In this document: piece by piece, positions 1 through 64,000 of the stretch | Layout of the letters: each line of letters starts with the position of its first letter | Position numbering within the stretch: the stretch's first letter is position 1 | Source of the DNA: Chlorobium sp. | Lineage (GTDB): Bacteria; Bacteroidota; Chlorobiia; Chlorobiales; Chlorobiaceae | Direction of reading: 5' to 3' | Assembly: GCA_005862225.1 (NCBI GenBank) | Contig: SZXV01000002.1 | Span: 248,001-312,000 of the forward strand | DNA length: 64,000 nt | The notes under the pieces: model-generated | The model's database searches: none | What the model was told of the DNA's origin: nothing | Seen by the model: the letters and a program-made list of their open reading frames with translations, nothing else | Translations under genes and position numbers: made by a program

Positions 1-2
1 TC

Positions 3-473
3 GCTTCATTTCTTGCGGATGAACTTCAGCTTGAAGGGTTGCGTGTGATTGAAATTGGCGCAGGGGTCGGTATGGCCTCGGTTGTTGCTGCCCGTGAAGG
101 CGCCAGTGTTCTGGCGACAGATTATTCTCTTGAAGCGCTTCGTTTTGCACGATACAATGGAATGAAAAATGGTGTCAATCTTGCTTATGAGCGGCTCGAC
201 TGGCGGATGGTGCAATGCAGCGAACAGTTCGATCTTTTGCTTGCCGCCGATGTGCTTTATGAAAGGGTGAACCTGCTTCCTATTGTTACCGCAATTGATA
301 AACTGCTTAAACCGGGAGGCGCAGCGTACATTGCGGACCCTCGAAGGAGAATGGCGGAACAATTTCTTGAATTAGCCGCAGAAAATAATTTTTCAATAAC
401 CTCTTTTCCGGGGAAGTATTCCAGCGGCACGATGCCAGTGACGGTGAATATCTATCAAATGAAAAGAGCATGA
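3..473 (+). CDS. SAM-dependent methyltransferase, 5'-truncated by window edge
   Basis: The reading frame is open to the left edge, so the true start lies outside the window. The visible part begins in the Rossmann core: VIEIGAGVGMASVVAA is the SAM-binding motif I, followed by the acidic LATDYS strand and the LLLAADVLYE motif. The LAADVLYE pattern and its position resemble the Methyltransf_16 (nicotinamide/lysine methyltransferase-like) group, but the substrate cannot be read from sequence. The stop overlaps the next ATG (ATGA), so it is probably translationally coupled to the DUF4905 gene. Confidence 0.8.
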   Translation, partial: ASFLADELQLEGLRVIEIGAGVGMASVVAAREGASVLATDYSLEALRFARYNGMKNGVNLAYERLDWRMVQCSEQFDLLLAADVLYERVNLLPIVTAIDKLLKPGGAAYIADPRRRMAEQFLELAAENNFSITSFPGKYSSGTMPVTVNIYQMKRA

Positions 474-1327
474 AAGAAAAGAAAAAACAGCTCTCTCAGC
501 GCTGGCGGTATGATGGCGGTCATGGAGCACTTGTCTGGCAAATGATGTTTACCGAACATGGTGACCTGATCGGTCAAAAGCGCTTCGCGTCCAACAGGCA
601 AACGCTGTATTTTTGTATCGAACCCGAAACAGGGAAGGTGTTGTGTGATAATTATCTCTTGATGGATCATGCTCTTCCTGCTGGGGACGGATGGTTTACC
701 GGGCTTGAGACAACCTGGAAAGATTTTGCTTATTGTTACGCCTGCCTGCCATTGAGCCCGGAACACAAGGGAGTGTGGGCGATCGATTTCAGAACTGGAA
801 AAGTGGTCTGGTCACGTTCTGATATTGGTTTTGTTGCAAACCTCAATGACAAGTTTCTTGTCTCCCGCTCTTCAGTCTTTGGCGGGTTTCCCGAAAGGAC
901 TTTTCTGTTCGTTGACCCGTTAACGGGCAGCACCATCAGCCAACATGCTCTTGACAGCGCTCAGGTCAATGCCTTGAGGCAAGAAGCTGTTCCGGAGGAG
1001 ATTCGGCAAAAGGTTATTCTGCCCTGTATTCTCAATGAAGAGATGGCCGAGATACCTTTAGTCATAAAGAATATGGGGTTCAATACCCCAGCACTTTGCG
1101 AATATATTCTTCAAGAAACACTGACCGTCGTTGCGCTTCACGAAAAGACAAAACTGACCGGGTTATGGCGATCGTCACTGAAGGTGTGGAGTATGGATTG
1201 TTTGGTCTATGCCGATAGTATGGAAGAGTGTGCCGAGAAGCCGTGCCTGAATAATTTTCTGATTCGTGGCGATAATTTGTATTACCTTAAAGAGAAAGGG
1301 GAAATTGTCTGTGTCGTGCTCTCATGA
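470..1327 (+). CDS. DUF4905-type protein of unknown function
   Basis: This 285-residue protein has no signal peptide or membrane segment. It resembles the DUF4905 family as I know it from Chlorobi/Bacteroidetes. Repeating strand-rich stretches such as [30 protein letters not shown] and [10 protein letters not shown] look like beta-propeller blades of the PQQ/WD type, which is inference from pattern only. It overlaps the upstream methyltransferase by 4 nt, and its own stop overlaps the recombinase start by 4 nt, so the three genes appear to form one transcription unit. No function is assigned. Confidence 0.75.
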
Positions 1328-2334
1328 AAGATTCTTCACTCTCTTCATTACCTGCCATTGTTCGGGAGAGCTCTCTTCCGGTGGGGGAGTTTCTCAGCAA
1401 ACTCAGCAGCCGCAAAAATTTGTCGCCGCATACGATTATCGCATACAGAACTGACCTGGTCCAGTTTTTCTGTTTTCTGCCTCAGCAGCTCGGGCTTGCC
1501 GATTTAACCAGTTTTCATCCCGAGCAGATAACAATGCTTGACGTGCGCCTGTTTATGGGAGCCTTGATTCAGCGAGGTATTCAGCCCCGGTCAATTGCCA
1601 GAAAACTTGCCGCGCTGAAAAGCTTTTTCCGATACATGCAGGAGACAGGGTATATAAAAGCCTCCGTATTCTCCACAATCGTTACACCAAAGTATCCACA
1701 CAGAGTGCCCGGTTTTTTGACTGAACAGCAGACGGAGAAGCTTTTCAACGAGCAGCTTCCTGCTCTTTCGCCACAAGTTCGTGCGCCGGAAAAAGTACCC
1801 CTCGATGAATCTTTTGTTCTTGAACGGGATCGCAGTATTCTTGAACTTCTCTATGGCAGCGGGCTTCGTCTTTCAGAACTGACAGGACTGACAACGGAAA
1901 ATCTCAATCTTGAAGGCGGCTATGTTAAATTGACAGGAAAGGGCAGGAAGCAGAGAATTGTTCCTGTCGGAGAGCCGACTATCGTGGCGCTTAAAAAATA
2001 TTTTGAAGTCCGGAGAAACTTCTTTAGAATAAGTGGGGAGGGGGATGCGGGGGCTCAACGTTATGTTTTCGTAACCAAAAGGGGCAAAAAGCTTTATCCC
2101 ATGCTTATCCAGAGGTTGACCAGCAAGTATCTCGCATCAGTCACCGAACAGAAAAAGAAAAATCCACATCTGCTGCGTCATTCATTTGCCACACATCTGT
2201 TGAACAGTGGTGCCGATCTTAAAAGTGTCAGTGAAATGCTTGGGCACTGCAATCTCTCAACGACCGAAATCTATACTCATGTTACTTTTGATCGCTTGAA
2301 GGAGGTTTACCACAAAGCGCATCCCAAGGCTTAA
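1324..2334 (+). CDS. Tyrosine recombinase, XerC/XerD type
   Basis: The 336-residue protein has an N-terminal SAM-like core-binding domain (about residues 15-110) and a C-terminal tyrosine-recombinase catalytic domain. Catalytic residues are visible: Arg in [13 protein letters not shown], Lys in [12 protein letters not shown], His-x-x-Arg in [13 protein letters not shown], His in [16 protein letters not shown] and the nucleophile Tyr in the same stretch. Family members resolve chromosome dimers at dif during division. Length and motifs fit Xer rather than a phage integrase, and no att site or phage gene is nearby. The ATG overlaps the stop of the DUF4905 gene. XerC and XerD cannot be told apart here. 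Confidence 0.92.
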
Positions 2335-2415
2335 AATCTGCTGTGGACCCCGGATAATCTTGCTGCCGGAGTCTTGTTCTTTCATTACGTTCATCTTATT
2401 TTAATGGAGGTTATT

Positions 2416-2736
2416 ATGACAAAAGTTCTCGACAATGATGCAGTTAACGTTAAAGTTACCCTTCGCCATTCCAATAATCATACCGATATAGAAGAGTATG
2501 CCCGTAACGCAGTGCTTGTGCTGACGAGGGTCTTTCCGGGTATAATCAGTTGTCATGTCATTCTGGATCATCAGAAGAACGACTTTGAAAAAAACAAGCT
2601 TGCAGAGATCACCGTCCATGTGCCGCAGAATGTTTTTGTAGCAAAGGAGGCCGCAGTAGCATACGAACAGGCCATTGAAAGTTGTGTTGAGGCGTTGAGC
2701 CGTCAACTTTTGAGGCACAAGGAAAAAATGCAATAA
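2416..2736 (+). CDS. hpf: Ribosome hibernation-promoting factor, short HPF type
   Basis: This 106-residue protein has the sigma-54 modulation/S30EA fold pattern, with VKVTLRHSNNHTDIEEYAR near the N terminus and later the EITVHVPQNVFVAKE strand. Such proteins bind the 30S decoding region and promote 70S/100S hibernation in stationary phase. It lacks the C-terminal dimerisation domain of long HPF, so it is the short form. I chose the ATG at 2416 because GGAGG lies just upstream and the family starts here. The upstream in-frame codons lack conserved sequence. It is followed by a strong terminator and then hprK. Confidence 0.88.
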   Translation: MTKVLDNDAVNVKVTLRHSNNHTDIEEYARNAVLVLTRVFPGIISCHVILDHQKNDFEKNKLAEITVHVPQNVFVAKEAAVAYEQAIESCVEALSRQLLRHKEKMQ

Positions 2737-2757
2737 ATTCAATAGGAATAAGAGATG

Positions 2758-2792
2758 CTGCAGGGCAACTGAACAGGCCCTGCAGTTTTTTT
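2758..2792 (+). terminator. Rho-independent terminator after hpf
   Basis: A perfect 9-bp stem (CTGCAGGGC/GCCCTGCAG) with a 10-nt loop is followed by seven T residues. It separates hpf from hprK. Confidence 0.85.
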
Positions 2793-2823
2793 AAGTTTAT
2801 TTAACAGATTGATTGCCGAAGCC

Positions 2824-3819
2824 ATGAACCTTGATCAAAAAGGAATAAAAAAGCGATCAATAACGGTCGCCTATTTTTTTGATACGATCGGTCAGAATCA
2901 GGATATCAAATTACGGCGTCTGAACAATGTTGATGAGCAGAAACGGAGGATTTTTGAGAGAGATCTTCATCGTCCCGGTCTTGCTCTGGCAGGCTTTACC
3001 AATCTGTTTACATACAAGAGGGTACAGATTTTTGGAAATACTGAGACCAGGTTTTTAAATCACCTTGAGGAGAGTGAAAGAAAAAGGGTGTTTGAAAATC
3101 TTGTACGCTTCAAAATACCCTGTATCATTCTCACCAGCAATAACCGACTGCCTGCGGATCTTCTCGATATGGCCACCAAAGCAGAGATTCCGGTCTATAT
3201 CACCCGATGTTCATCCACCAAAACCATCTACATTGTTACTGGTTTTCTTGATGATCAGTTTTCGCTGTATCAGCAGTATCATGGTTCAATGGTTGATGTG
3301 TACGGAGTCGGGGTTCTGCTTACCGGCAAAAGCGGTCTCGGGAAGTCCGAAATTGCACTTGATCTCATTGAACGGGGGCATGGTCTGGTGGCTGATGATG
3401 TTGTCATGATTCACCGAAAGGGTGAGTCAATGGTACTGAATGCCCGAAGAAACAATATCATCGATCATTTTATGGAGATTCGGGGTCTTGGTGTCGTTGA
3501 TGTGAAGGCAAATTTCGGGATTCGGGCAATTCGGGATATCAAGGAGGTGCAGGTTGTTGTTGAGCTTCTTGAGTGGAACAAAGAGATCTCTTACGAACGT
3601 CTCGGACTTGATACCAAATTTATAAAGATTCTGGGTGTGGACGTTCCACTGGTAGAGTTACCTATATTTCCCGGAAAAAATATCACCGTTATTATTGAAG
3701 TGGTAGCGCTCAATTTTCTGTTGAAACGATACTCGAATTACGTTGCAGCCGAAGCGCTGACCGAGAGGATAAACAATGTCATCAACAGTGAAAAAACAGA
3801 GGATGATGTTCATGGCTAA
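2824..3819 (+). CDS. hprK: HPr kinase/phosphorylase
   Basis: The protein of about 331 residues has the two-domain HprK layout: an N-terminal regulatory domain (about 1-135) and a C-terminal kinase domain. The kinase domain contains the P-loop GKSGLGKSEIALDLIE, the acidic LVADD segment and the family signature MEIRGLGVVDV. HprK phosphorylates and dephosphorylates Ser-46 of HPr. In bacteria without sugar PTS transport it is thought to have other regulatory roles, and no HPr or PTS gene is visible here. The ATG at 2824 was chosen; an upstream TTG at 2809 is possible. Its 3' end overlaps the start of the binding-protein gene by 8 nt. Confidence 0.9.
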   Translation: MNLDQKGIKKRSITVAYFFDTIGQNQDIKLRRLNNVDEQKRRIFERDLHRPGLALAGFTNLFTYKRVQIFGNTETRFLNHLEESERKRVFENLVRFKIPCIILTSNNRLPADLLDMATKAEIPVYITRCSSTKTIYIVTGFLDDQFSLYQQYHGSMVDVYGVGVLLTGKSGLGKSEIALDLIERGHGLVADDVVMIHRKGESMVLNARRNNIIDHFMEIRGLGVVDVKANFGIRAIRDIKEVQVVVELLEWNKEISYERLGLDTKFIKILGVDVPLVELPIFPGKNITVIIEVVALNFLLKRYSNYVAAEALTERINNVINSEKTEDDVHG

Positions 3820-5614
3820 ACAAGACATAAAAAGGATAACGGCACTCTGCCGGATAACGTGCAGCCTGCTTCTTGCGGTTGTCGTGCTGACGCTCTCATC
3901 CTGCGGGCGAAGCAAAGGCAATTCCGGACATTCAGGTACTGGAGGAGGAGCTTTTGATTCAACTCTTGTGATTGCCATGCTCGGCGATGCTGATTATCTG
4001 AATCCTGTGCTTGGCAGCACCGTCACCTCGGGAAATATTATTGGACTGATCTATCCCTCACTGTTGCAGAGTGAGTTTGATACCGAGACGGGTCTTTTGA
4101 ATTATATGGCCCTTGAAAAAAAACTTCGTGACGTTACCGCAGGTCAGGGGAAAAAAACACCGAAAGGCGCCATCGCCAGGAGCTGGAGTATGTCGCCCGA
4201 CCATAAAACCCTCACCTATATTCTCAGAAGCGATGCATTCTGGAACGACGGAAAGCCTGTCGTCTCGGGGGATTTCAAGTTTTCCTATCAGTTATACGGC
4301 AATCCGGTTATCGCCAGCGCCCGTCAGCAATACCTTGCAGAGCTGGTTGGCGCCGACAAGGGTCAGGTTGATTTTGACAAAGCCATTGAGACCCCGAACG
4401 ATACCACACTGGTTTTCAGGTTTTACAAGCCAGTTCCTGAACATCTGGCACTGTTCCATACGTCGCTGACACCCCTTCCTGCTCATCAGTGGAAAAATGT
4501 CAAGCCTGACGAGTTCCGTCACTCCCCGCTCAATCTTGAGCCCCTCGGAGCGGGTCCCTATCACCTGAAGAGCTGGAAGCAGCAGCAGGAAATTGTGCTG
4601 GAAGCAAGCAGAAAATCACATCTTCCGAAGCCCGGGAACATTCCGGTTATCACCTTCAGGGTTGTGCCCGATTACACGGTGAGGCTGGCTCAGCTTCAGA
4701 CTGGAGCTGTGGATGTGGTTGAAAATATCAAGCCGGAGGATTTTACCGCGCTACTGAAGGCGAATAAACAGATTGATGTCAAAACGGTTGGTCTCAGGGT
4801 CTATGATTATGTCGGCTGGTCAAATATCGACCAGAATGAGTACCGTCGAAGCGGTCAAATCAAGCCGCACCCGCTTTTTGGCTCCGCCCGTGTTCGCCTT
4901 GCCCTTACCCAGGCGATCGATCGAGAGGCAATCATTGACGGCTATCTCAAAGAATATGGCGTTCTCTGTAATACCGATGTTTCCCCTTCCCTGAAGTGGG
5001 CATATAATGACCGGATTGTGGCTCATAGCTTTGATCCCGCAAAAGCTTCGGCCTTGCTCAAGGCAGAAGGCTGGCAGCCCGGTCCGGATGGAATTCTGCA
5101 GAAGCAGGGCAGAAAATTCAGTTTTGTGCTCTATACCAATGCGGGCAATGCGCGGCGAAACTATGCGAGTGTTATTATTCAGCAGAATCTTCGTGCGATC
5201 GGTATCGACTGCAAGCTTGATGTTCAGGAATCCAATGTCTTTTTTGAGAACCTCCAGCAGAGAAAGCTTGACGCGTGGATGGCAGGATGGTCGATTGGCC
5301 TTGAGATAGATCCGCTTGATGTCTGGGGTTCTGATCTCAAGAAAAGTCGCTTTAATTTTACAGGGTACCAGAATCCACGACTCGACAAGCTGTGTGAGCT
5401 GGCCAAGGAGAAAATGGAGCCGACCGGGGCGAGGCCATACTGGCTTGAGTATCAGGAAATTCTTCATCGTGATCAGCCAATCACCTTTCTCTACTGGATG
5501 AAAGAGACTCAGGGATTCAGCAGAAGGATTGAGGGAGAAGAGCTGAATATTTCGGGTACTTTTTACAATGTTGATGACTGGAGGCTCCGGCCTTCTGCAA
5601 ATGTTGCACCTTAG
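3812..5614 (+). CDS. Peptide ABC transporter substrate-binding lipoprotein (SBP_bac_5 family)
   Basis: The 600-residue protein has a lipoprotein signal sequence with lipobox LSSC at about residues 27-30. The mature part is an OppA/DppA-type binding protein: ARSWSMSPDHKTLTYILRSD and FWNDGKPVVSGDF are the typical SBP_bac_5 entry motifs. The ATG at 3812 is preferred because it puts a KR-rich n-region directly before the hydrophobic core and has an upstream GAGG; the longer start at 3776 would add 12 residues. It probably delivers oligopeptides or a similar ligand to the permease encoded 6 nt downstream. Actual substrate unknown. Confidence 0.88.
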   Translation: MAKQDIKRITALCRITCSLLLAVVVLTLSSCGRSKGNSGHSGTGGGAFDSTLVIAMLGDADYLNPVLGSTVTSGNIIGLIYPSLLQSEFDTETGLLNYMALEKKLRDVTAGQGKKTPKGAIARSWSMSPDHKTLTYILRSDAFWNDGKPVVSGDFKFSYQLYGNPVIASARQQYLAELVGADKGQVDFDKAIETPNDTTLVFRFYKPVPEHLALFHTSLTPLPAHQWKNVKPDEFRHSPLNLEPLGAGPYHLKSWKQQQEIVLEASRKSHLPKPGNIPVITFRVVPDYTVRLAQLQTGAVDVVENIKPEDFTALLKANKQIDVKTVGLRVYDYVGWSNIDQNEYRRSGQIKPHPLFGSARVRLALTQAIDREAIIDGYLKEYGVLCNTDVSPSLKWAYNDRIVAHSFDPAKASALLKAEGWQPGPDGILQKQGRKFSFVLYTNAGNARRNYASVIIQQNLRAIGIDCKLDVQESNVFFENLQQRKLDAWMAGWSIGLEIDPLDVWGSDLKKSRFNFTGYQNPRLDKLCELAKEKMEPTGARPYWLEYQEILHRDQPITFLYWMKETQGFSRRIEGEELNISGTFYNVDDWRLRPSANVAP

Positions 5615-5620
5615 AATGTT

Positions 5621-6586
5621 ATGCTGACTTATATTATTAAAAGGCTTTTGATCGCGGTTCCACTTATTTTCGGTGTCCTGACCCTGACGTTTTTTATTAT
5701 CAGGCTTGCTCCGGGTGACCCGGCGGCCTTTTTTATCCAGCCGGGAATCAGCCCAAATGTCGCGGAGCAAATCAGGGCACAGTACGGCCTCAACGACCCG
5801 ATCCCTATCCAATATGTCAAATGGCTTGCCAATGTGCTGCAGGGCGATTTCGGTCGCAGTTTCAGCCGGGCTCAACAGCCGGTGTTTGATGTTATTGCCA
5901 GCGCTCTGCCGATAACCATGACCATTGCGCTGTTGACGCTTGTCGCAAATTTTACTTTCGGCATTCTCATCGGCATTATTTCAGCAGTACGCCAGAACAC
6001 CATCCTTGATCGATTTCTGACGGTAACGGCCCTCTTTTTTTATTCAATGCCCGAGTTCTGGTTTGCATTGATGATGATTATTCTTTTTGCCCTGAAGTTT
6101 CCAATTTTTCCGGCTTCCGGCCTCAACGAGATTGGCGCGGAGAGTTTCGGCCCGGTGGGGTTTGTGCTCGACCGCTTCTGGCATCTTGTCCTGCCGGTTA
6201 CAGTGCTCAGCATCAACGGGGCCGCCGGCATTGCCCGTTATGTCAGGGGGAGCATGCTTGAGGTGATCCGCCAGGACTATATCCGGACAGCAAGGGCCAA
6301 AGGGTTGCCGGAAAAGGTGGTCATTTTCAGACATGCGCTGCGCAATGCCCTTTTGCCGGTGATTACTCTTATGGGAAGCTCACTGCCCTTTATTTTCAGC
6401 GGCGCGCTCTTTATCGAGGTGATTTTTGCTTTTCCCGGGATGGGGCGGGTAACGGTAGAGGCTATATTTTCAAGGGATTATCCGCTGATTATTGCCAATA
6501 CCTTTATTTCCGGCTCACTGATCGTGCTTGGAAATCTTTTTGCCGATGTGCTCTATGCTGTGGCTGATCCGCGAATAAAGCTCTGA
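5621..6586 (+). CDS. ABC transporter permease, DppB/OppB type
   Basis: The 321-residue integral membrane protein has about six hydrophobic segments. The family N-terminal pattern LIFGVLTLTFFIIRLAPGDP and the cytoplasmic EAA loop (DYIRTARAKGLPEKVVIFRH) contact the ATPases. It belongs to the binding-protein-dependent peptide/nickel permeases. The gene starts 6 nt after the binding-protein gene, so the two are co-transcribed. The partner permease (DppC-like) and the two ATPases are not next to it; ruvB follows instead, so the transporter must be completed from elsewhere. Confidence 0.9.
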   Translation: MLTYIIKRLLIAVPLIFGVLTLTFFIIRLAPGDPAAFFIQPGISPNVAEQIRAQYGLNDPIPIQYVKWLANVLQGDFGRSFSRAQQPVFDVIASALPITMTIALLTLVANFTFGILIGIISAVRQNTILDRFLTVTALFFYSMPEFWFALMMIILFALKFPIFPASGLNEIGAESFGPVGFVLDRFWHLVLPVTVLSINGAAGIARYVRGSMLEVIRQDYIRTARAKGLPEKVVIFRHALRNALLPVITLMGSSLPFIFSGALFIEVIFAFPGMGRVTVEAIFSRDYPLIIANTFISGSLIVLGNLFADVLYAVADPRIKL

Positions 6587-6639
6587 ATGTTCCTGTGAGC
6601 AATCGCTGTTACTCCTCTTCAACCTGAAATGATTTCTGT

Positions 6640-7674
6640 TTGAGAATTGAATTGCTGAATACTCCTCCCGATGCCGTAGAATCGAGGATTGATGAGCAGA
6701 TTAGGCCGCTCCGTATGGATGACTTTGCTGGCCAGCAACGGCTGACCGATAATCTGAAAGTTTTTATTTCTGCGGCAAAGATGCGGGGGGACGCACTGGA
6801 TCATGTCTTGTTGTCCGGCCCTCCCGGGCTCGGCAAAACGACGCTGGCCTATATTATTGCATCTGAAATGGGGAGCAGTATCAAGTCAACCTCAGGGCCT
6901 CTGCTCGACAAGGCTGGCAATCTTGCGGGACTTCTGACAGGCCTGCAGAAAGGGGATATTCTCTTTATTGATGAAATTCACCGTATGCCGCCGACCGTTG
7001 AGGAGTACCTCTATTCAGCCATGGAAGATTTCCGTATTGATATCATGCTCGACAGCGGCCCCTCAGCAAGGGCGGTTCAGTTGCGGATTGAACCTTTTAC
7101 GCTTGTCGGTGCCACGACTCGTTCAGGACTTCTGACCTCTCCTCTCAGGGCCAGGTTCGGCATCAACAGCCGGTTTGACTATTATGCTCCCGAACTTCTT
7201 GAAGGAATCATTATCAGGGCATCCGGCATTCTTGGCATCGGCATTGAAGGTGAAGCCGCATCCGAAATTGCCGGACGTTCAAGGGGGACTCCCCGTATTG
7301 CCAACAGATTGCTTCGGCGCGCCCGGGATTTTGCGCAGGTTGATGGCATACCCATCATCACAAAAGGGATTGCCATGAAAACCCTCGATTGCCTTGAAAT
7401 TGACGAGGAAGGGCTTGATGATATGGATAAAAAAATCATGGAGACCATTGTCAACAAGTTCAACGGCGGCCCTGTCGGTATTGCTTCTCTTGCCGTTTCT
7501 GTTGGGGAAGAGAGGGATACTATTGAAGAGGTTTATGAACCCTATCTTATTCAGGCAGGTTATCTGACAAGAACAACAAGGGGGCGGGTTGCTACGCGTC
7601 AGGCGTTTATCCGTTTTTCAACCGGTGCCGACAGTAATGACTATCCCTTGTTTGATGCAAAACCTGATCGGTAA
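6640..7674 (+). CDS. ruvB: Holliday junction branch migration helicase subunit RuvB
   Basis: The 344-residue AAA+ ATPase matches RuvB throughout. Walker A is GPPGLGKTTLAYIIASEMG, Walker B is ILFIDEIHRMPP, sensor 1 lies in the FTLVGATTRSGLLTSPLRAR segment, and the C-terminal winged helix includes GGPVGIASLAVSVGEERDTI. RuvB hexamers drive branch migration of Holliday junctions with RuvA. The start is a TTG at 6640 (residues RIELLNTPPD), since no ATG matches the conserved N terminus; the ribosome binding site is weak. ruvA and ruvC are not in the window. Confidence 0.95.
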   Translation: MRIELLNTPPDAVESRIDEQIRPLRMDDFAGQQRLTDNLKVFISAAKMRGDALDHVLLSGPPGLGKTTLAYIIASEMGSSIKSTSGPLLDKAGNLAGLLTGLQKGDILFIDEIHRMPPTVEEYLYSAMEDFRIDIMLDSGPSARAVQLRIEPFTLVGATTRSGLLTSPLRARFGINSRFDYYAPELLEGIIIRASGILGIGIEGEAASEIAGRSRGTPRIANRLLRRARDFAQVDGIPIITKGIAMKTLDCLEIDEEGLDDMDKKIMETIVNKFNGGPVGIASLAVSVGEERDTIEEVYEPYLIQAGYLTRTTRGRVATRQAFIRFSTGADSNDYPLFDAKPDR

Positions 7675-9166
7675 ATCCCTGGTTATTGCCCTGATTCTGC
7701 TTTCGGCATGTTTCTCCAGCTCTGTTTTGTCCGGCAGCCCCATGGTGCCAGATTCCCTCTCTGATGCCACAGAAAGAGAGGTTGTGGCGGCATCGCTGCT
7801 GAGCGCAAAAGGGGACTACCGTGGAGCTGTTGACCGTTATCAAAAGCTGTTGAGTGCTCATCCCACACAGGCAGCTTTTCATTATGCGCTTTCAAAAGCC
7901 TATCTCAGTCTTGGTGTACTCGATTCTGCGCGTCTGTACAGCGAAAAAAGTGTAGCGCTTCAGCCGGGCAACAAATATTATCTGAGATTGCTTGCCGGAA
8001 TCTCTCATCAGACGCGTGATTACCCTCGGGCAATTGAGCTTTATCAACAGCTTGTTGCTCTTGAACCGGGAAATACAGAGCCACTTTCCTCACTTGCGCT
8101 GGAATATCTTGTTGCCGATCAGCAGGAAAAAGCTCTTGCGGTTTTTCAGGATTTGTCAAAACTCGATCCGAAAAATGAAACCATCCTGAATCAGGTGCTG
8201 TTTATGGAACTCAAGCTTGCCCGCTATCAGGATGCGATCGGCACGCTGACGGAACTCATCAAGCGAAGCGATGGAAAAGAGAAGCTGACTCTTTCTCTTG
8301 GTGAGCTTTATCTGCAAACAGGCCAGTACGATCCGGCAGTCAAGACCTTCAAGGAACTCGTGCAGAATAATCAGAGTCTTCTTCCGGCATGGCTCGGATT
8401 GTTCGATGCTACCGTAAAGTCTGGAAATCGCAACGCTTTTCGTGATGATCTGAATCTGTTTTACAATACCAGCCAGATAAGTCTTGATCAGAAAATCGGT
8501 CTTGCCCAATTCTTTGCAGCGCGTTCAGCGCGAGACAGCTTTTCTGCCGAACCAGCTTTTGCCATGATCGATGAAATGAAACGACGGTATTCATCGGTGA
8601 GCGGGGTAACCTTCAAGTTACAGGTGGTGGAGGGTGAACTTCTGTTTCATACAGGCAAGGTGAAAGAGGCGCTACAGCTTCTTGAAAAGATATTGCCGTC
8701 GAAAAAGGGGGACAAAAAGAGTGGTCTTGATCTGCACGCCCGCAGTATTCTTGCCTTATGTTACGACACTCTTGGTTATACCCGGAAAAGCATTTCTCTC
8801 TATGAGGCTATTCTGCGACTTGAACCCGGCAATCTTCTTATGGTCAATAACCTTGCCTATGTTCTTGCCGGACAGGGAAAAGAGCTTCAGCGTGCCAGAA
8901 CGCTTGCTATGAAAGCGGTTGCGGCAGAGCCTGCCAATGCGGGTTATCTCGACACGCTTGGCTGGATATTCTTCAAAATGGGTGAGTATGAAAAAGCGGC
9001 AGAACTTCTCGAAAAAGCAGTTGTACTTGACTCACAGGAGCCTGAAATATCAGACCATCTCAGTCAGGCTTATGAGAAGCTTGGGAACAGGCAGAAGGCT
9101 ATGGAGATGAAAGAGATGACGAAAAAACTCAAGGCAAAGCAGTCAGCAGTTTCGATCGGGCAATAA
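7655..9166 (+). CDS. TPR-repeat lipoprotein
   Basis: The protein of about 503 residues has a signal sequence ending in lipobox LLSAC, followed by tandem tetratricopeptide repeats over nearly its whole length. Examples are GDYRGAVDRYQKLLSAHP, RDYPRAIELYQQLVALEPG and GEYEKAAELLEKAVVLD. Such outer-membrane-tethered TPR proteins scaffold envelope assembly or secretion, but no partner is identifiable here. The start is uncertain (ATG 7637 or 7655); both overlap the end of ruvB and neither has a clear ribosome binding site. It is followed by a bidirectional terminator shared with nifJ. Confidence 0.8.
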   Translation: MQNLIGKSLVIALILLSACFSSSVLSGSPMVPDSLSDATEREVVAASLLSAKGDYRGAVDRYQKLLSAHPTQAAFHYALSKAYLSLGVLDSARLYSEKSVALQPGNKYYLRLLAGISHQTRDYPRAIELYQQLVALEPGNTEPLSSLALEYLVADQQEKALAVFQDLSKLDPKNETILNQVLFMELKLARYQDAIGTLTELIKRSDGKEKLTLSLGELYLQTGQYDPAVKTFKELVQNNQSLLPAWLGLFDATVKSGNRNAFRDDLNLFYNTSQISLDQKIGLAQFFAARSARDSFSAEPAFAMIDEMKRRYSSVSGVTFKLQVVEGELLFHTGKVKEALQLLEKILPSKKGDKKSGLDLHARSILALCYDTLGYTRKSISLYEAILRLEPGNLLMVNNLAYVLAGQGKELQRARTLAMKAVAAEPANAGYLDTLGWIFFKMGEYEKAAELLEKAVVLDSQEPEISDHLSQAYEKLGNRQKAMEMKEMTKKLKAKQSAVSIGQ

Positions 9167-9185
9167 CGGGAGCGTCTCAAAGAAA

Positions 9186-9217
9186 ACAAAAACGGCAGGA
9201 GTTCCTGCCGTTTTTGT
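9186..9217. terminator. Bidirectional terminator between TPR gene and nifJ
   Basis: A 15-bp inverted repeat built on AAAAACGGCAGGA/TCCTGCCGTTTTT has A and T runs on both sides. It therefore acts as a Rho-independent terminator for both convergent genes. Confidence 0.85.
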
Positions 9218-9241
9218 GTAAAGGTGTTGTAACTCAAAAAG

Positions 9242-12200
9242 CTACTTGAGTTCTCCAAACGTCCGTGCTGCGAGGTATTCGTAATGAGACCAGCGAGCAT
9301 CGACCTCATTCTGGATGGCCGCATAATACTCTTCTGCAAGAGCGGGATGGCTCTTTTTCAGCATTCTGAAGCGGTTTTCCATATTGAGGAACTGCGCAAC
9401 AGGTATTTTTGGCTTTTTCGAATCAAGTATCAGCGGATTTTTTCCTTCAAGCAACCGCTCAGGATTGAAGCGATAGAGTATCCAGTGCCCGGAATCAACA
9501 GCGGCTTTCTGGTTATCGAGAGCCGTTGACATGTTGATACCCTGGGCGATACAGTGTGAATAGGCAATAATAATGGACGGGCCGTTGTAAGCCTCAGCTT
9601 CAAGGAATGCTTTCAGTGTGTGTTCGTCACGGGCGCCAAAGGCAACCGAGGCAACATAGGCATTCCCGTAGCTCATGGAGATCATGCCAAGATCTTTTTT
9701 GGTCACCGAACGCCCGGCAGTCGCAAACTTGGCTACCGCCGCCTTTGGCGTTGCCTTTGATGCCTGTCCTCCGGTGTTTGAATAGACCTCGGTATCAAGC
9801 ACGAGAAGATTGACGTTTTTGTTGCCAGCCGTTATATGGTCAACACCACCATAGCCGATATCATAAGCCCAGCCATCACCACCAACTCCCCAGACGCTCT
9901 TTTTCACAAGCATATCAGCCAGCGAAAGCAAATTTTTGGCATCAGAAGAGTTGATATGAGTGAGTTTCTCCTTAAGAATCGCCACACGCTTTCTCTGCTC
10001 AAAAATTTCCGGTTCATTGCGTTCTGATGCCTCAAGTATCTCCGTAGTCAGCGTATCGCCGATTTCCGCAGACATTCTTTTTAATAGCTCACTGGCATAT
10101 TCACGCTGCTTGTCAATCGAAATTCTGAAGCCAAGCGCAAATTCAGCGGTATCTTCAAAAAGCGAGTTTGACCATGCTGGCCCAAGCCCGCTGGCATTGG
10201 TTGTATAGGGTGTTGTGGGAAGGTTTCCGCCGTAGATTGACGAACAACCCGTTGCATTGCCGATGACAAGGCGGTCACCGAACAACTGCGTCATGAGTTT
10301 GATGTACGGAGTTTCGCCGCAACCCGAACAAGCGCCTGAAAATTCAAACAGAGGGGCCTGAAGCTGCTGTTCCTTGATCAGCTTGACATTGATGTTATTG
10401 CGGTCAAAGTCAGGTATGTTGACAAAATAGTTCCAGTTGTCAACCTCATTGTCGCGCAGCGGAATCTGCGGATTCATGTTGAGGGCTTTTTTCCCCGGAT
10501 TTTTTTTATCTCTTCCCGGGCAGACATGTGCGCACACTTCGCATCCGGTACAATCCTCCGGAGCAATTTGGATGGTGTACATCTTCCCTTCCCAAGTGGC
10601 GCCCTTTGCTTCAATGGATTTAAAGGTGTGCGGGGCGTTGCCAAGGCAATTCTGATCATAGACCTTGACACGGATTGCTGCGTGAGGGCATACCAGTGTA
10701 CATTTCGCGCACTGGATACAGACATCCGGCTCCCAGACGGGGATTTCATCAGCAAGATTTCTCTTTTCAAACTTTGAGGTTCCGGTGGGGTAGGTGCCAT
10801 CTGCGGGAAGCTCGCTGACAGGAATGTCATCACCATTACCGGAAATAATCCTGGCAAGCACATTGCAGACAAAATCGGGCGCCTCACCAACAATCGGCTG
10901 GCGAAGTTCTTTTGCGCTGTTGGCAACGGAGCCAATGGTGACCTGATGCAGGTTGGAGAGCGTATTGTCTACTGCCTGTATGTTCTGGTTGACAACGTCA
11001 TCACCTTTTTTCCCGTATGTCTGTCTGATGGACGACTTGATATTTTCAATAGCCTCTTCACGGGGCAGCACACCGGATATGGCAAAAAAGCAGGCCTGCA
11101 TGATGGTGTTGATGCGCTGGCCCATGCCACTGGTGTGAGCAACCTTATAGGCGTCAATAGTATAGAGTTTCGCCTCTTTGCGGATCAGGTGCTCCTGAAC
11201 AATTTTCGGCAGTTTGTCCCAGAGCTCTTCTGCCCCAAAAGGGGAGTTCAGCAGCAGTGTGCCGCCTTTTTTGAGATATTTAACCAGATCAACCATTTCA
11301 AGAAAAACCCAGTGGTGGCAGCCGATAAACTGTGCCTCGGTAATCAGATATGCGGATCTGATTTCATTGGGGCCAAACCGGAGATGTGACGTGGTAATTG
11401 AGCCAGCCTTCTTTGAATCGTAGACAAAATAACCCTGGGCATAGTTTGGTGTGTTTTCACCAATAATTTTTATGCTGTTTTTATTCGCACCGACGGTGCC
11501 ATCCGAACCAAGCCCGTAAAAGAGAGCCCTGAACATCTCGTCCGGCTCAATTGAGAAGGTTGAGTCAACCTCAAGACTTGTTTTGGTTACATCATCATTG
11601 ATGCCGACCGTGAAGTGGTTTTTCGGCTTTTCGGCACTCAGATTGTCGAAGACTGCCTTGACCATTGCGGGTGTAAATTCTTTCGATGACAGTCCATACC
11701 GGCCACCAACAACGGTTGGAACCGCTTTGATCAATCCATTCTGCACCCCTTCATGCAGGGCGTTGACGATATCAAGATAGAGCGGTTCACCTGCGCAGCC
11801 AGGCTCCTTGACACGGTCAAGAACGGCAATCGAGGTAACCGTTGTCGGGAATGCCTTGACAAAGCGCTCAATATCGAAAGGACGGAAAAGGCGGGCATGG
11901 ATAACGCCAACTTTTTCTCCCTGTTTGTTGAGATATTCCATGGTTTCCCGTGCGGTTTCAACCCCGGAACCCATCAAAACAATAACACGGTCAGCATCTG
12001 GAGCGCCGTAGTATTCGTACAGTTTATAGTGGCGGCCTGTGAGTTCCCCAAATTTCTCCATCACCTTTTCAGTGATTTCCGGGCATGCGTTATAATAACT
12101 GTTGACTGTCTCCCGGCCCTGGAAATAGACATCCGGATTCTGCGATGTTCCCCGAATCACCGGTGCGTCAGGGGTGAGACGCCGGTTTCTGTGTGCTATG

Positions 12201-12799
12201 ACCAGATCATCACTGATCATCTCCTTTATTATTGTATCATCAATGACCTCGATTTTGGAGATCTCATGGGATGTTCTGAATCCGTCAAAAAAATGAAGGA
12301 AAGGAACTCTTGAGGCAAGGGTGGCTGCTGCTGTTATCAACGCCATATCCATAACCTCCTGAACAGAACTTGAAGCCAGAATGGCAAACCCTGTTCCCCG
12401 GACAGACATGACATCGCCATGATCGCCGAAAATGGAAAGCGCCTGTGCGGCAAGAGAGCGCGCCGAAACGTGTATGACACAGGGTGAAAGCTCGCCCGCA
12501 ATTTTATACATATTCGGAATCATGAGCAGAAGACCCTGTGCGGCGGTAAAGGTCGTCGTCAGCGCACCAGTCTGCAACGCGCCATGAACAGCGGCGGCGG
12601 CTCCAGCCTCACTCTGTAATTCATCAATTTTTGGAATGGTACCCCAGATGTTCTTTTTTCCCTCTGTTGACCATGCTTCGGAATACTCCCCCATCGGTGA
12701 TGCCGGAGTAATCGGGTAGATACAGATAACTTCACTGGTTCGATAAGAGACATGAGCCAAAGCTTCATTTCCCTCCATTGTTTTATAAGTCCGGGTCAT
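9242..12799 (-). CDS. nifJ: Pyruvate:ferredoxin (flavodoxin) oxidoreductase
   Basis: A single-chain PFOR of about 1185 residues. Visible parts, in order, are the pyrimidine-binding domain (YPITPASPMGEYSEAW), the transketolase C-like domain, an inserted two-cluster ferredoxin domain (CIQCAKCTLVCP and CTGCEVCAHVCPGRD) and the TPP-binding domain (SGACSGCGETPYIKL and WGVGGDGWAYDIGYGG). In green sulfur bacteria it carboxylates acetyl-CoA to pyruvate with reduced ferredoxin after the reductive TCA cycle. ATG at 12799 was chosen because AGGTGA lies 8-10 nt upstream; a GTG four codons earlier is possible. It is transcribed alone. Confidence 0.97.
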   Translation of the reverse strand: MTRTYKTMEGNEALAHVSYRTSEVICIYPITPASPMGEYSEAWSTEGKKNIWGTIPKIDELQSEAGAAAAVHGALQTGALTTTFTAAQGLLLMIPNMYKIAGELSPCVIHVSARSLAAQALSIFGDHGDVMSVRGTGFAILASSSVQEVMDMALITAAATLASRVPFLHFFDGFRTSHEISKIEVIDDTIIKEMISDDLVIAHRNRRLTPDAPVIRGTSQNPDVYFQGRETVNSYYNACPEITEKVMEKFGELTGRHYKLYEYYGAPDADRVIVLMGSGVETARETMEYLNKQGEKVGVIHARLFRPFDIERFVKAFPTTVTSIAVLDRVKEPGCAGEPLYLDIVNALHEGVQNGLIKAVPTVVGGRYGLSSKEFTPAMVKAVFDNLSAEKPKNHFTVGINDDVTKTSLEVDSTFSIEPDEMFRALFYGLGSDGTVGANKNSIKIIGENTPNYAQGYFVYDSKKAGSITTSHLRFGPNEIRSAYLITEAQFIGCHHWVFLEMVDLVKYLKKGGTLLLNSPFGAEELWDKLPKIVQEHLIRKEAKLYTIDAYKVAHTSGMGQRINTIMQACFFAISGVLPREEAIENIKSSIRQTYGKKGDDVVNQNIQAVDNTLSNLHQVTIGSVANSAKELRQPIVGEAPDFVCNVLARIISGNGDDIPVSELPADGTYPTGTSKFEKRNLADEIPVWEPDVCIQCAKCTLVCPHAAIRVKVYDQNCLGNAPHTFKSIEAKGATWEGKMYTIQIAPEDCTGCEVCAHVCPGRDKKNPGKKALNMNPQIPLRDNEVDNWNYFVNIPDFDRNNINVKLIKEQQLQAPLFEFSGACSGCGETPYIKLMTQLFGDRLVIGNATGCSSIYGGNLPTTPYTTNASGLGPAWSNSLFEDTAEFALGFRISIDKQREYASELLKRMSAEIGDTLTTEILEASERNEPEIFEQRKRVAILKEKLTHINSSDAKNLLSLADMLVKKSVWGVGGDGWAYDIGYGGVDHITAGNKNVNLLVLDTEVYSNTGGQASKATPKAAVAKFATAGRSVTKKDLGMISMSYGNAYVASVAFGARDEHTLKAFLEAEAYNGPSIIIAYSHCIAQGINMSTALDNQKAAVDSGHWILYRFNPERLLEGKNPLILDSKKPKIPVAQFLNMENRFRMLKKSHPALAEEYYAAIQNEVDARWSHYEYLAARTFGELK

Positions 12800-13089
12800 A
12801 CTGGCAGTCACCTGATTTGTATTGATAAAAGGGGTGCGTAACTCTGCAGTGTGCTGATATGTGAACCACGAAGCAACTGTAATAGTTGAGAAAGAATGTT
12901 ACATCCGTAGCCCGAAAAGCAAATCAATGCGTTACAAAAGATATTAAAAAAATTGATTTTTGTTAAATTTAATTAGATTCCGGTTTTTCCCATAGAGATG
13001 TTGCCTGTAAGGCGTTTCCCCTGACGTTTGCAGCCCCCTGCTCTTTGCTTATTTGGCGTCATAACACTTCCAAAGGACAAGAGGTTTAC

Positions 13090-13836
13090 ATGGACACGGA
13101 ACATTCCGAAAATATTGTCTATGGCAGAAATGCCGTTCTTGAGCTTCTCCAGCAGAAACCCGAGAGCATCGAGAAAATCTATTTTCAGTTCAATACCTCT
13201 CATCCGAAACTCAAAGAAATTGTCATCACCTCAAGGCGCCTGAAGCTGGTCAGCGGCAAGGCCCGGCTTGAAAAGCTTTCACTGATTGCAGGCACAACCA
13301 AGCACCAGGGCGTGTGCGCTCTTATCAGCACGGTTACCTACTATTCGCTCGAAGAGGTGCTTGCCAGTCCCCGTAACAGCTCTCCTCTCCTCGTTGTGTT
13401 GCAGGGACTTGATGATCCCCACAATATCGGGGCCATTATCCGGACGGCCGAAGCCGTAGCCGCTGATGCGGTTGTACTGGTCGAAGGCAAGGGCGCGCCG
13501 GTTAATGCTGTTGTTCACAAAGCCGCTGCCGGGGCGCTTTCGCATATAAGAATCTGCAAGGTCAAGAGCCTTGTGCGTGCGCTCGAATTCCTGCACCAGT
13601 GTAATATTCAGGTTCTTGCCGCAGACATGGAGGCGGAACTCAATTACACCGATGCCGACATGAAAAAGGCCACAGCGATTGTGCTTGGTATGGAGGGAAG
13701 CGGCCTGGCGCCTGAGGCCGTGAAATTCTGTGACCATGTTGTTCGCATTCCCATGGCAGGCTGCGTCGAATCCCTGAATGTGAGCGTGACGGCTGGCGTG
13801 CTGCTGTACGAGGCCATGAGGCAGCGGCTTTCCTGA
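13090..13836 (+). CDS. rlmB: 23S rRNA 2'-O-ribose methyltransferase, SpoU/TrmH family (RlmB-like)
   Basis: The 248-residue protein has an N-terminal substrate-binding domain (VYGRNAVLELLQQKPESIEK) and a C-terminal SPOUT knot. The knot carries the three family motifs: LQGLDDPHNIGAIIRTAEA (motif 1 with catalytic Arg), IVLGMEGSGLAP (motif 2) and IPMAGCVESLNVSVTAGVLL (motif 3). RlmB methylates G2251 of 23S rRNA in E. coli. ATG at 13090 was chosen for the conserved YGRNAV start and the upstream GAGG; residues before it are unrelated. A TrmH-type tRNA enzyme is less likely because the N-terminal domain is present. Confidence 0.88.
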   Translation: MDTEHSENIVYGRNAVLELLQQKPESIEKIYFQFNTSHPKLKEIVITSRRLKLVSGKARLEKLSLIAGTTKHQGVCALISTVTYYSLEEVLASPRNSSPLLVVLQGLDDPHNIGAIIRTAEAVAADAVVLVEGKGAPVNAVVHKAAAGALSHIRICKVKSLVRALEFLHQCNIQVLAADMEAELNYTDADMKKATAIVLGMEGSGLAPEAVKFCDHVVRIPMAGCVESLNVSVTAGVLLYEAMRQRLS

Positions 13837-13935
13837 GTTGCCATGCCCTCCGGATTTGAAGGGATTCCAAAAAATATTACCTTGTTTCATTACAAATTTG
13901 CCAGGCTGACTCCATCAACACACATTACTTCTGCC

Positions 13936-14319
13936 ATGACTATCCCTGAAGATCTTCGCTATACAAAAGACCACGAATGGATTAAACTGCTTGAAGACGG
14001 CAGCACCGCACTGGTCGGCATTACTGATTTTGCCCAGTCAGAGCTTGGCGATATTGTTTTTGTTGAGCTGAAAGCTGTCGGAACAACGCTGAAAGAGCAC
14101 GAAGTTTTTGGAACCGTCGAAGCGGTAAAAACCGTTGCCGATCTTTTTGCCCCGGTTGCCGGTGAAATTATTGCGTTAAACGCTGAGCTTGATAATGCAG
14201 AAGTGGTCAATCAGGATCCCTACAATGCAGGCTGGCTTGCCAAAATAAAAGTTGCCGATCCGGCAGCAGTTCAGGCGCTGCTTGACGCAGCGGCATATCG
14301 CCAGTTGACCGGAGAGTAA
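13936..14319 (+). CDS. gcvH: Glycine cleavage system H protein
   Basis: The 127-residue lipoyl carrier starts with [20 protein letters not shown], the family N terminus. The lipoylation site is the Lys in [14 protein letters not shown]. It shuttles the aminomethyl group between the P, T and L proteins of the glycine cleavage complex. The ATG at 13936 fits the family; an earlier in-frame ATG at 13843 would add 31 unconserved residues. It ends 4 nt before gcvPA, so the two are co-transcribed. Confidence 0.93.
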
Positions 14320-14323
14320 GCTC

Positions 14324-15661
14324 ATGCCATTTATAGTCAATACCGAAAACGAACGAAAGGAGATGCTCCGGACCATTGGTGTCAGCTCTTTTGATGATCT
14401 GATTGTCGATATTCCCGAAGAGATTCGCCTGAAAAAAGCCCTTGATATCCTCCCTGCCTCCGATGAGCCCCAGGTTCGCAAACTTCTTGAAAGCCTTGCC
14501 GCATCCAACCGGAACACCTCCGATTATGTGAGCTATCTTGGTGGCGGAGCCTACGACCATTTTATCCCTGCCGCCATTAAAACCATTACATCCCGCAGTG
14601 AATTTTATACGGCATATACCCCTTACCAGGCCGAGATCTCGCAAGGAACTCTTCAGGCAATTTATGAATACCAGAGCTTGATATGCCGTCTCTACGAGAT
14701 GGATGTCACCAACGCCTCCATGTATGATGGCGCGACCGCCCTTGCCGAAGCGGTACTGATGGCCATGAACGTCACTGGCCGGAGTCAGGTTGTGGTGGCA
14801 GGAAAGCTGCATCCCTGGAACAGCGCTGTACTCAAAACCTATCTTGAGGCATCAGGCCATAACGCCGTCATCCAGAATGTTCTTCAGGATGGTGTCGGCG
14901 ATAGTGCGGCGCTGAAAGAACTTGTTGGCGACAGTGTTGCCGCTGTGGTTGTTCAGCAGCCAAACTTTTACGGTTGCCTCGAAGATGTTGAAGCTCTTGG
15001 AGCGATTGCGCATGAAAATGGGGCGCTCTTTATTGTCTCAGCCGATCCGCTCTCGCTTGGCGTGCTGGCAGCTCCAGGCAGTTACGGCGCTGATATTGCT
15101 GTGGGAGAAGGACAGCCGCTTGGAACCCCCCAGAGTTTTGGCGGACCCTACCTCGGCATCTTTACCGTCAAGCAGCCGCTTGTCCGCAAAATTCCGGGAC
15201 GTCTGGTCGGCATGACGAAAGACCGTGATGGCGAGGATGGTTTTATTCTCACCCTTCAGACCCGTGAGCAGCACATCCGGCGCGAAAAAGCCACCTCAAA
15301 TATATGCAGCAACCAGGCGCTCAACGCCCTTCAGGCGGCACTCTATCTGTCGCTGCTCGGCAAAGAGGGGTTACAGCAGGTTGCCGCACAATCAACGCAG
15401 AAAGCACATTATCTTGCAGCGAAAATAGCCGCCATTCCGGGATTTTCCCTGAAGTACACGGCACCCTTTTTCCGGGAATTCGTTGTTGAAACACCAGTTC
15501 CAGCGGCGATTATTGTGGAGCGGATGCTGCAACACCAGATCTTTGCCGGGTACGATCTGGTGGCGCATGGCGAGAGCGGATTGCTTGTTGCCGTTACAGA
15601 GAAACGGACAAAAGAGGAGCTGGATGGTTTTGTAGAAAAGCTTGGGGAGATTGTCGGATAG
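14324..15661 (+). CDS. gcvPA: Glycine dehydrogenase (decarboxylating) subunit 1
   Basis: The 445-residue PLP-dependent protein corresponds to the N-terminal half of GcvP in the two-subunit form. Conserved stretches include [58 protein letters not shown] and the [20 protein letters not shown] region. It decarboxylates glycine with GcvPB and transfers the aminomethyl group to GcvH, encoded just upstream. GcvPB (the PLP-lysine subunit) and GcvT are not in the window; a hairpin and convergent dapA follow. Confidence 0.93.
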
Positions 15662-15673
15662 GCAGTGACGGAA

Positions 15674-15709
15674 CGTTTCAGCTCCCGGCGGAGGCAGGGA
15701 GCTGAAACG
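15674..15709. terminator. Hairpin between convergent gcvPA and dapA
   Basis: A perfect 13-bp inverted repeat (CGTTTCAGCTCCC/GGGAGCTGAAACG) with a 10-nt loop sits between the two stop codons. There is no T run after it, so termination is inferred from position. Confidence 0.5.
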
Positions 15710-15717
15710 GCATCGTA

Positions 15718-16608
15718 TTAAATGAGCCCCAGAGCGCTGAGTTCCTGATCGATAATCAGCTTGTTTGGCTCTGAAAGAGGCACAAGCGGCAGACGGTAGT
15801 TCTCCTCAATCATTCCCATTCGCGACAGCGCATACTTCACCGGCACCGGGTTACTCTCAATAAAGTTCATTTTTAACAGCTTGCGATAGCGGCCGTTGAT
15901 CGACCGTGCCTCCTCAAGATCGCCCCGCCTGACTGCCTCAATCAGTTGCTTGATCTGTGCTGGTATCTGGTTTGCCGCAACAGAAATCGCCCCGTCTCCA
16001 CCCATCGCCATAAAGGGCAGAATCAGCGAATCCTCGCCAGTCAGCACAGAAAAATGGGCAGGCCGCCCCTCAAGCAGCTCAGAGATCTGGCTGATATTTT
16101 CGGAAGCCTCCTTGACCGCCGCAATATTTTCAAAATCATGGGCAAGCCTGAGAATGGTTGATGCCGCAACATTGCAGCCGGTTCTTCCCGGAACATTGTA
16201 GATGATAATCGGCACCGAGACCGCTTCCGCGATATGACGGTAGTGTTGATAGATTCCCTCCTGTGAAGGCTTGTTGTAATAGGGAGAGACCGACAGAATG
16301 GCCGCCGCGCCAGCCTTTTCAGCATTTTTCGCCAGCTCAACCGCATGTCTTGTGTCATTGGTGCCAGCGCCCGCCGCCACCATTATCTTTCCCGCCGCCT
16401 CCTCCCTGACCGTGCGGATGATCTCAATCTGCTCATCACCGGAAAGTGTTGGCGATTCACCCGTTGTGCCACAGGTTATAATAATATCTGTTCCCGCCTC
16501 AATATGAAATTGCACCAGTCTCCTCAAGGCATAACGGTCTATTGACCCGTCCTTGCTGAACGGAGTCACCAGCGCAACGGCGGTTCCTGAAATGTATCGT
16601 GTGGACAT
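15718..16608 (-). CDS. dapA: 4-hydroxy-tetrahydrodipicolinate synthase
   Basis: The 296-residue TIM-barrel protein has the DapA motifs [33 protein letters not shown] (pyruvate-binding Thr-Thr), [14 protein letters not shown] (catalytic Tyr) and [10 protein letters not shown] (Schiff-base Lys). It condenses pyruvate with aspartate semialdehyde in the diaminopimelate/lysine pathway. dapF of the same pathway lies about 30 kb away at 47.0 kb. Length is standard and it is monocistronic here. Confidence 0.95.
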
Positions 16609-16962
16609 GCTTTTTTATCCCGGTAGTATTGAAAATCGTTTTGTTAACCCGGAGAACCTGAGCCCGGCTCTGTTATTGTTCCCGGCAAGAGTGAGAATAT
16701 ACAGAGAAAGGTAATTTGTAAAACCGATTTTCTTGCAAAAGAGTTCTAAAAAGTATTGCAGAGTTCCCGCTTGTGCTTATTGTCGCTGGCTTTCGCCCTG
16801 ATATCGGGCATGAATGTGCTGATCATCATCCCCAAAAAATGGAAATGAGAATTCCGAAAAACATCGATATTGCAGGCACCTGTTTTTTTGATTATACCAT
16901 AAAAATGCCGAATTTAGTCTCTATTCAGTCTTGCGATTACCTGTTTACGAAGAGGAGCCACA
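16609..16962. other. Intergenic region between dapA and the Phd/ParE pair
   Basis: No convincing gene is seen in this 354-nt divergent region. It must carry the dapA promoter and the toxin-antitoxin promoter/operator. No clear operator palindrome was recognised. It is also the left border of the accessory island. Confidence 0.5.
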
Positions 16963-17229
16963 ATGAAACTATCAGAAAGGGTTCGCCCGATTTCCTGGCT
17001 TAAATCTCATGCAGCCGAGATTGTAAGGGATTTTGAAGAGAATCGGAGCCCGCTTATTGTTACCCAGAATGGTGAAGCAAAAATGGTTGTTATGGACATT
17101 CGTACCTACGAAGAGCAGCTTGAAACCATGGCGTTTCTGAAACTCATCAACATGGGCAAAAAAGAGATTTCTGAAGGGAAATTCCAGAGTGTCGAGAATT
17201 TCTTTACTGACCTGGAAAAGGAGGGATAG
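16963..17229 (+). CDS. Antitoxin, Phd/YefM family
   Basis: This 88-residue protein has the Phd/YefM N-terminal DNA-binding fold (SERVRPISWLKSHAAEIVRD, then PLIVTQNGEAKMVVMDIRTY) and an acidic C-terminal tail that neutralises the toxin. The family represses its own operon with the toxin as co-repressor. The stop overlaps the GTG of the downstream ParE-like gene by one base, the usual coupled antitoxin-toxin order. It is the first gene of the accessory island. Confidence 0.9.
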   Translation: MKLSERVRPISWLKSHAAEIVRDFEENRSPLIVTQNGEAKMVVMDIRTYEEQLETMAFLKLINMGKKEISEGKFQSVENFFTDLEKEG

Positions 17230-17558
17230 TGGCGCATTCAGTTTTTATTCTTGACTCTGCGAAAGGTGATTATCGTGAAATCAGGAGCTATGTGCGGCAT
17301 AAATTTGGTGAAAAGGTCTGGAGAGAGTCGGAGCAACAATACAAAGAGGTTTTGAGCAATATCGGAGAGTTTCCTTTTGCCGGTTTTGTTGCTAAGGAGG
17401 CTGTTTCACTTGGCTTGCAAGGGATTCGCGAAAGGCTGGTTGGGCAAACAAGGGTTATTTATGAGGTTGGGGAGCATGAGGTTTATGTCTCCATGTTTGT
17501 CTCCACCCGTCGTGATTTCATGACCATGCTTACTGACCGGCTGCTTAAAAGTGAATAA
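17229..17558 (+). CDS. Toxin, ParE/RelE superfamily
   Basis: The 109-residue protein has the ParE/RelE pattern: AHSVFILDSAKGDYREIRSYV at the N terminus, then a central helix pair and RLVGQTRVIYEVGEHEVYVSMF strands near the C terminus. It starts at GTG 17229, overlapping the antitoxin stop. Family members poison gyrase (ParE) or cleave mRNA on ribosomes (RelE); which applies cannot be decided here. The large DGR target gene starts 58 nt downstream on the same strand, so read-through is possible. Confidence 0.88.
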   Translation: MAHSVFILDSAKGDYREIRSYVRHKFGEKVWRESEQQYKEVLSNIGEFPFAGFVAKEAVSLGLQGIRERLVGQTRVIYEVGEHEVYVSMFVSTRRDFMTMLTDRLLKSE

Positions 17559-17616
17559 CGGCAAGCTATTTCAACGATTATTGTTTTCTGGATGACTTTG
17601 ATTTACCAGATACGCT

Positions 17617-20600
17617 ATGGCTGATAATGGAATAACAAAAGTAAAAATACTTGTTGCCTCCCCCGGTGACGTTGACAGGGAGCGGCAGATTGTAGAGGAT
17701 GTGATAGGAGAGTGGAACATCCGCAATGGTGATGAGCGCAAGATGGTTCTCGAAGCGATACTGTGGGAAAAACATGCGGCGCCTGAAAACTGTGGAGATG
17801 GCGAGGGGCCTCAGGCGCCAATTACCCGCCAGATTGTTGATGATTGTGATTGTGCCATCGGGATTTTCTGGCATCGCATAGGAACACCAACAAAACTTGC
17901 TGAAGGTGGAGCAGTGGAAGAGGTGCAGAGAATGCTGACTGTGCTGAAGCGTCCGGTTATGCTCTATTTTTCGCGAATGCCGATTGCTCTGCATAAAGTT
18001 GATGGAGAACAGGTAAAAAAGCTTGAGGCATTCAAAACATTGATGAAAAAAGATGGATTGGTATGGGAATATGATAATCGGACGAAGTTTCGTACCCATC
18101 TTTCCCGCCACCTTGACAAGCAGATTCGCCAGTGGTTCTGCACTCCCGGTGCGCCAACCGTCAAGCAGTCCATACCAGAGGATGAGGAACTACGCCGCTA
18201 CCAGTCGGCGCTGAAAGAGGAGCTGGGCTACATCCGTATGCTTGGAATGCCCGGAGTTGAATCTGTCAAGGTCAATCTTGATGATGAGACCTTTGTGCCG
18301 TTACGGCTTTCTGACCGGCAGGATATGTTTTCCGGCCAGCCTGAAAAAGATTCTGGAAAGAGGCCCGAAGGAGGCGATCATACTCTCTATCCAGACGCTA
18401 TCATGAAGCGGGCGTTCCATGACCGTCGCCATCGCAGGATGCTTCTCGTTATCGGTGATCCCGGTGCAGGAAAAACAACGCTGCTCAAATATTATGCCCT
18501 TTGTGCGCTTGATTCGGAGAGATCCAGCCGACTTGGATTTTCCGGGCCGGTTAACGTCTTCTATCTGCCGCTGCGCGAGCTTGTCCGCCATGAGAATGGC
18601 CAGTACCACTCTCTTCCTGCAAATCTTGCGCTCTGGTTGGAGCGGAATCAGTTGCCCTTTACAGCAGAGCAGTTCGATCAATGGCTGCAGAGCGGAACAG
18701 CGCTTGTTTTGCTTGACGGGCTTGATGAAATCAGCAATACCGATGATCGAAAAGAGGTGTGCCGGTGGATTGATGCTGCCTGGAAAAGTTTTTCAGCGCT
18801 TCGTTTTGTGGTGACTTCCCGGGCAACAGGGTACCGCCAGGAAGAGGGTGTTGAACTTGCGGCTGATTTTGAACGAGCTGATGTTCAGGACTTTACGGTT
18901 GATCAGCAGGAGCTGTTTTTATTGCAATGGTTTACAGCCGCGTTTCTTAAAGAACCCTGTGACGTTGGTGTTGACGAAGCCGCCTGGCTGGCAAAACAAA
19001 AAGCAAAGGCTGAAGAGCGAACCCGTACCATTGCCAAACACCTGAAAGAGGAGAAGAACAAGGGGTTGCGGCAGCTTGCTGCCATCCCCATGATTCTGCA
19101 GATTATGGCGATTCTCTGGAAAGACCGGGACTATATGCCCGAGAGCCGGGTGAAGCTCTATGAGGCGGCTATTGATTACCTGCTTGAATTCAGGGACAAG
19201 CGCAGAGGGATAACCCCACTTGTTTCGGCCGTGCGTGCCCGTAAAGTGCTTGGGCCGGTCTCTCTGTGGATGCAGGAAGATCTGAAAAAAGATGAGGCCG
19301 AAAAGGAGTCCATGCAGGCAATCATGAAAGAACGCCTGGAGATTCTTGATCATCCCCCGTCAGTCGAGGCGTTCTGTGATTATATGGTGAAACGGGCAGG
19401 CTTGCTTGTGGAGTATGGTGGGGGCAAAGCTTACCTTTTTCGCCATAAATCATTGCGTGAATATCTGGCAGGCGTTCAGCTTGCCAAAAAAGTGAACAGA
19501 ACCCCCGACTCTCTGGATAATCTGGTTTCCGGCTTTGGTGATGACTGGTGGGAAGAGCCGATCAAATTCTTTATTGCCCAGGAAGATGAGGAGATATTTG
19601 ATCTGTTCATGGAAAAGCTGTTCGACTCTCCGGTCAGTGAAGAGCTGACACCAAAAAAGCAGTTCTTGCTGCAAACAATTATTGAAGAGGCGCCTGAAAA
19701 GAAGGTTGATGCGCTCTGTACAAAACTGCTTGACACGGCAACCACAGCCAGCCGTCAGCGGGTGATTCTCGACTGCCTGAAAACCATCGCGAAGCCTGCC
19801 GCACTTTCGGCGCTGGAGCAGTTCATTGCACAACAACTCGATAAAGAGAACGCAGAGAACAGTGATGTTATCGATCGTGCCGAAGAGGTGATTATCGCCC
19901 TCGGCGGAAAAGCGCTTGAACGTGCCACTGAAAAGAGTATCAGCGGTAAACCCTTGTCGATTCGCAACCCGAATGAGCAGAATGCCGAGTATATCCTGAT
20001 ACCGGGAGGCAACTACTGGTATTCGGCAATGAAAAAAACGCTGGATGTTGGTGATTGTTATGTTGCCAAGTATCCAGTGACGAACAAGCTTTACCGCTCA
20101 TTCATCAAGTGGTTGGAAGGAAAAGATTCAGGGAAGAACCATGCCTCATCATACAGGGCAGAACTGGAAAGGATAGCGCAGAGTAACGAATGGGGCCCGG
20201 GGTTTGGCGAGTATCTCAAGGGAGAAAGTGACCTTGCGGCATTGTTTCGTTCAGAAAATGATGAGGATCGCAAATTCGATGGGGATGATCAACCGGTGGT
20301 TGGCGTCACCTGGTATGCTGCCAGCGCCTACTGCCTGTGGCTTTCGATGCTGGAAGGCAAGGCCGCACGTTATCGTCTTGCTCATGAGATAGAGTGGGAG
20401 TGGGCTGCTGGAGGGAAACAGGGCACAATCGGGGAGAAAGTGCGGGAATATCCTTGGCCGGATGAGATGGGTGATGTGAATCCGAAATTGCTGAACTCTT
20501 ACGAAAGCAATATTCATGCCACAACACCAGTGGGCAGCTACCCTGAAGGCGCTACGCCAGAAGGGCTTTATGATATGGCGGGTAATGTCTGGGAGTGGTG

Positions 20601-20787
20601 CTGCGATTGGTATGGAGACGATGGCACTTTTGCCAATCCACTTGGGCCTGAAACTGGTTCTTACCGTGTGCTTCGTGGCGGGAGCTGGAACCTCATCGCC
20701 GAGATCTGTCGGTCGGCGAATCGCTACAGGTCCTCGCCCGACTACCGGAACTTCAACGTTGGCTTCCGCTTGGTCTTCGTCCCGTAG
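17617..20787 (+). CDS. DGR target 1: DUF4062-like, NACHT NTPase and variable FGE-sulfatase domain protein
   Basis: This 1056-residue protein has three parts. Residues about 1-115 look like DUF4062 (KILVASPGDVDRERQIVEDV, then IGIFWHRIGTPT). A NACHT-type STAND NTPase carries Walker A GDPGAGKTT at 280-288 and Walker B ALVLLDGLDE at 362-371, followed by a helical region. From about 785 to the end lies an FGE-sulfatase (C-type-lectin-like) domain. Its last 43 residues (1014-1056) are encoded by VR1. Eight of the eleven template Asn codons are changed here, giving among others Y1016, L1026, I1027, I1030, Y1037, S1039, Y1043 and F1046. Inference: a switch-type sensor whose ligand-binding face is hypermutated. 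No membrane segment was seen. Confidence 0.88.
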   Translation: MADNGITKVKILVASPGDVDRERQIVEDVIGEWNIRNGDERKMVLEAILWEKHAAPENCGDGEGPQAPITRQIVDDCDCAIGIFWHRIGTPTKLAEGGAVEEVQRMLTVLKRPVMLYFSRMPIALHKVDGEQVKKLEAFKTLMKKDGLVWEYDNRTKFRTHLSRHLDKQIRQWFCTPGAPTVKQSIPEDEELRRYQSALKEELGYIRMLGMPGVESVKVNLDDETFVPLRLSDRQDMFSGQPEKDSGKRPEGGDHTLYPDAIMKRAFHDRRHRRMLLVIGDPGAGKTTLLKYYALCALDSERSSRLGFSGPVNVFYLPLRELVRHENGQYHSLPANLALWLERNQLPFTAEQFDQWLQSGTALVLLDGLDEISNTDDRKEVCRWIDAAWKSFSALRFVVTSRATGYRQEEGVELAADFERADVQDFTVDQQELFLLQWFTAAFLKEPCDVGVDEAAWLAKQKAKAEERTRTIAKHLKEEKNKGLRQLAAIPMILQIMAILWKDRDYMPESRVKLYEAAIDYLLEFRDKRRGITPLVSAVRARKVLGPVSLWMQEDLKKDEAEKESMQAIMKERLEILDHPPSVEAFCDYMVKRAGLLVEYGGGKAYLFRHKSLREYLAGVQLAKKVNRTPDSLDNLVSGFGDDWWEEPIKFFIAQEDEEIFDLFMEKLFDSPVSEELTPKKQFLLQTIIEEAPEKKVDALCTKLLDTATTASRQRVILDCLKTIAKPAALSALEQFIAQQLDKENAENSDVIDRAEEVIIALGGKALERATEKSISGKPLSIRNPNEQNAEYILIPGGNYWYSAMKKTLDVGDCYVAKYPVTNKLYRSFIKWLEGKDSGKNHASSYRAELERIAQSNEWGPGFGEYLKGESDLAALFRSENDEDRKFDGDDQPVVGVTWYAASAYCLWLSMLEGKAARYRLAHEIEWEWAAGGKQGTIGEKVREYPWPDEMGDVNPKLLNSYESNIHATTPVGSYPEGATPEGLYDMAGNVWEWCCDWYGDDGTFANPLGPETGSYRVLRGGSWNLIAEICRSANRYRSSPDYRNFNVGFRLVFVP
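20656..20787 (+). repeat. DGR variable repeat 1 (VR1)
   Basis: This 132-bp segment matches the template repeat at 22451-22582 without gaps. Fifteen positions differ: 13 are template adenines (A to T, C or G), and two near the 5' edge (G to T at 20661, T to C at 20671) are not. The 3' 28 nt are invariant, consistent with an initiation-of-mutagenic-homing zone. It ends exactly at the stop codon of target 1. Confidence 0.95.
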
Positions 20788-20942
20788 TTCGGGGGCAGTT
20801 TTCCGGCTTTGCTTTTGAGCTATGCGGAGCAAAGAACAAGGTTGAGGTGCGCAGCAGCGAGGGACGCGCTGCGGCGCACCTCAACCGGGCAGCTTGGCAC
20901 GAACCACAGAAAATGCCGCCGAAGGCGGCCGACCGATATTTT
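20788..20942 (+). repeat. VR-associated structured flank, copy 1
   Basis: This 155-nt segment begins at the base after the VR1 stop and is about 95% identical to 24080-24234 behind VR2. It contains a hairpin CTTTGCT/AGCAAAG (20807-20834). It also holds a very stable hairpin of 13 bp (20840-20852 with 20874-20886) extended by an inner 6-bp stem (20854-20859 with 20867-20872), and a GCCGCC-gaa-GGCGGC hairpin near its end. Post-VR hairpins are known to promote homing in the Bordetella phage DGR; such a role here is inference. It has no coding potential. Confidence 0.85.
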
Positions 20943-20995
20943 GAAAACGTGAGGATATCACTCAGAGTTACCCCACAGCGTACTGTTTTACCACC

Positions 20996-21457
20996 ATGCA
21001 GATAAAACTGTTTACCATACCCGTCGGTGATAGTGGCGCAGCCCAGCAGGAGATGAACGCCTTTCTGAAGGCGCATAAAATACTGGAAATCGAGCAAAAG
21101 CTGATTAGCAACGACAACGGGGCGTACTGGTGTTTTTGTGTTCGTTACATCGAGACCGCTTTCAACATCGCGTCAGAAAGCAAAGCCAGGGTTGATTATC
21201 GCCAGGTGCTTGATGAGCCAACCTTTCAGAAGTTTACGCATTTGCGTGCCATAAGAAAACAGGCGGCGGCTGCCGAAGGGCTGCCGGCATTTATTGTGTT
21301 TACCGACGAAGAGCTTGCCGAACTTGCAAAACTGGAGGAGATAACCATCAAGAGCATGTTGGGGATAAAAGGAATTGGCGACAAAAAGGTTGAGCGTTAT
21401 GCTCACTATTTTACTGCAAAACCAGAATCCAATGAAGCGACGGGGGCAGTTGCTTGA
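20996..21457 (+). CDS. DGR accessory protein with HRDC-like domain
   Basis: This 153-residue protein sits where DGRs usually carry the accessory gene. Residues about 95-145 look like an HRDC (helicase and RNase D C-terminal) domain: FIVFTDEELAELAKL, then MLGIKGIGDKKVERYAHYF. The N-terminal half has no family I recognise. HRDC-domain genes are known to replace avd in a subset of DGRs, where they probably help the reverse transcriptase bind template RNA or target DNA. Its 3' end overlaps the RT start by 26 nt, so the two are coupled. Confidence 0.8.
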   Translation: MQIKLFTIPVGDSGAAQQEMNAFLKAHKILEIEQKLISNDNGAYWCFCVRYIETAFNIASESKARVDYRQVLDEPTFQKFTHLRAIRKQAAAAEGLPAFIVFTDEELAELAKLEEITIKSMLGIKGIGDKKVERYAHYFTAKPESNEATGAVA

Positions 21458-22436
21458 ACAGATTGCTGATCTGAATAATCTGTACGAAGCTTTTTACAAG
21501 GCGCAAAAAGGCAAGCACTCCAAGCCTTATGTTTGCGCCTACAGAGAGCAGTTGGAGGAAAATTTGCAGATATTACGCCATCAGATTACTTCGGGCGCGG
21601 TTGAGACGGGCAATTATCACACATTCATCATCTATGATCCGAAAAAACGCCTGATTTGCGCTACCCCTTTTGCGCAACGAGTTCTGCATCATGCACTCAT
21701 GAATGTCTGCCATGCCTCTTTTGAGAAACATCAGATCGCAGGCAGTTTTGCAAGCCGTTCCGGCAAAGGCACCTATGCCGCTCTTGACCAGGCAAGGCAG
21801 TATAATCAACGCTATCGCTGGTTTTTAAAACTCGACGTTCGCAAATATTTTGAGAGCATTGATCATGCAATCCTGAAACGGCAGCTTCATCGTCTGTTCA
21901 AAGACCCGCCACTGCTGCGGCTTTTTGAGCAGATTATTGAAAGCTACTCCACCGCAGAGCATAAAAGCCTTCCGATTGGCAACCTGACCAGCCAGTATTT
22001 TGCGAACCACTATCTCTCTGTGGCTGACCATGACGTTATAAGGGTATTACAGGTTCCGGCCTACGTTCGCTACATGGACGATATGGTGTTGTGGCATCAT
22101 GATAAAGAGGCGCTGCTGGCGACAGGCTACAGGTTTCAGGAGTTTCTTGCAAAAGAGTTGCTGCTTGAGCTGAAACCCTTTTGCCTGAACAAAAACAAAA
22201 AAGGGTTGTCGTTTCTGGGATATCTGCTCTACAAAGAGAAAGTACGGCTTGCCCCGCGAAGCAAAAAACGCTTTCTTGCAACATCCCTGCTTTATGACGG
22301 CTACCTGCAAACCGGGCTGTGGTCACAAAAGGCGTTCGCAAACCACGCGATGCCGTTGGTTGCCTTTACCGAATACGCCAATGCAAGAGAATTCAGAAAA
22401 AATGTGTACCGTACAGTGGTGGCCAGTGAAGAATAA
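21432..22436 (+). CDS. DGR reverse transcriptase
   Basis: This 334-residue reverse transcriptase shows DGR-type motifs. The N terminus [11 protein letters not shown]...[12 protein letters not shown] is typical, the catalytic YMDD lies at residues 214-217, and IGNLTSQ at 182-188 replaces the motif-4 sequence of group II intron RTs. It lacks maturase and endonuclease domains. It makes cDNA from the template RNA with errors at adenines and, with the accessory protein, replaces VR sequence. ATG at 21432 was chosen by family start; in-frame upstream codons to 21375 overlap the HRDC gene further. The TR begins 14 nt after its stop. Confidence 0.95.
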
Positions 22437-22450
22437 GGGCATCAGTCGTG

Positions 22451-22582
22451 GGTTCGAACCGTGTGTTTCGTGGCGGGAGCTGGAACAACAACGCCGAGAA
22501 CTGTCGGTCGGCGAATCGCAACAGGAACACGCCCGACAACCGGAACAACAACATTGGCTTCCGCTTGGTCTTCGTCCCGTAG
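22451..22582 (+). repeat. DGR template repeat (TR)
   Basis: This 132-bp segment matches both VRs. Read in the VR frame it holds 11 AAC codons, clustered where the VRs differ: S-N-R, then [20 protein letters not shown]. It has 31 adenines; 13 are changed in VR1 and 18 in VR2. AAC cannot mutate to a stop by changes at its two adenines, so diversification never truncates the targets. It lies directly downstream of the RT and is not itself in a real gene. It is probably transcribed as a non-coding RNA with or after the RT message. Confidence 0.95.
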
Positions 22583-22595
22583 CTCAAAAGCAAAG
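22581..22595. repeat. 15-nt inverted match between TR flank and VR flanks
   Basis: AGCTCAAAAGCAAAG, overlapping the last two TR bases, is the exact reverse complement of 20807-20821 and 24099-24113 in the VR flanks. There the same segment forms the first arm and loop of a hairpin. It is the only part of the 155-nt VR flank found beside the TR, and it is inverted. Confidence 0.85.
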
Positions 22596-22792
22596 TCGGA
22601 TGACTGCCTCTGAACAGATTGATGACCCTGTCCCTGATTCTGTCAGGGCAAAGAGCGCCACACACGATGCCCGGCATTGGTAGGACGAGCCGGATAGCCG
22701 TTTCGAAGATGACGGGCATATTTTTTTGAAAAAAGAAACGTTAACTTTCGCTTCAATCGACGTATGCCGCAACCATTAAAAAGAGCGTGACC

Positions 22793-24079
22793 ATGGACGA
22801 ACAGACACCTCCACAATCTGCTTCACCGTCAACACGGGTTGATGAGCTTGACAAAGCCTTTGTAGCAGACCTCATTGAGCAGCCAAAACAGCTTGATAAA
22901 CTTGCCAGACTGGTGCTCATCTTCAGCTTTGTGGTGCCAGTGCTTTATGCCATTGGGTTAAAGTTCTTTTCGAGTTCTGAGTCTGCGCCAAGCGGTCTAT
23001 GGTTTATTGTTGCGGCATTCGCGAGCTGGTTTGTGTCGCTGTTGTTGAGCCTGTTTGGTCTCATCTCCGGAAAAGGGAGGCAGAATGCAGGAGGCAAAGA
23101 AAAATCGGTCAGCGTTGAGGCGCTCTATCAGGCAATCATTCGCTATAAACGGCGAATGCTCATCGGCTCCAGTATCTTCTGTTTTCTTGGCGTTTGCTTT
23201 GCAGGGCTCACTGTTTTCAGCAACGCTTTCCCAACGATGCTGCCAAATCAGGCGCCTCAAAACTTTGTTCTGATACGAGGTGGCGAATTTACGATGGGAA
23301 GCCCTGAGAATGAAGTTGGTCATCAACCGAATGAGACACAGCATCAGGTGAAAGTAAGTGATTATTATATGAGCAAATATGAGGTGACTTTTGCTGAGTT
23401 CAAGCGCTTTATTGCAGAGTCACACTATCTGACAGATGCGGAAAAGGATAGCAAGGATAACGGGAGCTGGATTTTGGATGGTAACGAGGCGAAAAAAGTA
23501 GCGGGAGTCAACTGGCGTCATGGAGTTTCAGGCAAAGAGCGGACACCGGCTGAAGCCAATCATCCGGTGGTTCATGTGAGTTGGAATGATGCCATTGCCT
23601 ATTGCCAGTGGCTGTCGGAAAAAACCGGAAAGTGGTACCGGCTTCCGACCGAAGCGGAGTGGGAATATGCCTGCCGGGCTGGTAGTCGCACACCGTTCAA
23701 TACCGGTGAGAACCTGACTACAGCGCAGGCGAACTACGACGGCAATTATCCATATAACAATAACCGGAAAGGTCAGTATCGGGCGAAGACTGTTGCTGTT
23801 GAGAGTTTTGCTCCGAATAGATTTGGGTTGTATAACATGCATGGCAATGTGTGGGAGTGGTGTGATGATGTGTATGGAGAGAAGTATTATGATGAGTGCA
23901 AGGCGAAGGGTCTTGTTGAAAACCCTGCCGGGCCAGCGCCTGAAACCGGTTCGTTCCGTGTGTTTCGTGGCGGGAGCTGGCGCATCATCGCCGAGCCCTG
24001 TCGGTCGGCGAATCGCGGCGGGAGCACGCCCGGCCACCGGGACGGCATCATTGGCTTCCGCTTGGTCTTCGTCCCGTAG
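22793..24079 (+). CDS. DGR target 2: membrane-anchored FGE-sulfatase protein with variable C terminus
   Basis: This protein of about 428 residues has three hydrophobic segments near residues 37-60, 68-92 and 120-146. A C-terminal FGE-sulfatase/C-type-lectin-like domain follows from about 155 (FVLIRGGEFTMGSPENE, YYMSKYEVTFAEFKRF, WYRLPTEAEWEYACRAG, GNVWEWC). The last 43 residues (386-428) come from VR2. All 11 template Asn codons are changed here, giving F388, R397, I398, I399, P402, G409, S411, H415, D417, G418 and I419. Three membrane segments place the variable domain on one face of the membrane, likely outside the cytoplasm (inference). ATG 22793 is preferred to GTG 22787. Confidence 0.9.
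   Translation: MDEQTPPQSASPSTRVDELDKAFVADLIEQPKQLDKLARLVLIFSFVVPVLYAIGLKFFSSSESAPSGLWFIVAAFASWFVSLLLSLFGLISGKGRQNAGGKEKSVSVEALYQAIIRYKRRMLIGSSIFCFLGVCFAGLTVFSNAFPTMLPNQAPQNFVLIRGGEFTMGSPENEVGHQPNETQHQVKVSDYYMSKYEVTFAEFKRFIAESHYLTDAEKDSKDNGSWILDGNEAKKVAGVNWRHGVSGKERTPAEANHPVVHVSWNDAIAYCQWLSEKTGKWYRLPTEAEWEYACRAGSRTPFNTGENLTTAQANYDGNYPYNNNRKGQYRAKTVAVESFAPNRFGLYNMHGNVWEWCDDVYGEKYYDECKAKGLVENPAGPAPETGSFRVFRGGSWRIIAEPCRSANRGGSTPGHRDGIIGFRLVFVP
23948..24079 (+). repeat. DGR variable repeat 2 (VR2)
   Basis: This 132-bp segment matches the TR without gaps. All 18 differences fall on template adenines: seven A to T, seven A to G and four others to C. No non-adenine position differs, which suggests recent homing from this TR. 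It ends at the stop codon of target 2. Confidence 0.95.
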
Positions 24080-24234
24080 TTCAGGGGTAGTTTTCCGGCT
24101 TTGCTTTTGAGCTATGCGGAGCAAAGAACAAGGTTGAGGAGAGCAGCAGCGAGGGACGCGCTGCGGCGCACCTCAACCGAGCAGGTGGGCACGAACCACA
24201 GAAAATGCCGCCGAAGGCGGCCGACCGATATTTT
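24080..24234 (+). repeat. VR-associated structured flank, copy 2
   Basis: This second copy of the 155-nt segment behind VR1 differs at about seven positions. The 7-bp hairpin (24099-24126) and the GC-rich GAA-loop hairpin are intact. The large hairpin has two changes in its left arm (GGTGCGC to GGAGAGC) that weaken it. The rest of the gap to the Trypco2 gene (24235-24506) shows no gene and probably holds that gene's promoter. Confidence 0.85.
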
Positions 24235-24506
24235 TTAAAAGCTTTTCAAGATTCAGCGCAAGTCGTATGAGGGGGTAGTCATGCGCAATTGAAAGCCATT
24301 AAGAGCTGTCACAAGGCACGGATTACTTTTGAAATGGCGAATTTATTGGTATTGTTTAAGGAGGTTTTTGGCTCTGAAGATAACCGATCCCGGTCATGCG
24401 TGTTGATGGAGTTGTGGTCAAGACCTCAATCTTGAAGCTTTTTGGTTTTCCCGCACAGAGGTGTTTAACTTGTTAACCACAGGCTTATAAACAGGAGTAT
24501 TCGGTC

Positions 24507-25040
24507 ATGGATAATTCGGAATCGAAATTTGGCGAGGACGAAGAAGGTCTTACTATTCTTGGCGCTCTTGCACAACTTAAGGCGGATATCTTCAAGCTTC
24601 AAAGTAAAAACCTGGAAGAAAATACTGAGCCTCTCTTTCTGATAGAAGGAGGAGAAATTGAACTCAAGCTTGTTGCAAAAAAGGATGTCAAAGCCGAGGC
24701 AAAAGGATTGACAAAATTTAAGCTGGTTTTGGCTGGCGGAGAAGCAGGCGGAAGTATTGGCGGAAGCACCTCGCACGAATATTTGCAGACCATCAAAATT
24801 AAGTTCAGCGCATTAATGCCGACACAAAAAGATACATCTCCAGATGTTTCTCCTGGGTCGTTACCGTTGACGTACCCAACGCATTTTTCGCCGACGATAT
24901 CGCCAAGCGTAAAATCGAAATGGAGTGTGTCGCCTATTGTTGATTGGACTGATGTTGTTGTGCAGGACATTAAATTGCCTCAAGTTGAAATATGGCCGAA
25001 AGGATCACTATTCATCCATAAGGATTACTGCGAGCCTTGA
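24507..25040 (+). CDS. Trypco2-domain protein
   Basis: Residues about 12-100 of this 177-residue protein match the Trypco2 (trypsin-co-occurring domain 2) pattern. A helix LGALAQLKADIFKL is followed by strands IEGGEIELKLVAKKDVKAEA and KFKLVLAGGEAGGS, then the conserved S-T-S-H-E segment before a final strand. The Pro/Ser-rich C-terminal part (about 105-177) is not recognised. In published surveys this domain occurs in NTP-dependent conflict systems with trypsin-like proteases, none of which is adjacent here. It lies 430 nt downstream of DGR target 2 on the same strand; a functional link is inference. Confidence 0.7.
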   Translation: MDNSESKFGEDEEGLTILGALAQLKADIFKLQSKNLEENTEPLFLIEGGEIELKLVAKKDVKAEAKGLTKFKLVLAGGEAGGSIGGSTSHEYLQTIKIKFSALMPTQKDTSPDVSPGSLPLTYPTHFSPTISPSVKSKWSVSPIVDWTDVVVQDIKLPQVEIWPKGSLFIHKDYCEP

Positions 25041-25270
25041 GTTGTGGGGCTGAACAGGTCAGAAATTTTCTTTCAGTTCCAAAAAAGCAACAACTGATAA
25101 TCTTTTTTTGCGAGCACTGCTCCTTTCATGAGGAGCAAGCGATTACGAAGCACTATTCGAAATTGATAATGAGGGCATCATCACCAGTCTGGTTGGCCAG
25201 CAGCAGCGGGAAGAGGCTGATGACGGAGTGGGTCTAATTCATCAACAGGCACAATTTGGGAGCATGACGA

Positions 25271-26725
25271 TTGTTTGAGCAGACATTCAAGAATATTGAC
25301 GATATCCTCCACAAAGACGCAGGCTGCGGCAGTGAGCTTGACTACATTGAGCAGACCTCGTGGATACTTTTTCTCAAGTACCTTGACGACCTTGAAAAGG
25401 AGAAGCAGATCGCGGCGGAGCTCTCCGGCAAACCATACATCCCGCTGCTGAGCCCATATTACCGCTGGGAGTCGTGGGCAGCGCCAAAAACCGCCGATGG
25501 CAAGATTGACCATAACCAGGCGGCGACTGGCGATGATCTCAAGGATTTTGTTGACCGCGAGCTTTTTCCCTACCTGAAAACCTTCAAAACCTCGGCGGAG
25601 AGCTCCGCCACCATTCAGTACAAGATTGGCGAGATCTTCAGCGAGCTGAAAAATCGTGTCCAGAGCGGCTACAACCTGCGTGAAGTGATCAACCGGATTG
25701 ATGAACTCCGTTTTCGTACCAATGCTGAAAAGCATGAGATGAGCCATCTCTACGAGAGCAAAATCAAAAACATGGGCAACGCCGGGCGCAACGGAGGCGA
25801 ATACTACACCCCGCGCCCGCTCATCAAAGCCATTGTCAGGGTTGTCGCTCCTGTTATCGGTCAGAAAATCTACGATGGCGCCGTCGGTTCAGCGGGCTTC
25901 CTCGCCGAAGCTTATGAGTACCTGAAGACAAGCAAGAGCCTTACCACCGGCGATATGGAGATGCTGCAGAAAAGCACCTTTTATGGCAAGGAGAAGAAGG
26001 GGCTGGCCTACATCATCGGCATCATGAACATGATTCTGCATGGCGTTGAAGCGCCAAACATTGTGCATACCAACACCCTCGCCGAAAACCTTGCCGACAT
26101 TCAGGAGCGCGACCGGTTCGACATCATCATTGCCAATCCGCCCTTCGGAGGCAAAGAGCGGGCCGAGGTGCAGCAGAACTTCCCCATCAAGTCGGGAGAG
26201 ACCGCCTTTCTCTTTCTCCAGCACTTCATCAAAATTCTCAAAGCTGGCGGCAGGGCCGGTGTGGTCATCAAAAACACCTTTCTCTCCAATACCGACAACG
26301 CCTCCGTCAGCCTTCGCAAGCTTCTGCTCGAAAGCAGCACCCTGCACACCGTGCTCGACTGTCCCGGCGGCACCTTTCAGGGCGCGGGCGTCAAAACCGT
26401 GGTGCTTTTTTTCGAGAAGGGCGCGCCGACAAAGAGGATCTGGTACTACCAGCTCGACCCCGGTCGCAACCTCGGCAAAACCAACCCGCTGAACGACAAC
26501 GATCTGGCGGATTTCGTTGAGTTGCAGAAAAGCCGCGCCGATTCAGCAAAATCGTGGAGCCTGAGCATGGCAGACGTTGACCGCACAACGTGGGATCTTT
26601 CGGTCAAGAATCCCAACAGTGGCGGGGAGGTGGCGCATCGCACGCCGCAGGATATTATGGAGGAGATTGCTGCGCTGGATGCGGAGAGCGCGGGGGTGCT
26701 GGAGAAGATTCGGGGGCTGTTATGA
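25271..26725 (+). CDS. hsdM: Type I restriction-modification system, methyltransferase subunit
   Basis: This 484-residue protein has the HsdM N-terminal helical domain (FKNIDDILHKDAGCGSELDY, EQTSWILFLKYLDDLEKEK). The N6-adenine methyltransferase core follows, with YDGAVGSAGFLAEAYEYL as SAM motif I and IIIANPPFGGKERAE as the catalytic NPPF motif. It methylates the hemimethylated site chosen by HsdS. The start is TTG at 25271 with GGGAG upstream. The 230 nt before it contain an unrecognised reading frame ending at 25276 (FEIDNEGIITSLVGQQQREE), possibly a gene remnant. The stop overlaps hsdS by 4 nt. Confidence 0.93.
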   Translation: MFEQTFKNIDDILHKDAGCGSELDYIEQTSWILFLKYLDDLEKEKQIAAELSGKPYIPLLSPYYRWESWAAPKTADGKIDHNQAATGDDLKDFVDRELFPYLKTFKTSAESSATIQYKIGEIFSELKNRVQSGYNLREVINRIDELRFRTNAEKHEMSHLYESKIKNMGNAGRNGGEYYTPRPLIKAIVRVVAPVIGQKIYDGAVGSAGFLAEAYEYLKTSKSLTTGDMEMLQKSTFYGKEKKGLAYIIGIMNMILHGVEAPNIVHTNTLAENLADIQERDRFDIIIANPPFGGKERAEVQQNFPIKSGETAFLFLQHFIKILKAGGRAGVVIKNTFLSNTDNASVSLRKLLLESSTLHTVLDCPGGTFQGAGVKTVVLFFEKGAPTKRIWYYQLDPGRNLGKTNPLNDNDLADFVELQKSRADSAKSWSLSMADVDRTTWDLSVKNPNSGGEVAHRTPQDIMEEIAALDAESAGVLEKIRGLL

Positions 26726-27855
26726 AGGCTGGATGGGCAATGAAGAGGCTGAATGAAGTCTGTCAAATTAAACCACCCAAGGCCGAAGCCCGTAAAAGGA
26801 TTTCTACTGATACGTTGGTATCCTTTGTGCCGATGGAAGATTTGGGTATTGAGCAAAAATTCTTCAATGCTGTTCAGAAAAAACCGTTATCCGTTGTTTC
26901 AGGCAGTTATACATACTTTGCAGATGGAGATGTACTTCTTGCAAAGATAACGCCCTGTTTTGAAAATGGAAAACTTGGGATTGCTGGTGCTCTTACCAAT
27001 GGGATCGGATTTGGTTCAAGTGAGTACATTGTGTTCCGATCGGATGGGCGATTAAGAAATGAATGGCTCTATTACTATTTGTCCCGTGAAAGTTTTCGAG
27101 TTGAGGGGGCGAAATTGATGTCAGGGGCAGTTGGTCATAAACGTGTTCCGAAAGAGTTTATCGAAAACTATTTGATTCCCGTTCCCCCACTTCCTGAACA
27201 GCAGCGCATCGTCGCTCTGCTCGACGAAGCATTCGCGGCGATTGCCACCGCCAAAGCGAACGCCGAAAAGAATCTCAAAAATGCCCGTGCGCTTTTTGAC
27301 TCGTATTTGAATTATGATTATGGAGCCAATGCTTTTCTTGGGGATTTAGTACAAATTAAAACAGGTAAATTAGATGCCAATGCGGCAGAAGCAAATGGCA
27401 GATATCCATTTTTTACTTGTTCGCGTGAAGTGTATTCAATCAATAATTATGCTTTTGATTGTGAGGCCATTCTTTTAGCGGGCAATAATGCTGTTGGAGA
27501 TTTCAATGTCAAACACTATAAGGGAAGGTTTAATGCCTATCAGCGAACTTATGTGATCACGGTGAATGAAAAGCAACTTATCCTTTATCGTTTTCTATAT
27601 TTCCATCTATTAAAAAGCTTAAAAACGTTCAAAGAACAGTCTGTTGGTGTTGGGACAAAATTTTTGAAGCTTGGGATGATACAGAATTTGAAAATTGCGT
27701 TACCTCCACTTGCTGACCAGCAACAAATCGTTACAAAACTCGATGCTCTGAGTGAGGAAACACAGCTCCTTGAATCCATCTACCAGAAAAAAATCACCAC
27801 CTTGGATGCTCTGAAAAAATCCATCCTGCACCAGGCTTTCACAGGGGAGTTGTGA
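26722..27855 (+). CDS. hsdS: Type I restriction-modification system, specificity subunit
   Basis: This 377-residue protein has two target-recognition domains, each followed by a coiled-coil spacer: PVPPLPEQQRIVALLDEAFAA in the middle and LPPLADQQQIVTKLDALSEE near the end. Each recognition domain reads one half of a bipartite site; the specificity is not readable. The ATG overlaps the hsdM stop as ATGA. The base composition of the recognition domains is visibly more AT-rich than the conserved spacers and hsdM, as expected of rapidly exchanged modules. Confidence 0.92.
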   Translation: MKAGWAMKRLNEVCQIKPPKAEARKRISTDTLVSFVPMEDLGIEQKFFNAVQKKPLSVVSGSYTYFADGDVLLAKITPCFENGKLGIAGALTNGIGFGSSEYIVFRSDGRLRNEWLYYYLSRESFRVEGAKLMSGAVGHKRVPKEFIENYLIPVPPLPEQQRIVALLDEAFAAIATAKANAEKNLKNARALFDSYLNYDYGANAFLGDLVQIKTGKLDANAAEANGRYPFFTCSREVYSINNYAFDCEAILLAGNNAVGDFNVKHYKGRFNAYQRTYVITVNEKQLILYRFLYFHLLKSLKTFKEQSVGVGTKFLKLGMIQNLKIALPPLADQQQIVTKLDALSEETQLLESIYQKKITTLDALKKSILHQAFTGEL

Positions 27856-27925
27856 GCATGAAGCAACAAAACCAGCTCTCTGTTTGAACGATTATGGTAA
27901 CACACTGTCCCAGATATTATTGGGG

Positions 27926-28213
27926 TCAGTGATTGTTGTCACTCGCCCTGCCTCTGCCACGCTCAATTGCTTCCATGATCTTTGGGTTGTCAAAATAGTC
28001 GTCTGTATTGCGCGATAACTGACGTGGCGGGATAGGAAGATTATCTGCATCCAACCCTTTAAAGCGATGATGAATACGGATAGCAAGATTTCCTGATTGT
28101 GGGTCGTCGGGGATTGTTTTCTGCTTCAAAAATTCAACGAAATCCAGCACCTCTTGACGCATAGGTTCAGGAAGCTCTTTCACCACCTTGTATATTTGCT
28201 CTGCTGTTGTCAT
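27926..28213 (-). CDS. DUF2281-family protein, orphan antitoxin-like
   Basis: The 95-residue protein begins TTAEQIYKVVKELPEPMRQE followed by VLDFVEFLKQK, the usual DUF2281 N terminus, and ends in a charged tail with a D-D-Y-F-D motif. Family members usually sit upstream of PIN or other toxin genes as antitoxins. Here no toxin follows on the same strand: the next gene downstream is hsdS, convergent. The ATG at 28213 was chosen over an upstream TTG because of the family start. Confidence 0.72.
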   Translation of the reverse strand: MTTAEQIYKVVKELPEPMRQEVLDFVEFLKQKTIPDDPQSGNLAIRIHHRFKGLDADNLPIPPRQLSRNTDDYFDNPKIMEAIERGRGRASDNNH

Positions 28214-28302
28214 TGGTTCTCCTTGTGCAAAAGGTGGTAAGAGAAAATTTTGTATTTTAAAATAATGAAATTTCAACAGATTTTTTTGTTTGCAACTCAG
28301 CG

Positions 28303-29451
28303 ATGGAACGTATTCACTCTATAAATCCGGAACGCATACTCTGGTGCTGTGCCGATTATGGTATGACACCGGGCGAGCTTGCGTCTGAACTGGGTATTGC
28401 GCCGAGCAGCATTGAACTGGTGATGGCGGGTGAAGATGGCATGACCTTTAACCAGTTGCGCAGGGTGGCAGACTATTTTGGTCGGGGAGTGCTTTTTTTT
28501 CTGGAAGAGGGTCATGTCGATGAGGCACAGGTGCATACTGCGCAATTTCGTACGCTGACCAACCAGAAACCTGAGGTTACTCCAACTCTTAAAAAATTGA
28601 TTGAGCGGGTTGAGAAACAGCGTGAAGTTTACCTCGGCTTGCTTGAAGATATGGATGAGTCTGATCGGGTTCGTTTTACTCCCCCTGACGTGCAAGGTAT
28701 TACTCTGCCAGAAGCCGCACATGCCGTACGCAAGTGGTCAGGCTTGCTTGACACCAATGATTTTGACTCTTACCGTGCGGCCTTGGAGGCGAAGGGGGTT
28801 CTGGTCTTTCGAAGCAATGGCTATAGCGGAAAGTGGCAGATTCCTAAAGAAAATCCGATTCTTGGGTTTACTCTGTACGATCCGGTTTGTCCGGTGATTT
28901 TTATCAAAAAACAGGCTTCTGAGCAGCGGCAAACGTTTACGCTGATGCACGAATTAGGCCATTTGCTCCTGCACAAAGCCAGTTCAATTGATGATGAGCA
29001 TGATTTATACTCTCACCAAGGCAGGGAGCGTGATGCCAATGCGTTTGCTGGTCATCTGCTGGTGCCGGATGCTTTTCTTGCCATGATCAATGATGGAGAA
29101 CGTCCTGATGAGGTCTCTCAATACGATGAGTGGCTGGATCGGCAATGCAGGGCATGGGGTGTAAGTTGCGAAGTTATTTTGCGTCGTTTACTGGATGCAG
29201 GTCGTTTACCTCAACGTGACTATAGCGCTTACCGGCAATGGTGTTCAACATTGATTGTTTCGCTCAAAGATGGCGGAAACCGTCAGTATCGTCACCGTGA
29301 GCCAAGGCATGTGTTCGGTGATACCTATGTGCGAACGGTGCTGGATGCCTTGAGTGATCGTCATATTACACTGGCCAAGGCAAGTAATTATCTCGATAGC
29401 ATTAAAATCAAAGATTTGCATAGTTTGGAGAGTTATTATGCAGGCCTTTGA
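28303..29451 (+). CDS. XRE-type HTH and ImmA/IrrE metallopeptidase domain protein
   Basis: The 382-residue protein has an N-terminal helix-turn-helix (about 10-65; MTPGELASELGIAPSSIELV) and a zinc-peptidase domain with HELGH at residues 216-220 inside FTLMHELGHLLLHKAS. ImmA/IrrE proteins cleave repressors or act as the antitoxin-like regulator of a downstream PIN-type toxin. The PIN-like gene here overlaps its end by 14 nt, the standard pairing. The start ATG is directly preceded by weak Shine-Dalgarno sequence. Confidence 0.9.
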   Translation: MERIHSINPERILWCCADYGMTPGELASELGIAPSSIELVMAGEDGMTFNQLRRVADYFGRGVLFFLEEGHVDEAQVHTAQFRTLTNQKPEVTPTLKKLIERVEKQREVYLGLLEDMDESDRVRFTPPDVQGITLPEAAHAVRKWSGLLDTNDFDSYRAALEAKGVLVFRSNGYSGKWQIPKENPILGFTLYDPVCPVIFIKKQASEQRQTFTLMHELGHLLLHKASSIDDEHDLYSHQGRERDANAFAGHLLVPDAFLAMINDGERPDEVSQYDEWLDRQCRAWGVSCEVILRRLLDAGRLPQRDYSAYRQWCSTLIVSLKDGGNRQYRHREPRHVFGDTYVRTVLDALSDRHITLAKASNYLDSIKIKDLHSLESYYAGL

Positions 29452-29920
29452 CGCTTCATCCATCATCCATGCCTGGGATAATTACCCGATCATTCAGTTT
29501 CCGGGCCTGTGGGATTGGATGGCATCCCAAATTGCTGAAAAAAAACTTGTGATGCCAAGTGTTGCTTATGATGAAGTCGCAAACAAAATACCAGAATGTG
29601 GAGAGTGGCTCAGGGATAACAAGATTGAGTTATTGGCCATAACGAACCCGATTCTTCATGAGGCGTTAAAGATCAAAAATCTACTCGGTATTGTTGGCGA
29701 CAGCTACCACTCGAAAGGTGTGGGAGAAAATGATATTTTTATTATTGCGACAGCGAGTATCAACAACACAGGATTGGTATCAAATGAAGGTCGGCAGCCA
29801 AAGCTGCCAGATAATCTCTCAAAAAGCAAGATACCTGTAATTTGTGCAATGGGTGAGGTTGGGGTCACGTGCATTAATTTTATAGAATTTATCAAACGCT
29901 CAAACGTGGTGTTCACATAG
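29438..29920 (+). CDS. PIN-like DUF4411 protein, putative toxin
   Basis: This 160-residue protein matches DUF4411, a PIN-like nuclease family usually found after ImmA/IrrE genes. Acidic residues expected for a PIN active site are visible: Asp in FDASSIIHAWDNYP, Glu in VAYDEVANKI, Asp in GENDIFIIATA. The start is the ATG at 29438 inside the end of the preceding gene. Probably the RNA-cleaving or otherwise toxic partner of the ImmA/IrrE protein. Confidence 0.85.
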   Translation: MQAFDASSIIHAWDNYPIIQFPGLWDWMASQIAEKKLVMPSVAYDEVANKIPECGEWLRDNKIELLAITNPILHEALKIKNLLGIVGDSYHSKGVGENDIFIIATASINNTGLVSNEGRQPKLPDNLSKSKIPVICAMGEVGVTCINFIEFIKRSNVVFT

Positions 29921-29951
29921 TTTTTTACAGGAAAGATACCAATGAGAGTTC

Positions 29952-30089
29952 ATGAAAAGCGCATCTTTTCTATCACTTCGTGTAGAGCCGGAACTTCGCC
30001 GCTCTGCCGAACAAGTACTGCGGGAAGATGAGACGCTCTCTGCGTTTACCGAAAGCTCTCTTCCCAATGCGAAAAAGACGACGTTGTGA
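29952..30089 (+). pseudogene. Truncated antitoxin remnant (YlcI/YnfO-like)
   Basis: This 45-codon frame, SASFLSLRVEPELRRSAEQV then LREDETLSAFTESSLPNAKK, matches the N-terminal half of small antitoxin-like proteins (ribbon-helix-helix/YlcI-YnfO type) that normally continue for about 35 more residues before a ParE toxin. It stops early at 30087. The next frame overlaps it and encodes the beginning of a ParE-like protein. Confidence 0.6.
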
Positions 30090-30133
30090 GTTTTACCATC
30101 CGCTTCATCCTTGAAGCGAAAGAAGATTTGTGA
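30086..30133 (+). pseudogene. ParE toxin remnant (first 15 codons)
   Basis: GTG at 30086 opens a frame VSFTIRFILEAKEDL that matches the N terminus of ParE/RelE-superfamily toxins and stops at once (TGA 30131). It overlaps the stop of the antitoxin remnant as an intact pair would. The rest of the toxin is missing; hsdR begins 4 nt later, so an insertion or deletion has removed it. Confidence 0.6.
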
Positions 30134-30137
30134 TCCA

Positions 30138-32456
30138 ATGAACGAAGCCGAAACGAGAGCGGAGCTGATTGACCCGCAACTGAAAGCGAGTGGATGGGGC
30201 GTTGTCGCAGGCACCAAAGTGCAGCGGGAGTTCCACATTACGGCGGGCAGGATTCAGGCTGGCGGTATTCGGGGCACCTTGTTGATGGCTGATTACGTGC
30301 TGGTTTATCACGGTCGCAAGCTGGCGGTGATTGAGGCCAAAAGCAGTGATCTGGAGGTTGGTGAAGGGGTGGCGCAGGCCAAGAACTATGCTGAAAAGCT
30401 TCAGCTTGCAACCACGTTTGCCACCAATGGTCGGGAGATTTACCAGATCAGCATGACCAGCGGTGCGGAGGGTTTGATTGATGCTTTTCCTTCGCCTGAC
30501 GAGCTTTGGCAGAAAACCTTCTCGGTGCCGAACCCGTGGGAAGAGCGTTTCAACAGCGTGCCTTTTGAGGAGATTGGCGGCACAAAAACGGTGCGCTACT
30601 ATCAGGAGCTTGCGGCCAACAAGGCGCTGGAAGCCATAGCCAAGGGAAAGCAGCGAATTTTGCTGACGCTTGCTACCGGCACGGGAAAAACCTTTATCGC
30701 TTTCCAGATTGTCTGGAAGCTTTTTCAAAGCAGATGGAACCTCAACCGTGACGGCAAGCGGAGGCCGAGGGTGCTCTTTCTGGCCGACAGGAACATTCTT
30801 GCCAATCAGGCCTTCAATGCTTTTTGTCCTTTTCCCGCTGATGTGCTTGCACGTATAAAGCCCGATGAGATTCGCAGAAATGGGCGCGTTCCAACTAATG
30901 GCAGTATCTTTTTTACCATATTTCAGACGTTCATGACCGCCAAGGAGAACACCCCTTGCTTTGGCGACTATCCTCCGGATTATTTCGACCTGATTATCAT
31001 CGACGAGTGTCATCGTGGCGGAGCCAATAATGAAGGGAACTGGCGCGGTATTCTTGACTATTTTTCTCCGGCAGTGCAGATTGGCCTCACTGCGACACCA
31101 AAACGCACCGACAATGTCAATACCTACGACTATTTTGGGGATCCAGTTTTTATCTATTCGCTCAAGGAGGGGATCAACGATGGTTTTCTGACCCCCTTCA
31201 GGGTCAAGCGCATCAAGACCACGATTGACGATTATATCTACACCTCTGATGATCAGGTCATTGAGGGTGAGGTGGAGCAGGGAAGACTGTATGTTGAACC
31301 AGACTTCAATCGCTCAATCGAAATCATGGCGCGTGAAGCCAAACGGGCACAGATTTTACTTGCGAACATCAACCAGAAGGAAAAGGCCATTGTTTTCTGT
31401 GCTAATCAACCCCACGCGGCGCTGGTGCGCGACCTGATCAATCAGTACAAAAGCAGTTTGGATGCAAACTATTGTGTACGGGTCACTGCCAATGATGGTG
31501 AACTGGGGGAGCAGCATCTGCGGGATTTTCAGGACAACGAAAAAACTGTCCCGACAATGCTTACAACGTCGCAAAAGCTCTCGACAGGTGTTGACGCACG
31601 AAACATCCGCAACATTGTTCTCTTGCGGCCGATTAAAACGATTATTGAGTTCAAGCAGATTATCGGGCGTGGCACCCGGCTTTTTGATGGCAAGGAGTAC
31701 TTTACCATCTATGACTTTGTTGATGCCTGCCACCACTTTCAGGATGTTGAGTGGGATGGGGAACCGGTTGACCAGAGCACTATAACGGAGACTGACTCTC
31801 AAAGGGGAAGGGAAGAACCGGAGCCCTATCAGCCGGAAACGAAACAACCACCCGCCGGGCCTCGAAAAAAGGTCAAAATTAGGCTGAGCGATGGTAAGGA
31901 GCGTGAAATACAGCACACTATTGCCACCTCGTTCTGGAGTGCTGACGGCAAGGTGATTTCTGCACAGGAGTTCATGCAGGGGATGTTCGGCGTTTTGTTG
32001 CCGTCGTGCTTCAACGATGAGGATGAGTTAAGGGAGTTGTGGTCAAATCCGCAGACTCGCAAATCCTTGCTTGCCAGGCTTGCTGAAGCTGGTTACGGAA
32101 AAGGAGAGCTGGAGTCCATCCAGAAGCTGATTAATGCTGAAAACAGTGACCTCTTTGATGTGCTTGAATTTGTCTCTTTCGCCCAGCCACCAATCACCCG
32201 CGAAGCAAGAGTGGCTGAAGCGCAAAACAGTATCTATGACGGACTGGATGATAAACAGCGAGAGTTTGTGGAGTTTGTTCTTGCCAAATACATTGAGACC
32301 GGTGTCTACGAGCTTGATCAGGAAAAACTGCCGCACCTGCTGCAACTCAAATATCATGCGCTTTCGGATGCTACCGCCCTTCTCGGCAGCACGGAGAAGA
32401 TTCTCTCAACCTTTGTTGGGTTTCAGAAGCATCTCTATCGGAGGCCTGCGGCGTGA
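30138..32456 (+). CDS. hsdR: Type I restriction-modification system, restriction subunit (EcoEI-type)
   Basis: This protein of about 772 residues has an N-terminal PD-(D/E)xK nuclease (ADYVLVYHGRKLAVIEAKSS), a superfamily 2 helicase core with TGTGKT at 180-185 and the DECH box at 289-292, the TATPKRTDN motif, a helicase C domain (IVLLRPIKTIIEFKQIIGRGTR) and an EcoEI_R_C-like tail. It translocates and cuts unmethylated DNA with HsdM/HsdS. ATG 30138 is preferred; a frame extending to 30111 overlaps the toxin remnant. It is separated from hsdS by 2.3 kb of toxin-antitoxin genes. Confidence 0.93.
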   Translation: MNEAETRAELIDPQLKASGWGVVAGTKVQREFHITAGRIQAGGIRGTLLMADYVLVYHGRKLAVIEAKSSDLEVGEGVAQAKNYAEKLQLATTFATNGREIYQISMTSGAEGLIDAFPSPDELWQKTFSVPNPWEERFNSVPFEEIGGTKTVRYYQELAANKALEAIAKGKQRILLTLATGTGKTFIAFQIVWKLFQSRWNLNRDGKRRPRVLFLADRNILANQAFNAFCPFPADVLARIKPDEIRRNGRVPTNGSIFFTIFQTFMTAKENTPCFGDYPPDYFDLIIIDECHRGGANNEGNWRGILDYFSPAVQIGLTATPKRTDNVNTYDYFGDPVFIYSLKEGINDGFLTPFRVKRIKTTIDDYIYTSDDQVIEGEVEQGRLYVEPDFNRSIEIMAREAKRAQILLANINQKEKAIVFCANQPHAALVRDLINQYKSSLDANYCVRVTANDGELGEQHLRDFQDNEKTVPTMLTTSQKLSTGVDARNIRNIVLLRPIKTIIEFKQIIGRGTRLFDGKEYFTIYDFVDACHHFQDVEWDGEPVDQSTITETDSQRGREEPEPYQPETKQPPAGPRKKVKIRLSDGKEREIQHTIATSFWSADGKVISAQEFMQGMFGVLLPSCFNDEDELRELWSNPQTRKSLLARLAEAGYGKGELESIQKLINAENSDLFDVLEFVSFAQPPITREARVAEAQNSIYDGLDDKQREFVEFVLAKYIETGVYELDQEKLPHLLQLKYHALSDATALLGSTEKILSTFVGFQKHLYRRPAA

Positions 32457-32564
32457 GAGATGTTATCAATCAAGATAACCGATGTCGCGCTCTCCCGGAA
32501 GTATTTCCGATACTTGGCGGGTGCAGGCAGTGTTTAAGAAAAGGTTGATTCGATTGCCTGAAAG

Positions 32565-34523
32565 TCAGGAAATCTGCTCCCACTCGGCAAAGAGAGCATT
32601 CAGCTCTTTGCACAGCGCGTGGTAACCGTCGAGGATTTTGGCGTTTTCTTCCTTGCTTTTTTTGTAGAAGTCCTCTGTGGCCATCATGGTTTCAATCGAC
32701 TCTTTCTTCTGCTCAAGCCGGTTGATTTTTTGTTCGATCTCCTCAATGCGCTTTTTGTCTTTTTTTGAGGCCGCAGTTTTCTTAGCCTGCTCTTTTTCTT
32801 TTTCAGTTGTTTTTGCAGCGGTACTCTGGCTTTTTTGCCTGGCAGCGGCTTCCTGCTGGCGTTCAGCTTCTATGGCTTTTTCTGCTTTTTCAAGGTATTC
32901 TGCGTAGGTGCCGAGGTGGAGTTGCAGGGTGCCGTTTTTGATTTCAACCACCTTGTTGACCAGGCTGTCGAGGAAATAGCGATCGTGGCTCACAATCAGC
33001 AGGGTGCCGTCGTAGTATTCAAGCGAATCGATAAGCATCTCTTTTGAACGCATGTCGAGATGGTTGGTCGGTTCATCCATGATCAGCAGGTTGGATGCCT
33101 GAAGCAGTATTTTTGCGAGTGCGACTCTGGATTTTTCGCCTCCTGAGAGAACTCTGATCTTTTTATTGACGGCATCGCCGCTGAAGAGAAAACAGCCGAG
33201 AATATCCCGAACCTTTTTCTGTGCTTCTGATGACGGCGCGGAGTCCATCATCTCCATATAGATGCTTTTGTCCTGGGCGAGGTTCTCTGTCTGGTGCTGT
33301 GCGAAGTAGTTGAGGGTAACGTTATGCCCCATGGTCAGTTTGCCTTCAAAGTCGATCTCTCCGGCAAGTATTTTGCAGAAGGTGGTTTTTCCCGCTCCGT
33401 TCGAGCCGACAATGGCAATCCTGTCGCCACGCATCACCTCAAGATCAATGCCGTTCAGTACCTGCTTTTTTGTTCCATCGGGCAATTGGTAGGCCTTTTT
33501 TACCCCGTCGAGGCGCATCACTTCACGTCCGGAGGGGTTGGCCTTCGGAAATCTGAAGGATATTCTGGAGAGATCCTCTTCGGGTGACTGAAGGTTTTTC
33601 TCCATTTTTTCCATCTGCCTGAGGCGGCTCTGTGCCTGCCTTGCTTTTGTTGCTTTATAGCGGAATCGGTCAACAAATGCCTTCAGCTCCTCCATTTTTT
33701 TCAGGTCATTCTCATATTTGCCCATCATCAGCTCGTACCGCTCAGCCTTCTCCTTTTCGTAGTAGGAGTAGTTTCCCTTGTATTCGTTGATGCGTTCAAA
33801 CGCAATTTCGAGGGTTTTTGTGGTCAGTTTGTCGAGAAAAAAGCGGTCGTGCGACACAATGACATAGCTGTGCTCGTAATTGAGAAGATAATTCTCCAGC
33901 CAGCGGAGCGAGTCGATGTCGAGGTGGTTGGTCGGTTCATCGAGCAGCAGGAGCGTCGGGTTTTGCAGGAGCAGCTTGGTAATGTGAAGCCGCATCTGCC
34001 AGCCGCCTGAAAAGGCCTTGACTTTTTTATGAAAATCTATTTCACTGAACCCGAGCCCGGCAAGTACTTTTTCGGCATCAGACTGCATGGTGTATCCGCC
34101 GAGATGTTCAAATTCGTGCATCGCATCCGAAAAACGCTCAATCAGGTTGTGGTATGCTTCGCTTTCATAATCCTGTTCGGGCAGGGCAAGCTCGTGCTCC
34201 ATCCGCGTTATTTTTTCGGAGAGTTCAAACAGTCTTGCGTTTGCCTGCAGGGCATATTGCAGTGCGGTTTTTTCCAGATCGGCATCAAAAGAAATTTCCT
34301 GGGGAAGGTAACCGATGGTGGTCTCTGCGGATTTGAGAAACTGTCCATTGGTCATAAGGGCTGAGTCGGTAGTCGGGCCACTGATAAGGCGCAGGAGAGT
34401 GGTTTTTCCTGTGCCGTTAAGACCGACAAGACTGACACGGTCTTTATCTCCTAAGCGGAATGAGGTATCGGTCAGCAGTTGCTTGGTTCCAACACTGAGT
34501 GAAAGATTACGGGCTTCAAGCAT
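32565..34523 (-). CDS. ABC-F family ATPase
   Basis: The 652-residue protein has two ABC domains and no membrane segments. Walker A motifs are [16 protein letters not shown] and [16 protein letters not shown]; signatures are [11 protein letters not shown] and [11 protein letters not shown]; both Walker B motifs read [10 protein letters not shown] or MDEPTNHLD. The inter-domain linker (about 240-310) and a highly charged, Lys/Glu-rich coiled-coil C terminus (about 540-650) fit the Uup/YdiF branch. ABC-F proteins act on ribosomes or, for Uup, on DNA. It is convergent with hsdR and marks the right border of the accessory island. Confidence 0.92.
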
Positions 34524-34919
34524 GATAAAAAAGGCCTTGTAAAATAATCGTCAAGAGTAAACTGATTTGGTTATTACGAGTGAAAAGATGATACACTATT
34601 ATTAAATGAAATACCAGACTGTTCCTTATAAAAAGGCAACTCCTTTTAAAGGATATGGTTAACTCAGAATCCGGCCTCACGGTCGGGTTAATTCAGGCAA
34701 AAAAATCTTGTTTTTTTGCGTCTTTACGGTAAAAGTTTATCGATTGAGTCAACCATAATGACCAGAATTTCGCGTTATGGGGTATATTTATTCTGGCATA
34801 AGGATTACATCTTTGTAGAAAAAGCTTATTTCAGGAAACAAATTTATATGGCGAGTGGTTCAAATATAAGTGATGTTTAAATTTATTATGAAAATAAACG
34901 GGTTAGGAGGTGATCGGTT
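34524..34919. other. Intergenic region before the Nif11-type genes
   Basis: This 396-nt AT-rich divergent region shows no gene. It should hold promoters for the ABC-F gene and the first Nif11-type gene. I could not identify a specific promoter or regulator site. Confidence 0.5.
34904..34915 (+). promoter_or_regulatory. Full-length Shine-Dalgarno sequence
   Basis: TAGGAGGTGATC is complementary to the whole 3' tail of bacterial 16S rRNA. It lies four bases before the ATG at 34920, with the AGGAGG core nine bases away. It is much stronger than other sites in the window and implies heavy translation of the small protein. Confidence 0.85.
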
Positions 34920-35168
34920 ATGTCAGTGGAGCAAGCCAGGGCTTTTGTTGCAAGGCTGGAGTCAGACCCTGTTTTTTGTCAGCGTATGGTTGAGTATATC
35001 CATAGGGAAGGGTATAAATGTACATTAAAAGAGGTCAGCCAAGCTGAATGTGAGGTATTGATGGGGTGTGAGAATAAACACTGCAAAGCATCGTCGAGTG
35101 TGATCAGCAATGATCGTCATTGCCCGTATGTTGCGAAACCTCATGGTTATGAATATTGGGTTGGGTAA
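34920..35168 (+). CDS. Nif11-type small protein 1 (leader-peptide-like)
   Basis: The N terminus of this 82-residue protein (SVEQARAFVARLESDPVFCQ) followed by a short helix (YIHREGYKCTLKEV) matches the Nif11 domain, which also serves as leader for ribosomally made, modified peptides. The C-terminal part is Cys-containing (MGCENKHCKASSS, RHCPY) and ends in YEYWVG. There is no obvious Gly-Gly cleavage site and no modifying enzyme nearby. It has an extreme ribosome binding site and its own terminator, so it is a short, strongly expressed monocistron. Confidence 0.75.
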   Translation: MSVEQARAFVARLESDPVFCQRMVEYIHREGYKCTLKEVSQAECEVLMGCENKHCKASSSVISNDRHCPYVAKPHGYEYWVG

Positions 35169-35226
35169 TTGCTTTGTCATGTATACATTGGTATGCACCT
35201 GATCTTTGGGAGAACTCCCTTTACGA

Positions 35227-35249
35227 AGCCCCGACTGTCGGGGCTTTTT
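35227..35249 (+). terminator. Rho-independent terminator after Nif11-type gene 1
   Basis: A perfect 8-bp stem AGCCCCGA/TCGGGGCT with a 3-nt loop is followed by a T run. Confidence 0.88.
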
Positions 35250-35361
35250 AGTGACTTCTGTGCAATTGTCTCTGTTCACTCCAAGGGAGTCGCTTTCTTT
35301 GCGCTCTTCGTGGATATTTCTTAAACTCACTTTTCGTTAACGAATCATAAGGAAATTTTCT

Positions 35362-35604
35362 ATGTCTTTTGAGAATGCAAAAATGTTTGTTCAACAACTT
35401 CAAACTGATGAGGTTTTTCGCGCTCGTTTTGAGGAGTTAATTCGGAGTCAAGGTTTTTCATGCAGTCTTGAAGAGCTTTTTGGCGTGGAGTGGAAGACGC
35501 TGATGCAATGTCAGCAAGGTGACAAGGAGTGCTCGTATTTAGCTTCTCCGGGTTCTGGACGTTGCTCATTCAATCCTTCCGGCGATAAACAGTGGCAGGG
35601 ATAG
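35362..35604 (+). CDS. Nif11-type small protein 2 (leader-peptide-like)
   Basis: This 80-residue protein is a diverged paralogue of the one 190 nt upstream. It has a Nif11-like start (SFENAKMFVQQLQTDEVFRA, then LIRSQGFSCSLEEL), a short Cys-containing C-terminal region (LMQCQQGDKECSYLA, GRCSF) and a terminal KQWQG that echoes EYWVG of the first copy. An AAGGAA site precedes the ATG. It too ends in its own terminator. The function is unknown; a secreted modified peptide or a small regulatory protein are both possible. Confidence 0.75.
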   Translation: MSFENAKMFVQQLQTDEVFRARFEELIRSQGFSCSLEELFGVEWKTLMQCQQGDKECSYLASPGSGRCSFNPSGDKQWQG

Positions 35605-35649
35605 ATGGATCTCTTCTTGCAAGAAGCCTTGCGTTATTGTAATACACAC

Positions 35650-35678
35650 AAGCCCTGAGCAATCGACAGGGCTTTTTT
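35650..35678 (+). terminator. Rho-independent terminator after Nif11-type gene 2
   Basis: An 8-bp stem AAGCCCTG/CAGGGCTT with a 9-nt loop runs into six T residues. Confidence 0.85.
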
Positions 35679-35835
35679 GCTTTGTCTTTATGTTTGAGCT
35701 TCTTGACTCTTTTTCGCAGTCAATGGATCTGGTGATATTTTCATGCACAAGGTTTGAGAGTAAAAAGCGTCATATTGTTGAAACCCCTGAGGGGTGCGTG
35801 TTGATTCTCAATTTTACTGAAAGGATATTGCTGCA

Positions 35836-37113
35836 ATGAGAGCAAGAGTTTATCTCCTCCTGGTGCTGATTTTTTTTGTTACTGCTTCTCCGCCTCTGTT
35901 TGCCGAAGAGTCCCTGACGTGGGAGCAGTGTCTCCGAGAGACCAGAGAGGCGCATCCCGATCTTCGTGTTGCTTTGGCGCTTTTGCAGCAGGCTGAAGCT
36001 GACAAGCGTATCACTGCCGGATCGCGTCTTCCGCACCTCAGCCTGAGCGCCACTGTTCAGCAGGATGGCACGTCAGAAAAAGGGGGAGGCTCGTCCCTGG
36101 CACGATCGTATTCCCTTTCTGCCGATCAGCTTCTCTATGATGGCAAAAAAACATCGAGGCTGGTTGCCAGTAATACCGAGGCCATAAAGGCAGCACAATA
36201 CAATTACCGCGTGGTCTCTGCCGATGTTCGTTTTGCTCTCCGCTCTGCTTTTACTGAATTGCTTCAGGCTCAGGAGCTTCTGGGTCTTACGGGTGAAATT
36301 GCCGAAAGGCGCGAGAGGAATGTCCGTTTGATCAGTCTGCGCTATCAGGGCGGTCGCGAGCATATTGGTGCGCTTCGTCAGGCACAGGCAGATCTTGCAC
36401 AGGCGGAGTTTGAGGTTGCCCAGGCCGGACGTGCTGTAACGCTTGCGCAGGCCAGGCTTGCCTCAGCGCTTGGACGCGATCGGCATCAACCGATCAGGGT
36501 AATTGGTGCGTTCAGGGGCGGTGACTATCTCTCCGAAAAGCCGGATTTTCAACAACTGGCCAAAAACAATCCTCTCTTTCAGCAGCTCGATACCAGGAGC
36601 AACGCGGCGCGTTATGATCTTGATGCTGCCCGGAGTGCTTTTGCGCCGGAACTCTATCTTACTTCATCGGTTGGGAAAAGTTCTGTTGAGCGCTGGCCAT
36701 TTGATGCCGTAGACTGGAGTGCAGGGTTGAGGGTTTCAGTGCCGATTTATGAAGGTGGAAGTGGCAGGGCGAGGGTGTCGAAAGCTATGGCGGTTGTGAG
36801 TCAGCAGAGTGCCCAGGAGAATAGCGGCTATCTCAAAATTTTCGATACTCTCAAAGAGAGCTGGAAGAATTTTCTGGATGCCCGGGAGATGGTGGTTGTC
36901 AAGAAAAAATTTCTTGATGCGGCAGTTGAGCGATCTGCTATAGCCAACGCCCAATATTCGAATGGCCTCATTACCTTCAATGATTGGGTCATTATCGAAA
37001 ACAATCTTGTCACTGCAAAAAAAAGTTATCTCAATGCCGGGGCTGATCTGCTGATTGCCGAGGCTCAATGGATTCATGCAAAAGGAGGAGGGCTTGATGG
37101 TCAGCAGGAATAA
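35836..37113 (+). CDS. TolC-family outer membrane efflux protein
   Basis: This 425-residue protein has a signal peptide (about 1-24, ending near LFAEES) and two TolC/OEP repeats rich in coiled coil, such as LAQAEFEVAQAGRAVTLAQA and the later mirrored RSAIANAQYSNGLITFNDWV. It forms the outer-membrane channel of a tripartite exporter. The adaptor gene overlaps its 3' end and the MacB-like gene follows, so all three are one operon. The substrate is unknown; the neighbouring Nif11-type small proteins are candidates only by position. Confidence 0.9.
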   Translation: MRARVYLLLVLIFFVTASPPLFAEESLTWEQCLRETREAHPDLRVALALLQQAEADKRITAGSRLPHLSLSATVQQDGTSEKGGGSSLARSYSLSADQLLYDGKKTSRLVASNTEAIKAAQYNYRVVSADVRFALRSAFTELLQAQELLGLTGEIAERRERNVRLISLRYQGGREHIGALRQAQADLAQAEFEVAQAGRAVTLAQARLASALGRDRHQPIRVIGAFRGGDYLSEKPDFQQLAKNNPLFQQLDTRSNAARYDLDAARSAFAPELYLTSSVGKSSVERWPFDAVDWSAGLRVSVPIYEGGSGRARVSKAMAVVSQQSAQENSGYLKIFDTLKESWKNFLDAREMVVVKKKFLDAAVERSAIANAQYSNGLITFNDWVIIENNLVTAKKSYLNAGADLLIAEAQWIHAKGGGLDGQQE

Positions 37114-38065
37114 AGTTGTCTGGGCTGGTTTGGTTGCGCTCGTGGTGATTGGGGCGGTCGGGTTCTTTTTTTTCAGGGGAAGCCGGGTATCGGAGAAGAA
37201 ATTTGATGAAATCCATCCAACAAGGGGAGTCATCAGTTCGTCGGTGTCAACAACCGGAGCGGTCGAACCGCAAAACCGTGTTAAAATTCAGTCATCGGTG
37301 GGCGGGCGAATTGAGGAAATTCTGGTCGAAGAGGGGCAAATCGTCAAAAAAGGAGAGGTGCTTGCCATGCTCAGTTCGACCGAGCGGGCAGCGCTGCTTG
37401 ATGCCGCCAAATTGCAAGGAAAAAGTGAGCAGAATTACTGGCAGAAGGTGTACAAGGAGACAGCGGTTATGGCGCCGATGGAGGGACAGGTTATTGTTCG
37501 CAGTGTTGATCCCGGCCAGACGGTGACTGCAAGTGATTCGCTTTTTGTTTTGTCTGACCGCCTTATTGTCAAGGCTTACGTTGATGAAACCGATATCGGC
37601 AAGGTAAAGGCGGGGCAAAAGGCGGTGATTGGCCTTGATGCTTATCCCGACATCCGCGTTAACGGGGTTGTCGGACATATCTATTATGAGTCACATTTGC
37701 AGAATAATGTCAACATTTATAACGTCGATGTGATTCCTGAACGTATTCCTGATGTTTTTCGCTCAGGGATGAGTGCCAATATTCGGATTATTGTTGAGGA
37801 AAAAAGCAATGCCCTTCTGTTGCCGATCGGGGCCGTTCAGAGTAAGAATGGCAGAAGTGTGGTGCTTGAAAAAAGTGGCTCCACAAGTCTGACACAACGT
37901 TACAGAGCTGTGCATACCGGTTTGCAGGATGGCCGAAACATTGAAATTATTGATGGTCTTTCGGATAACTCCGTGGTGCTCCTCCCCGACACCACCTTTG
38001 TGCTGCCAACAAATAATGGTGGAACCAATCCATTTGCGCCGCAGCGAGGCAAAAAGAAACCATGA
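37097..38065 (+). CDS. Periplasmic adaptor (HlyD/RND-MFP family)
   Basis: This protein of about 322 residues has one N-terminal membrane anchor ([20 protein letters not shown]), a biotinyl-lipoyl-like hairpin ([20 protein letters not shown], then [20 protein letters not shown]) and beta-barrel/membrane-proximal domains. The coiled-coil hairpin is short. It bridges the MacB-type ATPase and the TolC-type channel. The ATG at 37097 is chosen for its AAAGGAGGAG ribosome binding site; it overlaps the end of the TolC-like gene by 17 nt. Confidence 0.9.
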
Positions 38066-40035
38066 AAACCATGCTTGAACTTGTCGATGTTCACCGCACA
38101 TACCTGATCGGTGAAAGCACGGTGCAGGCTTTGCGTGGTGTGTCAATGAAAATAGAGCAGGGAGAGTTTGTTGCGATCATGGGAGCTTCCGGATCAGGGA
38201 AATCCTCTCTGCTCCAGATTCTTGGACTGCTCGATACTCCCGACAAGGGGGACTACCTGCTCTTTGGCCATAATGTCAATACTATGTCTGAAGATGAACA
38301 AGCAGGGCTTCGCAACAGTGTTGCCGGTTTTGTTTTTCAGCAGTTTCATTTGCTCAAGCGAATGAACATTGTCGATAATGTGCGTCTGCCGCATATCTAC
38401 AGCGGGGTCAAGGGCGATTTTCGCAAGGAGGCTGTAGAGCGACTGAGGCAGGTTGGGCTTGAAAAAAGAGTTGATCATACGCCAAACCAGCTTTCAGGTG
38501 GGGAGCAGCAGCGGGTCGCTATAGCAAGGGCACTGGTGCGTGATCCGCTGATTATTTTTGCTGATGAGCCAACCGGCAATCTTGATACAAAAAATTCAGC
38601 AGAGATCATGAAGATTCTCAAGGGACTTCATGAAGAGGGAAAAACCATCATTATGGTAACGCACGAAACCGAGATCGCCGCTTATGCCGGACGAGTGATT
38701 ACCATGAGGGACGGTCTCATCGTTTCTGATGAGCGCAAGATCGGCAGGGAACTTTCTGTGACTGTTGGAGCTGCACAGGAGTTTGAGCCGCATCTTGCCA
38801 AAACAGTTTCGTTATGGCGGGATGGTCGGTTTACCGGATTTATGCAGCAGGCTTTTCAGGCAATTCTTGCCAATAAAATGCGTTCTTTTCTTTCTGTTCT
38901 TGGCATTTTTGTTGGTGTCGCTTCGGTGATTGCCATGATGGCTCTGGGAGAGGGTGCCAAGGCGGCCATGCAGGAGCAACTGAAATCCATGGGTTCCAAC
39001 ATGCTCTCGATAAGGGGAGGATCGGCAAAGATCAGGGGGGCAGCCCAGGGCGCAGGTGCGGTGACTCGCTTTACCTTTACTGATGTTGATGATATTGCAG
39101 CGCTTCGTTCACTGGTGAAAAATGCCACAGGGGTAGTCAACGGAGGTGCCAGAATTGTCTATGGCAACAAAAACTGGAGTTCCAGTCTTAACGGGGTTGG
39201 ATTTGATTATGGTACCATGCGGGCTTCGGTGCCGTCCACAGGGAGGTGGTTTACCAGAGAAGAGATCCAGACTCGGGAAAAGGTTGCCATTATTGGTGTA
39301 ACAGTGGTCAAGGAGCTGTTTGGGGGCAGCAATCCACTCGGCAGAACAATCAAGATAAACCGGATTAATTTCAAGGTTATCGGGATTGCTCCTGCAAAAG
39401 GGTTTTCCGGCCCTCAGGATGAGGATGACGTGGTGATTATTCCGGTGACGACTGCCATGTATCGAGTGCTTGGCAAGGATTATCTGAGCGGAATTTTTGT
39501 TGAAGTCATTTCACCATCCCTTATTGGGCAGGCAAAAAGCGCGATCAGCGAGCAGATTTGTAAACGCCACCGGTTGAAAGCCAGTGACGATTCTTTCAAT
39601 ATCAGGGATATGACTGAAATTCAGCAGATGCTCAGCAGCACCACGCAGACGATGAGTCTTTTGCTTGGCTCTATTGCCGCAATCTCGCTTGTGGTCGGAG
39701 GCATCGGGATTATGAATATTATGCTGGTCTCAGTGACTGAGCGTACTCGGGAAATAGGTCTGCGCAAGGCTATCGGAGCAAGAAAAGGCGACATCATGCT
39801 TCAGTTTCTTGTCGAGTCGGTCGGGATGACGATCAGCGGAGGTGTTATCGGGGTACTGGCGGGTATAGGAATCTCTCTCATACTCTCATTTTTTGCTGGC
39901 TGGGCGGTAAAAACTTCACTCATATCGGTTGTTCTTGCAACACTCTTTTCTGCAATTATCGGTATTTTTTTCGGTCTATGGCCAGCCAGAAAGGCAGCGG
40001 CACTCAAGCCTGTCGAAGCCCTTCGTTATGAGTAG
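38062..40035 (+). CDS. macB: MacB-type ABC transporter, fused ATPase and permease
   Basis: The 657-residue protein starts with an ABC domain (about 1-235): Walker [14 protein letters not shown], signature [15 protein letters not shown], Walker [14 protein letters not shown] MacB_PCD periplasmic domain follows between a first membrane helix near 275 and three C-terminal FtsX helices (about 530-650) with the conserved [20 protein letters not shown] loop. MacB uses ATP to drive periplasmic substrates out through TolC. Its ATG overlaps the adaptor stop by 4 nt. Confidence 0.92.
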
Positions 40036-40054
40036 GTCGAAGAGTAATAAATAA

Positions 40055-40086
40055 AACACCCCGCATGAAAAGATGTGCGGGGTGTA
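40055..40086. terminator. Terminator between macB and sucC
   Basis: The inverted repeat CACCCCGCA/TGCGGGGTG with a 10-nt loop lies between two convergent genes. It is preceded by an A-rich run, so it reads as a terminator for sucC on the minus strand as well as a stop for macB. Confidence 0.65.
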
Positions 40087-40115
40087 ATGTTTGTGCTATG
40101 CCATTGAGTTTTGTC

Positions 40116-41291
40116 TCAGGAAGCAAGCGCTTCATGCACTTTCTGGGCTGCATCGCGCAGTCCGGTAGCCGCAATAAGGTTTAATCCTGATTCATCAAGC
40201 ATTTTCTGGGCCATGGGAGCATTGGTTCCTTCAAGACGGACAATGACTGGCAAATTAAGGCCTATCTTTTTTGCTGCTTCGATAATGCCTGCTGCGACAC
40301 GGTCGCAACGGACAATGCCTCCAAAAATGTTCACAAGAATGGCTTTGACATTTTTGTCGCTCAAAATGATTTTAAACCCTTCTTCTACTGTTTGGGGACT
40401 GGCTGTACCGCCGACGTCAAGAAAGTTTGCAGGTTTTCCACCAGCAAGCTGGATCATGTCCATGGTGCCCATAGCCAGGCCAGCGCCGTTGACCATACAC
40501 CCGACATTACCGTCAAGGCGGACATAGTTAAGGTTGGATTTTGACGCTTCAACTTCCAATGGATCCTCTTCGTTGGTATCCCGAAGTTCAAGAAACTTAT
40601 GATGGCGGAAGAGTGCGTTGTCGTCGAAATTGATCTTGGCGTCAAGTGCCAGCACTTTTCCCTCTTTGGTGACTACCAGCGGATTGATTTCTGCGATGGC
40701 AGCATCAATTGATATATAGGTGTTGTACAGTGCGGTTATGAAGTGAACGGCGTTGCGGAACTGTTCTCCATGAAGTCCAAGAAAGAACGCCGCTTCGCGT
40801 GCCTGAAAACCCTGTATGCCAAAGAGAGGATCAATCTGGATTTTCAGAAGTCTCTCAGGGGTCTCTTCAGCAACTTTTTCAATCTCCATTCCACCCTCGG
40901 TTGAAACCATCAGAACATTTTTTGAGGTTGACCGGTCCAGGGTGACACCGACATAAAACTCTTTTTCAATATTCATCCCCTCTTCGATGAGCAGTCTTCC
41001 GATCTCTTTGCCTTCGGGGCCAGTCTGGTGGGTAACCAGCGTTAAACCGATTAATTGCTGAGCGATATCGAAAGCCTCTTGAGGTGATTTGGCGAGTTTC
41101 ACGCCTCCTGCTTTTCCTCTCCCGCCAGCATGAATCTGTGCTTTAACAACAACAACCGGACAACAGAGCTCGTCAAAGAGCTCCTTAGCTGCTTGTTTTG
41201 CCTCTTCAGGTGAATAAGCCACAATGCCTTTTGGCACGGCAACCCCGAATTTCCTCAGGATATCCTTGCCTTGATATTCATGAATGTTCAT
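40116..41291 (-). CDS. sucC: Succinyl-CoA synthetase, beta subunit
   Basis: This 391-residue protein has an ATP-grasp domain ([40 protein letters not shown]) and a C-terminal CoA-ligase domain ([33 protein letters not shown]). It makes succinyl-CoA from succinate, a step of the reductive TCA cycle used by green sulfur bacteria. ATG 41291 is the family start; a longer frame to 41336 is unconserved. sucD is not adjacent. Upstream (41292-41570) no gene is seen. Confidence 0.95.
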
Positions 41292-41570
41292 TGTTATGGG
41301 TCTTGGGTTACTGACAATATTTGCACATAATACCATGCCGAATCAACACGGACGATGAAGAGTGAATAGTATAATGAAAATTACGATTACGGTAAAACTT
41401 CCAGCCGTCATTTCAACAATAAATTCAAGGTTTATTATAAAAGTCCGGTGTATGAGCAAAGGAGAGGAACAAGAAATGTCCACTTCTTGATTCTTTGGGT
41501 CAATTCTTGTTGTGTCAGGTGTAGCTTTGTCCGACAGTGGTGTCGCTTCAGCGATCGGTCTCCTAAAGTG

Positions 41571-42734
41571 TTACAATGCAGATTTCCTTTCTGTTGCGGT
41601 GCCACCTAAGGCTTTATTATTCAATGATTTATTCATCTCATAATATTCTGTCAACCAGGAGAGGCTGTTCACATAATAGTCATCAGGAGTGTTATAATAA
41701 AATATTTCACCTTTTTGCCTGATACAGTTTCTCAGGCGTTGCAGTATTGCCGGGGCGATTGAGGAGCCTGCGGTTTCTGTTGCGGCATAAATGGCGCTAT
41801 AGAAAAGAGCGTTTTCATGTGTTCTGCCGTTTGTAAAGAGAGAGAAAAAATTAATAAAATCGTTGTGGTATTCTTTTTCAAAAGAGGCTGAAAATAAACG
41901 CAGAACGCCGAGGGCACGTTGGTCGCCATAGAGGTAATAATCAGCGGCGATTCGCAGGGGAACGCGTACTGCATCCCAGCCGTAAATCACGGGTTTTCCT
42001 GGCAGATCCCTGATTTTTCCCGTTTGGTCAAGAGCAATCCAGTCTGGCACAAGAGATCCTTCTTTCAGCTCTCCTGGTGGCGAAAGAAGACGTATGAGCA
42101 GATCATAGGTGGTGTCGGCAAGCTCCAGCCATCGTTTATCACCGGTGACCTCATAAAAGAGTTTGAAATGTGAAGGCGCATAGTAAGAGAGGTTCTGGGC
42201 GACAAGCTCCTCTTTTCCCGGCTCCTTTTTTGGCCATGGCAAAAAATAAAGTTTTCCATTGATGACCATTGTCTCTTGGTCGAGAACGCTTTGGAGTACC
42301 TCGCTTGCAAGTTGAAGATATCGGGCGTCATGCCATTTCCGATAGGCAAGTATAAGACTGTATGCGTAATCAATATCAGCATCCGATGCTGCGGTAGTAT
42401 CGCTCACCGTTCCATGTTCAAAATGCCATGCCAAAAGTCGGTCGCCATGTGATGCTTTACGGGAAAGCACGGTTTCGGTCCATGACAGGCATTTGTCAAA
42501 GGTAATTTGGTCATTCATGAGTACCGCCCGGAGCATCCCGTATGCTTGCCCTTCCGAGACGGTATCATTGTGATTTTGAGGACGGATGACTCTTCCGTCA
42601 CGAATGAAGGTATTCTTGTAATGTGTCCAGGAGCCCAGCACAATTTTTTCAGGATTTGTTGGTGCAGAAGGTAAACAACTGGACATCACGAGAGGCAGAA
42701 CTGCAAGAAGCAAGAAATGAAAAAACGTCTTCAT
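41571..42734 (-). CDS. Glycoside hydrolase family 8 lipoprotein (BcsZ-like endoglucanase)
   Basis: This 387-residue protein has a lipoprotein signal (lipobox MSSC at about 17-20) and an (alpha/alpha)6 GH8 domain. The catalytic acid motif is in DTVSEGQAYGMLRAVL and the ASDADIDYAYSLILAYRKW motif provides the base. Family members such as BcsZ trim nascent beta-1,4-glucan in cellulose export. It is the last gene of a three-gene operon and overlaps the glycosyltransferase by 4 nt. The product polymer may be cellulose or another beta-glucan. Confidence 0.88.
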   Translation of the reverse strand: MKTFFHFLLLAVLPLVMSSCLPSAPTNPEKIVLGSWTHYKNTFIRDGRVIRPQNHNDTVSEGQAYGMLRAVLMNDQITFDKCLSWTETVLSRKASHGDRLLAWHFEHGTVSDTTAASDADIDYAYSLILAYRKWHDARYLQLASEVLQSVLDQETMVINGKLYFLPWPKKEPGKEELVAQNLSYYAPSHFKLFYEVTGDKRWLELADTTYDLLIRLLSPPGELKEGSLVPDWIALDQTGKIRDLPGKPVIYGWDAVRVPLRIAADYYLYGDQRALGVLRLFSASFEKEYHNDFINFFSLFTNGRTHENALFYSAIYAATETAGSSIAPAILQRLRNCIRQKGEIFYYNTPDDYYVNSLSWLTEYYEMNKSLNNKALGGTATERKSAL

Positions 42735-44236
42735 TTTTTGTTGAAATAAAATATCCCGCTGAACAGAAAAGTATGGACTAATGTCCAGAACACATCCACC
42801 ATAAGCAAAATATCAGGTTCAGAAGTGAGTCGGTACAGCCCCCATATCAGTGCTAAAACATTAACTCCCAATAAAAGAAGCTGTGACCAGAGTTGTCTGA
42901 AGGGAACGCTGGTTGAGCCCCCCTTTGGAGTGACCTGAAACCCTCTTTTAACATTCAGTATTCCAAGCAGTGCGGCTCTGATAAGTATCGGCATCGTCAA
43001 CATGTTCAGCATCTGCACCTTGAACATATTGAACGAGGTATACTTCTTTTTCCCCATACTTGAATAAAAAACAAGCATGGAAAGCACAATGAATGGAAGC
43101 CACGTCAGAATAATAAACAGTGGATCCATAACAAACGAGTGCATATTGAAAAAGATATATATGATCGGTCCGGCAACCATAAAAAAATAGGCCCAACCGA
43201 TAAAATACCAGGTTGTTGCTAAAGCATATTCAATCCACTGAATTGGTGTCAGTGCCTTCATATCATGAAAAAACAGCTCCAGCACTTTTCGAAACAGCCC
43301 GATACTGCCCATCGCCCATCGATTCTGCTGCTTGAAGTATGATTCAAGGTCTTCGGGAGCCATCCCGAATGTGTAAGCCTTGTTAAAGTACATGGATTTC
43401 CAGTGCTTTCGGTGCATTTTTATGGATGTCGCAAGATCCTCAGTGACGCTGTCTTCAGCAAATCCACCAACATCTTCAAGGGCAGCACGACGAAACACGA
43501 CATTGGTTCCGCAGCAGAACATTGCGCCGTGCATTGATTTTCCCTGGCAAACATATTCAAAAAATACAGCCTGCTGTGCTTGTGAGGCCATTGCCACCGG
43601 GCTGACATCACCATTGGAATAAAACTGCTGAGTCTGTACAAAGGCAAGCTGATCGTCAGCTTCAAGAAAGGGAATAATTTTTTTTAAAAACAACGGCATC
43701 GGGTTCTGGTCGGCATCAAAAACCGCGATATATTTTGACGTCAGGATCTTCAAAACTTCGTTAATCAGCCCAGCCTTTGCTCCGCGATTGTTGTCGCGGG
43801 TAAAAAGTTCAACACCCAGTGCAGCGGAAAGATCCCTTGACTCCTGCTTGAAAGTTTCGATTGAGGAGTCATCCAGCAGGTAGACCTTTTTGTTGTCATA
43901 CTCAATGCTTTTGCATGTGAGCAACGTATTCTCAACAACTTTTTTCGGTTCATGCCGTGCGGGTATAAGGATGGAGACGGATGCGTCTTCACCAGGCTCT
44001 TTGCGTCGAGGGTCCTCCCGATGCATATTATCGCTGACAATGCTCAGGAAAAAAAAGAAACAGTGTAGCAGAATAAACGTCTCTGCCATAAAATACAAGA
44101 CACTGAATACTGTCTCTAATGGAGTCAAATGTGCTTGCCAGAAAAAATATGCTCTAAAAATAACATAGAAGACGATTGCTATGAGAAGCAATGCCATCGG
44201 GAGAAAAAGAATCCAGGATTTATTCTTATCTCGCAT
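42731..44236 (-). CDS. Cellulose synthase-like family 2 glycosyltransferase
   Basis: This 501-residue membrane protein has two N-terminal membrane helices, a GT2 domain and several C-terminal helices. Catalytic motifs are present: YLLDDSS, FDADQNPMP (DxD), SVTEDLATSIKMH (TED) and QQNRWAMG (QxxRW), the processive-synthase set. It is shorter than BcsA and lacks a C-terminal PilZ domain, so direct control by cyclic di-GMP is not evident. It probably polymerises and extrudes a beta-linked glucan. It lies between the TPR-barrel gene and the GH8 gene. Confidence 0.88.
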   Translation of the reverse strand: MRDKNKSWILFLPMALLLIAIVFYVIFRAYFFWQAHLTPLETVFSVLYFMAETFILLHCFFFFLSIVSDNMHREDPRRKEPGEDASVSILIPARHEPKKVVENTLLTCKSIEYDNKKVYLLDDSSIETFKQESRDLSAALGVELFTRDNNRGAKAGLINEVLKILTSKYIAVFDADQNPMPLFLKKIIPFLEADDQLAFVQTQQFYSNGDVSPVAMASQAQQAVFFEYVCQGKSMHGAMFCCGTNVVFRRAALEDVGGFAEDSVTEDLATSIKMHRKHWKSMYFNKAYTFGMAPEDLESYFKQQNRWAMGSIGLFRKVLELFFHDMKALTPIQWIEYALATTWYFIGWAYFFMVAGPIIYIFFNMHSFVMDPLFIILTWLPFIVLSMLVFYSSMGKKKYTSFNMFKVQMLNMLTMPILIRAALLGILNVKRGFQVTPKGGSTSVPFRQLWSQLLLLGVNVLALIWGLYRLTSEPDILLMVDVFWTLVHTFLFSGIFYFNKK

Positions 44237-44264
44237 TTTTAAGATTGAGCTAAGTCAATTTCAC

Positions 44265-46487
44265 TTAAAAAAACCATTGAATGTCAGCTTTCAGAAGTTT
44301 GTTCTGATAAAAATATTTTGTTGCCCAGACATACTGGCATTCAATTAAAGTGGAAAACCTGGCATTCCAGTCACTATTTAACCCGGCATGAATGGTGTGG
44401 GCTATATTGCCATCGGGTTCAAGAGATATTTTATAAGTCGTTGAATAATAAATATCATTTGTTCCAGGAGTACGCTCTTCATTGAGGTAATGACGCCATT
44501 CGAGTCCTAAAGAATGGGTTGTGAAGGAAGAGGGTGTCCAATAGTAAGTCTCGGGTTCACTTTCGCTAAACGAATAATTCTGCAAACGGTATGAAAGGTT
44601 CAGGAGTTCGGATGTATTAAGTAAATGAGCAGTAACATCAACGCCAACCGTTTTGCTGTTTCTGTTATCAGAATAATTTGCTGAATTATAATCAATTCCT
44701 GCGTTCCATAAGCGATAGCCGTCGTAAACAACTCGCCCCTGCAATCTGTTTCGGTTAAGTTTGTTCTGAAATGTATCAAAATTATCATTCACATCTTCAT
44801 GGTGGAATGAAAGTGCGAGATGAACATTATCTACAGGCAGGCTCTCAGCTTCAATGAAACCGGTATTACTGTTATTGCCAGAAGTTTGATGAAATCCATA
44901 AGCAGACCGCAATGAAATATCCGGGAGGTTGGTGTATGCAATACCAGTTGTAATACTTTTCTGGGTGACAGAGTTTTCTTCAAAATCATAAGATTTATTG
45001 TCAATAGCGAGATAAGCTGATAGATTATTCTGCAGCGGAGTAGAAAGTGACGTATAAACATCTGTATAGGTGACGTTGATCTTATTCCAGTCACTTTTGA
45101 CACTGGAGTATTCTGTCCCACTTCGGAGAAGTCTCATCGAAGCATTAATCTCTGCTTTTTCTTTTCCTACTATTGCTGACCGCAAATCAGGTATTGTTGC
45201 AAGCAACGAATCATAGGTTTGTGAGGCATTTTTCCACTGGCCGAATTGCATGTAGAGTTGTCCAAGATCCGACAAAGCGTCTGGTTGATCTGGTTCATAC
45301 GTTAGCCATGTCTTGTATGCCTTGACTGCCGAACGAGATGCGTTATGATAATAAGCGGTTTTAGCATCGGCTTCCGCCTTGAGCGCCTGGTCCTGAGGGT
45401 TTTTCCGCAGGGCCTCCTGATAAACGGCAAGAGCTCTGTCATACTCGTTTATCCATCCAAGCACTCTGGCCTTTTCTCTGGCATTGTTACTGGCTGATTC
45501 CCCTGATGCAATAAGCTTGTCATAAAATGCAAGAGAGGTCGGATAATCTTTCTGCCAGCTTGAAACCCTTGCAATCATCAACATCGCAGACTTGTTGTCA
45601 GGAAAGCGCTGGAGGGTCTCATTGCTGATTTTAAGAGCGGCGGCGTAATTTTTTTTTGCCACCTCTACATCAGCAAGCTTGTTGTAAAAAAGCGGATTAT
45701 CCGGATTTTTGGCGATCAGTTCCCGATAAAGGGCTGAAGCCCTTTCATACCTGTTAAGGGCAAAAGAGAGATCGGCAGTTGCCTGAAGAACATCATTATC
45801 ATCGGGATAGAGTAATACAAGAGTATTGATCTGCTCTTCTGCGGCATCATTTTCTTTCATAGCGATAAGCGTATGAGCAAAATTGATAATCTGCCGCTTC
45901 TGCAATACGCCTTTTTTTGCAAGGGGACGGTAATTCAACAAAGCGCTTGCATACTGTTTATCCCAGTAAAGCACATCAGCATATTCACCCATGATGACGT
46001 CCGGGGAAATACCCAGGCCACTATTAATGCCCGACTTGATTGCTCTGGCGTACAGTTGCAGGGAATAAGCAAAGTTTCCGGTCCAGGAATAGGCTCTTGC
46101 CGCCCCTATAGCTAAAAAAGTATCATTCGGATGAAGCAAGAGTAACTTGCTATATAACGGAAGGGACTTTTTGGCATGTCCTGCCCCTTCAAACGCCCAA
46201 ACAGCTTTCCTCAGTATCTCTTCATCATCAGGATGCGATACCAAAAGTTTGTCGGCCACCTCTTCAGCATTCTGGTACTGACCTGCTTCCAGGCAAGAAG
46301 TAACAAGTTTCAGGGTGCCTTGATGGTCAAGAGTTCCAGCCCTGAATGATTCCATTGAAATCATTACAGGCTTGATCTCTTCAGCAACGATATCCGAATT
46401 TTTTGTGACGGCATGGCACGGTAAAGTCACCAACTCAATGCCTATGCTGATAAGCACTATAAAAGTAAAACTAATACTTGATTTCAT
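44265..46487 (-). CDS. TPR and beta-barrel polysaccharide export protein (BcsC-like)
   Basis: This 740-residue protein has a signal peptide (about 1-27), about 400 residues of tetratricopeptide repeats (PLYSKLLLLHPNDTFLAIGA, ALYRELIAKNPDNPLFYNKL) and a C-terminal strand-rich barrel of about 290 residues. The final residue is Phe (ADIQWFF), as expected for outer-membrane assembly. The layout matches BcsC/PgaA-type porins that pass polysaccharide across periplasm and outer membrane. It is shorter than BcsC of enterobacteria. First gene of the operon; the GT2 gene follows 28 nt later. Confidence 0.82.
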   Translation of the reverse strand: MKSSISFTFIVLISIGIELVTLPCHAVTKNSDIVAEEIKPVMISMESFRAGTLDHQGTLKLVTSCLEAGQYQNAEEVADKLLVSHPDDEEILRKAVWAFEGAGHAKKSLPLYSKLLLLHPNDTFLAIGAARAYSWTGNFAYSLQLYARAIKSGINSGLGISPDVIMGEYADVLYWDKQYASALLNYRPLAKKGVLQKRQIINFAHTLIAMKENDAAEEQINTLVLLYPDDNDVLQATADLSFALNRYERASALYRELIAKNPDNPLFYNKLADVEVAKKNYAAALKISNETLQRFPDNKSAMLMIARVSSWQKDYPTSLAFYDKLIASGESASNNAREKARVLGWINEYDRALAVYQEALRKNPQDQALKAEADAKTAYYHNASRSAVKAYKTWLTYEPDQPDALSDLGQLYMQFGQWKNASQTYDSLLATIPDLRSAIVGKEKAEINASMRLLRSGTEYSSVKSDWNKINVTYTDVYTSLSTPLQNNLSAYLAIDNKSYDFEENSVTQKSITTGIAYTNLPDISLRSAYGFHQTSGNNSNTGFIEAESLPVDNVHLALSFHHEDVNDNFDTFQNKLNRNRLQGRVVYDGYRLWNAGIDYNSANYSDNRNSKTVGVDVTAHLLNTSELLNLSYRLQNYSFSESEPETYYWTPSSFTTHSLGLEWRHYLNEERTPGTNDIYYSTTYKISLEPDGNIAHTIHAGLNSDWNARFSTLIECQYVWATKYFYQNKLLKADIQWFF

Positions 46488-47021
46488 GATTTCGGCAGAA
46501 TTATGCGGGAGGAAAACCGAAGTTACTGCGCTAAAAAAAAATTCAGTCCGGCTTTTTACAGTGTAAATATGGCTTTTTCTGGTAGCTATTGCATGCAGTG
46601 CAACGAATCAAGCTACGCTATATTTTATACCACAATAATACACTCGATTTTGGCGCCATACATTTTACTTATAAATGGGCGCTAACTCAACAGAGCGATT
46701 ATAATTATATAACCATTCACCAAATATAACTGAACTAACCCGGCCAGTGAGTTCTGAAGTTTCGCACAAGTAACAGATTATACCAAATCTTTCTTTATTT
46801 CATCTCTTTACAGAAAACCATTACCTGTAAAACAAAATTTATTCAAGTATATTTAAAACTTGGAAATAAACAAAATCCCAGTCGTCACAAAGTTCCTGTG
46901 TGTGCGACGGAAATGTGTGTTTGATTTCTCGTGGATTTTTTCCCTCAGAACTTTTTCCGGTGATTGCAGACAGGTGAGGACGAACGCCTCCTTTGCATGG
47001 CGTTCGCCAATACGCTCGCTT
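46488..47021. other. Intergenic region between the polysaccharide operon and dapF
   Basis: No gene is credible in this 534-nt AT-rich stretch; the short open frames lack conserved sequence. It should contain the promoter of the polysaccharide operon. A hairpin CGAACGCC/GGCGTTCG (46981-47006) lies 16 nt past the dapF stop and may end that transcript. Confidence 0.5.
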
Positions 47022-47828
47022 TCAGTTGCGGTCGAGGCTCATAGTTCCTTCATAAATAATTTTTGCCGGGCCGATCAGAAAAAGCTCTTTCATGTTGTCG
47101 CTGAACTGGACTTGAAGAGTGTCTCCACTTTTCACTGTTACCCGGACTGTTGTCGAGCTGATTTTGGCAAGTCGGTAACTCATCAGGGCGGCCGCAACGG
47201 CTCCAGTGCCGCAGGCAAGGGTCTCATCCTCCACGCCCCTTTCAAAGGTTCGGATAGAAAGGGATTCAGGAGAGGTTATCTCTATGAAGTTGACATTGGT
47301 TCCTTCCGGGAAGATATCCGTTCTGTGCCTTATGGTTTTTCCGGTTTCGGCTACCTTGGCGTTTGCCAGATCATGTATATATATAATAGCATGTGGAGAG
47401 CCTGTATTGAGTGAATGACAGACCATGCCATCGATCGTAATATCATTTCTGAACTCTTTCGGTTCAAGCATCTGCAGTTTTACCGTTTGATCACCAATAA
47501 TCCATGCGCTGTAATGATTGCTGTTTGCTTCAAAGGTGTAGCCGTTGTCTGGAGAAGAAGCTATGCCGATAGTAGAGGCAAAGTATGCTGCGCACCTTCC
47601 TCCGTTTCCGCACATTGACCCAGGAAACCCGTCTGCGTTATAATACTTCATGCTGAACGCACACTCCGCCGAAGGTTCAATAAGAATAAGCCCATCAGCA
47701 CCAATACCTGTTCTTCTTGTGCACATCTCCCTGATCTGCGAAGTGCTGAGATGGACAGAACCCTCTCTGTTGTCAATAACAATAAAGTCATTACCTGCTC
47801 CCGACAATTTGCTGAATGTGATCTTCAT
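47022..47828 (-). CDS. dapF: Diaminopimelate epimerase
   Basis: This protein of about 268 residues has the two-Cys racemase fold. The N-terminal motif FSKLSGAGNDFIVIDNR and the first catalytic Cys in SMCGNGGRCAAY are present, and the second Cys is in LACGTGAVAAALM. It converts LL- to meso-diaminopimelate for lysine and peptidoglycan. The ATG at 47828 is the family start; a longer frame to 47885 is unconserved. It is monocistronic and divergent from pscA. Confidence 0.95.
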   Translation of the reverse strand: MKITFSKLSGAGNDFIVIDNREGSVHLSTSQIREMCTRRTGIGADGLILIEPSAECAFSMKYYNADGFPGSMCGNGGRCAAYFASTIGIASSPDNGYTFEANSNHYSAWIIGDQTVKLQMLEPKEFRNDITIDGMVCHSLNTGSPHAIIYIHDLANAKVAETGKTIRHRTDIFPEGTNVNFIEITSPESLSIRTFERGVEDETLACGTGAVAAALMSYRLAKISSTTVRVTVKSGDTLQVQFSDNMKELFLIGPAKIIYEGTMSLDRN

Positions 47829-48222
47829 GGTGTTTAAAGTATTCTGGATTGAAGGGTTTGCGCATATTTTCACCTTGTCTGACAAGGCGGATTACAGGTT
47901 GCCGCCATTGCTTTCATGCTGTATAATAAAACAATAGCGGATTAATGCGGATGTAAAATAATTTATTATTAAATAATTTTTCTTATTTTAAAACGTGCTC
48001 TATAGGGTGGTTTATTTGGGAGATCACCCTGTTTCAATCTGACTTTTACATGGTTTTTCTATAGATTGTGCAACTTGATGATCATTAGCTTTTTGTTTCG
48101 ATCCACAAAATAAATGCGTCAGAGTTTTTCCGCTTATTTATTTGTGTACCCAAGTTGTGCCGTAATAGTTTTCTTTTCGGTTTTTTTAACCTGAATTATG
48201 TACAAAAAAAGGAGAGAATACA
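47829..48222. other. Intergenic region between dapF and pscA
   Basis: This 394-nt AT-rich divergent region has no gene. It must carry the pscA promoter and a long untranslated leader is likely. An AAAGGAGAGA ribosome binding site precedes the pscA ATG. I could not define the promoter. Confidence 0.5.
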
Positions 48223-50418
48223 ATGGCTGAACAAGTGAATCCGGCAGGAGTAAAGCCAAAGGGCACCGTCCCACCTCCCAAGGGGAACGCTCCTTCACCC
48301 ACGGGCAATGGCGCCTCTGGTGCCCCTTCTGTCATCAAGGAGCAGGATGCTGCGAAAATGAGAAGATTTCTGTTTCAGAGAACGGAAACCCGCTCAACGA
48401 AGTGGTATCAGATTTTTGATACTGAAAAAGTTGATGATGAACAGGTAGTAGGCGCCCACCTTGCCTTGCTCGGTGTGCTTGGTTTTCTTATGGCGATCTA
48501 CTATATCTCAGGCATTCAGGTCTTTCCCTGGGGCGTTCCTGGCTTTCATGACAACTGGTTTTATTTAACCATTAAGCCAAGAATGGTTTCTCTGGGTATT
48601 GATACCTACAGCACAAAAACTGAGGATCTTGAGTTTGCAGCATCAAAGCTTCTTGGTTGGGCACTGTTCCACTTCTTATCAGGTTCCGTCCTTCTTTTTG
48701 GCGGATGGCGCCATTGGACGCACAATCTTACCAATCCGTTTACCGGTCGCACAGGCAATTTCCGTGACTTCAGGTTTCTTGGCAAGTTTGGTGATCTTGT
48801 GTTCAGCGGAACAAGTGCAAAGAGCTACAAAGATGCGCTTGGACCACACGCAGTCTATATGTCCCTGCTTTTTCTTGGCTGGGGTCTGGTGATGTGGCTG
48901 GTGCTCGGTTTTGAGCCGATTGTTGATTTCCAGACAATCAACTCAGAGACCTTTATGTCTTTTGTATTTGCTGTTGTTTTCTTTGCAATGGGTATTTACT
49001 GGTGGAACAATCCGCCAAATGCAGCGACACACCTGAATGATGACATGAAGGCTGCATTTTCTGTTCACCTCACCGCAATAGGTTATATTAATATTGCACT
49101 CGGCTGTATTGCTTTTGTAGCCTTCCAGCAGCCTTCATTTGCCGCCTATTACAAAGAGCTTGACAATCTTGTCTTTTATCTTTATGGCGAGCCATTCAAC
49201 AGGGTAAGCTATAATTTTGTCCAGGAAGGTGGTAAAATTGTCTCCGGTTCGAAAGAATTTGCTGACTTTGCCGCATACGCAATTCTGCCAAAGAATGGCG
49301 CCTCTTTTGGTATGGCAAGAACCGTTATCAACCTGATTACCTTTAACCATATCATCTGCGGTGTTCTGTATGTTTTTGCAGGTGTTTACCACGGTGGTCA
49401 GTATCTTCTCAAAATCCAGCTTAATGGCCTCTACAGCCAGATCAAGTCGATTTTTATTACCAAAGGACGCGATCAAGAGGTGCAGGTCAAGATTCTGGGT
49501 ACAGTCATGGCACTTTGCTTTGCAACCATGCTTTCTGTCTATGCTGTGATTGTATGGAATACGATTTGTGAGCTGAATCTTTTCGGAACAAACATTCTGA
49601 TGTCTTTCTACTGGCTGAAACCGCTTCCGATTTTCCAGTGGATGTTCAGGGATCCAAGTATCAACGACTGGGTCATGGTTCACGTCATCGTTGCCGGTTC
49701 ACTTTTCTCGCTGATCGCACTTGTTCGTATAGCATTCTTCGCCCACACGTCGCCTCTCTGGGATGATCTTGGACTCAAGAAGAATTCTTACTCATTCCCT
49801 TGTCTTGGACCTGTTTACGGTGGTACCTGCGGTGTATCGATTCAGGATCAGCTCTGGTTTGCCATGCTGTGGGGAATCAAGGGACTTTCTGCTGTATGCT
49901 GGTATATCGATGGAGCATGGATTGCTTCAATGATGTATGGTGTTCCTGCTGCCGATGCAAAGGCATGGGATTCTGTGGCTGGTCTGCATCATCACTATAC
50001 ATCCGGTATTTTCTACTATTTCTGGACAGAGACTGTAACAATATTCTCAAGTTCCCATCTTTCAACCATTCTTATGATTGGTCACCTTGTATGGTTTATC
50101 AGTTTTGCCGTATGGTTTGAAGATCGTGGTTCACGTCTTGAAGGTGCTGATATCCAGACAAGAACCATTCGCTGGCTTGGTAAGAAGTTTCTCAACAGGG
50201 ATGTCAATTTCCGTTTCCCTGTTTTGACGATTTCTGATTCAAAGATGGCGGGTACGTTCCTTTACTTCGGTGGTGTGTTTATGCTGGTCTTCCTGTTTAT
50301 CGGTAATGGTTTTTATCAGACAGACTCTCCATTGCCGCCTCAGGTTGGTGATGCAGCGGTATCAGGCCAGGTTATGCTTACACAGGTTGTTGACTATCTG
50401 ATGAAGTTGATTGCCTGA
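48223..50418 (+). CDS. pscA: Photosystem P840 reaction centre core protein PscA
   Basis: The 731-residue, multi-helix membrane protein forms the homodimeric type I reaction centre of green sulfur bacteria, binding the P840 bacteriochlorophylls and primary acceptors. The FX [4Fe-4S] cluster is held by the two Cys of the FPCLGPVYGGTC loop (residues 527 and 536) of each monomer. The N terminus (about 1-45) is a Pro/Gly/Lys-rich cytoplasmic tail followed by the RFLFQRTETRSTKWYQIF segment. Light drives electrons from P840 to FX, then to PscB, encoded just downstream. Confidence 0.98.
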   Translation: MAEQVNPAGVKPKGTVPPPKGNAPSPTGNGASGAPSVIKEQDAAKMRRFLFQRTETRSTKWYQIFDTEKVDDEQVVGAHLALLGVLGFLMAIYYISGIQVFPWGVPGFHDNWFYLTIKPRMVSLGIDTYSTKTEDLEFAASKLLGWALFHFLSGSVLLFGGWRHWTHNLTNPFTGRTGNFRDFRFLGKFGDLVFSGTSAKSYKDALGPHAVYMSLLFLGWGLVMWLVLGFEPIVDFQTINSETFMSFVFAVVFFAMGIYWWNNPPNAATHLNDDMKAAFSVHLTAIGYINIALGCIAFVAFQQPSFAAYYKELDNLVFYLYGEPFNRVSYNFVQEGGKIVSGSKEFADFAAYAILPKNGASFGMARTVINLITFNHIICGVLYVFAGVYHGGQYLLKIQLNGLYSQIKSIFITKGRDQEVQVKILGTVMALCFATMLSVYAVIVWNTICELNLFGTNILMSFYWLKPLPIFQWMFRDPSINDWVMVHVIVAGSLFSLIALVRIAFFAHTSPLWDDLGLKKNSYSFPCLGPVYGGTCGVSIQDQLWFAMLWGIKGLSAVCWYIDGAWIASMMYGVPAADAKAWDSVAGLHHHYTSGIFYYFWTETVTIFSSSHLSTILMIGHLVWFISFAVWFEDRGSRLEGADIQTRTIRWLGKKFLNRDVNFRFPVLTISDSKMAGTFLYFGGVFMLVFLFIGNGFYQTDSPLPPQVGDAAVSGQVMLTQVVDYLMKLIA

Positions 50419-50428
50419 AACTACTCCT

Positions 50429-50456
50429 GCCGGGGAGGCTTAACTGCCTCTTCGGC
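50429..50456 (+). promoter_or_regulatory. Intercistronic hairpin between pscA and pscB
   Basis: GCCGGGGAGGC pairs with GCCTCTTCGGC over 11 bp with two G-U wobbles and a 6-nt loop. It starts 11 nt after the pscA stop and lacks a T run. It could stabilise the pscA 3' end or tune how much pscB is made; this is inference. Confidence 0.55.
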
Positions 50457-50507
50457 ATGGATCTATTGCTACTAAAGTTTATCATGTAATTAAAGAGGAG
50501 GGTTTTT

Positions 50508-51227
50508 ATGGCCGATCCTGTACAAAAGCCAGATATATCGTCAGCGCCTGCTGCGCCAAAGCTTCCGCCTGCTGCACCAAAACCAAAGGCGACAGCTTCG
50601 GCACCAACCCAGGTTAAGGCAAAACCAAAAGAAGCGTCTGGCTCACAAAGCGGAAAGAAGCGGCTTGAACCGCTTAATGTAAATCTTGGAAGATGTGGTC
50701 TTCCCCAGGAGTCTGCTTTTCCAGTTCAAAGAGAGGCAAAAACAGCGCCAAAACCTGCGGCAACCGGAAAACCAGCCGCCGGAGCAAAGCCAGCTCCTGC
50801 AGCAAAAGGAGTGCCAGCGGCGAAATCTCCCGCACCAGCCGCAAAAGGTGCAGTTCCGGCTAAAACCGATTCAGCCGCCGCCCCTGGTGCAGTTTTGAAA
50901 AAAACGACTCCGAAAGCGAAATCTCAATATTTTATTATTGAAAACCTTTGTGTTGGATGTGGACTTTGTCTTGATAAGTGTCCGCCTAAGGTTAACGCAA
51001 TTGGGTACAAATTTTACGGTGACGTACAGGAAGGTGGCTTCAGGGCTTATATTGATCAGGATGCCTGTATTTCCTGTGCAGCTTGCTTTTCATCTGATGA
51101 ATGTCCCTCTTCAGCACTCATTGAAGTTCGTCCTGATGGTGATGTGCTTGATTTTACCTACACGCCATCTGAACGTCTTGATTTTGACCTGAGATTTTTG
51201 CACAGATTTCACAGAGAGGCCCGGTAA
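50508..51227 (+). CDS. pscB: P840 reaction centre iron-sulfur protein PscB (FA/FB)
   Basis: The first roughly 135 residues of this 239-residue protein are an Ala/Pro/Lys-rich, low-complexity extension. The C-terminal part holds two [4Fe-4S] binding motifs, CVGCGLCLDKCPPKVNAIG and CISCAACFSSDECPSSALIE. It takes electrons from FX of PscA and passes them to soluble ferredoxin. Note the second motif has an extra residue spacing (CxxCxxCxxxxxCP). The pair with pscA, 89 nt apart, is a lineage marker. An AGAGGAGGG ribosome binding site precedes the start. Confidence 0.97.
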   Translation: MADPVQKPDISSAPAAPKLPPAAPKPKATASAPTQVKAKPKEASGSQSGKKRLEPLNVNLGRCGLPQESAFPVQREAKTAPKPAATGKPAAGAKPAPAAKGVPAAKSPAPAAKGAVPAKTDSAAAPGAVLKKTTPKAKSQYFIIENLCVGCGLCLDKCPPKVNAIGYKFYGDVQEGGFRAYIDQDACISCAACFSSDECPSSALIEVRPDGDVLDFTYTPSERLDFDLRFLHRFHREAR

Positions 51228-51253
51228 GAGAATATTTGTCGGCCAGAAACGTT

Positions 51254-51289
51254 TAAAAAGCACTGTTTTCAAAAGCAGTGCTTTTTTTT
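51254..51289 (+). terminator. Rho-independent terminator after pscB
   Basis: The stem AAAAGCACTG/CAGTGCTTTT with a 10-nt loop is followed by further T residues. It ends the pscAB transcript. Confidence 0.88.
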
Positions 51290-51382
51290 GCCATCAATGA
51301 GTCGATCATCAGAACATGAAAAGATCTGATACAGAAACAAGGTGCCGCTGAAAGCGTAAGAAACGTCCGAGACTTATTGGTT

Positions 51383-52231
51383 TCAGAATGATTTCCCTTC
51401 AAAAAGTTCCGGGTCAACACTTGTGCCATAGAGGTAGGTTCCCCAGTGAAGGTGAGGTGCTGTAGAAATCCCGGTGTGCCCTACCTTGCCAATAACCTCT
51501 CCTGCTTCGACCAGTTGGCCTTCATGAGCTGTAATGGCTGACAGGTGCAGATAAACAGAGGAAAGTCCCTGGCCATGGTCAATGATGACGGTGTTTCCGT
51601 GCACCTGAAATCCTTCCTCAACAGTTCCTGTCAGAATAACAACTCCTTTTGCTGTGCTTGTTACTGGAGTTCCTTCGGGAGCCGAAATGTCAAGCCCCTT
51701 ATGGTAGCTTTCCACAGGCCCACCGTTATAAGAGCGTTTTACCCCGAAAAGACTCGTTGTTTCGCCGATAGTGGGACGCAGAAAAAGTCCGGAAAAGAGC
51801 TTTTTCTGACTTTCACAATGAAGTGCAGCTTTTACCCTTGATTTTTCAATGTCGGTTGCCTTGAGACTTGCTTTAGATGAGTCAAGTGCAATCTGCTGGA
51901 GCGGTCGGTTATTGGGTGTTACCGTTACAGGAATCTGTTCCTCGTCAGCATCTGAGCGTACCAGAATGCTGTAACTGCCAGGCAGGGTGAAATTTTCAAC
52001 TGGAACAAGCGCTCTCCATAAGTTTTTACTCTGTAGGAACATACGATAACATTGCCTGTTGAACCAGAGAGCAGGTTCCCTATTGGCGCCAGTAAGCGTG
52101 ACCACAAAAAACTGTCCCTGCTCTTTGTGGTCATGATCAACGGTCAAGTTAACCGGGTAGATTTCTGCCTTCGAGATGGTTGTGGTCAGTATCATAAAAA
52201 AAAATAGCGGCAAAAGAATTATCTGCTTCAT
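51383..52231 (-). CDS. M23-family peptidase (LytM-type), exported
   Basis: This 282-residue protein has a signal peptide (about 1-23) and a C-terminal M23 domain with zinc ligands in YHKGLDISAPEGTPV (HxxxD) and APHLHWGTYLYG (HxH). The N-terminal strands (about 25-130) resemble an immunoglobulin-like fold. M23 enzymes cut peptidoglycan cross-links or, when inactive, activate amidases; the active-site residues are all present, so it is probably a hydrolase. The phosphoesterase gene ends 11 nt upstream. Confidence 0.9.
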   Translation of the reverse strand: MKQIILLPLFFFMILTTTISKAEIYPVNLTVDHDHKEQGQFFVVTLTGANREPALWFNRQCYRMFLQSKNLWRALVPVENFTLPGSYSILVRSDADEEQIPVTVTPNNRPLQQIALDSSKASLKATDIEKSRVKAALHCESQKKLFSGLFLRPTIGETTSLFGVKRSYNGGPVESYHKGLDISAPEGTPVTSTAKGVVILTGTVEEGFQVHGNTVIIDHGQGLSSVYLHLSAITAHEGQLVEAGEVIGKVGHTGISTAPHLHWGTYLYGTSVDPELFEGKSF

Positions 52232-52242
52232 AGTGGCCAGGT

Positions 52243-53079
52243 TTAGAGAAAGGGAAGATCGTAAATTACCATGTCAGCCTGATTGCGAATAATCATTCGT
52301 TCAGGGCTAACCTCTGCAGTGCCACAGGTAAAATCAGGATGTTCAAGACGATTGACAAACGCAGGGAGTACCACAAAGTGTTTGCCGCGAAAAAATGCAT
52401 AGCCGCCGTGATGAAAATGGCCGCCGAGACAGACCTTCAGAGCAGGGGAGGATGCAAGCAGATCGGCTATTTCATTATGGTTCCAGAGCAGGCCGTGTTT
52501 CTGATCAGTTGTTTCAGGAAGCAGCGGAAAGTGACAGAGAGCAATAATAATTTCACCAGCCTGTTCCGCCCTCTCAAGCTCATGTTTCAGCCATACCTTT
52601 TGTTTCGTTCCAACAGCGCCGCAATAATCATGCAGTTCCGGGTGTGCTCGAAAGAAAGCAAGGATCCGAAGCTCTTTATCAGTTTCTGGGGTGCGCAGAA
52701 CAGAGACATCCATACCATCAAGCACAATAAAGCGATATCCGTGGAGCGAAAAGCTGTAAAAAGGGTTGTGCAGGCGTAAGGCGGCCAGCAGTTCTTCGCG
52801 AGGAAGAGCGAGGCAGTGATTGCCGAGCACGTGACGAACAGGCGCTTGAAATTCGTCAAGAAGAGCGCAGACATGGCGCAGTTCCTCTTCCCTGGACGTA
52901 TCGCTGCCTTGAATCAGATCACCAAGTTGAAGCAGAAAATCAACCTGGTGATTGTTAAAACAGTCAAGACATGCGCGAAGATCTTCATCAGGTGCAGCAG
53001 CAATGTTGCTCTCCAATGCGTAGTGGATGTCGGTAATAATACCGAATCGGAGAACGCTCTTGTTCGTGGAGATGACCAT
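52243..53079 (-). CDS. Calcineurin-like metallophosphoesterase
   Basis: This 278-residue protein has all metallophosphatase motifs: FGIITDIHYALES, LLQLGDLIQGSD, HVLGNHCLAL and VCLGGHFHHGG. There is no signal peptide. The family includes phosphodiesterases of varied substrates such as cyclic nucleotides or ADP-ribose derivatives; the substrate here is unknown. Its ATG overlaps the prfB stop by one base, so it is translated with prfB and the M23 gene as an operon. Confidence 0.88.
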   Translation of the reverse strand: MVISTNKSVLRFGIITDIHYALESNIAAAPDEDLRACLDCFNNHQVDFLLQLGDLIQGSDTSREEELRHVCALLDEFQAPVRHVLGNHCLALPREELLAALRLHNPFYSFSLHGYRFIVLDGMDVSVLRTPETDKELRILAFFRAHPELHDYCGAVGTKQKVWLKHELERAEQAGEIIIALCHFPLLPETTDQKHGLLWNHNEIADLLASSPALKVCLGGHFHHGGYAFFRGKHFVVLPAFVNRLEHPDFTCGTAEVSPERMIIRNQADMVIYDLPFL

Positions 53080-54174
53080 CAGTCGCCGAATTCAGAGAGA
53101 TATTTTTCCATGAATTCATCGAGGTCTCCATCAAGAACGGTTTCAACATCGAAGCGTTCGTAGTTTGTACGATGGTCTTTGATGCGCCGATCATCAAGGA
53201 CGTAGCTTCTGATCTGGCTGCCCCACTCGATTTTTTTCTTTTTACCTTCAATCTCTCGCTTTTTAGCCTCTTCCTCATCCCGCTGCCGCTGGTAGAGCTG
53301 TGCCATCAGCATTTTCATAGCTCGTTCCCTGTTCTGGAATTGTGAGCGTTCCTCCTGGCAACCGACAACAATACCTGTCGGGATATGCTTGATGCGCACA
53401 GCCGTCTCAACCTTGTTGACATTTTGCCCACCTTTTCCGCCACTGCGGAAGGTCGAGAGTTCAAGATCCTCCTTTCTAACATCAATTTCCACATCGGGAG
53501 GAGCTTCCGGATAGGTGAACACACTGGCAAATGAGGTATGGCGGCGTGCATTTGAATCGAAAGGAGAGACGCGTACCAGACGGTGAACGCCATTTTCTGC
53601 CTTAAGATAGCCGTAAGCATAAGGGCCTTCAATTTCGAGAGTGGCGGTTTTGATGCCAGCTCCGTCACCCTCCTGATAATCGTCGGTATAGATTTTAAAC
53701 CCTTTACGCTCAGCCCAGCGCATGTACATCCGGTAGAGCATTTCTGCCCAGTCCTGTGCCTCGGTTCCGCCTGCACCAGCATGAATGGTGATCATGGCAT
53801 TGCCAGCGTCATCCTTTCCTGAGAGCATGTTTTTAAACTCAATAGCGGCAATATCGTGCTCGATTTTGGCTATCGACGCTGTAAGCTCATCGCCGAATGA
53901 TTCGTCATCAAGCTCTAATGCAGTATCAAACTCATCCTGGCAGGCGCTTGCTGTCGAGGCAATCTTTTCGTACTCCTCTGTCCATGATTTATGCTCGTTC
54001 AACTCCTTCAGGACTTTGTGAGCGGCTTTCTGATCATTCCAGAAAACCGGGTCAGTAGTCATTTTTTCCAGGTCGTCGATTTTTTCCTTGCGTTCATCGA
54101 CGTCAAAGATACCCCCGTAACTGTTCGAGGCGACGATGAATCTCCTGCAGTCTTTCTTTTTGTGGTTCAAACAT
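53079..54174 (-). CDS. prfB: Peptide chain release factor 2 (with programmed +1 frameshift)
   Basis: RF2 of 364 residues is read from two frames: 54174-54106 (23 codons, [20 protein letters not shown]) and, after a +1 shift, 54104-53079. The catalytic GGQ is in [20 protein letters not shown], and the stop-recognition region is near [19 protein letters not shown] (SPF tripeptide, UGA/UAA). RF2 ends translation at UGA and UAA and controls its own level through the shift at the in-frame UGA. It is divergent from glgE. Confidence 0.95.
54102..54118 (-). promoter_or_regulatory. prfB programmed +1 frameshift site
   Basis: On the minus strand the sequence ACGGGGGTATCTTTGAC combines the internal Shine-Dalgarno-like GGGGG, the slippery CTT and the in-frame TGA followed by C. 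This is the classic RF2 autoregulation site. When RF2 is scarce the ribosome slips from CTT to TTT and continues in the downstream frame. Confidence 0.93.
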
Positions 54175-54428
54175 TGTGTGATCGGTATAGATTTCTTGTA
54201 AAGGACACCACGTAAATGAACAATTTTTTTCAGGAGAAATCAAAAACAGCCCCCGAGATTTAATATTTAAGCCAGTAGATGAAATATGAAGAGTATCCAC
54301 GCAAAAAAGTAAAGGAGTTTTCATATTTTCCTCTCTGTCAATAAAACAGAAAGCAGACCGGAGCTGATGAGCTAAAGTGACTGCTTTATGCCCGGGATCC
54401 CCCCTGACATTAACAAGAGATTTTGAAG

Positions 54429-56441
54429 ATGAATAATTCATTCCAGCACATCCTTCCCACGTTTGACAATCAATTATTTGATGGACGTCAACGAGTGGTC
54501 ATTGAAAATGTTTCACCTGAACTTGACGGGGGCAAGTATTCTGCAAAAGGGGTGGAGGGTAAACGTGTTGAGGTTGAAGCCGATATTTTTGTTGACGGTG
54601 CCGACACGATTACAGCGGGACTCTGTTTCCGGCGTGCCGGAAGCACAACGTGGCAACGCTCCCCGATGGAGTTTCTTGGTAATGATCGCTGGAAAGGATC
54701 GTTCACTGTTGGACTTCCGGGACAATACGAATACACGCTTGAGGCGCAGGTTGACCATTTTCAGACATGGAAAAAGGGCCTGATCAAAAAAATTGATGCC
54801 GGACAGGATGTTTCGCTTGATCTTCAGATTGGCGCTCTTCTTGTGGCGAGAGGTGCGAACAGGGCAGGAAAAGCGGACGCCATAGCACTTACTCAATTTG
54901 TCGAACAACTCAACGAGGAAGAGTCTCTTGACGCAACAACGGCAGCGCTGGACAAGCAGCTCAGTGTACTTATGGATAGCAATCCTGATATGACGTGCAG
55001 GACAACCTACGAGAAAGTACTCCGACTGACGGTTGAACAGAAAAAGGCAGGGTGCAGTGCGTGGTATGAATTTTTCCCCCGTTCATGGGCTGAAGAGCCT
55101 GACAAACATGGCACGTTCAACGATTGTCGTCGTCTTCTGCCGATGATTGCCGGAATGGGATTTGATGTTATCTATTTGCCGCCAATTCATCCAATCGGTT
55201 ATACCAAGCGAAAAGGCAAAAACAATGCACTTGTCGTGACTCCCGGTGAGCCAGGAAGTTGCTGGGCGATTGGCAACAGTGATGGAGGGCACAAGGCTGT
55301 TCATCCAGAACTTGGCACCATTGAAGATTTTGCGGCATTTGTTTGTGCGGCTGAAGAGACGGGGATTTCAGTGGCTCTTGATATCGCCTTTCAATGTTCA
55401 CCCGATCACCCATACGTCAAAGAACATCCTCAGTGGTTTACCTGGCGTCCCGATGGAACGGTGCAGTTTGCTGAAAATCCGCCCAAGCGATATGAGGATA
55501 TACTTCCCATCAACTTTGAGTCTGACGACTGGCAGAATCTCTGGATTGAGTTGAAAAGTATCTTCCTGTTCTGGATAAGCAAGGGTGTTAAAATTTTCCG
55601 TGTTGATAACCCGCATACCAAGGCATTTTCGTTCTGGGAGTGGGCAATTGCCTCAATAAAAGAGGAACATCCAGACACTGTTTTTCTTGCTGAAGCATTT
55701 ACCCGTCCGAAATTGATGGCCCGCCTTGCTAAGATTGGCTACAGTCAGTCCTACAGCTACTTTACCTGGCGCAACACCAAGCACGACCTGCAAGAGTATG
55801 TCACCGAGCTGACCACATCCCCGCTCAAACATTTTATGCGGGCAAACTTCTGGCCGAACACTCCTGACATTCTCCATGAAGAACTTCAGAAAGGCGAGCG
55901 GGAAAAGTTCATTATCCGTCTGGTTCTTGCCTCCACACTCTCTGCAAATTACGGAATGTACGGCCCTGCCTATGAACTTTGTGAGCATCTTCCGGTGGCA
56001 GAAGGAAAAGAGGAGTACCTCAATTCCGAGAAGTATGAAATCAAAGCCTGGGATCTCGATCGCCCCGGTAATATCCGCGCTGAAATTACCCGCATCAACC
56101 GTATCAGAAAGGAGAATGCCGCCCTGCAGCAGACCAACAATATCACCTTTGTGCATATCGATGCTTCACCCGGTAATGAGCACGACAAACTGATGGCGTA
56201 TGTCAAACAGTCGGATGATGCGAGCAATATTATTCTTACAGTCGTCAATCTTGATCAGTCTCGTACACAAAGTGGATGGCTGCGCTTTCCGCTTGAACTC
56301 TTTGCTCTTTCGCATCTGCACCAGTTCAGGGTTGAAGACCTGCTCACCGGTAATCACTATCATTGGAACGGTGAATGGAATTTTGTGGAGATAAACCCGA
56401 GAGTGATGCCGGCCCATATTTTCAGGGTAACACTTGTCTGA
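54429..56441 (+). CDS. glgE: Alpha-1,4-glucan:maltose-1-phosphate maltosyltransferase
   Basis: This 670-residue GH13_3 enzyme starts with the GlgE beta-domain (RVVIENVSPELDGGKYSAKG). In the TIM barrel, the catalytic nucleophile is the Asp in FRVDNPHTK and the acid/base is the Glu in FLAEAFTRPKLM. It extends alpha-glucan with maltose units from maltose 1-phosphate. The downstream treS-mak fusion would supply that donor, so the pair encodes the trehalose-to-glucan (GlgE) route. ATG 54429 is used; TTG 54423 is an alternative. Confidence 0.95.
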   Translation: MNNSFQHILPTFDNQLFDGRQRVVIENVSPELDGGKYSAKGVEGKRVEVEADIFVDGADTITAGLCFRRAGSTTWQRSPMEFLGNDRWKGSFTVGLPGQYEYTLEAQVDHFQTWKKGLIKKIDAGQDVSLDLQIGALLVARGANRAGKADAIALTQFVEQLNEEESLDATTAALDKQLSVLMDSNPDMTCRTTYEKVLRLTVEQKKAGCSAWYEFFPRSWAEEPDKHGTFNDCRRLLPMIAGMGFDVIYLPPIHPIGYTKRKGKNNALVVTPGEPGSCWAIGNSDGGHKAVHPELGTIEDFAAFVCAAEETGISVALDIAFQCSPDHPYVKEHPQWFTWRPDGTVQFAENPPKRYEDILPINFESDDWQNLWIELKSIFLFWISKGVKIFRVDNPHTKAFSFWEWAIASIKEEHPDTVFLAEAFTRPKLMARLAKIGYSQSYSYFTWRNTKHDLQEYVTELTTSPLKHFMRANFWPNTPDILHEELQKGEREKFIIRLVLASTLSANYGMYGPAYELCEHLPVAEGKEEYLNSEKYEIKAWDLDRPGNIRAEITRINRIRKENAALQQTNNITFVHIDASPGNEHDKLMAYVKQSDDASNIILTVVNLDQSRTQSGWLRFPLELFALSHLHQFRVEDLLTGNHYHWNGEWNFVEINPRVMPAHIFRVTLV

Positions 56442-56488
56442 ACAATCGATCTCATAAACAGTCACTTTTATACTTTAACGAACTCAAC

Positions 56489-59400
56489 ATGTATCAACCT
56501 GAACCGCTCTGGTACAAAGATGCTATCATTTATGAAGCGCACGTCAAGACATTTTTTGACAGCAACAATGATGGTGTAGGCGATTTTGAGGGATTGCGCC
56601 AGAAGCTTGGCTATTTGCAAAGCCTTGGAGTTACCGCGATATGGCTGCTTCCTTTTTATCCATCACCCCTGCGTGATGACGGCTATGATATCGCCGACTA
56701 TATGAGCGTCAATCCTGACTATGGTACCATGGAAGATTTCAGGCAGTTTCTTGAGGAGGCGCACTCCCTTGGCCTGAAAGTTATTACCGAGCTTGTTGTC
56801 AATCACACTTCTGATCAGCATGCATGGTTTCAGCGCGCCCGGAAAGCGCCGGCAGGATCACCCGAGCGAAATTTCTATGTCTGGAGCGATAACCCCGAAA
56901 AATATTCAGAGACACGCATTATTTTCCAGGATTTTGAGGCATCCAACTGGACCTATGATTCTGTGGCCGGTCAATATTTCTGGCATCGTTTTTATCACCA
57001 CCAGCCCGACCTGAACTTTGAAAATCCTGCGGTACATCAGGCGCTTCGTGATGTGCTTGACTTCTGGCTTGGCATGGGTGTTGATGGACTGAGACTTGAC
57101 GCTGTGCCCTACCTTTACGAAGAAGAGGGTACCAATTGTGAAAATCTTCCACAGACCTACGATTATCTGAGGGCGCTTCGGGCCTATGTTGATGAGCACT
57201 ATCCCAATCGCATGCTTCTTGCCGAAGCCAATCAGTGGCCTGAGGACTCAGCGGCCTATTTTGGCACGGGCGATTTGTGTCACATGAACTTCCATTTCCC
57301 TCTGATGCCGCGCATGTACATGGCGCTGGCAACAGAAGACCGCTTCCCGATTCTTGATATTCTCGAACAGACTCCCGAAATTCCGGAGAGCTGCCAGTGG
57401 GCCTCTTTTCTGCGCAACCATGATGAACTGACCCTCGAGATGGTCACAGACGAAGAGCGCGACTACATGCGCCGTGTTTATGCAAACGATCCAAAAGCAC
57501 GCATCAATCTTGGTATTCGCCGTCGTCTTGCGCCGCTCATGTCCAACGACCGTCGTAAAATTGAGTTGATGAACATTATGCTGCTCTCTCTTCCCGGTAC
57601 ACCAGTACTCTATTATGGTGACGAGATTGGTATGGGTGATAACTACTATCTCGGTGATCGTGATGGCGTTCGTACTCCCATGCAGTGGAACTCCGACCGC
57701 AATGCAGGCTTTTCACGCGCCAATCCACAACGGCTTCAGTTGCCCGTGATTATTGATCCCGAATACCACTACGAGGCGGTCAACGTTGAGGTGCAGGAGA
57801 GTAATGTCAACTCCTTGCTCTGGTGGATGCGCCATGCCATTTCGACCGCTCATCGCTACAAATCACTCAGTCGCGGAACTATCGAGTTTCTGGAAGCGGG
57901 CAACCCAAAAGTCCTGATGTTTATCCGGCAGTTTGAGGATGAAACCATCCTCTCCATCATTAATCTTTCAAAAAATGCCCAGGCAGTAACCATTGATCTT
58001 TCCCGATTTGACGGTTTCATTCCTGAAGAGGTCTTCAGCCTCAATCGTTTCCCGAAAATCAGGAAACATCCCTACATGGTGGCCCTCGGCTCTTATGGTT
58101 ATTTCTGGCTGAAGCTGGTTAAAGATACGCAAGAGCCGGATACGCACACCTTTCTGGAAAAATCCTGTATCTCGGTCTCTCGCTGGCCAGGTCTCTTTAC
58201 CGGGAAAAGCAGGGAGCTTCTCGAAACCGGGATTCTGCCACAGTATTACAACGCAAGCCGCTGGTTTGGAGGCAAGGCGCGCACGATCATGCGCATCTCA
58301 ATCAACGACACTATTGCTGTCACCGCCATGTCAAGAGCCAAACTTCTAATAACGGAAGTGCGTTATTCAAGCGGTGAAAATGATCTTTACCAACTGCCAG
58401 TCTGTTTTTCCTCGTTGTCGGCAGTCAGCCCGACGGACGACAATTTCTGCAGAAGAGTAATCGCAAGAGTGGTTGTTGGTGATGAAGAGGGATATCTCTG
58501 CGATGCAACGTTCGACAGTCAGTTCCTGAATCATCTGTATCAGATTGTTACGGAAAAAGAGAGTTGGCAGGGTAAGGCGGGTCTTGTTTCCGGCCAGAAG
58601 TCGCTTAAACTTGATACGCTCAGCGAGAAATATACCGGCAAAGGGCCGGAGCCCTCACTGATGGGCGTCGAACAGACCAATACATCAATCAGGTTTCATA
58701 ACGATCTTTGCCTGAAACTCTACCGTCGTATTGAAGTTGGAGTATCGCCGGAGGTTGAAATGTGCAGCGCCCTGAGTGACCGCACGTCGTTTAAAAACCT
58801 GCCGAGTTTTCTCGGTTCACTGAATTATGAGCAGAGTCGCACTGCGCGATACTCGCTTGGTATTCTCCAGAATTTTGTCAAAAATGAAGGAGACGCATGG
58901 CAGCTTTCACTCGCTCAGGCAAATCAGTACTATGAGAGGGTTCTGTCAAAAATTCATACCGGCGTCGTCGCGTTGCCACCTCTGCCGGGATTGAGTGGCG
59001 ATCCTTTACAGCTTCCTGAAATCATGCAGGAATTCATTGGAGGCATCTATCTGGGGATGATTGAAAAACTGGCTGAGCGTACTGCCGAAATGCATCTTTC
59101 ACTTGCTTCACTTGTTGATGATCCCGCATTTGCTCCTGAAGCGTTTACGACACTGTATCAGCGTTCAATTTATCAGGCAATGTGCGAGCAGGTCAAACGT
59201 GCGGTTCTTCTTCTCAAAGAAATAATGCCTAAGATGCCTGCCGAACAAAAGCAACTGGCATCTCTTTTTGTACAGAAGCAGAAGCAGGTACTGCAACAGT
59301 TTGATCCTATAAGGCTTGAAAAAATTGATACGTTCAAAATCAGGATACACGGCGATTATCACCTTGGTCAGGTGCTCTTTACCGGCAAGGACTTTGTGGT

Positions 59401-59794
59401 CATTGATTTTGAAGGTGAGCCTGCACGTCCGATTTCAGAACGCAAGATTAAGCGATCGGTTTTCCGGGATATTTCCGGAATGCTTCGCTCGTTTGACTAT
59501 GCGGCCTTCAGCGTCTTGCGTCACATTGAAGCAACGCTTCGTCCAGAAGACAGAGCTGCTCTCGAGTCCTGGGCTGATCGATGGAGCTATTATGTTGGCC
59601 AGCACTTTATCGACAGTTATTTCGAAAAAACCAAAGGGGGCGATATTGTGCCGGAAGATGCAAAACAGCGTGAACATCTGATGCGCGGTTACCTGATGAA
59701 CAAGGCAATTTATGAGCTTAACTATGAGCTGAACAACCGTCCTGAATGGGCAGGAATTCCTCTTCGTGGAATCCTGAAGATTCTGGAGTCCTGA
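56489..59794 (+). CDS. treS: Trehalose synthase-maltokinase fusion
   Basis: This 1101-residue protein has two parts. Residues 1-550 are a GH13_16 trehalose synthase (LWYKDAIIYEAHVKTFFDSN; nucleophile in GLRLDAVPYL; acid/base in LLAEANQWPED; FLRNHDEL). Residues about 570-1101 are maltokinase (Mak/Pep2): NDLCLKLYRRIEVGVSPEVE, catalytic RIHGDYHLGQVLF and VVIDFEGEPARP. It interconverts trehalose and maltose and phosphorylates maltose to maltose 1-phosphate for GlgE. The gene starts 47 nt after glgE. The fused form occurs in several phyla. Confidence 0.95.
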   Translation: MYQPEPLWYKDAIIYEAHVKTFFDSNNDGVGDFEGLRQKLGYLQSLGVTAIWLLPFYPSPLRDDGYDIADYMSVNPDYGTMEDFRQFLEEAHSLGLKVITELVVNHTSDQHAWFQRARKAPAGSPERNFYVWSDNPEKYSETRIIFQDFEASNWTYDSVAGQYFWHRFYHHQPDLNFENPAVHQALRDVLDFWLGMGVDGLRLDAVPYLYEEEGTNCENLPQTYDYLRALRAYVDEHYPNRMLLAEANQWPEDSAAYFGTGDLCHMNFHFPLMPRMYMALATEDRFPILDILEQTPEIPESCQWASFLRNHDELTLEMVTDEERDYMRRVYANDPKARINLGIRRRLAPLMSNDRRKIELMNIMLLSLPGTPVLYYGDEIGMGDNYYLGDRDGVRTPMQWNSDRNAGFSRANPQRLQLPVIIDPEYHYEAVNVEVQESNVNSLLWWMRHAISTAHRYKSLSRGTIEFLEAGNPKVLMFIRQFEDETILSIINLSKNAQAVTIDLSRFDGFIPEEVFSLNRFPKIRKHPYMVALGSYGYFWLKLVKDTQEPDTHTFLEKSCISVSRWPGLFTGKSRELLETGILPQYYNASRWFGGKARTIMRISINDTIAVTAMSRAKLLITEVRYSSGENDLYQLPVCFSSLSAVSPTDDNFCRRVIARVVVGDEEGYLCDATFDSQFLNHLYQIVTEKESWQGKAGLVSGQKSLKLDTLSEKYTGKGPEPSLMGVEQTNTSIRFHNDLCLKLYRRIEVGVSPEVEMCSALSDRTSFKNLPSFLGSLNYEQSRTARYSLGILQNFVKNEGDAWQLSLAQANQYYERVLSKIHTGVVALPPLPGLSGDPLQLPEIMQEFIGGIYLGMIEKLAERTAEMHLSLASLVDDPAFAPEAFTTLYQRSIYQAMCEQVKRAVLLLKEIMPKMPAEQKQLASLFVQKQKQVLQQFDPIRLEKIDTFKIRIHGDYHLGQVLFTGKDFVVIDFEGEPARPISERKIKRSVFRDISGMLRSFDYAAFSVLRHIEATLRPEDRAALESWADRWSYYVGQHFIDSYFEKTKGGDIVPEDAKQREHLMRGYLMNKAIYELNYELNNRPEWAGIPLRGILKILES

Positions 59795-59808
59795 AACAAA
59801 CGATGAAC

Positions 59809-59839
59809 TCCGGCCCGGCTACTTAATAGCTGGGCCGGA
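59809..59839. terminator. Hairpin between treS-mak and mazG
   Basis: TCCGGCCCGGCT pairs with AGCTGGGCCGGA over 12 bp (one G-U) with a 7-nt loop. It overlaps the mazG stop codon between convergent genes. There is no T run, so termination is inferred from position and strength. Confidence 0.5.
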
Positions 59840-60658
59840 TTCTCGGGCCCCCCACTGTTTTGCCATCTTCCACAACACGTCAAGCTCTTGAGCAGTATAC
59901 TCATCCCATTTGCGGCCAGATGCCTCAACGTGTTCCTCAATCCTGCGAAAACGGCCAATGAACTTGTTGGTCGCTTTACGGAGAGAATCTTCTGGATTGA
60001 CCTCAAGAAAACGGCTGTAATTAACAAGACTGAAGAGCAGATCACCGAACTCATCCTCCTGCTCCTCTTTGCTTGAAGCTGCTTTCAGTTCTTTGATCTC
60101 TTCAACCAGTTTGTCGATAACTCCCTCGCTGTCGGGCCAGTCAAAGCCGACACCGGAGACTTTTTTCTGGACACGGTAGGCACGCAAAAGCTCCGACATT
60201 ACCGTCGGTACGCCATCAAGCAAACTTTTTCGTCCTTCGCTGAGCTTGAGAGACTCCCAGTTTTTCAAGACCACCCCCTCAGTCTCGGCCAACGTGTCAC
60301 CAAAGACATGCGGATGGCGATGGACAAGCTTTTGACAGAGAGCATCAAAGACCTCGACAAAAGAGAATGACCCCCGTTCCTGGCCAAGAAGCACCTGAAA
60401 GCAGAGATGCAGAAAGAGGTCGCCAATCTCTTTTTTCAGTTCATTTTCATCCTGCTGGTCAATGGCATGAACCAGTTCATAGCTCTCCTCAAGCAACAGG
60501 TGAGCCAGCGACTCAGGCGTCTGCTTCCTGTCCCATGGACACTCCTGACGCAGCACCCTGACAAGGCTCAGTACCCGGTCAAACTGTTCAGTAAGGGTTC
60601 TCTCTCTCTCTTCAACAATAGCGGCTTTCAATTGCTCAATCGGTGTTGTATCAGGCAT
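59819..60658 (-). CDS. mazG: Nucleoside triphosphate pyrophosphohydrolase MazG
   Basis: This protein of about 279 residues has a tandem MazG fold. The first unit has CPWDRKQTPESLAHLLLEES and EELKKEIGDLFLHL-type metal-binding Glu/Asp residues; the second has VIDKLVEEIKELKAASSKEE and EDEFGDLLFSLVNYSRF. The enzyme hydrolyses NTPs to NMP and PPi and clears damaged nucleotides or lowers ppGpp through substrate supply. ATG 60658 is the family start. Confidence 0.93.
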   Translation of the reverse strand: MPDTTPIEQLKAAIVEERERTLTEQFDRVLSLVRVLRQECPWDRKQTPESLAHLLLEESYELVHAIDQQDENELKKEIGDLFLHLCFQVLLGQERGSFSFVEVFDALCQKLVHRHPHVFGDTLAETEGVVLKNWESLKLSEGRKSLLDGVPTVMSELLRAYRVQKKVSGVGFDWPDSEGVIDKLVEEIKELKAASSKEEQEDEFGDLLFSLVNYSRFLEVNPEDSLRKATNKFIGRFRRIEEHVEASGRKWDEYTAQELDVLWKMAKQWGARESGPAIK

Positions 60659-60770
60659 GTTCAATAGTAATTGTTTGTTCTCTGCACAAGCGATGATGAA
60701 TTTACTCTTTCTTGATGCGATTTCTTATACTTGCTGACAGGAATCACCTTGTTGACGTTTCTCTCCGACT

Positions 60771-62195
60771 ATGACGACACCATTTATCTTTCCCGGACAG
60801 GGGCATCCTGTTGCTGCAATAGCCACACCTGTTGGTGTTGGCGCTCTTGCTGTTGTCCGTATCAGCGGCACTGGGGTTTTCGATATCGCTCAGCGGGTGT
60901 TCCGCAAAAAAAACAAACCGACCTTCCGATTTGCACAATCAAAAGGTTTCAGGGCGCATTTTGGTACCATTCATGACGGCGACGGGCTGATTGACGAGGT
61001 CGTTGCCCTCGTGTTCCGATCGCCAAACTCCTTTACCATGGAAGACATGGTTGAGTTCAGTTGTCATGGAGGTCCGGTTGTAGTAAAACATATCCTGAAA
61101 GTGCTGCTTGATGAAGGATGCAGGCTTGCTGAACCCGGAGAGTTTACACGGCGGGCTTTTCTTAATGGCCGCATTGATCTGTTACAGGCCGAGGCCATTG
61201 GAGAGATGATCCACGCGCGGTCTGAATCGGCGTTTCGTACCGCAGTGAACCAGATGCAGGGGACGCTTTCTTTGAGGCTCAATGCCATGCGCGAGCGGCT
61301 GTTGTGTTCATGTGCCCTTCTGGAGCTTGAGCTTGATTTCAGTGAAGAGGAGGTCGAGTTCCAGAGCCGAAGTCAGCTTCAGGCAGAGCTTCATCTTCTG
61401 CATGAAGAGCTTTCTCGACTTGTCGAATCCTACCAGCACGGAAGGATTCTGAAAGAAGGTGTTGCGACGGTGATAGCCGGCAGAGCGAATGCAGGAAAAT
61501 CAACGTTGCTCAATGCGCTGCTTGGTGAAGAGCGCTCTATTGTGAGCCATATTCCTGGGACAACTCGCGATTACATTGAAGAGTATTTTTTGCATGAAAA
61601 AAGCTTGTTCCGGTTGACCGACACGGCAGGTCTGCGTGAAGAAGGTGAGGAGATTGAGCTTGAAGGCATCAGGCGCAGTTTTAAAAAAATGTCCGAGGCT
61701 GATCTGATTCTTTATCTTCTCGACATAAGCCTTGAGAATTATCTTGACGAAGTGTCCCGGATTCGGGAATTTTGTCTACAATATCCGGCAGCCAGCGTGA
61801 TTGTGGTCGCCAATAAAATTGATTTGACCGTCGAATCTGCTGACCGGTTGCAGCAGCTTTGCTCAAAAACCGGGTGCGAGGTCTGCGGTATATCTGCCGC
61901 GCTTGGCGACGGTCTTGACCTGTTCAAACATCTTATGAGCAGTATGGCTGAAGGATTGGACAAACGGCATGAATCGAGTGTTCTGGTGACAAGTCTGCGC
62001 CACTATGAAGCACTTCGCAATGCGTCAGATGCCCTTGAACGCGCACAGGCGCTGGTTGTTGACGGAGAGTCGGGCGCTGAGCTTATAGCGCTTGAACTTC
62101 GCATAGCGCTCGAGTATGTGGGAGAAATCACCGGCCAGGTGGTGAACGAGGAGATATTAAACCTTATTTTTGATCGCTTCTGCATCGGAAAGTGA
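60771..62195 (+). CDS. mnmE: tRNA uridine-5-carboxymethylaminomethyl modification GTPase MnmE
   Basis: This 474-residue protein has the N-terminal tetrahydrofolate-binding domain (IAATP-type VGVGALAVVRISG), a helical domain and an inserted G domain: GRANAGKSTLLNAL (G1), IPGTTRDY (G2), DTAGLREEG (G3) and NKID (G4). It ends in the invariant C-terminal FCIGK motif. With MnmG it modifies wobble U34 of certain tRNAs. Length and ends are complete. Confidence 0.95.
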   Translation: MTTPFIFPGQGHPVAAIATPVGVGALAVVRISGTGVFDIAQRVFRKKNKPTFRFAQSKGFRAHFGTIHDGDGLIDEVVALVFRSPNSFTMEDMVEFSCHGGPVVVKHILKVLLDEGCRLAEPGEFTRRAFLNGRIDLLQAEAIGEMIHARSESAFRTAVNQMQGTLSLRLNAMRERLLCSCALLELELDFSEEEVEFQSRSQLQAELHLLHEELSRLVESYQHGRILKEGVATVIAGRANAGKSTLLNALLGEERSIVSHIPGTTRDYIEEYFLHEKSLFRLTDTAGLREEGEEIELEGIRRSFKKMSEADLILYLLDISLENYLDEVSRIREFCLQYPAASVIVVANKIDLTVESADRLQQLCSKTGCEVCGISAALGDGLDLFKHLMSSMAEGLDKRHESSVLVTSLRHYEALRNASDALERAQALVVDGESGAELIALELRIALEYVGEITGQVVNEEILNLIFDRFCIGK

Positions 62196-62302
62196 TAGTA
62201 TCCTTCCGGATTTACTGCTTGAATTCAGAGAATACTTTGTATTTTCCTTTCTGGAAATCCAGCCACTATTGTGCCAAAGTCAACAAAGAGAACCAGATTA
62301 AC

Positions 62303-63325
62303 ATGAATTTTTTCAGAAGTCTGTTCAGGGATATTGCCATTGATCTTGGAACGGCGAATACGCTGATTTTTGTCCGGGGCAAAGGGATTGTTTTGAATGA
62401 GCCCTCCATTGTTGCCCGCGATCTCAATACAGGTAAAATTGTGGCCATTGGTCATGCAGCCTATAGGATTCATGAAAAAACGCATCCAGGCGTCATTACG
62501 ATCCGTCCGCTGGCAAATGGAGTGATTGCTGATTATGAGGCGACGGAAGAGCTGATCAAAGGTTTGATCAATAAAACAAAGACATTGTTTTCATTTGGCA
62601 TTCGCTGCGTTGTGATGAGCGTTCCGTCGGGTATCACCGAGGTTGAAAAAAGGGCCGTGAAGGATTCCGCCGAACATGTCGGTGCCAAAAAAGTTTATCT
62701 TATCAGTGAGCCCATGGCTGCTGCAATAGGTATCGGGCTGGATATTCACGAACCAAAAGGGAATATGATTGTTGATATCGGCGGGGGCACAACTGATATT
62801 GCTATTATTGCCTACAGCGGAATTGTATCAGGCGAATCCCTTCGGGTTGCTGGAAGTGATATGACAAGCGAAATTATTCGTAATTTCCGCGAAGAATACA
62901 ACATGGTTATTGGTGAACGTACGGCAGAAGAGGTCAAGTTACACATTGCCTCGGCCTATAAGCTTGACACCGAACTGAAGATGACGGTTATTGGCATCAA
63001 TCTTGAATCCGGCCTTCCGGAAGAGTTGGAGATTGATTCAGTGTTTATCAGGAGAGCCATGGCCACGCCGATTAACCAGATTATTATTGCGATCAAAAAA
63101 AGTCTTGAATTTTTAATGGTCAAGCCGGAAGTTTCTGTCGATATTCTCCATCGGGGTTTGTTTCTGGCCGGAGGCGGGTCACTTATTAAAGGAATGGATA
63201 AAAAAATCAAGGAAGAGACAAAGCTTGCTGTCCATATCTGTGAAGATCCACTGACTGCTGTTGCAAGGGGGACTGGTCATGTCCTTGAAAACCTTGAAAA
63301 TTACCGTACCATTTATGTCTCCTGA
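62303..63325 (+). CDS. mreB: Rod shape-determining protein MreB
   Basis: This 340-residue actin-like ATPase has the phosphate 1 motif AIDLGTANTLIFVRGKGIVL, phosphate 2 VDIGGGTTDIAIIAYSGIV and the adenosine motif FLAGGGSLIKGMDKKI. An N-terminal amphipathic start (NFFRSLFRDI) fits membrane binding. It forms filaments that guide lateral cell-wall synthesis. ATG 62303 was chosen by family start; the frame open upstream to 62192 overlaps mnmE and is unconserved. mreC/D do not follow here. Confidence 0.93.
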   Translation: MNFFRSLFRDIAIDLGTANTLIFVRGKGIVLNEPSIVARDLNTGKIVAIGHAAYRIHEKTHPGVITIRPLANGVIADYEATEELIKGLINKTKTLFSFGIRCVVMSVPSGITEVEKRAVKDSAEHVGAKKVYLISEPMAAAIGIGLDIHEPKGNMIVDIGGGTTDIAIIAYSGIVSGESLRVAGSDMTSEIIRNFREEYNMVIGERTAEEVKLHIASAYKLDTELKMTVIGINLESGLPEELEIDSVFIRRAMATPINQIIIAIKKSLEFLMVKPEVSVDILHRGLFLAGGGSLIKGMDKKIKEETKLAVHICEDPLTAVARGTGHVLENLENYRTIYVS

Positions 63326-63335
63326 GTGATTTCTC

Positions 63336-63367
63336 TCAACAGGTCAGGGGCTCTGACCACCTGTTGA
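63336..63367. terminator. Hairpin between mreB and the ccsA-like gene
   Basis: The 9-bp inverted repeat TCAACAGGT/ACCTGTTGA encloses an alternative GGTCAG/CTGACC stem. It lies between convergent genes and has no T run. Confidence 0.4.
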
Positions 63368-63395
63368 CCGCCAGAGCCACAAAAGGAAGATTGCT

Positions 63396-64000
63396 TCAGC
63401 TTTGCGTGTAGGTGTGGACGCTGTTCTGAGCTGAAGGAAGATAGTTGACCCCAAACCAGCAGACCAGAAGCACCACAAAGGCAAGGGCAAGATACCACTG
63501 TAACTTGCTTCGTTCAATATTGTACCGGTACGCATGAAGATAGCCGAGATAGGCCAGCCATGAGAGAAATGCCCAGGTTTCCTTGGGATCCCATGTCCAG
63601 TAATGTCCCCACGCCTCCTTTGCCCACAGAGCGCCGAATATCAGACCAAAAGAGAGAAACACAAACCCAAGCAACGCCAGATAGTGCGAAACGGATTCGC
63701 CAGTCACATTTTTTTTTGCCCTCAACTGGAGGGAGACGTTGTGCAATGCTGTAACAGAAGAGGCGGCAAGCAGCACATAGCCGACAAGATAGACAACCAC
63801 GTGCGGAATAAACCAGGGACTCTGCAGGGCGGGCATGAGCGTCTTGTCAAAAACCTCGGGGTGCAGCAGGTTAATGACGAGAAAAAACCCGGCCAATGCC
63901 ATACAGTAGTATTTCAGCCAGTCTATTTTCCAGCGGTACTCAACCAGAAATCCCACCAGCGGAATCAGTGCGGCGTACCAGAGCCGGGTTTCGCCAAGTG
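63396..64000 (-). CDS. CcsA/ResC-type cytochrome c biogenesis protein, 5'-truncated by window edge
   Basis: The frame stays open through the right edge, so only the C-terminal 200 residues are visible. It has several membrane helices and the heme-handling tryptophan-rich motif in WGHYWTWDPKETWAFLSW. Conserved His flank it, in SPWFIPHVVVYLVGY and YLHAYRYNIE. In system II it exports heme and attaches it to apocytochromes c with CcsB/ResB. Green sulfur bacteria need it for cytochromes c of sulfur oxidation and photosynthesis. The system I homologue CcmF/CcmC is a less likely alternative. Confidence 0.9.
   Translation of the reverse strand, partial: LGETRLWYAALIPLVGFLVEYRWKIDWLKYYCMALAGFFLVINLLHPEVFDKTLMPALQSPWFIPHVVVYLVGYVLLAASSVTALHNVSLQLRAKKNVTGESVSHYLALLGFVFLSFGLIFGALWAKEAWGHYWTWDPKETWAFLSWLAYLGYLHAYRYNIERSKLQWYLALAFVVLLVCWFGVNYLPSAQNSVHTYTQS

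Follow-up and report, generated by a model that had tools for sequence, protein, structure and literature searches.

The diversity-generating retroelement (DGR) of Bordetella phage BPP-1, an Avd-type element, combines a reverse transcriptase (RT) bearing YMDD and SQ motifs with adenine changes between its template repeat (TR) and variable repeat (VR), a 3′ spacer RNA and a hairpin behind the VR, while its direction depends on a 21-bp element with five VR/TR mismatches (PMC3240598, PMC12875486). Its cDNA is described as being RNA-primed from its own spacer, and the integration of DGR cDNA into the target was still called mysterious in a 2026 study (PMC12875486). In the clade 5 DGRs of Thiohalocapsa PB-PSB1, FGE/CLec targets are joined to NACHT and further conflict-system modules, and trans targets, RT-less loci and a Trypco2-type neighbour are present as well (PMC10907252). 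DGRs with more than one VR have been listed for green sulfur bacteria, with two in Chlorobium phaeobacteroides DSM 266 and four in Pelodictyon phaeoclathratiforme BU-1 (PMC3521204), and in the HRDC DGR of Treponema denticola the accessory gene overlaps the RT (PMC4891356).

We analysed a 64,000-nucleotide stretch of a Chlorobium sp. genome (the window) whose DGR shares with BPP-1 the RT motifs, the adenine changes, the 3′ spacer RNA and a hairpin behind the VR, and with each of the other systems the features just named. It departs from BPP-1 in carrying HRDC in place of Avd and in having an inverted flank where BPP-1 has its mismatched 21-bp element, and, compared by description, from T. denticola, where the accessory gene sits between TR and RT. 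The Thiohalocapsa elements, likened here by features, are presented without mention of an inverted spacer mark in the available portions of that report, and the Chlorobi elements are listed as multi-VR cassettes, with no such flank analysis in the parts of that paper at hand. No earlier description of this mark was found in the literature searched.

Results

The element in the window is an HRDC-type DGR, of a known kind (Table 1). Among solved structures its RT best matches chain 8ub7_A (E 9.6e-39), and alignment with this chain bears out the original prediction of a DGR-type enzyme with YMDD and SQ (IGNLTSQ) motifs. RTs at least 68% identical to it all belong to Chlorobiaceae, followed by Saprospiraceae at 62%, in agreement with a clean-signature DGR hosted in Chlorobiaceae. 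The accessory gene, previously called HRDC-like, has an HRDC domain as its sole Pfam match (E 2.5e-14), and no Avd accessory was found by Pfam. Its protein is predicted to have a beta-alpha-beta-beta N-terminal part, for which the model gave no firm Foldseek match, followed by a RecQ-type HRDC domain; the three Foldseek matches at E ≤0.001 are all HRDC domains (BLM, RecQ). FGE-sulfatase domains (Pfam) lie at the C-terminal end of both targets, as predicted, each with its VR at the 3′ end, and the translation of target 2 begins with hydrophobic stretches. An Rfam scan of 15000–27000 returned two chance-level matches, both below gathering scores, and a sigma-70 scan found promoter-like sites no more often than chance (5 found, 7.3 expected).

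Table 1. Features of the DGR cassette in the window, in window coordinates.
Feature	Coordinates	Strand	Description
Target 1	17617..20787	+	1056 aa; C-terminal FGE domain, ends in VR1
Target 1, N-terminal region			PADLOC PDC-S60 match, residues 9-172
Target 1, further domain			NACHT NTPase (Pfam)
VR1	20656..20787	+	15 differences from TR, 13 at TR adenines
Xrc behind VR1	20788..20819	+	Inverted copy of TR spacer nt 1-32, 27/32
Hairpin behind VR1 mark	20840..20886	+	13+6 bp, 7-nt loop
Short GC hairpin	20915..20929	+	GCCGCC-GAA-GGCGGC, 3′ of target 1
HRDC accessory gene	20996..21457	+	26-nt overlap with RT
DGR reverse transcriptase	21432..22436	+	334 aa; YMDD, IGNLTSQ
TR	22451..22582	+	132 bp, 31 adenines
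X	22583..22614	+	First 32 nt of TR-RNA spacer, directly 3′ of TR
Structured TR-RNA 3′ spacer	22583..22727	+	Predicted helix 22632-22648, closing helix 22667-22719, then T run
Target 2	22793..24079	+	FGE domain, ends in VR2
VR2	23948..24079	+	18 differences from TR, 18/18 at adenines; gapless
Xrc behind VR2	24080..24111	+	27/32
Hairpin behind VR2 mark	24132..24178	+	

Realignment reproduced the gapless 132-bp matches of the TR to VR1 and VR2 at the coordinates first proposed, and the adenine bias likewise stood, with a probability of 5e-8 for VR1 and 3e-14 for VR2 that this many differences would land on adenines by chance. The two non-adenine differences of VR1, noted before near its 5′ edge, are G6T and T16C. 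TR adenines fall in 18 sense codons, none of which (0/18) can mutate to a stop. Across species, comparing every VR with whichever TR of its own locus gave the fewest non-adenine changes and leaving out VRs without an open reading frame ending at the repeat, 644 changes lie at TR adenines versus 82 at non-adenine sites or gaps. The VR1 gene differs from two of its orthologues (72–73% identical) at 16/31 and 22/31 adenine sites and at 10/101 and 14/101 other VR sites; these differences are partly due to TR differences between species. The last 29 bp are identical in TR, VR1 and VR2, with no difference past position 103, and no difference between IMH and IMH* inside the repeat, the BPP-1 criterion, was found between the TR and VR1 or VR2.

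Searching the TR against the whole genome of this Chlorobium recovered three more VR-like repeats outside the window cassette: VR3 (16/21 differences from the TR at adenines), in a TIR–FGE gene about 100 kb away; VR4 (18/22), in an FGE gene on a different contig; and VR5, a decayed repeat of 72% identity. The earlier two-target description therefore holds for the cassette but not for the genome, where VR3 and VR4 are additional and seemingly served in trans, and the DGR appears, from these repeats, to serve four sensor-like genes. Conflict-system modules are fused to target 1 (NACHT) and to the VR3 gene (TIR), relatives' targets carry caspase or metallophosphatase–NACHT, and target 2 and the VR4 gene have FGE only among the domains detected. 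Both VR3 and VR4 differ from the window TR at position 115, sharing the states C16, T93 and C115; since C115 is the usual TR state, present in 21 of 23 full-RT TRs with the window TR as one of the two exceptions, the window TR probably changed after their last writing. Solo TRs were also considered as a new class of non-autonomous DGR, an idea dropped because loci that lack an RT and are served in trans had been reported before (PMC10907252).

Directly 3′ of VR1–VR4 stands the reverse complement of X (Xrc), matching at 27, 27, 27 and 28 of 32 nt, respectively. Its exact 17-nt core occurs at only five sites in the genome, namely behind VR1–VR4 and, inverted, behind the TR; in the window, Xrc comes right after the stop codon and ahead of the hairpins. 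This inverted spacer mark, absent from the original prediction, is the most informative feature of the locus. A palindromic X was ruled out as the source of the likeness (direct 14.9 versus inverted 29.1, n = 38). A hairpin local to Xrc (GCTC...GAGC) is predicted in the Chlorobiaceae alignment and, by eye, is missing from many Bacteroidota flanks; nor can the 32-nt mark be read as a local hairpin, because its partner sits behind the TR. The consensus structure predicted for the TR spacer has X nt 1–12 unpaired. The stem of the hairpin behind the VR1 mark varies in sequence among relatives with its pairing kept, and against the BPP-1 criterion (7–10-bp stem, GRNA loop, 4–34 bp away) this hairpin is larger, has a 7-nt loop and starts 53 nt behind VR1, counted from the VR end.

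HRDC-type DGRs of Chlorobi, Bacteroidota and Nitrosomonas carry the mark as well. Taking the best pair per locus by score, 55 of 64 HRDC-lineage loci beat all 300 dinucleotide shuffles and nine did not; it was not found in three viral HRDC loci. None of 64 Avd-type viral loci exceeded all shuffles (two scored within 3 of 300), nor did any of eight pairs in six second-type Chlorobi loci, two controls that rule out a general pipeline artefact. The BPP-1 flank itself is marginal (1 of 300 shuffles, 8 of 300 in another run), its match gapped and out of register. Among HRDC-lineage loci the register is fixed: in most pairs the first nucleotide past the VR is the start of Xrc, and the matching end abuts the TR end.

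Flank and spacer also change together. In pairs picked blind to complementarity, cognate combinations scored 34.5 versus 17.6 for non-cognate ones (RT identity <60%, n = 22), a value reached in 0 of 5000 permutations (maximum 23.5), and the cognate flank had the top score of all in 12/22. A 13-nt junction block is matched at 13/13 positions in 33 of 57 loci, comprising 20 different blocks, and one of its sites shows all four bases with a match of 1.00. Exact 10-mers are shared by 27/38 cognate pairs, against fractions of 0.032 for non-cognate and 0.003 for shuffled ones.

Flank orientation goes with the state of the repeat: mean template-adenine retention is 0.45 in Xrc-flanked (inverted) repeats (n = 98) and 0.92 in X-flanked (direct) repeats (n = 40). 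Exceptions occur on both sides, with low retention in X-flanked repeats of L189 (0.50), L233 (0.36) and L083 (0.77) and high retention in Xrc-flanked repeats of L178 (0.95), L075 (0.73) and L182 (0.73). In two loci of a second Chlorobiaceae genus (L077 and L078), four VRs look recently active (0–1 non-adenine changes), and pairing of their flanks with X is confined to nt 11–32, leaving the TR-adjacent block unmatched, so this block is not always needed.

Discussion

The sequences themselves show the marks, the coevolution of the two partners and the association between flank type and a repeat's state as template or target, and X–Xrc pairing is strongly supported by these comparisons. We think it probable that the HRDC-type DGR diversifies the C-terminal FGE (C-type lectin) ends of four apparently sensor-like proteins and that X/Xrc pairing marks its targets, with priming as the most likely use. 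Judging from the mutation pattern, the RT would make its errors at adenines as it copies TR RNA, and the resulting cDNA would overwrite VRs in cis and in trans. With the ends of TR, VR1 and VR2 identical, the repeats themselves would not tell template from target; a template would be recognizable as TR followed by X, a target as VR followed by Xrc and a hairpin. X of the TR RNA, or its cDNA, would base-pair with the target Xrc, where nicking, or stalling at the hairpin, might leave a sense-strand 3′ end. The 3′ end of Xrc, annealed to X with its end against the TR, would then most likely prime reverse transcription, yielding VR–Xrc–cDNA on one strand that could fold back on the VR. In vivo pairing, nick or stall, priming and fold-back are all steps that we infer. 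Priming of retrohoming by the target flank would be a departure from BPP-1, whose cDNA is RNA-primed (PMC12875486). More tentatively, and at less than even confidence, we suggest for HRDC-type DGRs generally that a target sense strand ending in Xrc is a built-in primer that anneals to TR RNA for extension by the RT, that the mutated cDNA is covalently joined to the gene and folds back over it, and that the orientation of 32 nt sets template versus target.

Several other readings deserve weighing. An ordinary two-target DGR whose sole target signal is the customary hairpin behind the VR would account for the DGR hallmarks and for the hairpin behind each window VR, but the genome holds two more VRs and the partner of the 32-nt mark sits behind the TR; we consider it very improbable indeed. 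Inverted copies are able to convert each other, and X and Xrc might be remnants of an ancient inverted duplication whose halves gene conversion has kept similar, without a role in homing. That the mark's function is read from sequence alone speaks for such remnants; yet 20 different blocks are fully complementary, the register is fixed at both borders, flank type is linked to template or target state, and the mark follows trans targets and is absent from the rest of the genome, and we give the idea hardly any credence.

The pairing might also act at another step. If the cDNA were self-primed from the TR-RNA spacer through X, its 5′ Xrc end could anneal to the target flank on the bottom strand and hold the cDNA there, as a tether after synthesis and not as a primer. 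The coevolution evidence fits this equally well, and RNA priming has been reported in BPP-1 (PMC12875486), but a tether would not require the best match to lie at the TR-abutting end, where it is seen in most loci, and simultaneous pairing with both strands would probably be geometrically awkward; we regard it as unlikely. Pairing between RNAs, in which Xrc in the 3′ UTR of the target mRNA binds X of the TR RNA and either brings the ribonucleoprotein to transcribed targets or regulates RNA, draws on the position of the window Xrc behind the stop codon and before the hairpins, where it would be transcribed. Homing would then need target transcription, yet in BPP-1 target transcription differing by orders of magnitude had only a mild effect (PMC12875486), and we hold RNA–RNA pairing to be very unlikely.

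Under the preferred reading, in which X/Xrc pairing marks the target and most likely primes, a flipped copy of the TR-adjacent sequence may tell the machinery where to write. A coevolving handshake between template and target makes the integration question directly testable, since it comes down to two short sequences to break and restore. With the mark as a sequence rule, it also becomes possible to look for trans targets, which by its own account a contig-based survey would overlook (PMC8144416), and a DGR could be directed to a gene of choice.

A retroelement with targets inside and probably outside its cassette

Realignment bore out the positions and difference counts of the original prediction for the template repeat (TR) and two variable repeats (VR1, VR2), as well as the adenine-specific signature, with 18 of 18 differences in VR2 (chance 3e-14) and 13 of 15 in VR1 (5e-8) falling at TR adenines. 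The reverse transcriptase (RT), the HRDC accessory and the two FGE-ended targets of the cassette were all confirmed, and the nearest relatives of this RT are Chlorobiaceae RTs, which places the organism in that family. Of the 18 sense codons of the TR that contain A, none can become a stop by mutation, and the number of protein variants allowed is about 10^17.6. Toxin-antitoxin, Trypco2-like and hsdM/hsdS-like genes give the cassette a defence-like neighbourhood.

Using the TR as a query against the whole genome (13 contigs, 99.96% complete), we found six TR-like places: the TR, VR1, VR2 and three others. The predicted pair of targets thus holds for the cassette and not genome-wide; the search adds the VR3 and VR4 genes and therefore yields four plausible targets by sequence, two of these in trans. 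Differences from the TR lie at A in 16 of 21 (VR3) and 18 of 22 cases (VR4), and the translated VR3 gene has a hydrophobic stretch between TIR and FGE. VR3 and VR4 both carry C16, T93 and C115, unlike the window TR; relatives' TRs usually have C115, which would fit a template that changed after the two VRs were last written. A long GC-rich palindromic stretch (GCTTCGATACGGCC...) lies in or beside the hairpin position behind some VRs.

Coordinates of the repeats, neighbouring genes and solo TRs (window unless a contig, C, or compared locus, L, is named)
Feature	Location	Remark
Phd/ParE-type toxin-antitoxin pair	16963-17558	upstream of cassette
VR1	20656-20787	ends NACHT-FGE gene (target 1)
TR	22451-22582	
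X	22583-22614	32 nt directly 3' of TR
VR2	23948-24079	ends FGE gene (target 2)
Weak Trypco2-like gene	24507-25040	downstream of cassette; just below Pfam cut-off
Type I restriction-modification hsdM/hsdS-like genes	25271-27855	downstream of cassette
VR3	C4:168101-168230; L007 7100-7231	ends gene with TIR and FGE domains
VR4	C3:58572-58703; L008 6573-6704	minus strand; ends FGE gene
Second DGR (L092)	around C4:534950-540484	
GC-rich palindromic stretch	L008 6423-6572	VR4 flank
GC-rich palindromic stretch	L192, L198	
Nearly unmutated target	L178 251-532	
Solo TR	L058 8003-8098	
Solo TR	L064 6418	
Solo TR	L082 2030-2376	
Solo TR	L087 94-640	
Solo TR	L083, L084, L086, L089, L090	

Across the family, 59 of 86 genomes gave an RT hit at E 1e-3, a count that takes in distant RTs. 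VR-TR changes around close RTs number 644 at adenines versus 82 elsewhere, gaps included; each VR was compared with the same-locus TR giving the fewest non-A changes, and only VRs at which an ORF ends were counted. Two orthologues of target 1, with 72-73% identity, show differences at 16 and 22 of the 31 A sites, partly through between-species TR differences, and at 10 and 14 of the 101 remaining VR sites. Relatives' targets carry NACHT, metallophosphatase-NACHT, caspase or zinc-ribbon modules N-terminal to the FGE domain, resembling the antigen-sensor proposal in the accessible text of PMC10907252. One relative (G083) has a large repertoire: its genome of about 3.3 Mb contains 20 TR/VR-like repeats.

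An inverted copy of the template spacer behind the variable repeats

The reverse complement of X, Xrc (hereafter the mark), lies directly 3' of VR1-VR4, matching at 27, 27, 27 and 28 of 32 nt, and the exact 17-nt core is present at five sites in 2.5 Mb: after each of VR1-VR4 and, in inverted form, after the TR. The X/Xrc duplex, an RNA-RNA proxy, reaches -58.9 kcal/mol (500 simple shuffles: mean -16.3, minimum -29.0). A hairpin follows Xrc; its stem varies among relatives, with changes in both arms that preserve pairing at 6 of the 11 pairs predicted from the flank alignment. The spacer behind the TR has a predicted closing helix and T run; its consensus shows compensatory changes in 8 of 31 predicted pairs and leaves X nt 1-12 unpaired. 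The remaining repeat, VR5, is 72% identical to the TR, retains just 9 nt of the mark and appears to be decayed. L092, another DGR in this genome, lacks the inverted mark; its RT is 41% identical to the window RT and has its own TR upstream, and in its two FGE targets 14 of 14 and 16 of 16 differences fall at A.

Distribution of the mark

We surveyed 81 loci: 79 found by RT in named genomes, L092 and the Bordetella phage BPP-1 DGR (L176). A-biased repeat pairs occurred in 69, and 55 of the 66 with flanks exceeded all 300 shuffles in X/Xrc match, taking the best-scoring pair per locus; excluding L092 and BPP-1 makes it 55 of 64, and each of these 64 loci contains an HRDC-like gene. The L092 score was reached by 72 of 300 shuffles and that of BPP-1, whose match is gapped and out of register, by 1 of 300. 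The mark extends to Saprospiraceae, Bacteroidales and a Nitrosomonas.

In a coevolution test that instead picked pairs by number of A changes, cognate versus non-cognate flanks scored 37.3/20.4 (n=58), 37.2/18.5 (n=38) and 34.5/17.6 (n=22) at RT identities below 90, 70 and 60%, with maxima over 5000 permutations of 24.2, 22.8 and 23.5; the cognate flank topped its own row in 28/58, 23/38 and 12/22. Per-position X/Xrc identity comes from local alignments and is hence inflated. An ungapped 13-nt junction block, for which the best placement is likewise picked, matched at 13/13 in 33 of 57 loci (20 different blocks), and the cognate match over 41 distinct block pairs was 0.927; reshuffling gave 0.614 on average and 0.681 at most.

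None of 64 Avd-type viral loci went beyond all shuffles (mean 16.7 versus null 15.6), two scoring within 3 of 300 shuffles; nor did any of eight pairs from six second-type Chlorobi loci, seven of them distinct because L010 and L092 are the same locus. Three viral HRDC loci averaged 20.7 against 15.6 and, like 9 of the 64 HRDC-lineage loci, did not exceed all shuffles; on these comparisons the mark is therefore the property of a lineage and not of all HRDC DGRs. In a second Chlorobiaceae genus (L077, L078), the flanks of VRs with 0-1 non-A changes show only partial complementarity, within X nt 11-32, without a match to the block adjoining the TR. There the repeat closes with CAG instead of a stop codon; the reading frame of the target appears to continue into the flank, and the partial mark would then be coding.

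Flank type and repeat state

Among 147 classified repeats from 25 Chlorobiaceae genomes, the mean share of 22 shared TR adenines retained was 0.92 with X (n=40), 0.45 with Xrc (n=98) and 0.41 with neither flank (n=9). X-flanked exceptions are L189 (0.50, X degenerate), L083 (0.77), L066 and L086 (both 0.82), and L233 (0.36), perhaps a VR x TR recombinant because the stretch before its repeat reads as an out-of-frame NACHT gene. Xrc-flanked exceptions are L075 and L182 (both 0.73) and L178 (0.95), an in-frame target that is perhaps newly made or not yet diversified.

In several loci a TR stands behind an RT remnant with internal deletions instead of a full RT. At one (L064), three VRs match the solo TR with 1, 0 and 0 non-A changes, and the TR that follows the full RT aligns with them only in part. 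Repeats behind RT remnants in L085 and L091 carry VR-type flanks, and their differences from the TR fall largely at adenines.

A possible role in template-target recognition

Multi-VR Chlorobi DGRs, HRDC accessories, FGE targets, trans targets and post-VR hairpins are already described in the accessible texts of PMC3521204, PMC4891356, PMC10907252 and PMC3240598. Searches of the freely accessible journal literature on DGRs, some aimed at such a pairing, returned no description of a TR-spacer copy lying inverted behind VRs.

On this sequence evidence the mark is best explained as a template-target handshake, because it is complementary to the TR spacer, ends at the TR start in most loci, precedes a hairpin and tracks repeat state. 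Against this reading stand the partial marks of L077 and L078 and the HRDC loci, viral ones included, that do not exceed all shuffles. The main rival is that the mark tethers cDNA that has primed itself. The genome's five VR-like genes are all oriented along positive local GC skew, taken as the leading-strand direction; BPP-1 homes better in E. coli when its target has this co-directional arrangement (PMC12875486), but with five sites the observation is weak. In phage BPP-1 itself, inverting the target was without effect (PMC3240598). Since the best-matching end of the mark abuts the TR, the leading reading is priming, in which the target's sense strand, ending in Xrc, would prime on the template RNA.

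Follow-up and report, generated by a model that had tools for sequence, protein, structure and literature searches.

The closest described systems are the DGR-diversified NTPase sensors of multicellular bacteria, the STAND/NACHT-CLec targets of RT clade 5D, whose named hosts include Chlorobi (Doré et al. 2024, PMC10907252). In these systems, as in the locus described here, a DGR acts on proteins with a central NACHT or nSTAND domain and a C-terminal CLec or FGE domain that bears the variable repeat (VR). The N-termini are modular, some being TIR domains, some targets are reached in trans, and the sensors are cytosolic as well as periplasmic. The literature already contains diversified sensors of STAND/CLec type, targets reached in trans, and N-termini of modular make-up (PMC10907252, PMC7159879), and immunity by DGR has been proposed earlier (PMC10053308). 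DGRs with multiple VRs were recorded in Chlorobium and Pelodictyon in 2012 (PMC3521204). The TvpA DGR of Treponema denticola (PDB 2y3c; PMC4891356) shares the FGE-type CLec fold with a C-terminal VR, an HRDC accessory gene overlapping the RT gene, and remote targets, but TvpA carries no fused NACHT switch or effector. The antiphage Avs/bNACHT STAND proteins share the order of effector, STAND NTPase, and C-terminal sensor (PMC10907252).

The second point of comparison is the DUF4062 domain. In the Swarozyc preprint (Osinski et al. 2026, PMC13174449), DUF4062 proteins are reported as TIR-like NADases. The representative KpSwz is an NADase whose E97 is required for phage defence, and it is proposed to act by abortive infection via NAD+ depletion. 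KpSwz has about 330 residues and its own auxiliary domain, which binds the phage portal, and it lacks NACHT, FGE, and DGR. The animal proteins TEP1, NWD1, NWD2, and NPHP3 are described there as carrying DUF4062 beside NACHT, placed like the CARD in APAF-1. However, the animal DUF4062–NACHT proteins have C-terminal WD40 or other repeats, without a hypermutated FGE domain or a DGR.

Here we analyse a 64,000-nt stretch of DNA (the window) from a green sulfur bacterium (Chlorobium sp.); all window features given below are on the plus strand. The gene of DGR target 1 (17617..20787, ATG start) encodes a 1056-aa protein with DUF4062-like, NACHT, and FGE domains, as recorded in a first-pass annotation of the same DNA. 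Pfam detects NACHT (E 2e-12) and FGE-sulfatase (E 3e-43), and DUF4062 with an E of 0.09, below the family cut-off. The protein has no hydrophobic segment and is predicted to be cytosolic. The layout, with NACHT and FGE in the C-terminal part, is not that of Swarozyc, a short protein of DUF4062 and a portal-binding auxiliary domain. The order of effector-type domain, NTPase, and sensor-type domain is that of Avs/bNACHT, but the known sensors of the latter are germline-fixed, whereas the sensor tip of target 1 is under targeted mutagenesis. Type I restriction-modification and toxin-antitoxin genes lie near the locus. A Trypco2-like protein, a possible partner (24507..25040; Pfam Trypco2 E 5e-5, just under cut-off), is encoded downstream. 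An Rfam search of the window gave no match.

The DGR is complete by its parts, with an RT, a template repeat (TR), an HRDC accessory gene, and two local targets. The HRDC-domain accessory protein (20996..21457, 153 aa; Pfam HRDC E 2.5e-14) is encoded by a gene that overlaps the RT gene. The reverse transcriptase (21432..22436, 334 aa from the ATG at 21432; RVT_1 E 2e-16, PHROG RT E 2e-84) has the SQ motif of DGR type, IGNLTSQ, and an intact catalytic site, YMDD, in line with the motif definition (I/V/L)GxxxSQ and YxDD (PMC3521204). A 135-nt repeat occurs in three copies, at 20656, 22451, and 23948, of which the middle one, 3' of the RT gene, is the template. The TR (22457..22582) contains 31 A, most of which belong to AAC codons in the frame of the VR. 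Its adenines correspond to 18 codons of the FGE tip, and changes at A in AAC never yield stops. Target 2 (22787..24079, 430 aa) is an FGE protein with three TM segments (Pfam FGE E 2.5e-64), the FGE domain of which is predicted to be periplasmic from hydropathy and the positive-inside rule.

The first-pass annotation placed the VR at the C-terminus of target 1 and proposed targeted hypermutation of the presumed sensing domain. The sequence supports both points, with hypermutation aimed at the C-terminal FGE end. The last 126 nt of the ORF are VR1 (20662..20787), which ends at the stop codon and differs from the TR at 14 of 126 nt, 13 of them at A (binomial P 1.3e-7, 31 A/126); the sole non-adenine difference sits in its 5' part. 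VR2 (23954..24079) differs at 18 positions over the same length, all at A (binomial P 1e-11). The VR1 and VR2 regions have 300 nt in common at 90% identity, extending beyond the stop codons. From one assembly, this pattern suggests that the DGR is active in the source strain.

Two further proteins encoded in the same genome carry related repeats. One is a TIR_2-TM-FGE protein (C4:166776-168230), with 16 of 19 changes at TR adenines in its VR3, and the other is a TM-FGE protein (C3:58572-59672), with 18 of 22 in its VR4. Since these repeats have three and four non-adenine differences from the window TR, respectively, their true template may be a relative of that TR, and trans action of the exact window TR on them is likely but not clean. 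Hydropathy suggests that the tips of VR2 and of both remote proteins are outside the cytosol and that of VR1 inside; the same two-compartment point was made by Doré et al. for Thiohalocapsa (PMC10907252). A VR-like copy at G000:C4:61590, in an FGE-only protein, was rejected as a target because its mismatches are spread over all bases.

A long hairpin lies 3' of all four VRs, at 20840..20886 after VR1 and at 24132..24178 after VR2, and its stem sequence differs among VR1/2, VR3, and VR4. No hairpin of like kind was found in the TR flank. In the BPP-1 DGR, efficient homing needs a hairpin 3' of the VR, the stem sequence of which is free to vary (PMC3240598). By analogy, the inverted repeats are candidate target-recognition hairpins or cruciforms. 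They lie about 50 nt from the VRs and have longer stems than the hairpins of phage DGRs, where the distance is 4-34 bp. Alternatively, they may be terminators.

The N-terminal domain spans residues 9-172 (17641..18132) and matches PADLOC PDC-S60 over this length (E 1e-27). Plasmid proteins that bear the annotation "DUF4062 domain-containing" share about 40% identity with it across 90% of its length. A PDB search with the single sequence gave nothing useful. A profile of 26 sequences, the domain and its relatives, has the DUF4062 domain of KpSwz as its top match in the PDB (E 2.5e-6). Because the family profile finds KpSwz, we accept the assignment despite the Pfam E of 0.09, and conclude from sequence that the domain is a true DUF4062 relative. 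Residues S15, D18, R23, E51, G89, and E102 are invariant across the 26 divergent domains. At the column of E102 (codon 17920..17922), the deposited KpSwz chain has alanine. Since the preprint reports an E97A structure (PMC13174449), we read this alanine, counting along the alignment, as the mutated site, which would make E102 the candidate catalytic glutamate.

The structure prediction that the first-pass annotation had put forward as a check points the same way. The AF2 model of the domain (pLDDT 82.9) has five beta/alpha units in a TIR/nucleosidase (NDT) fold, with E102 at the start of the helix following the third strand. Foldseek returns a mixed list of flavodoxin, TIR, and NDT structures; in a second structural comparison, nucleoside hydrolases, TIR-STING, and plant NLR TIR domains lead with Z of 10-12. 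KpSwz is absent from the structural neighbours listed for the model. With a TIR/nucleosidase-like fold and an invariant glutamate aligned to the catalytic glutamate of a tested NADase, the earlier suggestion of a DUF4062-like effector is plausible, and the domain is probably an NAD-destroying effector.

The NACHT NTPase domain comprises residues 274-441 (18436..18939). As had been noted, both nucleotide-binding motifs are intact: Walker A is GDPGAGKT (residues 280-287, 18454..18477), and Walker B is LVLLDGLDE (residues 363-371, 18703..18729), ending in D370 and E371. The first-pass annotation had named homologues with a non-functional P-loop as one sign against its proposal; in full-length relatives the P-loop is likewise intact. 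In a full-length AF2 model, the NACHT part aligns with NLRC4, NLRP3, and NOD2 at Z of 17-21.

The FGE/C-type-lectin-fold domain (residues 790-1053, 19984..20775) is the putative sensor. The FGE part of the full-length model has a pLDDT below 40. In alignment, the C-terminus matches TvpA (PDB 2y3c) with no gaps in the VR, and its variable codons fall at the variable end of TvpA. Among 12 homologues, the positions of AAC/AAT codons have a mean entropy of 2.48 bits, compared with 1.07 at the other VR positions and 0.94-1.00 outside the VR, the pattern that a tolerated, exposed binding face would show. The alignment and the hypervariability together argue for exposure of the variable residues. In addition, the Cys-x4-Cys pair of FGE enzymes is incomplete: the second cysteine, C1031, is kept, and the first position is L1026, a DGR-variable codon that is L in VR1, N in the TR, I in VR2, and mixed in relatives. 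Because a DGR-variable codon replaces the catalytic cysteine, we conclude from the alignment that the domain is a binding scaffold rather than an enzyme. That the FGE domain is an enzyme of the formylglycine-generating or sulfoxide-synthase type, whose substrate range is tuned by the DGR, would accord with the strong Pfam match but founders on the missing cysteine; we reject it as extremely improbable.

Matches to the protein occur in 39 of the 296 genomes of the phylum that were searched, mostly in Chlorobiaceae, and the named relatives are from Chlorobium and uncultured Chlorobiaceae. Of 65 distinct NACHT-FGE proteins, 28 have a DUF4062 domain of the target 1 type. The others begin with a metallophosphoesterase, a second DUF4062 type, ParA-Mrr-NACHT-DUF4062, AlbA_2 with HATPase, or membrane segments, making about ten N-terminal classes on one NACHT-FGE body. 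On a FastTree tree, the N-terminal class requires about 22 parsimony changes, against at least 31 in shuffles. Judged from this tree, the N-terminal module is partly inherited and often swapped on a constant body. Between target 1 and its closest homologue, L042, NACHT is 91% identical, the N-terminal domain 53%, and the VR 62%. In a scan of viruses, only short DUF4062 proteins without NACHT or FGE were found.

The combination also recurs with DGRs. Eight DUF4062-NACHT-FGE proteins in six genomes (target 1 of the window, L089, L091, L093, L095, two in L103, and L088) have VRs with adenine-only or nearly adenine-only changes, which bears out the co-occurrence that had been suggested as a check. 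The relatives show adenine-only VRs that carry 9 to 25 changes and have not decayed; that of L088 pairs with a TR on a different contig of the same genome, with 25 adenine changes and no others. Two RT lineages, 41% identical, serve these targets. The genome of the window itself has a second DGR (L066), and about 70 kb away a 1922-aa ParA-Mrr-NACHT-DUF4062-NACHT-FGE protein (L067) matches the TR of this second DGR with 18 adenine differences and none at other bases.

We consider it fairly probable that target 1 is a DGR-diversified, single-polypeptide, NLR-like cell-suicide receptor, and that the following chain of events is broadly right. Each cell lineage could carry its own ligand-binding face. 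Binding of a suitable cytosolic ligand, for which a phage protein is the likeliest candidate, would make the FGE tip release the NACHT switch, which would exchange nucleotide and oligomerise. Oligomerisation would gather the N-terminal DUF4062/TIR-like domains, which would hydrolyse NAD+, and the infected cell would die or stall ahead of phage release. The same DGR would also vary a membrane-anchored FGE sensor and probably the remote ones, including TIR-TM-FGE, so that one template would feed several receptors in two compartments. Diversity would be made in advance and sorted by population survival.

We favour the suicide-receptor reading because the DGR anatomy, the adenine-biased changes, and the hypervariable VR codons mark the tip as diversified; because KpSwz is the top profile match, E102 is aligned, and the N-terminal model is TIR-like; because the NACHT domain resembles NLRC4, NLRP3, and NOD2 and an FGE cysteine position is DGR-variable; and because N-terminal modules swap, eight proteins are DGR-linked, a remote TIR-TM-FGE protein exists, and restriction-modification and toxin-antitoxin genes are neighbours. 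We infer that the tip binds a ligand, that NACHT oligomerises, that NAD+ is depleted, and that phage is the trigger. The arrangement suggests a receptor whose diversity is produced beforehand. That the system is adaptive, as the first-pass annotation proposed, we likewise infer, and there is no sign of memory. Random variants of such a receptor would be expected to cause autoimmunity, and we found nothing to account for its avoidance, which counts against the suicide-receptor reading.

The diversified tip could instead read self or neighbour signals, such as kin, partner, or surface molecules within consortia, and the NACHT/DUF4062 output could steer development or aggregation, not defence against phage. 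Some members of the Chlorobiaceae are consortial, and three of the four VR-bearing targets of the window TR look membrane-anchored or exported. DGR targets of the FGE fold elsewhere are also often membrane proteins (PMC3521204). However, target 1, the one with a NACHT domain, lacks membrane segments, the N-termini of the family (DUF4062, Mrr nuclease, AlbA_2, and metallophosphoesterase) look lethal or conflict-type, and the nearest bacterial DUF4062 protein to have been studied is antiphage (PMC13174449). Therefore, signal recognition is unlikely, in our judgement.

We give somewhat less credence to each of two further explanations. The DUF4062 domain could be catalytically dead, or a mere oligomerisation or adaptor module, the effector being another protein recruited, for example, via the Trypco2-like neighbour; Trypco2 has been described from conflict systems with peptidase effectors (PMC7159879), TIR-like domains are not always enzymes, and of several human DUF4062 proteins that were purified, only TEP1 is called active in the available parts of the preprint (PMC13174449). 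However, the six invariant residues count against this, the search of related loci yielded no Trypco2 homologue, and the annotated genes around the locus include no identified peptidase gene. The DGR could also be a relic, the adenine pattern being old, VR1 now fixed, and the protein an ordinary germline-fixed NACHT sensor. The single non-adenine difference in VR1 and the single assembly would be compatible with this, but the RT is intact, VR2 has adenine changes only, and the VRs of the relatives are undecayed.

Compared with the systems of Doré et al., the likeness to clade 5D is one of architecture, not of RT placement, and the differences are the DUF4062 NADase-family N-terminus and the Chlorobiaceae-wide radiation with two RT lineages. 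The text of Doré et al. makes no mention of DUF4062 (PMC10907252), and the main text of the Swarozyc preprint makes none of FGE or retroelements (PMC13174449). Among the papers searched, none contains both DUF4062 and retroelement. DGR-diversified STAND sensors are known; we found no report of a DUF4062 version of the NACHT/CLec sensor in the limited set of literature searched, and regard the DUF4062 N-terminus as the new element.

The finding brings together on one gene an engine of targeted mutation, a switch of NLR type, and a head of the NADase family. It also ties animal TEP1 and NWD1, through their DUF4062-NACHT layout, to a protein of bacteria in which randomisation is directed at the sensor. 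The NADase-family effector of target 1 is unusually testable, by point changes at E102, K286, and the AAC-derived codons of VR1, and a single gene in a laboratory host could test whether DGR-diversified STAND proteins are anticipatory immune receptors. More tentatively, and with rather less than even confidence, we suggest that one retroelement keeps a standing repertoire of cytosolic NLR-like DUF4062-NACHT-FGE and membrane Toll-receptor-like TIR-TM-FGE proteins, with NAD-destroying heads exchanged and tips randomised family-wide. If true, this would amount to bacterial immunity that is anticipatory and based on a repertoire of receptors.

In the window, the NACHT gene is immediately preceded by a toxin-antitoxin pair of the Phd/ParE type (16963-17558). 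Type I restriction-modification genes lie at 25271-32456 (M, 25271-26725; S, 26590-27855; R, 30111-32456), and this gene set is split by an IrrE-like/DUF4411 pair (28303-29920).

The same genome (G000) carries a second DGR on contig C4 (532811-540502; locus L066). Its RT and TR are flanked by two membrane-type NACHT-FGE targets, and the VRs of both local targets are altered at adenines only. The TR also matches a remote target, a 1922-residue protein (C4 606191-611959; L067 4192-9960), the single chain of which contains ParA-like, Mrr nuclease, NACHT, DUF4062, second NACHT, and FGE domains and holds two P-loops. A TIR-TM-FGE protein on the same contig (166776-168230; L009 10777-12231) has a VR of the DGR type; its topology resembles that of Toll receptors, with the outer domain being randomised. 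In genome G181, a 17-kb stretch of locus L089 (1334-18315) holds two DGR cassettes, each complete, along with a third TR-like copy at 7850-7982 to which no gene is assigned.

DUF4062 proteins of 250-430 residues, similar in size to Swarozyc, are present on viral or prophage contigs (L125-L133). Several members of the NACHT-FGE family share an N-terminal domain with the sequence 'IFIGHSDDA...' (L085 7570-10743; also L106 and L115). Searched alone against Pfam, this domain gives no match; it is a candidate effector.

Follow-up and report, generated by a model that had tools for sequence, protein, structure and literature searches.

A predicted membrane-anchored target of a Chlorobium diversity-generating retroelement, one of at least four related to a single template

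Introduction

In Thiohalocapsa PB-PSB1, sensing by diversity-generating retroelements (DGRs) has been stated to take place in both the cytoplasm and the periplasm (Dore 2024, PMC10907252), and the idea of one retroelement serving two compartments is therefore not new. The DiGReF collection gives two variable regions (VRs) for Chlorobium phaeobacteroides and four for Pelodictyon phaeoclathratiforme (Schillinger 2012, PMC3521204), cruciforms are suggested to activate remote targets in cyanobacteria (Vallota-Eastman 2020, PMC7517822), and a hairpin or cruciform is needed for homing in BPP-1 (Guo 2011, PMC3240598). A survey of DGRs was, by its own account, unable to see remote VRs (Roux 2021, PMC8144416), and the setting of conflict systems is described by Kaur 2020 (PMC7159879). 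The element considered below lies in a 64,000-nucleotide stretch of DNA from Chlorobium sp. (the window; contig SZXV01000002.1, positions 248,001 to 312,000). Its features are all on the forward strand, and its second target, here called VP2, is the main subject.

Results

The DGR cassette is arranged in the order VP1, accessory gene, reverse transcriptase (RT), template repeat (TR) and VP2, which makes VP2 the downstream target. VP1 (17617-20787) is a predicted cytoplasmic protein in which a NACHT domain is joined to a domain of the formylglycine-generating enzyme (FGE) family, and its variable region, VR1, occupies 20656-20787. The HRDC-domain accessory protein (20996-21457; HRDC E 2.5e-14) overlaps the RT gene and has matches in 17 distinct loci among the 81 searched, window included. 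The RT, 334 residues from the ATG at 21432 (21432-22436, in an ORF that opens at 21375; RVT_1 E 2.1e-16), has orthologues in relatives' DGR loci and contains the sequences IGNLTSQ and YMDD, which we take to be marks of a DGR-type enzyme. It is followed by the non-coding TR at 22451-22582 (22451-22585 by repeat detection).

VP2 is a protein of 428 residues that extends from the ATG at 22793 to the stop codon at 24077-24079, in an ORF listed as opening at a GTG at 22787. It consists of an N-terminal module with three predicted transmembrane helices (3TM; residues 1-150, 22793-23242) and an FGE-sulfatase/C-type lectin (CLec) domain (23261-24067; PF03781, E 2.5e-64), whose variable region, VR2 (23948-24079), ends at the stop codon. 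The same 3TM-FGE architecture is found directly downstream of the TR in two related loci, L057 and L058. With TR and VR differing at adenines only, an RT beside the TR, an accessory gene, a VR placed in a C-terminal CLec/FGE domain and a hairpin 3′ of the VR, VP2 is a genuine DGR target. An Rfam search of the window returned no match, and PADLOC none for VP2.

Just upstream of VP1, a small two-gene pair (16963-17558) resembles, by eye, a Phd/RelE-type toxin-antitoxin system, and residues 9-172 of VP1 (17617-18132) match the PADLOC candidate PDC-S60 (E 1e-27) and, weakly, DUF4062. A Trypco2-like gene (24507-25040; E 5e-5, marginally under the Pfam cut-off) sits just downstream of VP2; it occurs in no other of the 80 related loci and was rejected as a conserved partner. 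Beyond it, 25271-32456 is occupied by genes resembling type I restriction-modification genes, among which lie one ImmA/IrrE-like and one PIN-like ORF (all named by eye); this places the DGR beside a defence-type cluster.

In a preliminary description of this DNA, VP2 was said to possess three N-terminal hydrophobic segments and to be anchored in the membrane. Such segments are present, as hydrophobic 19-mers at residues 40-58, 73-91 and 123-141, and correspond to predicted helices 1 (22910-22966, in to out), 2 (23009-23065, out to in) and 3 (23159-23215, in to out). Lysine and arginine together number 13 in the N-terminus plus loop 2 and one in loop 1, a split that recurs in the orthologues of L057 (16 versus 1) and L058 (14 versus 4) and in seven stand-alone relatives of the module (13-15 versus 1-3). 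AlphaFold (26 sequences) places helices of VP2 at residues 12-59, 66-91 and 108-145, the pLDDT being mostly 84-92 in the stretches 31-60, 71-90 and 111-140. Because of the charge bias (13 versus 1) and the three modelled helices, VP2 is predicted to span the membrane three times, with its N-terminus and the basic loop 2 inside and its FGE/CLec domain in the periplasm. Prediction of helices and the positive-inside pattern both support the anchoring, and a cytoplasmic FGE domain is not what the sequence predicts. The FGE half is poorly modelled in both AlphaFold models (pLDDT <50 over the VR), and so no VR geometry is claimed from them.

Residues 1-150 of VP2 match stand-alone membrane proteins of 147-160 residues (typically ~155), with identities of 33-44% for seven of them and 25-26% for the most distant, L051. 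The module has no convincing family in Pfam (E up to 10) or NCBIfam, and the stand-alone family matches no model of either collection. In the same genome, the next genes after a stand-alone copy (L137:2035-2496) encode a zinc-ribbon-like (ZnR) protein and then a 901-residue CHAT-AAA-TPR protein (CHAT E 2.4e-37), and these form a three-gene operon on contig C1 (L137:2035-5486). Of 394 genomes sampled from the phylum, 20 encode the family; they fall in 3 of 170 genera, all belonging to one order. Across the 24 places that were fetched (L149-L172), a ZnR gene adjoins every full-length stand-alone copy, and CHAT lies within the ~3.4 kb fetched in nine of them (L149-L154, L157, L158 and L161). The places without ZnR or CHAT are three fusions (L159, L169 and L170) and the partial or truncated copies (L166, L168 and L171).

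An intact 3TM-FGE fusion exists in three genomes, namely the present one, G134 (the source of L057) and G011 (that of L058), in each case just downstream of a TR; a broken remnant persists in G017. The CHAT operon is also found in the present genome and in G134. G011 contains the fusion with no CHAT or ZnR match anywhere in its genome, and the CHAT link therefore cannot be obligatory; its fusion has lost the VR hairpin described below and carries 5 non-adenine differences. Three fusion genomes are too few for the co-occurrence of CHAT and hairpin to be called a correlation. No CHAT or ZnR gene was found next to VP2, elsewhere in the window or within the 80 related loci. New here is the homology between the 3TM module and a small membrane protein whose gene adjoins those of a ZnR protein and a CHAT protease; no report of a 3TM-CHAT module on a DGR target was found in the open-licence papers searched.

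The C-terminal domain of VP2 matches solved FGEs, including human FGE, at E ~1e-36, and is also matched by the variable protein TvpA of Treponema denticola (PDB 2y3c; E 1.5e-17). The FGE motif GGSYMCHRSYC aligns with GGSWRIIAEPC in VP2, where the second cysteine is kept and the position of the first is an isoleucine specified by a diversified codon; changed codons of VP2 lie in and around this site. FGE catalysis needs both active-site cysteines, and VP2 does not have both. With its first-cysteine position rewritten, the VP2 domain is probably a binder rather than an enzyme.

VR2 differs from the TR at 18 of the 31 adenines and at none of the 101 other sites (Fisher p 3e-14), the first non-adenine difference falling just past the stop codon; the adenine-only divergence of the tail shared by the two targets is as first noted. 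VR1 is changed at 13/31 adenines and 2/101 other sites, and two remote regions of the genome, VR3 and VR4, at 16/31 and 18/31 adenines and at 5 and 4 of the 101 others (p 5e-8 to 1.4e-10 for the adenine bias of these three). The earlier statement that all template Asn codons are altered in VR2 is correct for the AAC codons (11/11, against 8/11 in VR1) but not for the twelfth Asn codon, the AAT of ‘SANR’, which is intact in all four VRs of this genome.

VR2 had further been thought more recently or fully rewritten than VR1. The full rewriting is borne out by the template positions discussed below, but the mutation load of VR2 is not higher: neither adenines (18/31 versus 13/31, p 0.31) nor AAC codons (11/11 versus 8/11, p 0.21) differ between the two. 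In L057, the nearest intact orthologue, the order is reversed, the membrane target having 6/10 of its AAC codons changed and the target upstream of it 9/10, and loads of the 11/11 type are ordinary among 33 cis comparisons, some of which involve the same contig twice. With p values of 0.2-0.3 against VR1 and this reversal in L057, a higher load as the sign of more rounds of rewriting was rejected.

Mutations of the present template itself are a better clock of rewriting than load. The TR has T at both positions 16 and 115, where most relatives' TRs have C, although T is unique at neither position; in this TR-like set, 25 of 143 matches were gapped or short and were dropped, identical ones are shown once, some contigs recur under two locus names in different collections (e.g. 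L022/L078, L035/L082 and L039/L058), and TR and VR were told apart by AAC count (≥7 for a TR), so that a slightly mutated VR could be miscounted. Among the four VRs, T16 and T115 occur together only in VR2, which is therefore a copy of the present template over its full length. VR1, with T115 and C16, is a copy that ended early, on the 5′ side. VR3 and VR4 have C16 and C115 and a common T93 that is absent from the present TR, and so the template from which they were last copied was an older one or a different one.

The picture of one cytoplasmic and one membrane target was right as to the two compartments but was an undercount. With the TR as query, six places were found in the genome (2.5 Mb, 13 contigs), comprising the TR, four VRs and one non-diversified paralogue. 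VR3 (C4:168101) ends a 484-residue TIR-TM-FGE protein (L007:3777-5228; TIR_2 E 1e-19), and VR4 (C3:58569, in L008) ends an FGE protein, VP4, that has one N-terminal hydrophobic segment and is perhaps a lipoprotein. Both VRs are remote, being adjoined by neither RT nor TR. The genome thus has at least four targets related to one template, at least one of them predicted to be cytoplasmic and three extracytoplasmic, and it is likely that VR3 and VR4 were copied in trans by this DGR. The paralogue, a VR5-like sequence at C4:61590 (L009), was dismissed as a target on account of many non-adenine differences and a frame offset.

Three RTs are encoded in the genome. One belongs to a separate second DGR in L013 (C4:530000-545000), with its RT at L013:6510-7547, its own template at about L013:6169-6296 and two NACHT-FGE targets that bear N-terminal hydrophobic segments. 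This DGR was rejected as the source of VR3 and VR4, no TR or VR query having matched L013 at E 1e-3. The third RT (L014), which looks like a broken RT of group II type and adjoins a transposase-like ORF, was likewise discounted; no repeats were found beside it. In related DGRs, FGE targets (L081, L121, L124, L126, L062 and L063) display caspase-like, Hsp70-like, zinc-ribbon-TM or phosphoesterase-like N-termini, as judged by eye, and one head is thus combined with a wide range of output modules.

About 50 nt past the stop codons of VR1, VR2 and VR3 is a hairpin of up to ~20 pairs, with a core of GAGGGACG or AAGGGACG. The hairpin of VR1 (20840-20886) is almost perfectly paired (-26.6 kcal/mol; z -7.4), and that of VR2 (24132-24178), which has the conserved GAGGGACG core, folds with -18.8 kcal/mol (z -5.1). 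Allowing up to two mismatches, the core pattern occurs three times in the 2.5 Mb genome, only behind these three VRs. The flank of VR4 matches the others up to ~42 nt and then again from the 3′ arm onward; in L008, a different and longer palindrome resides behind VR4 where the 5′ arm and core should be. Sequence and computed fold further indicate a short terminator-like hairpin (24207-24221) downstream of VP2, followed by a run of T (24230-24236).

Among relatives, 48 of the 71 distinct VR flanks and 0 of the 30 TR flanks contain the motif, a descriptive count in that the motif was set after the inverted repeats had been seen, flanks that were identical or shorter than 160 nt were dropped, and L123 is scored as lacking a hairpin that sits nearer its stop codon. 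A motif-free count of inverted repeats (score ≥12; flanks of <200 nt dropped) gives 28/71 VR flanks and 0/29 TR flanks. In 30 of the 33 distinct hairpins, the other three differing from a listed one by one or two bases, 86% of cells pair, and cells changed on both sides number 87, versus 26 in shuffles (0/500 as high) and 19-31 when the alignment is slid. No more than one non-adenine difference from some template is seen in 32 of 48 VRs with the motif versus 3 of 23 without it, each VR being compared, from position 18 on, with any TR of the set and not with that of its own genome alone; the corresponding Mann-Whitney p of 1.7e-7 is optimistic, given that rows are related. The covarying hairpin as a mark of template-like VRs is new here. 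Such a hairpin may mark live targets and would explain how remote genes are served.

Discussion

VP2 is best read, with a probability of about 0.7, as sharing a single DGR template with at least three other targets and as a periplasm-facing, self-diversifying receptor whose output would run through its three-helix module. Error-prone reverse transcription of the TR and hairpin-guided retrohoming would keep making new binding faces on a common lectin scaffold, which may carry various output modules according to compartment: a NACHT domain in the cytosol, a TIR domain across the membrane, a lipoprotein-like form outside and the 3TM module in VP2. The lectin domain of VP2 could bind an outside ligand, such as the surface of a phage, a foreign cell or kin, and the 3TM module would relay the event into the cytoplasm, where the response perhaps involves the CHAT-protease machinery encoded with the stand-alone 3TM paralogue. 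The sensor function of VP2 and any CHAT link are both what we infer from sequence comparison.

Possibly, VP2 is instead an adhesin-type binder of the surface or periplasm, in which the 3TM module is a mere anchor with no immune or death signalling and diversification tunes attachment to particles, cells or a consortium partner. Such a role would agree with the view of Roux 2021 (PMC8144416) of most cellular targets as membrane-anchored binders of extracellular substrates, and VP4 is lipoprotein-like and without an output domain. Its probability is lowered by the NACHT and TIR domains of sister targets on the same template and by the nature of the 3TM module, which is a conserved component of what appears to be a signalling operon and has a long conserved cytoplasmic part, unlike a minimal anchor. 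An FGE domain still active as a formylglycine-generating enzyme, with incidental variation, would fit the E of ~1e-36 to solved FGEs, but is very hard to reconcile with a rewritten first-cysteine position and with changed codons in and around that site.

A single genome is uninformative on ongoing change in VR2, and mismatches in the 5′ arm weaken its hairpin relative to that of VR1; VR2 might therefore be a dead relic, rewritten once and now inactive. This seems quite improbable for a VR with no non-adenine difference and both template-specific T residues, and the internal ‘AGA’ mismatch is often seen where other hairpins follow near-exact VRs. It is also unlikely, if slightly less so, that the hairpin is simply a transcription terminator or REP-like repeat with no part in retrohoming. 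A separate short hairpin with its T run, further downstream, looks like the terminator. No T run directly follows the VR hairpin, whose core is confined to three places behind VRs in 2.5 Mb, is absent behind all 30 TRs and accompanies template-like VRs.

On the receptor reading of VP2, if correct, a single template supplies several output modules across two compartments, and the same binding repertoire could be tested both inside and outside the cell. The covarying hairpin would serve as a sequence tag for remote, live DGR targets and separate these from decayed ones. Conceivably, VP2 would enter a ZnR-CHAT complex through its 3TM module, either alongside the stand-alone paralogue or in competition with it, and a diversified receptor in the periplasm would set off a protease in the cytoplasm; this step is doubtful. 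The DGR would in that case have given the membrane subunit of a caspase-like (CHAT) protease system an antigen-binding head that rewrites itself. Since NACHT and TIR targets draw on this template too, a single set of binding faces would be coupled to several outputs, in death or defence, on either side of the membrane. The 3TM-CHAT link offers a concrete candidate partner for a membrane DGR target, a class with few known outputs.

Several of these features have counterparts in known systems. As in Thiohalocapsa PB-PSB1 (Dore 2024, PMC10907252), CLec/FGE targets are fused to NACHT; one locus, like its DGR 3, holds two targets, one predicted cytoplasmic and one periplasmic; the VRs of a locus are unequally active, with diversification in trans possible; and an antigen-sensor role has been proposed, with Trypco2 near some loci. 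The present element differs in that one template is related to four targets in three places, whose modules are NACHT, TIR-TM, 3TM and lipoprotein-like, and a 3TM module tied to CHAT operons is not met in the accessible text of that study. Multiple VRs are also a feature of other Chlorobi DGRs in DiGReF, which includes remote VRs in other hosts (Schillinger 2012, PMC3521204); the accessible text of that study deals with neither membrane topology nor modules. Cyanobacterial DGRs (Vallota-Eastman 2020, PMC7517822) likewise possess remote targets, TIR- and CHAT-like modules and a few TM targets, but there CHAT is inside the target, whereas here only the membrane partner of the CHAT operon is fused. 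An N-terminal TM segment or signal peptide with a C-terminal VR is the layout of most cellular target clusters in the survey by Roux 2021 (PMC8144416). TvpA of Treponema denticola (PDB 2y3c), likewise a DGR variable protein, shares the C-terminal fold of VP2 and has no 3TM module. Finally, in BPP-1 (Guo 2011, PMC3240598), an inverted repeat downstream of the VR combines free stem sequence with a conserved loop, as here, and the present core contains GGGA, which fits the 5′-GRNA of BPP-1; the BPP-1 stem has 7-10 bp and lies 4-34 bp after the VR, whereas the Chlorobium hairpin has up to ~20 pairs and lies ~50 nt past the stop codon.
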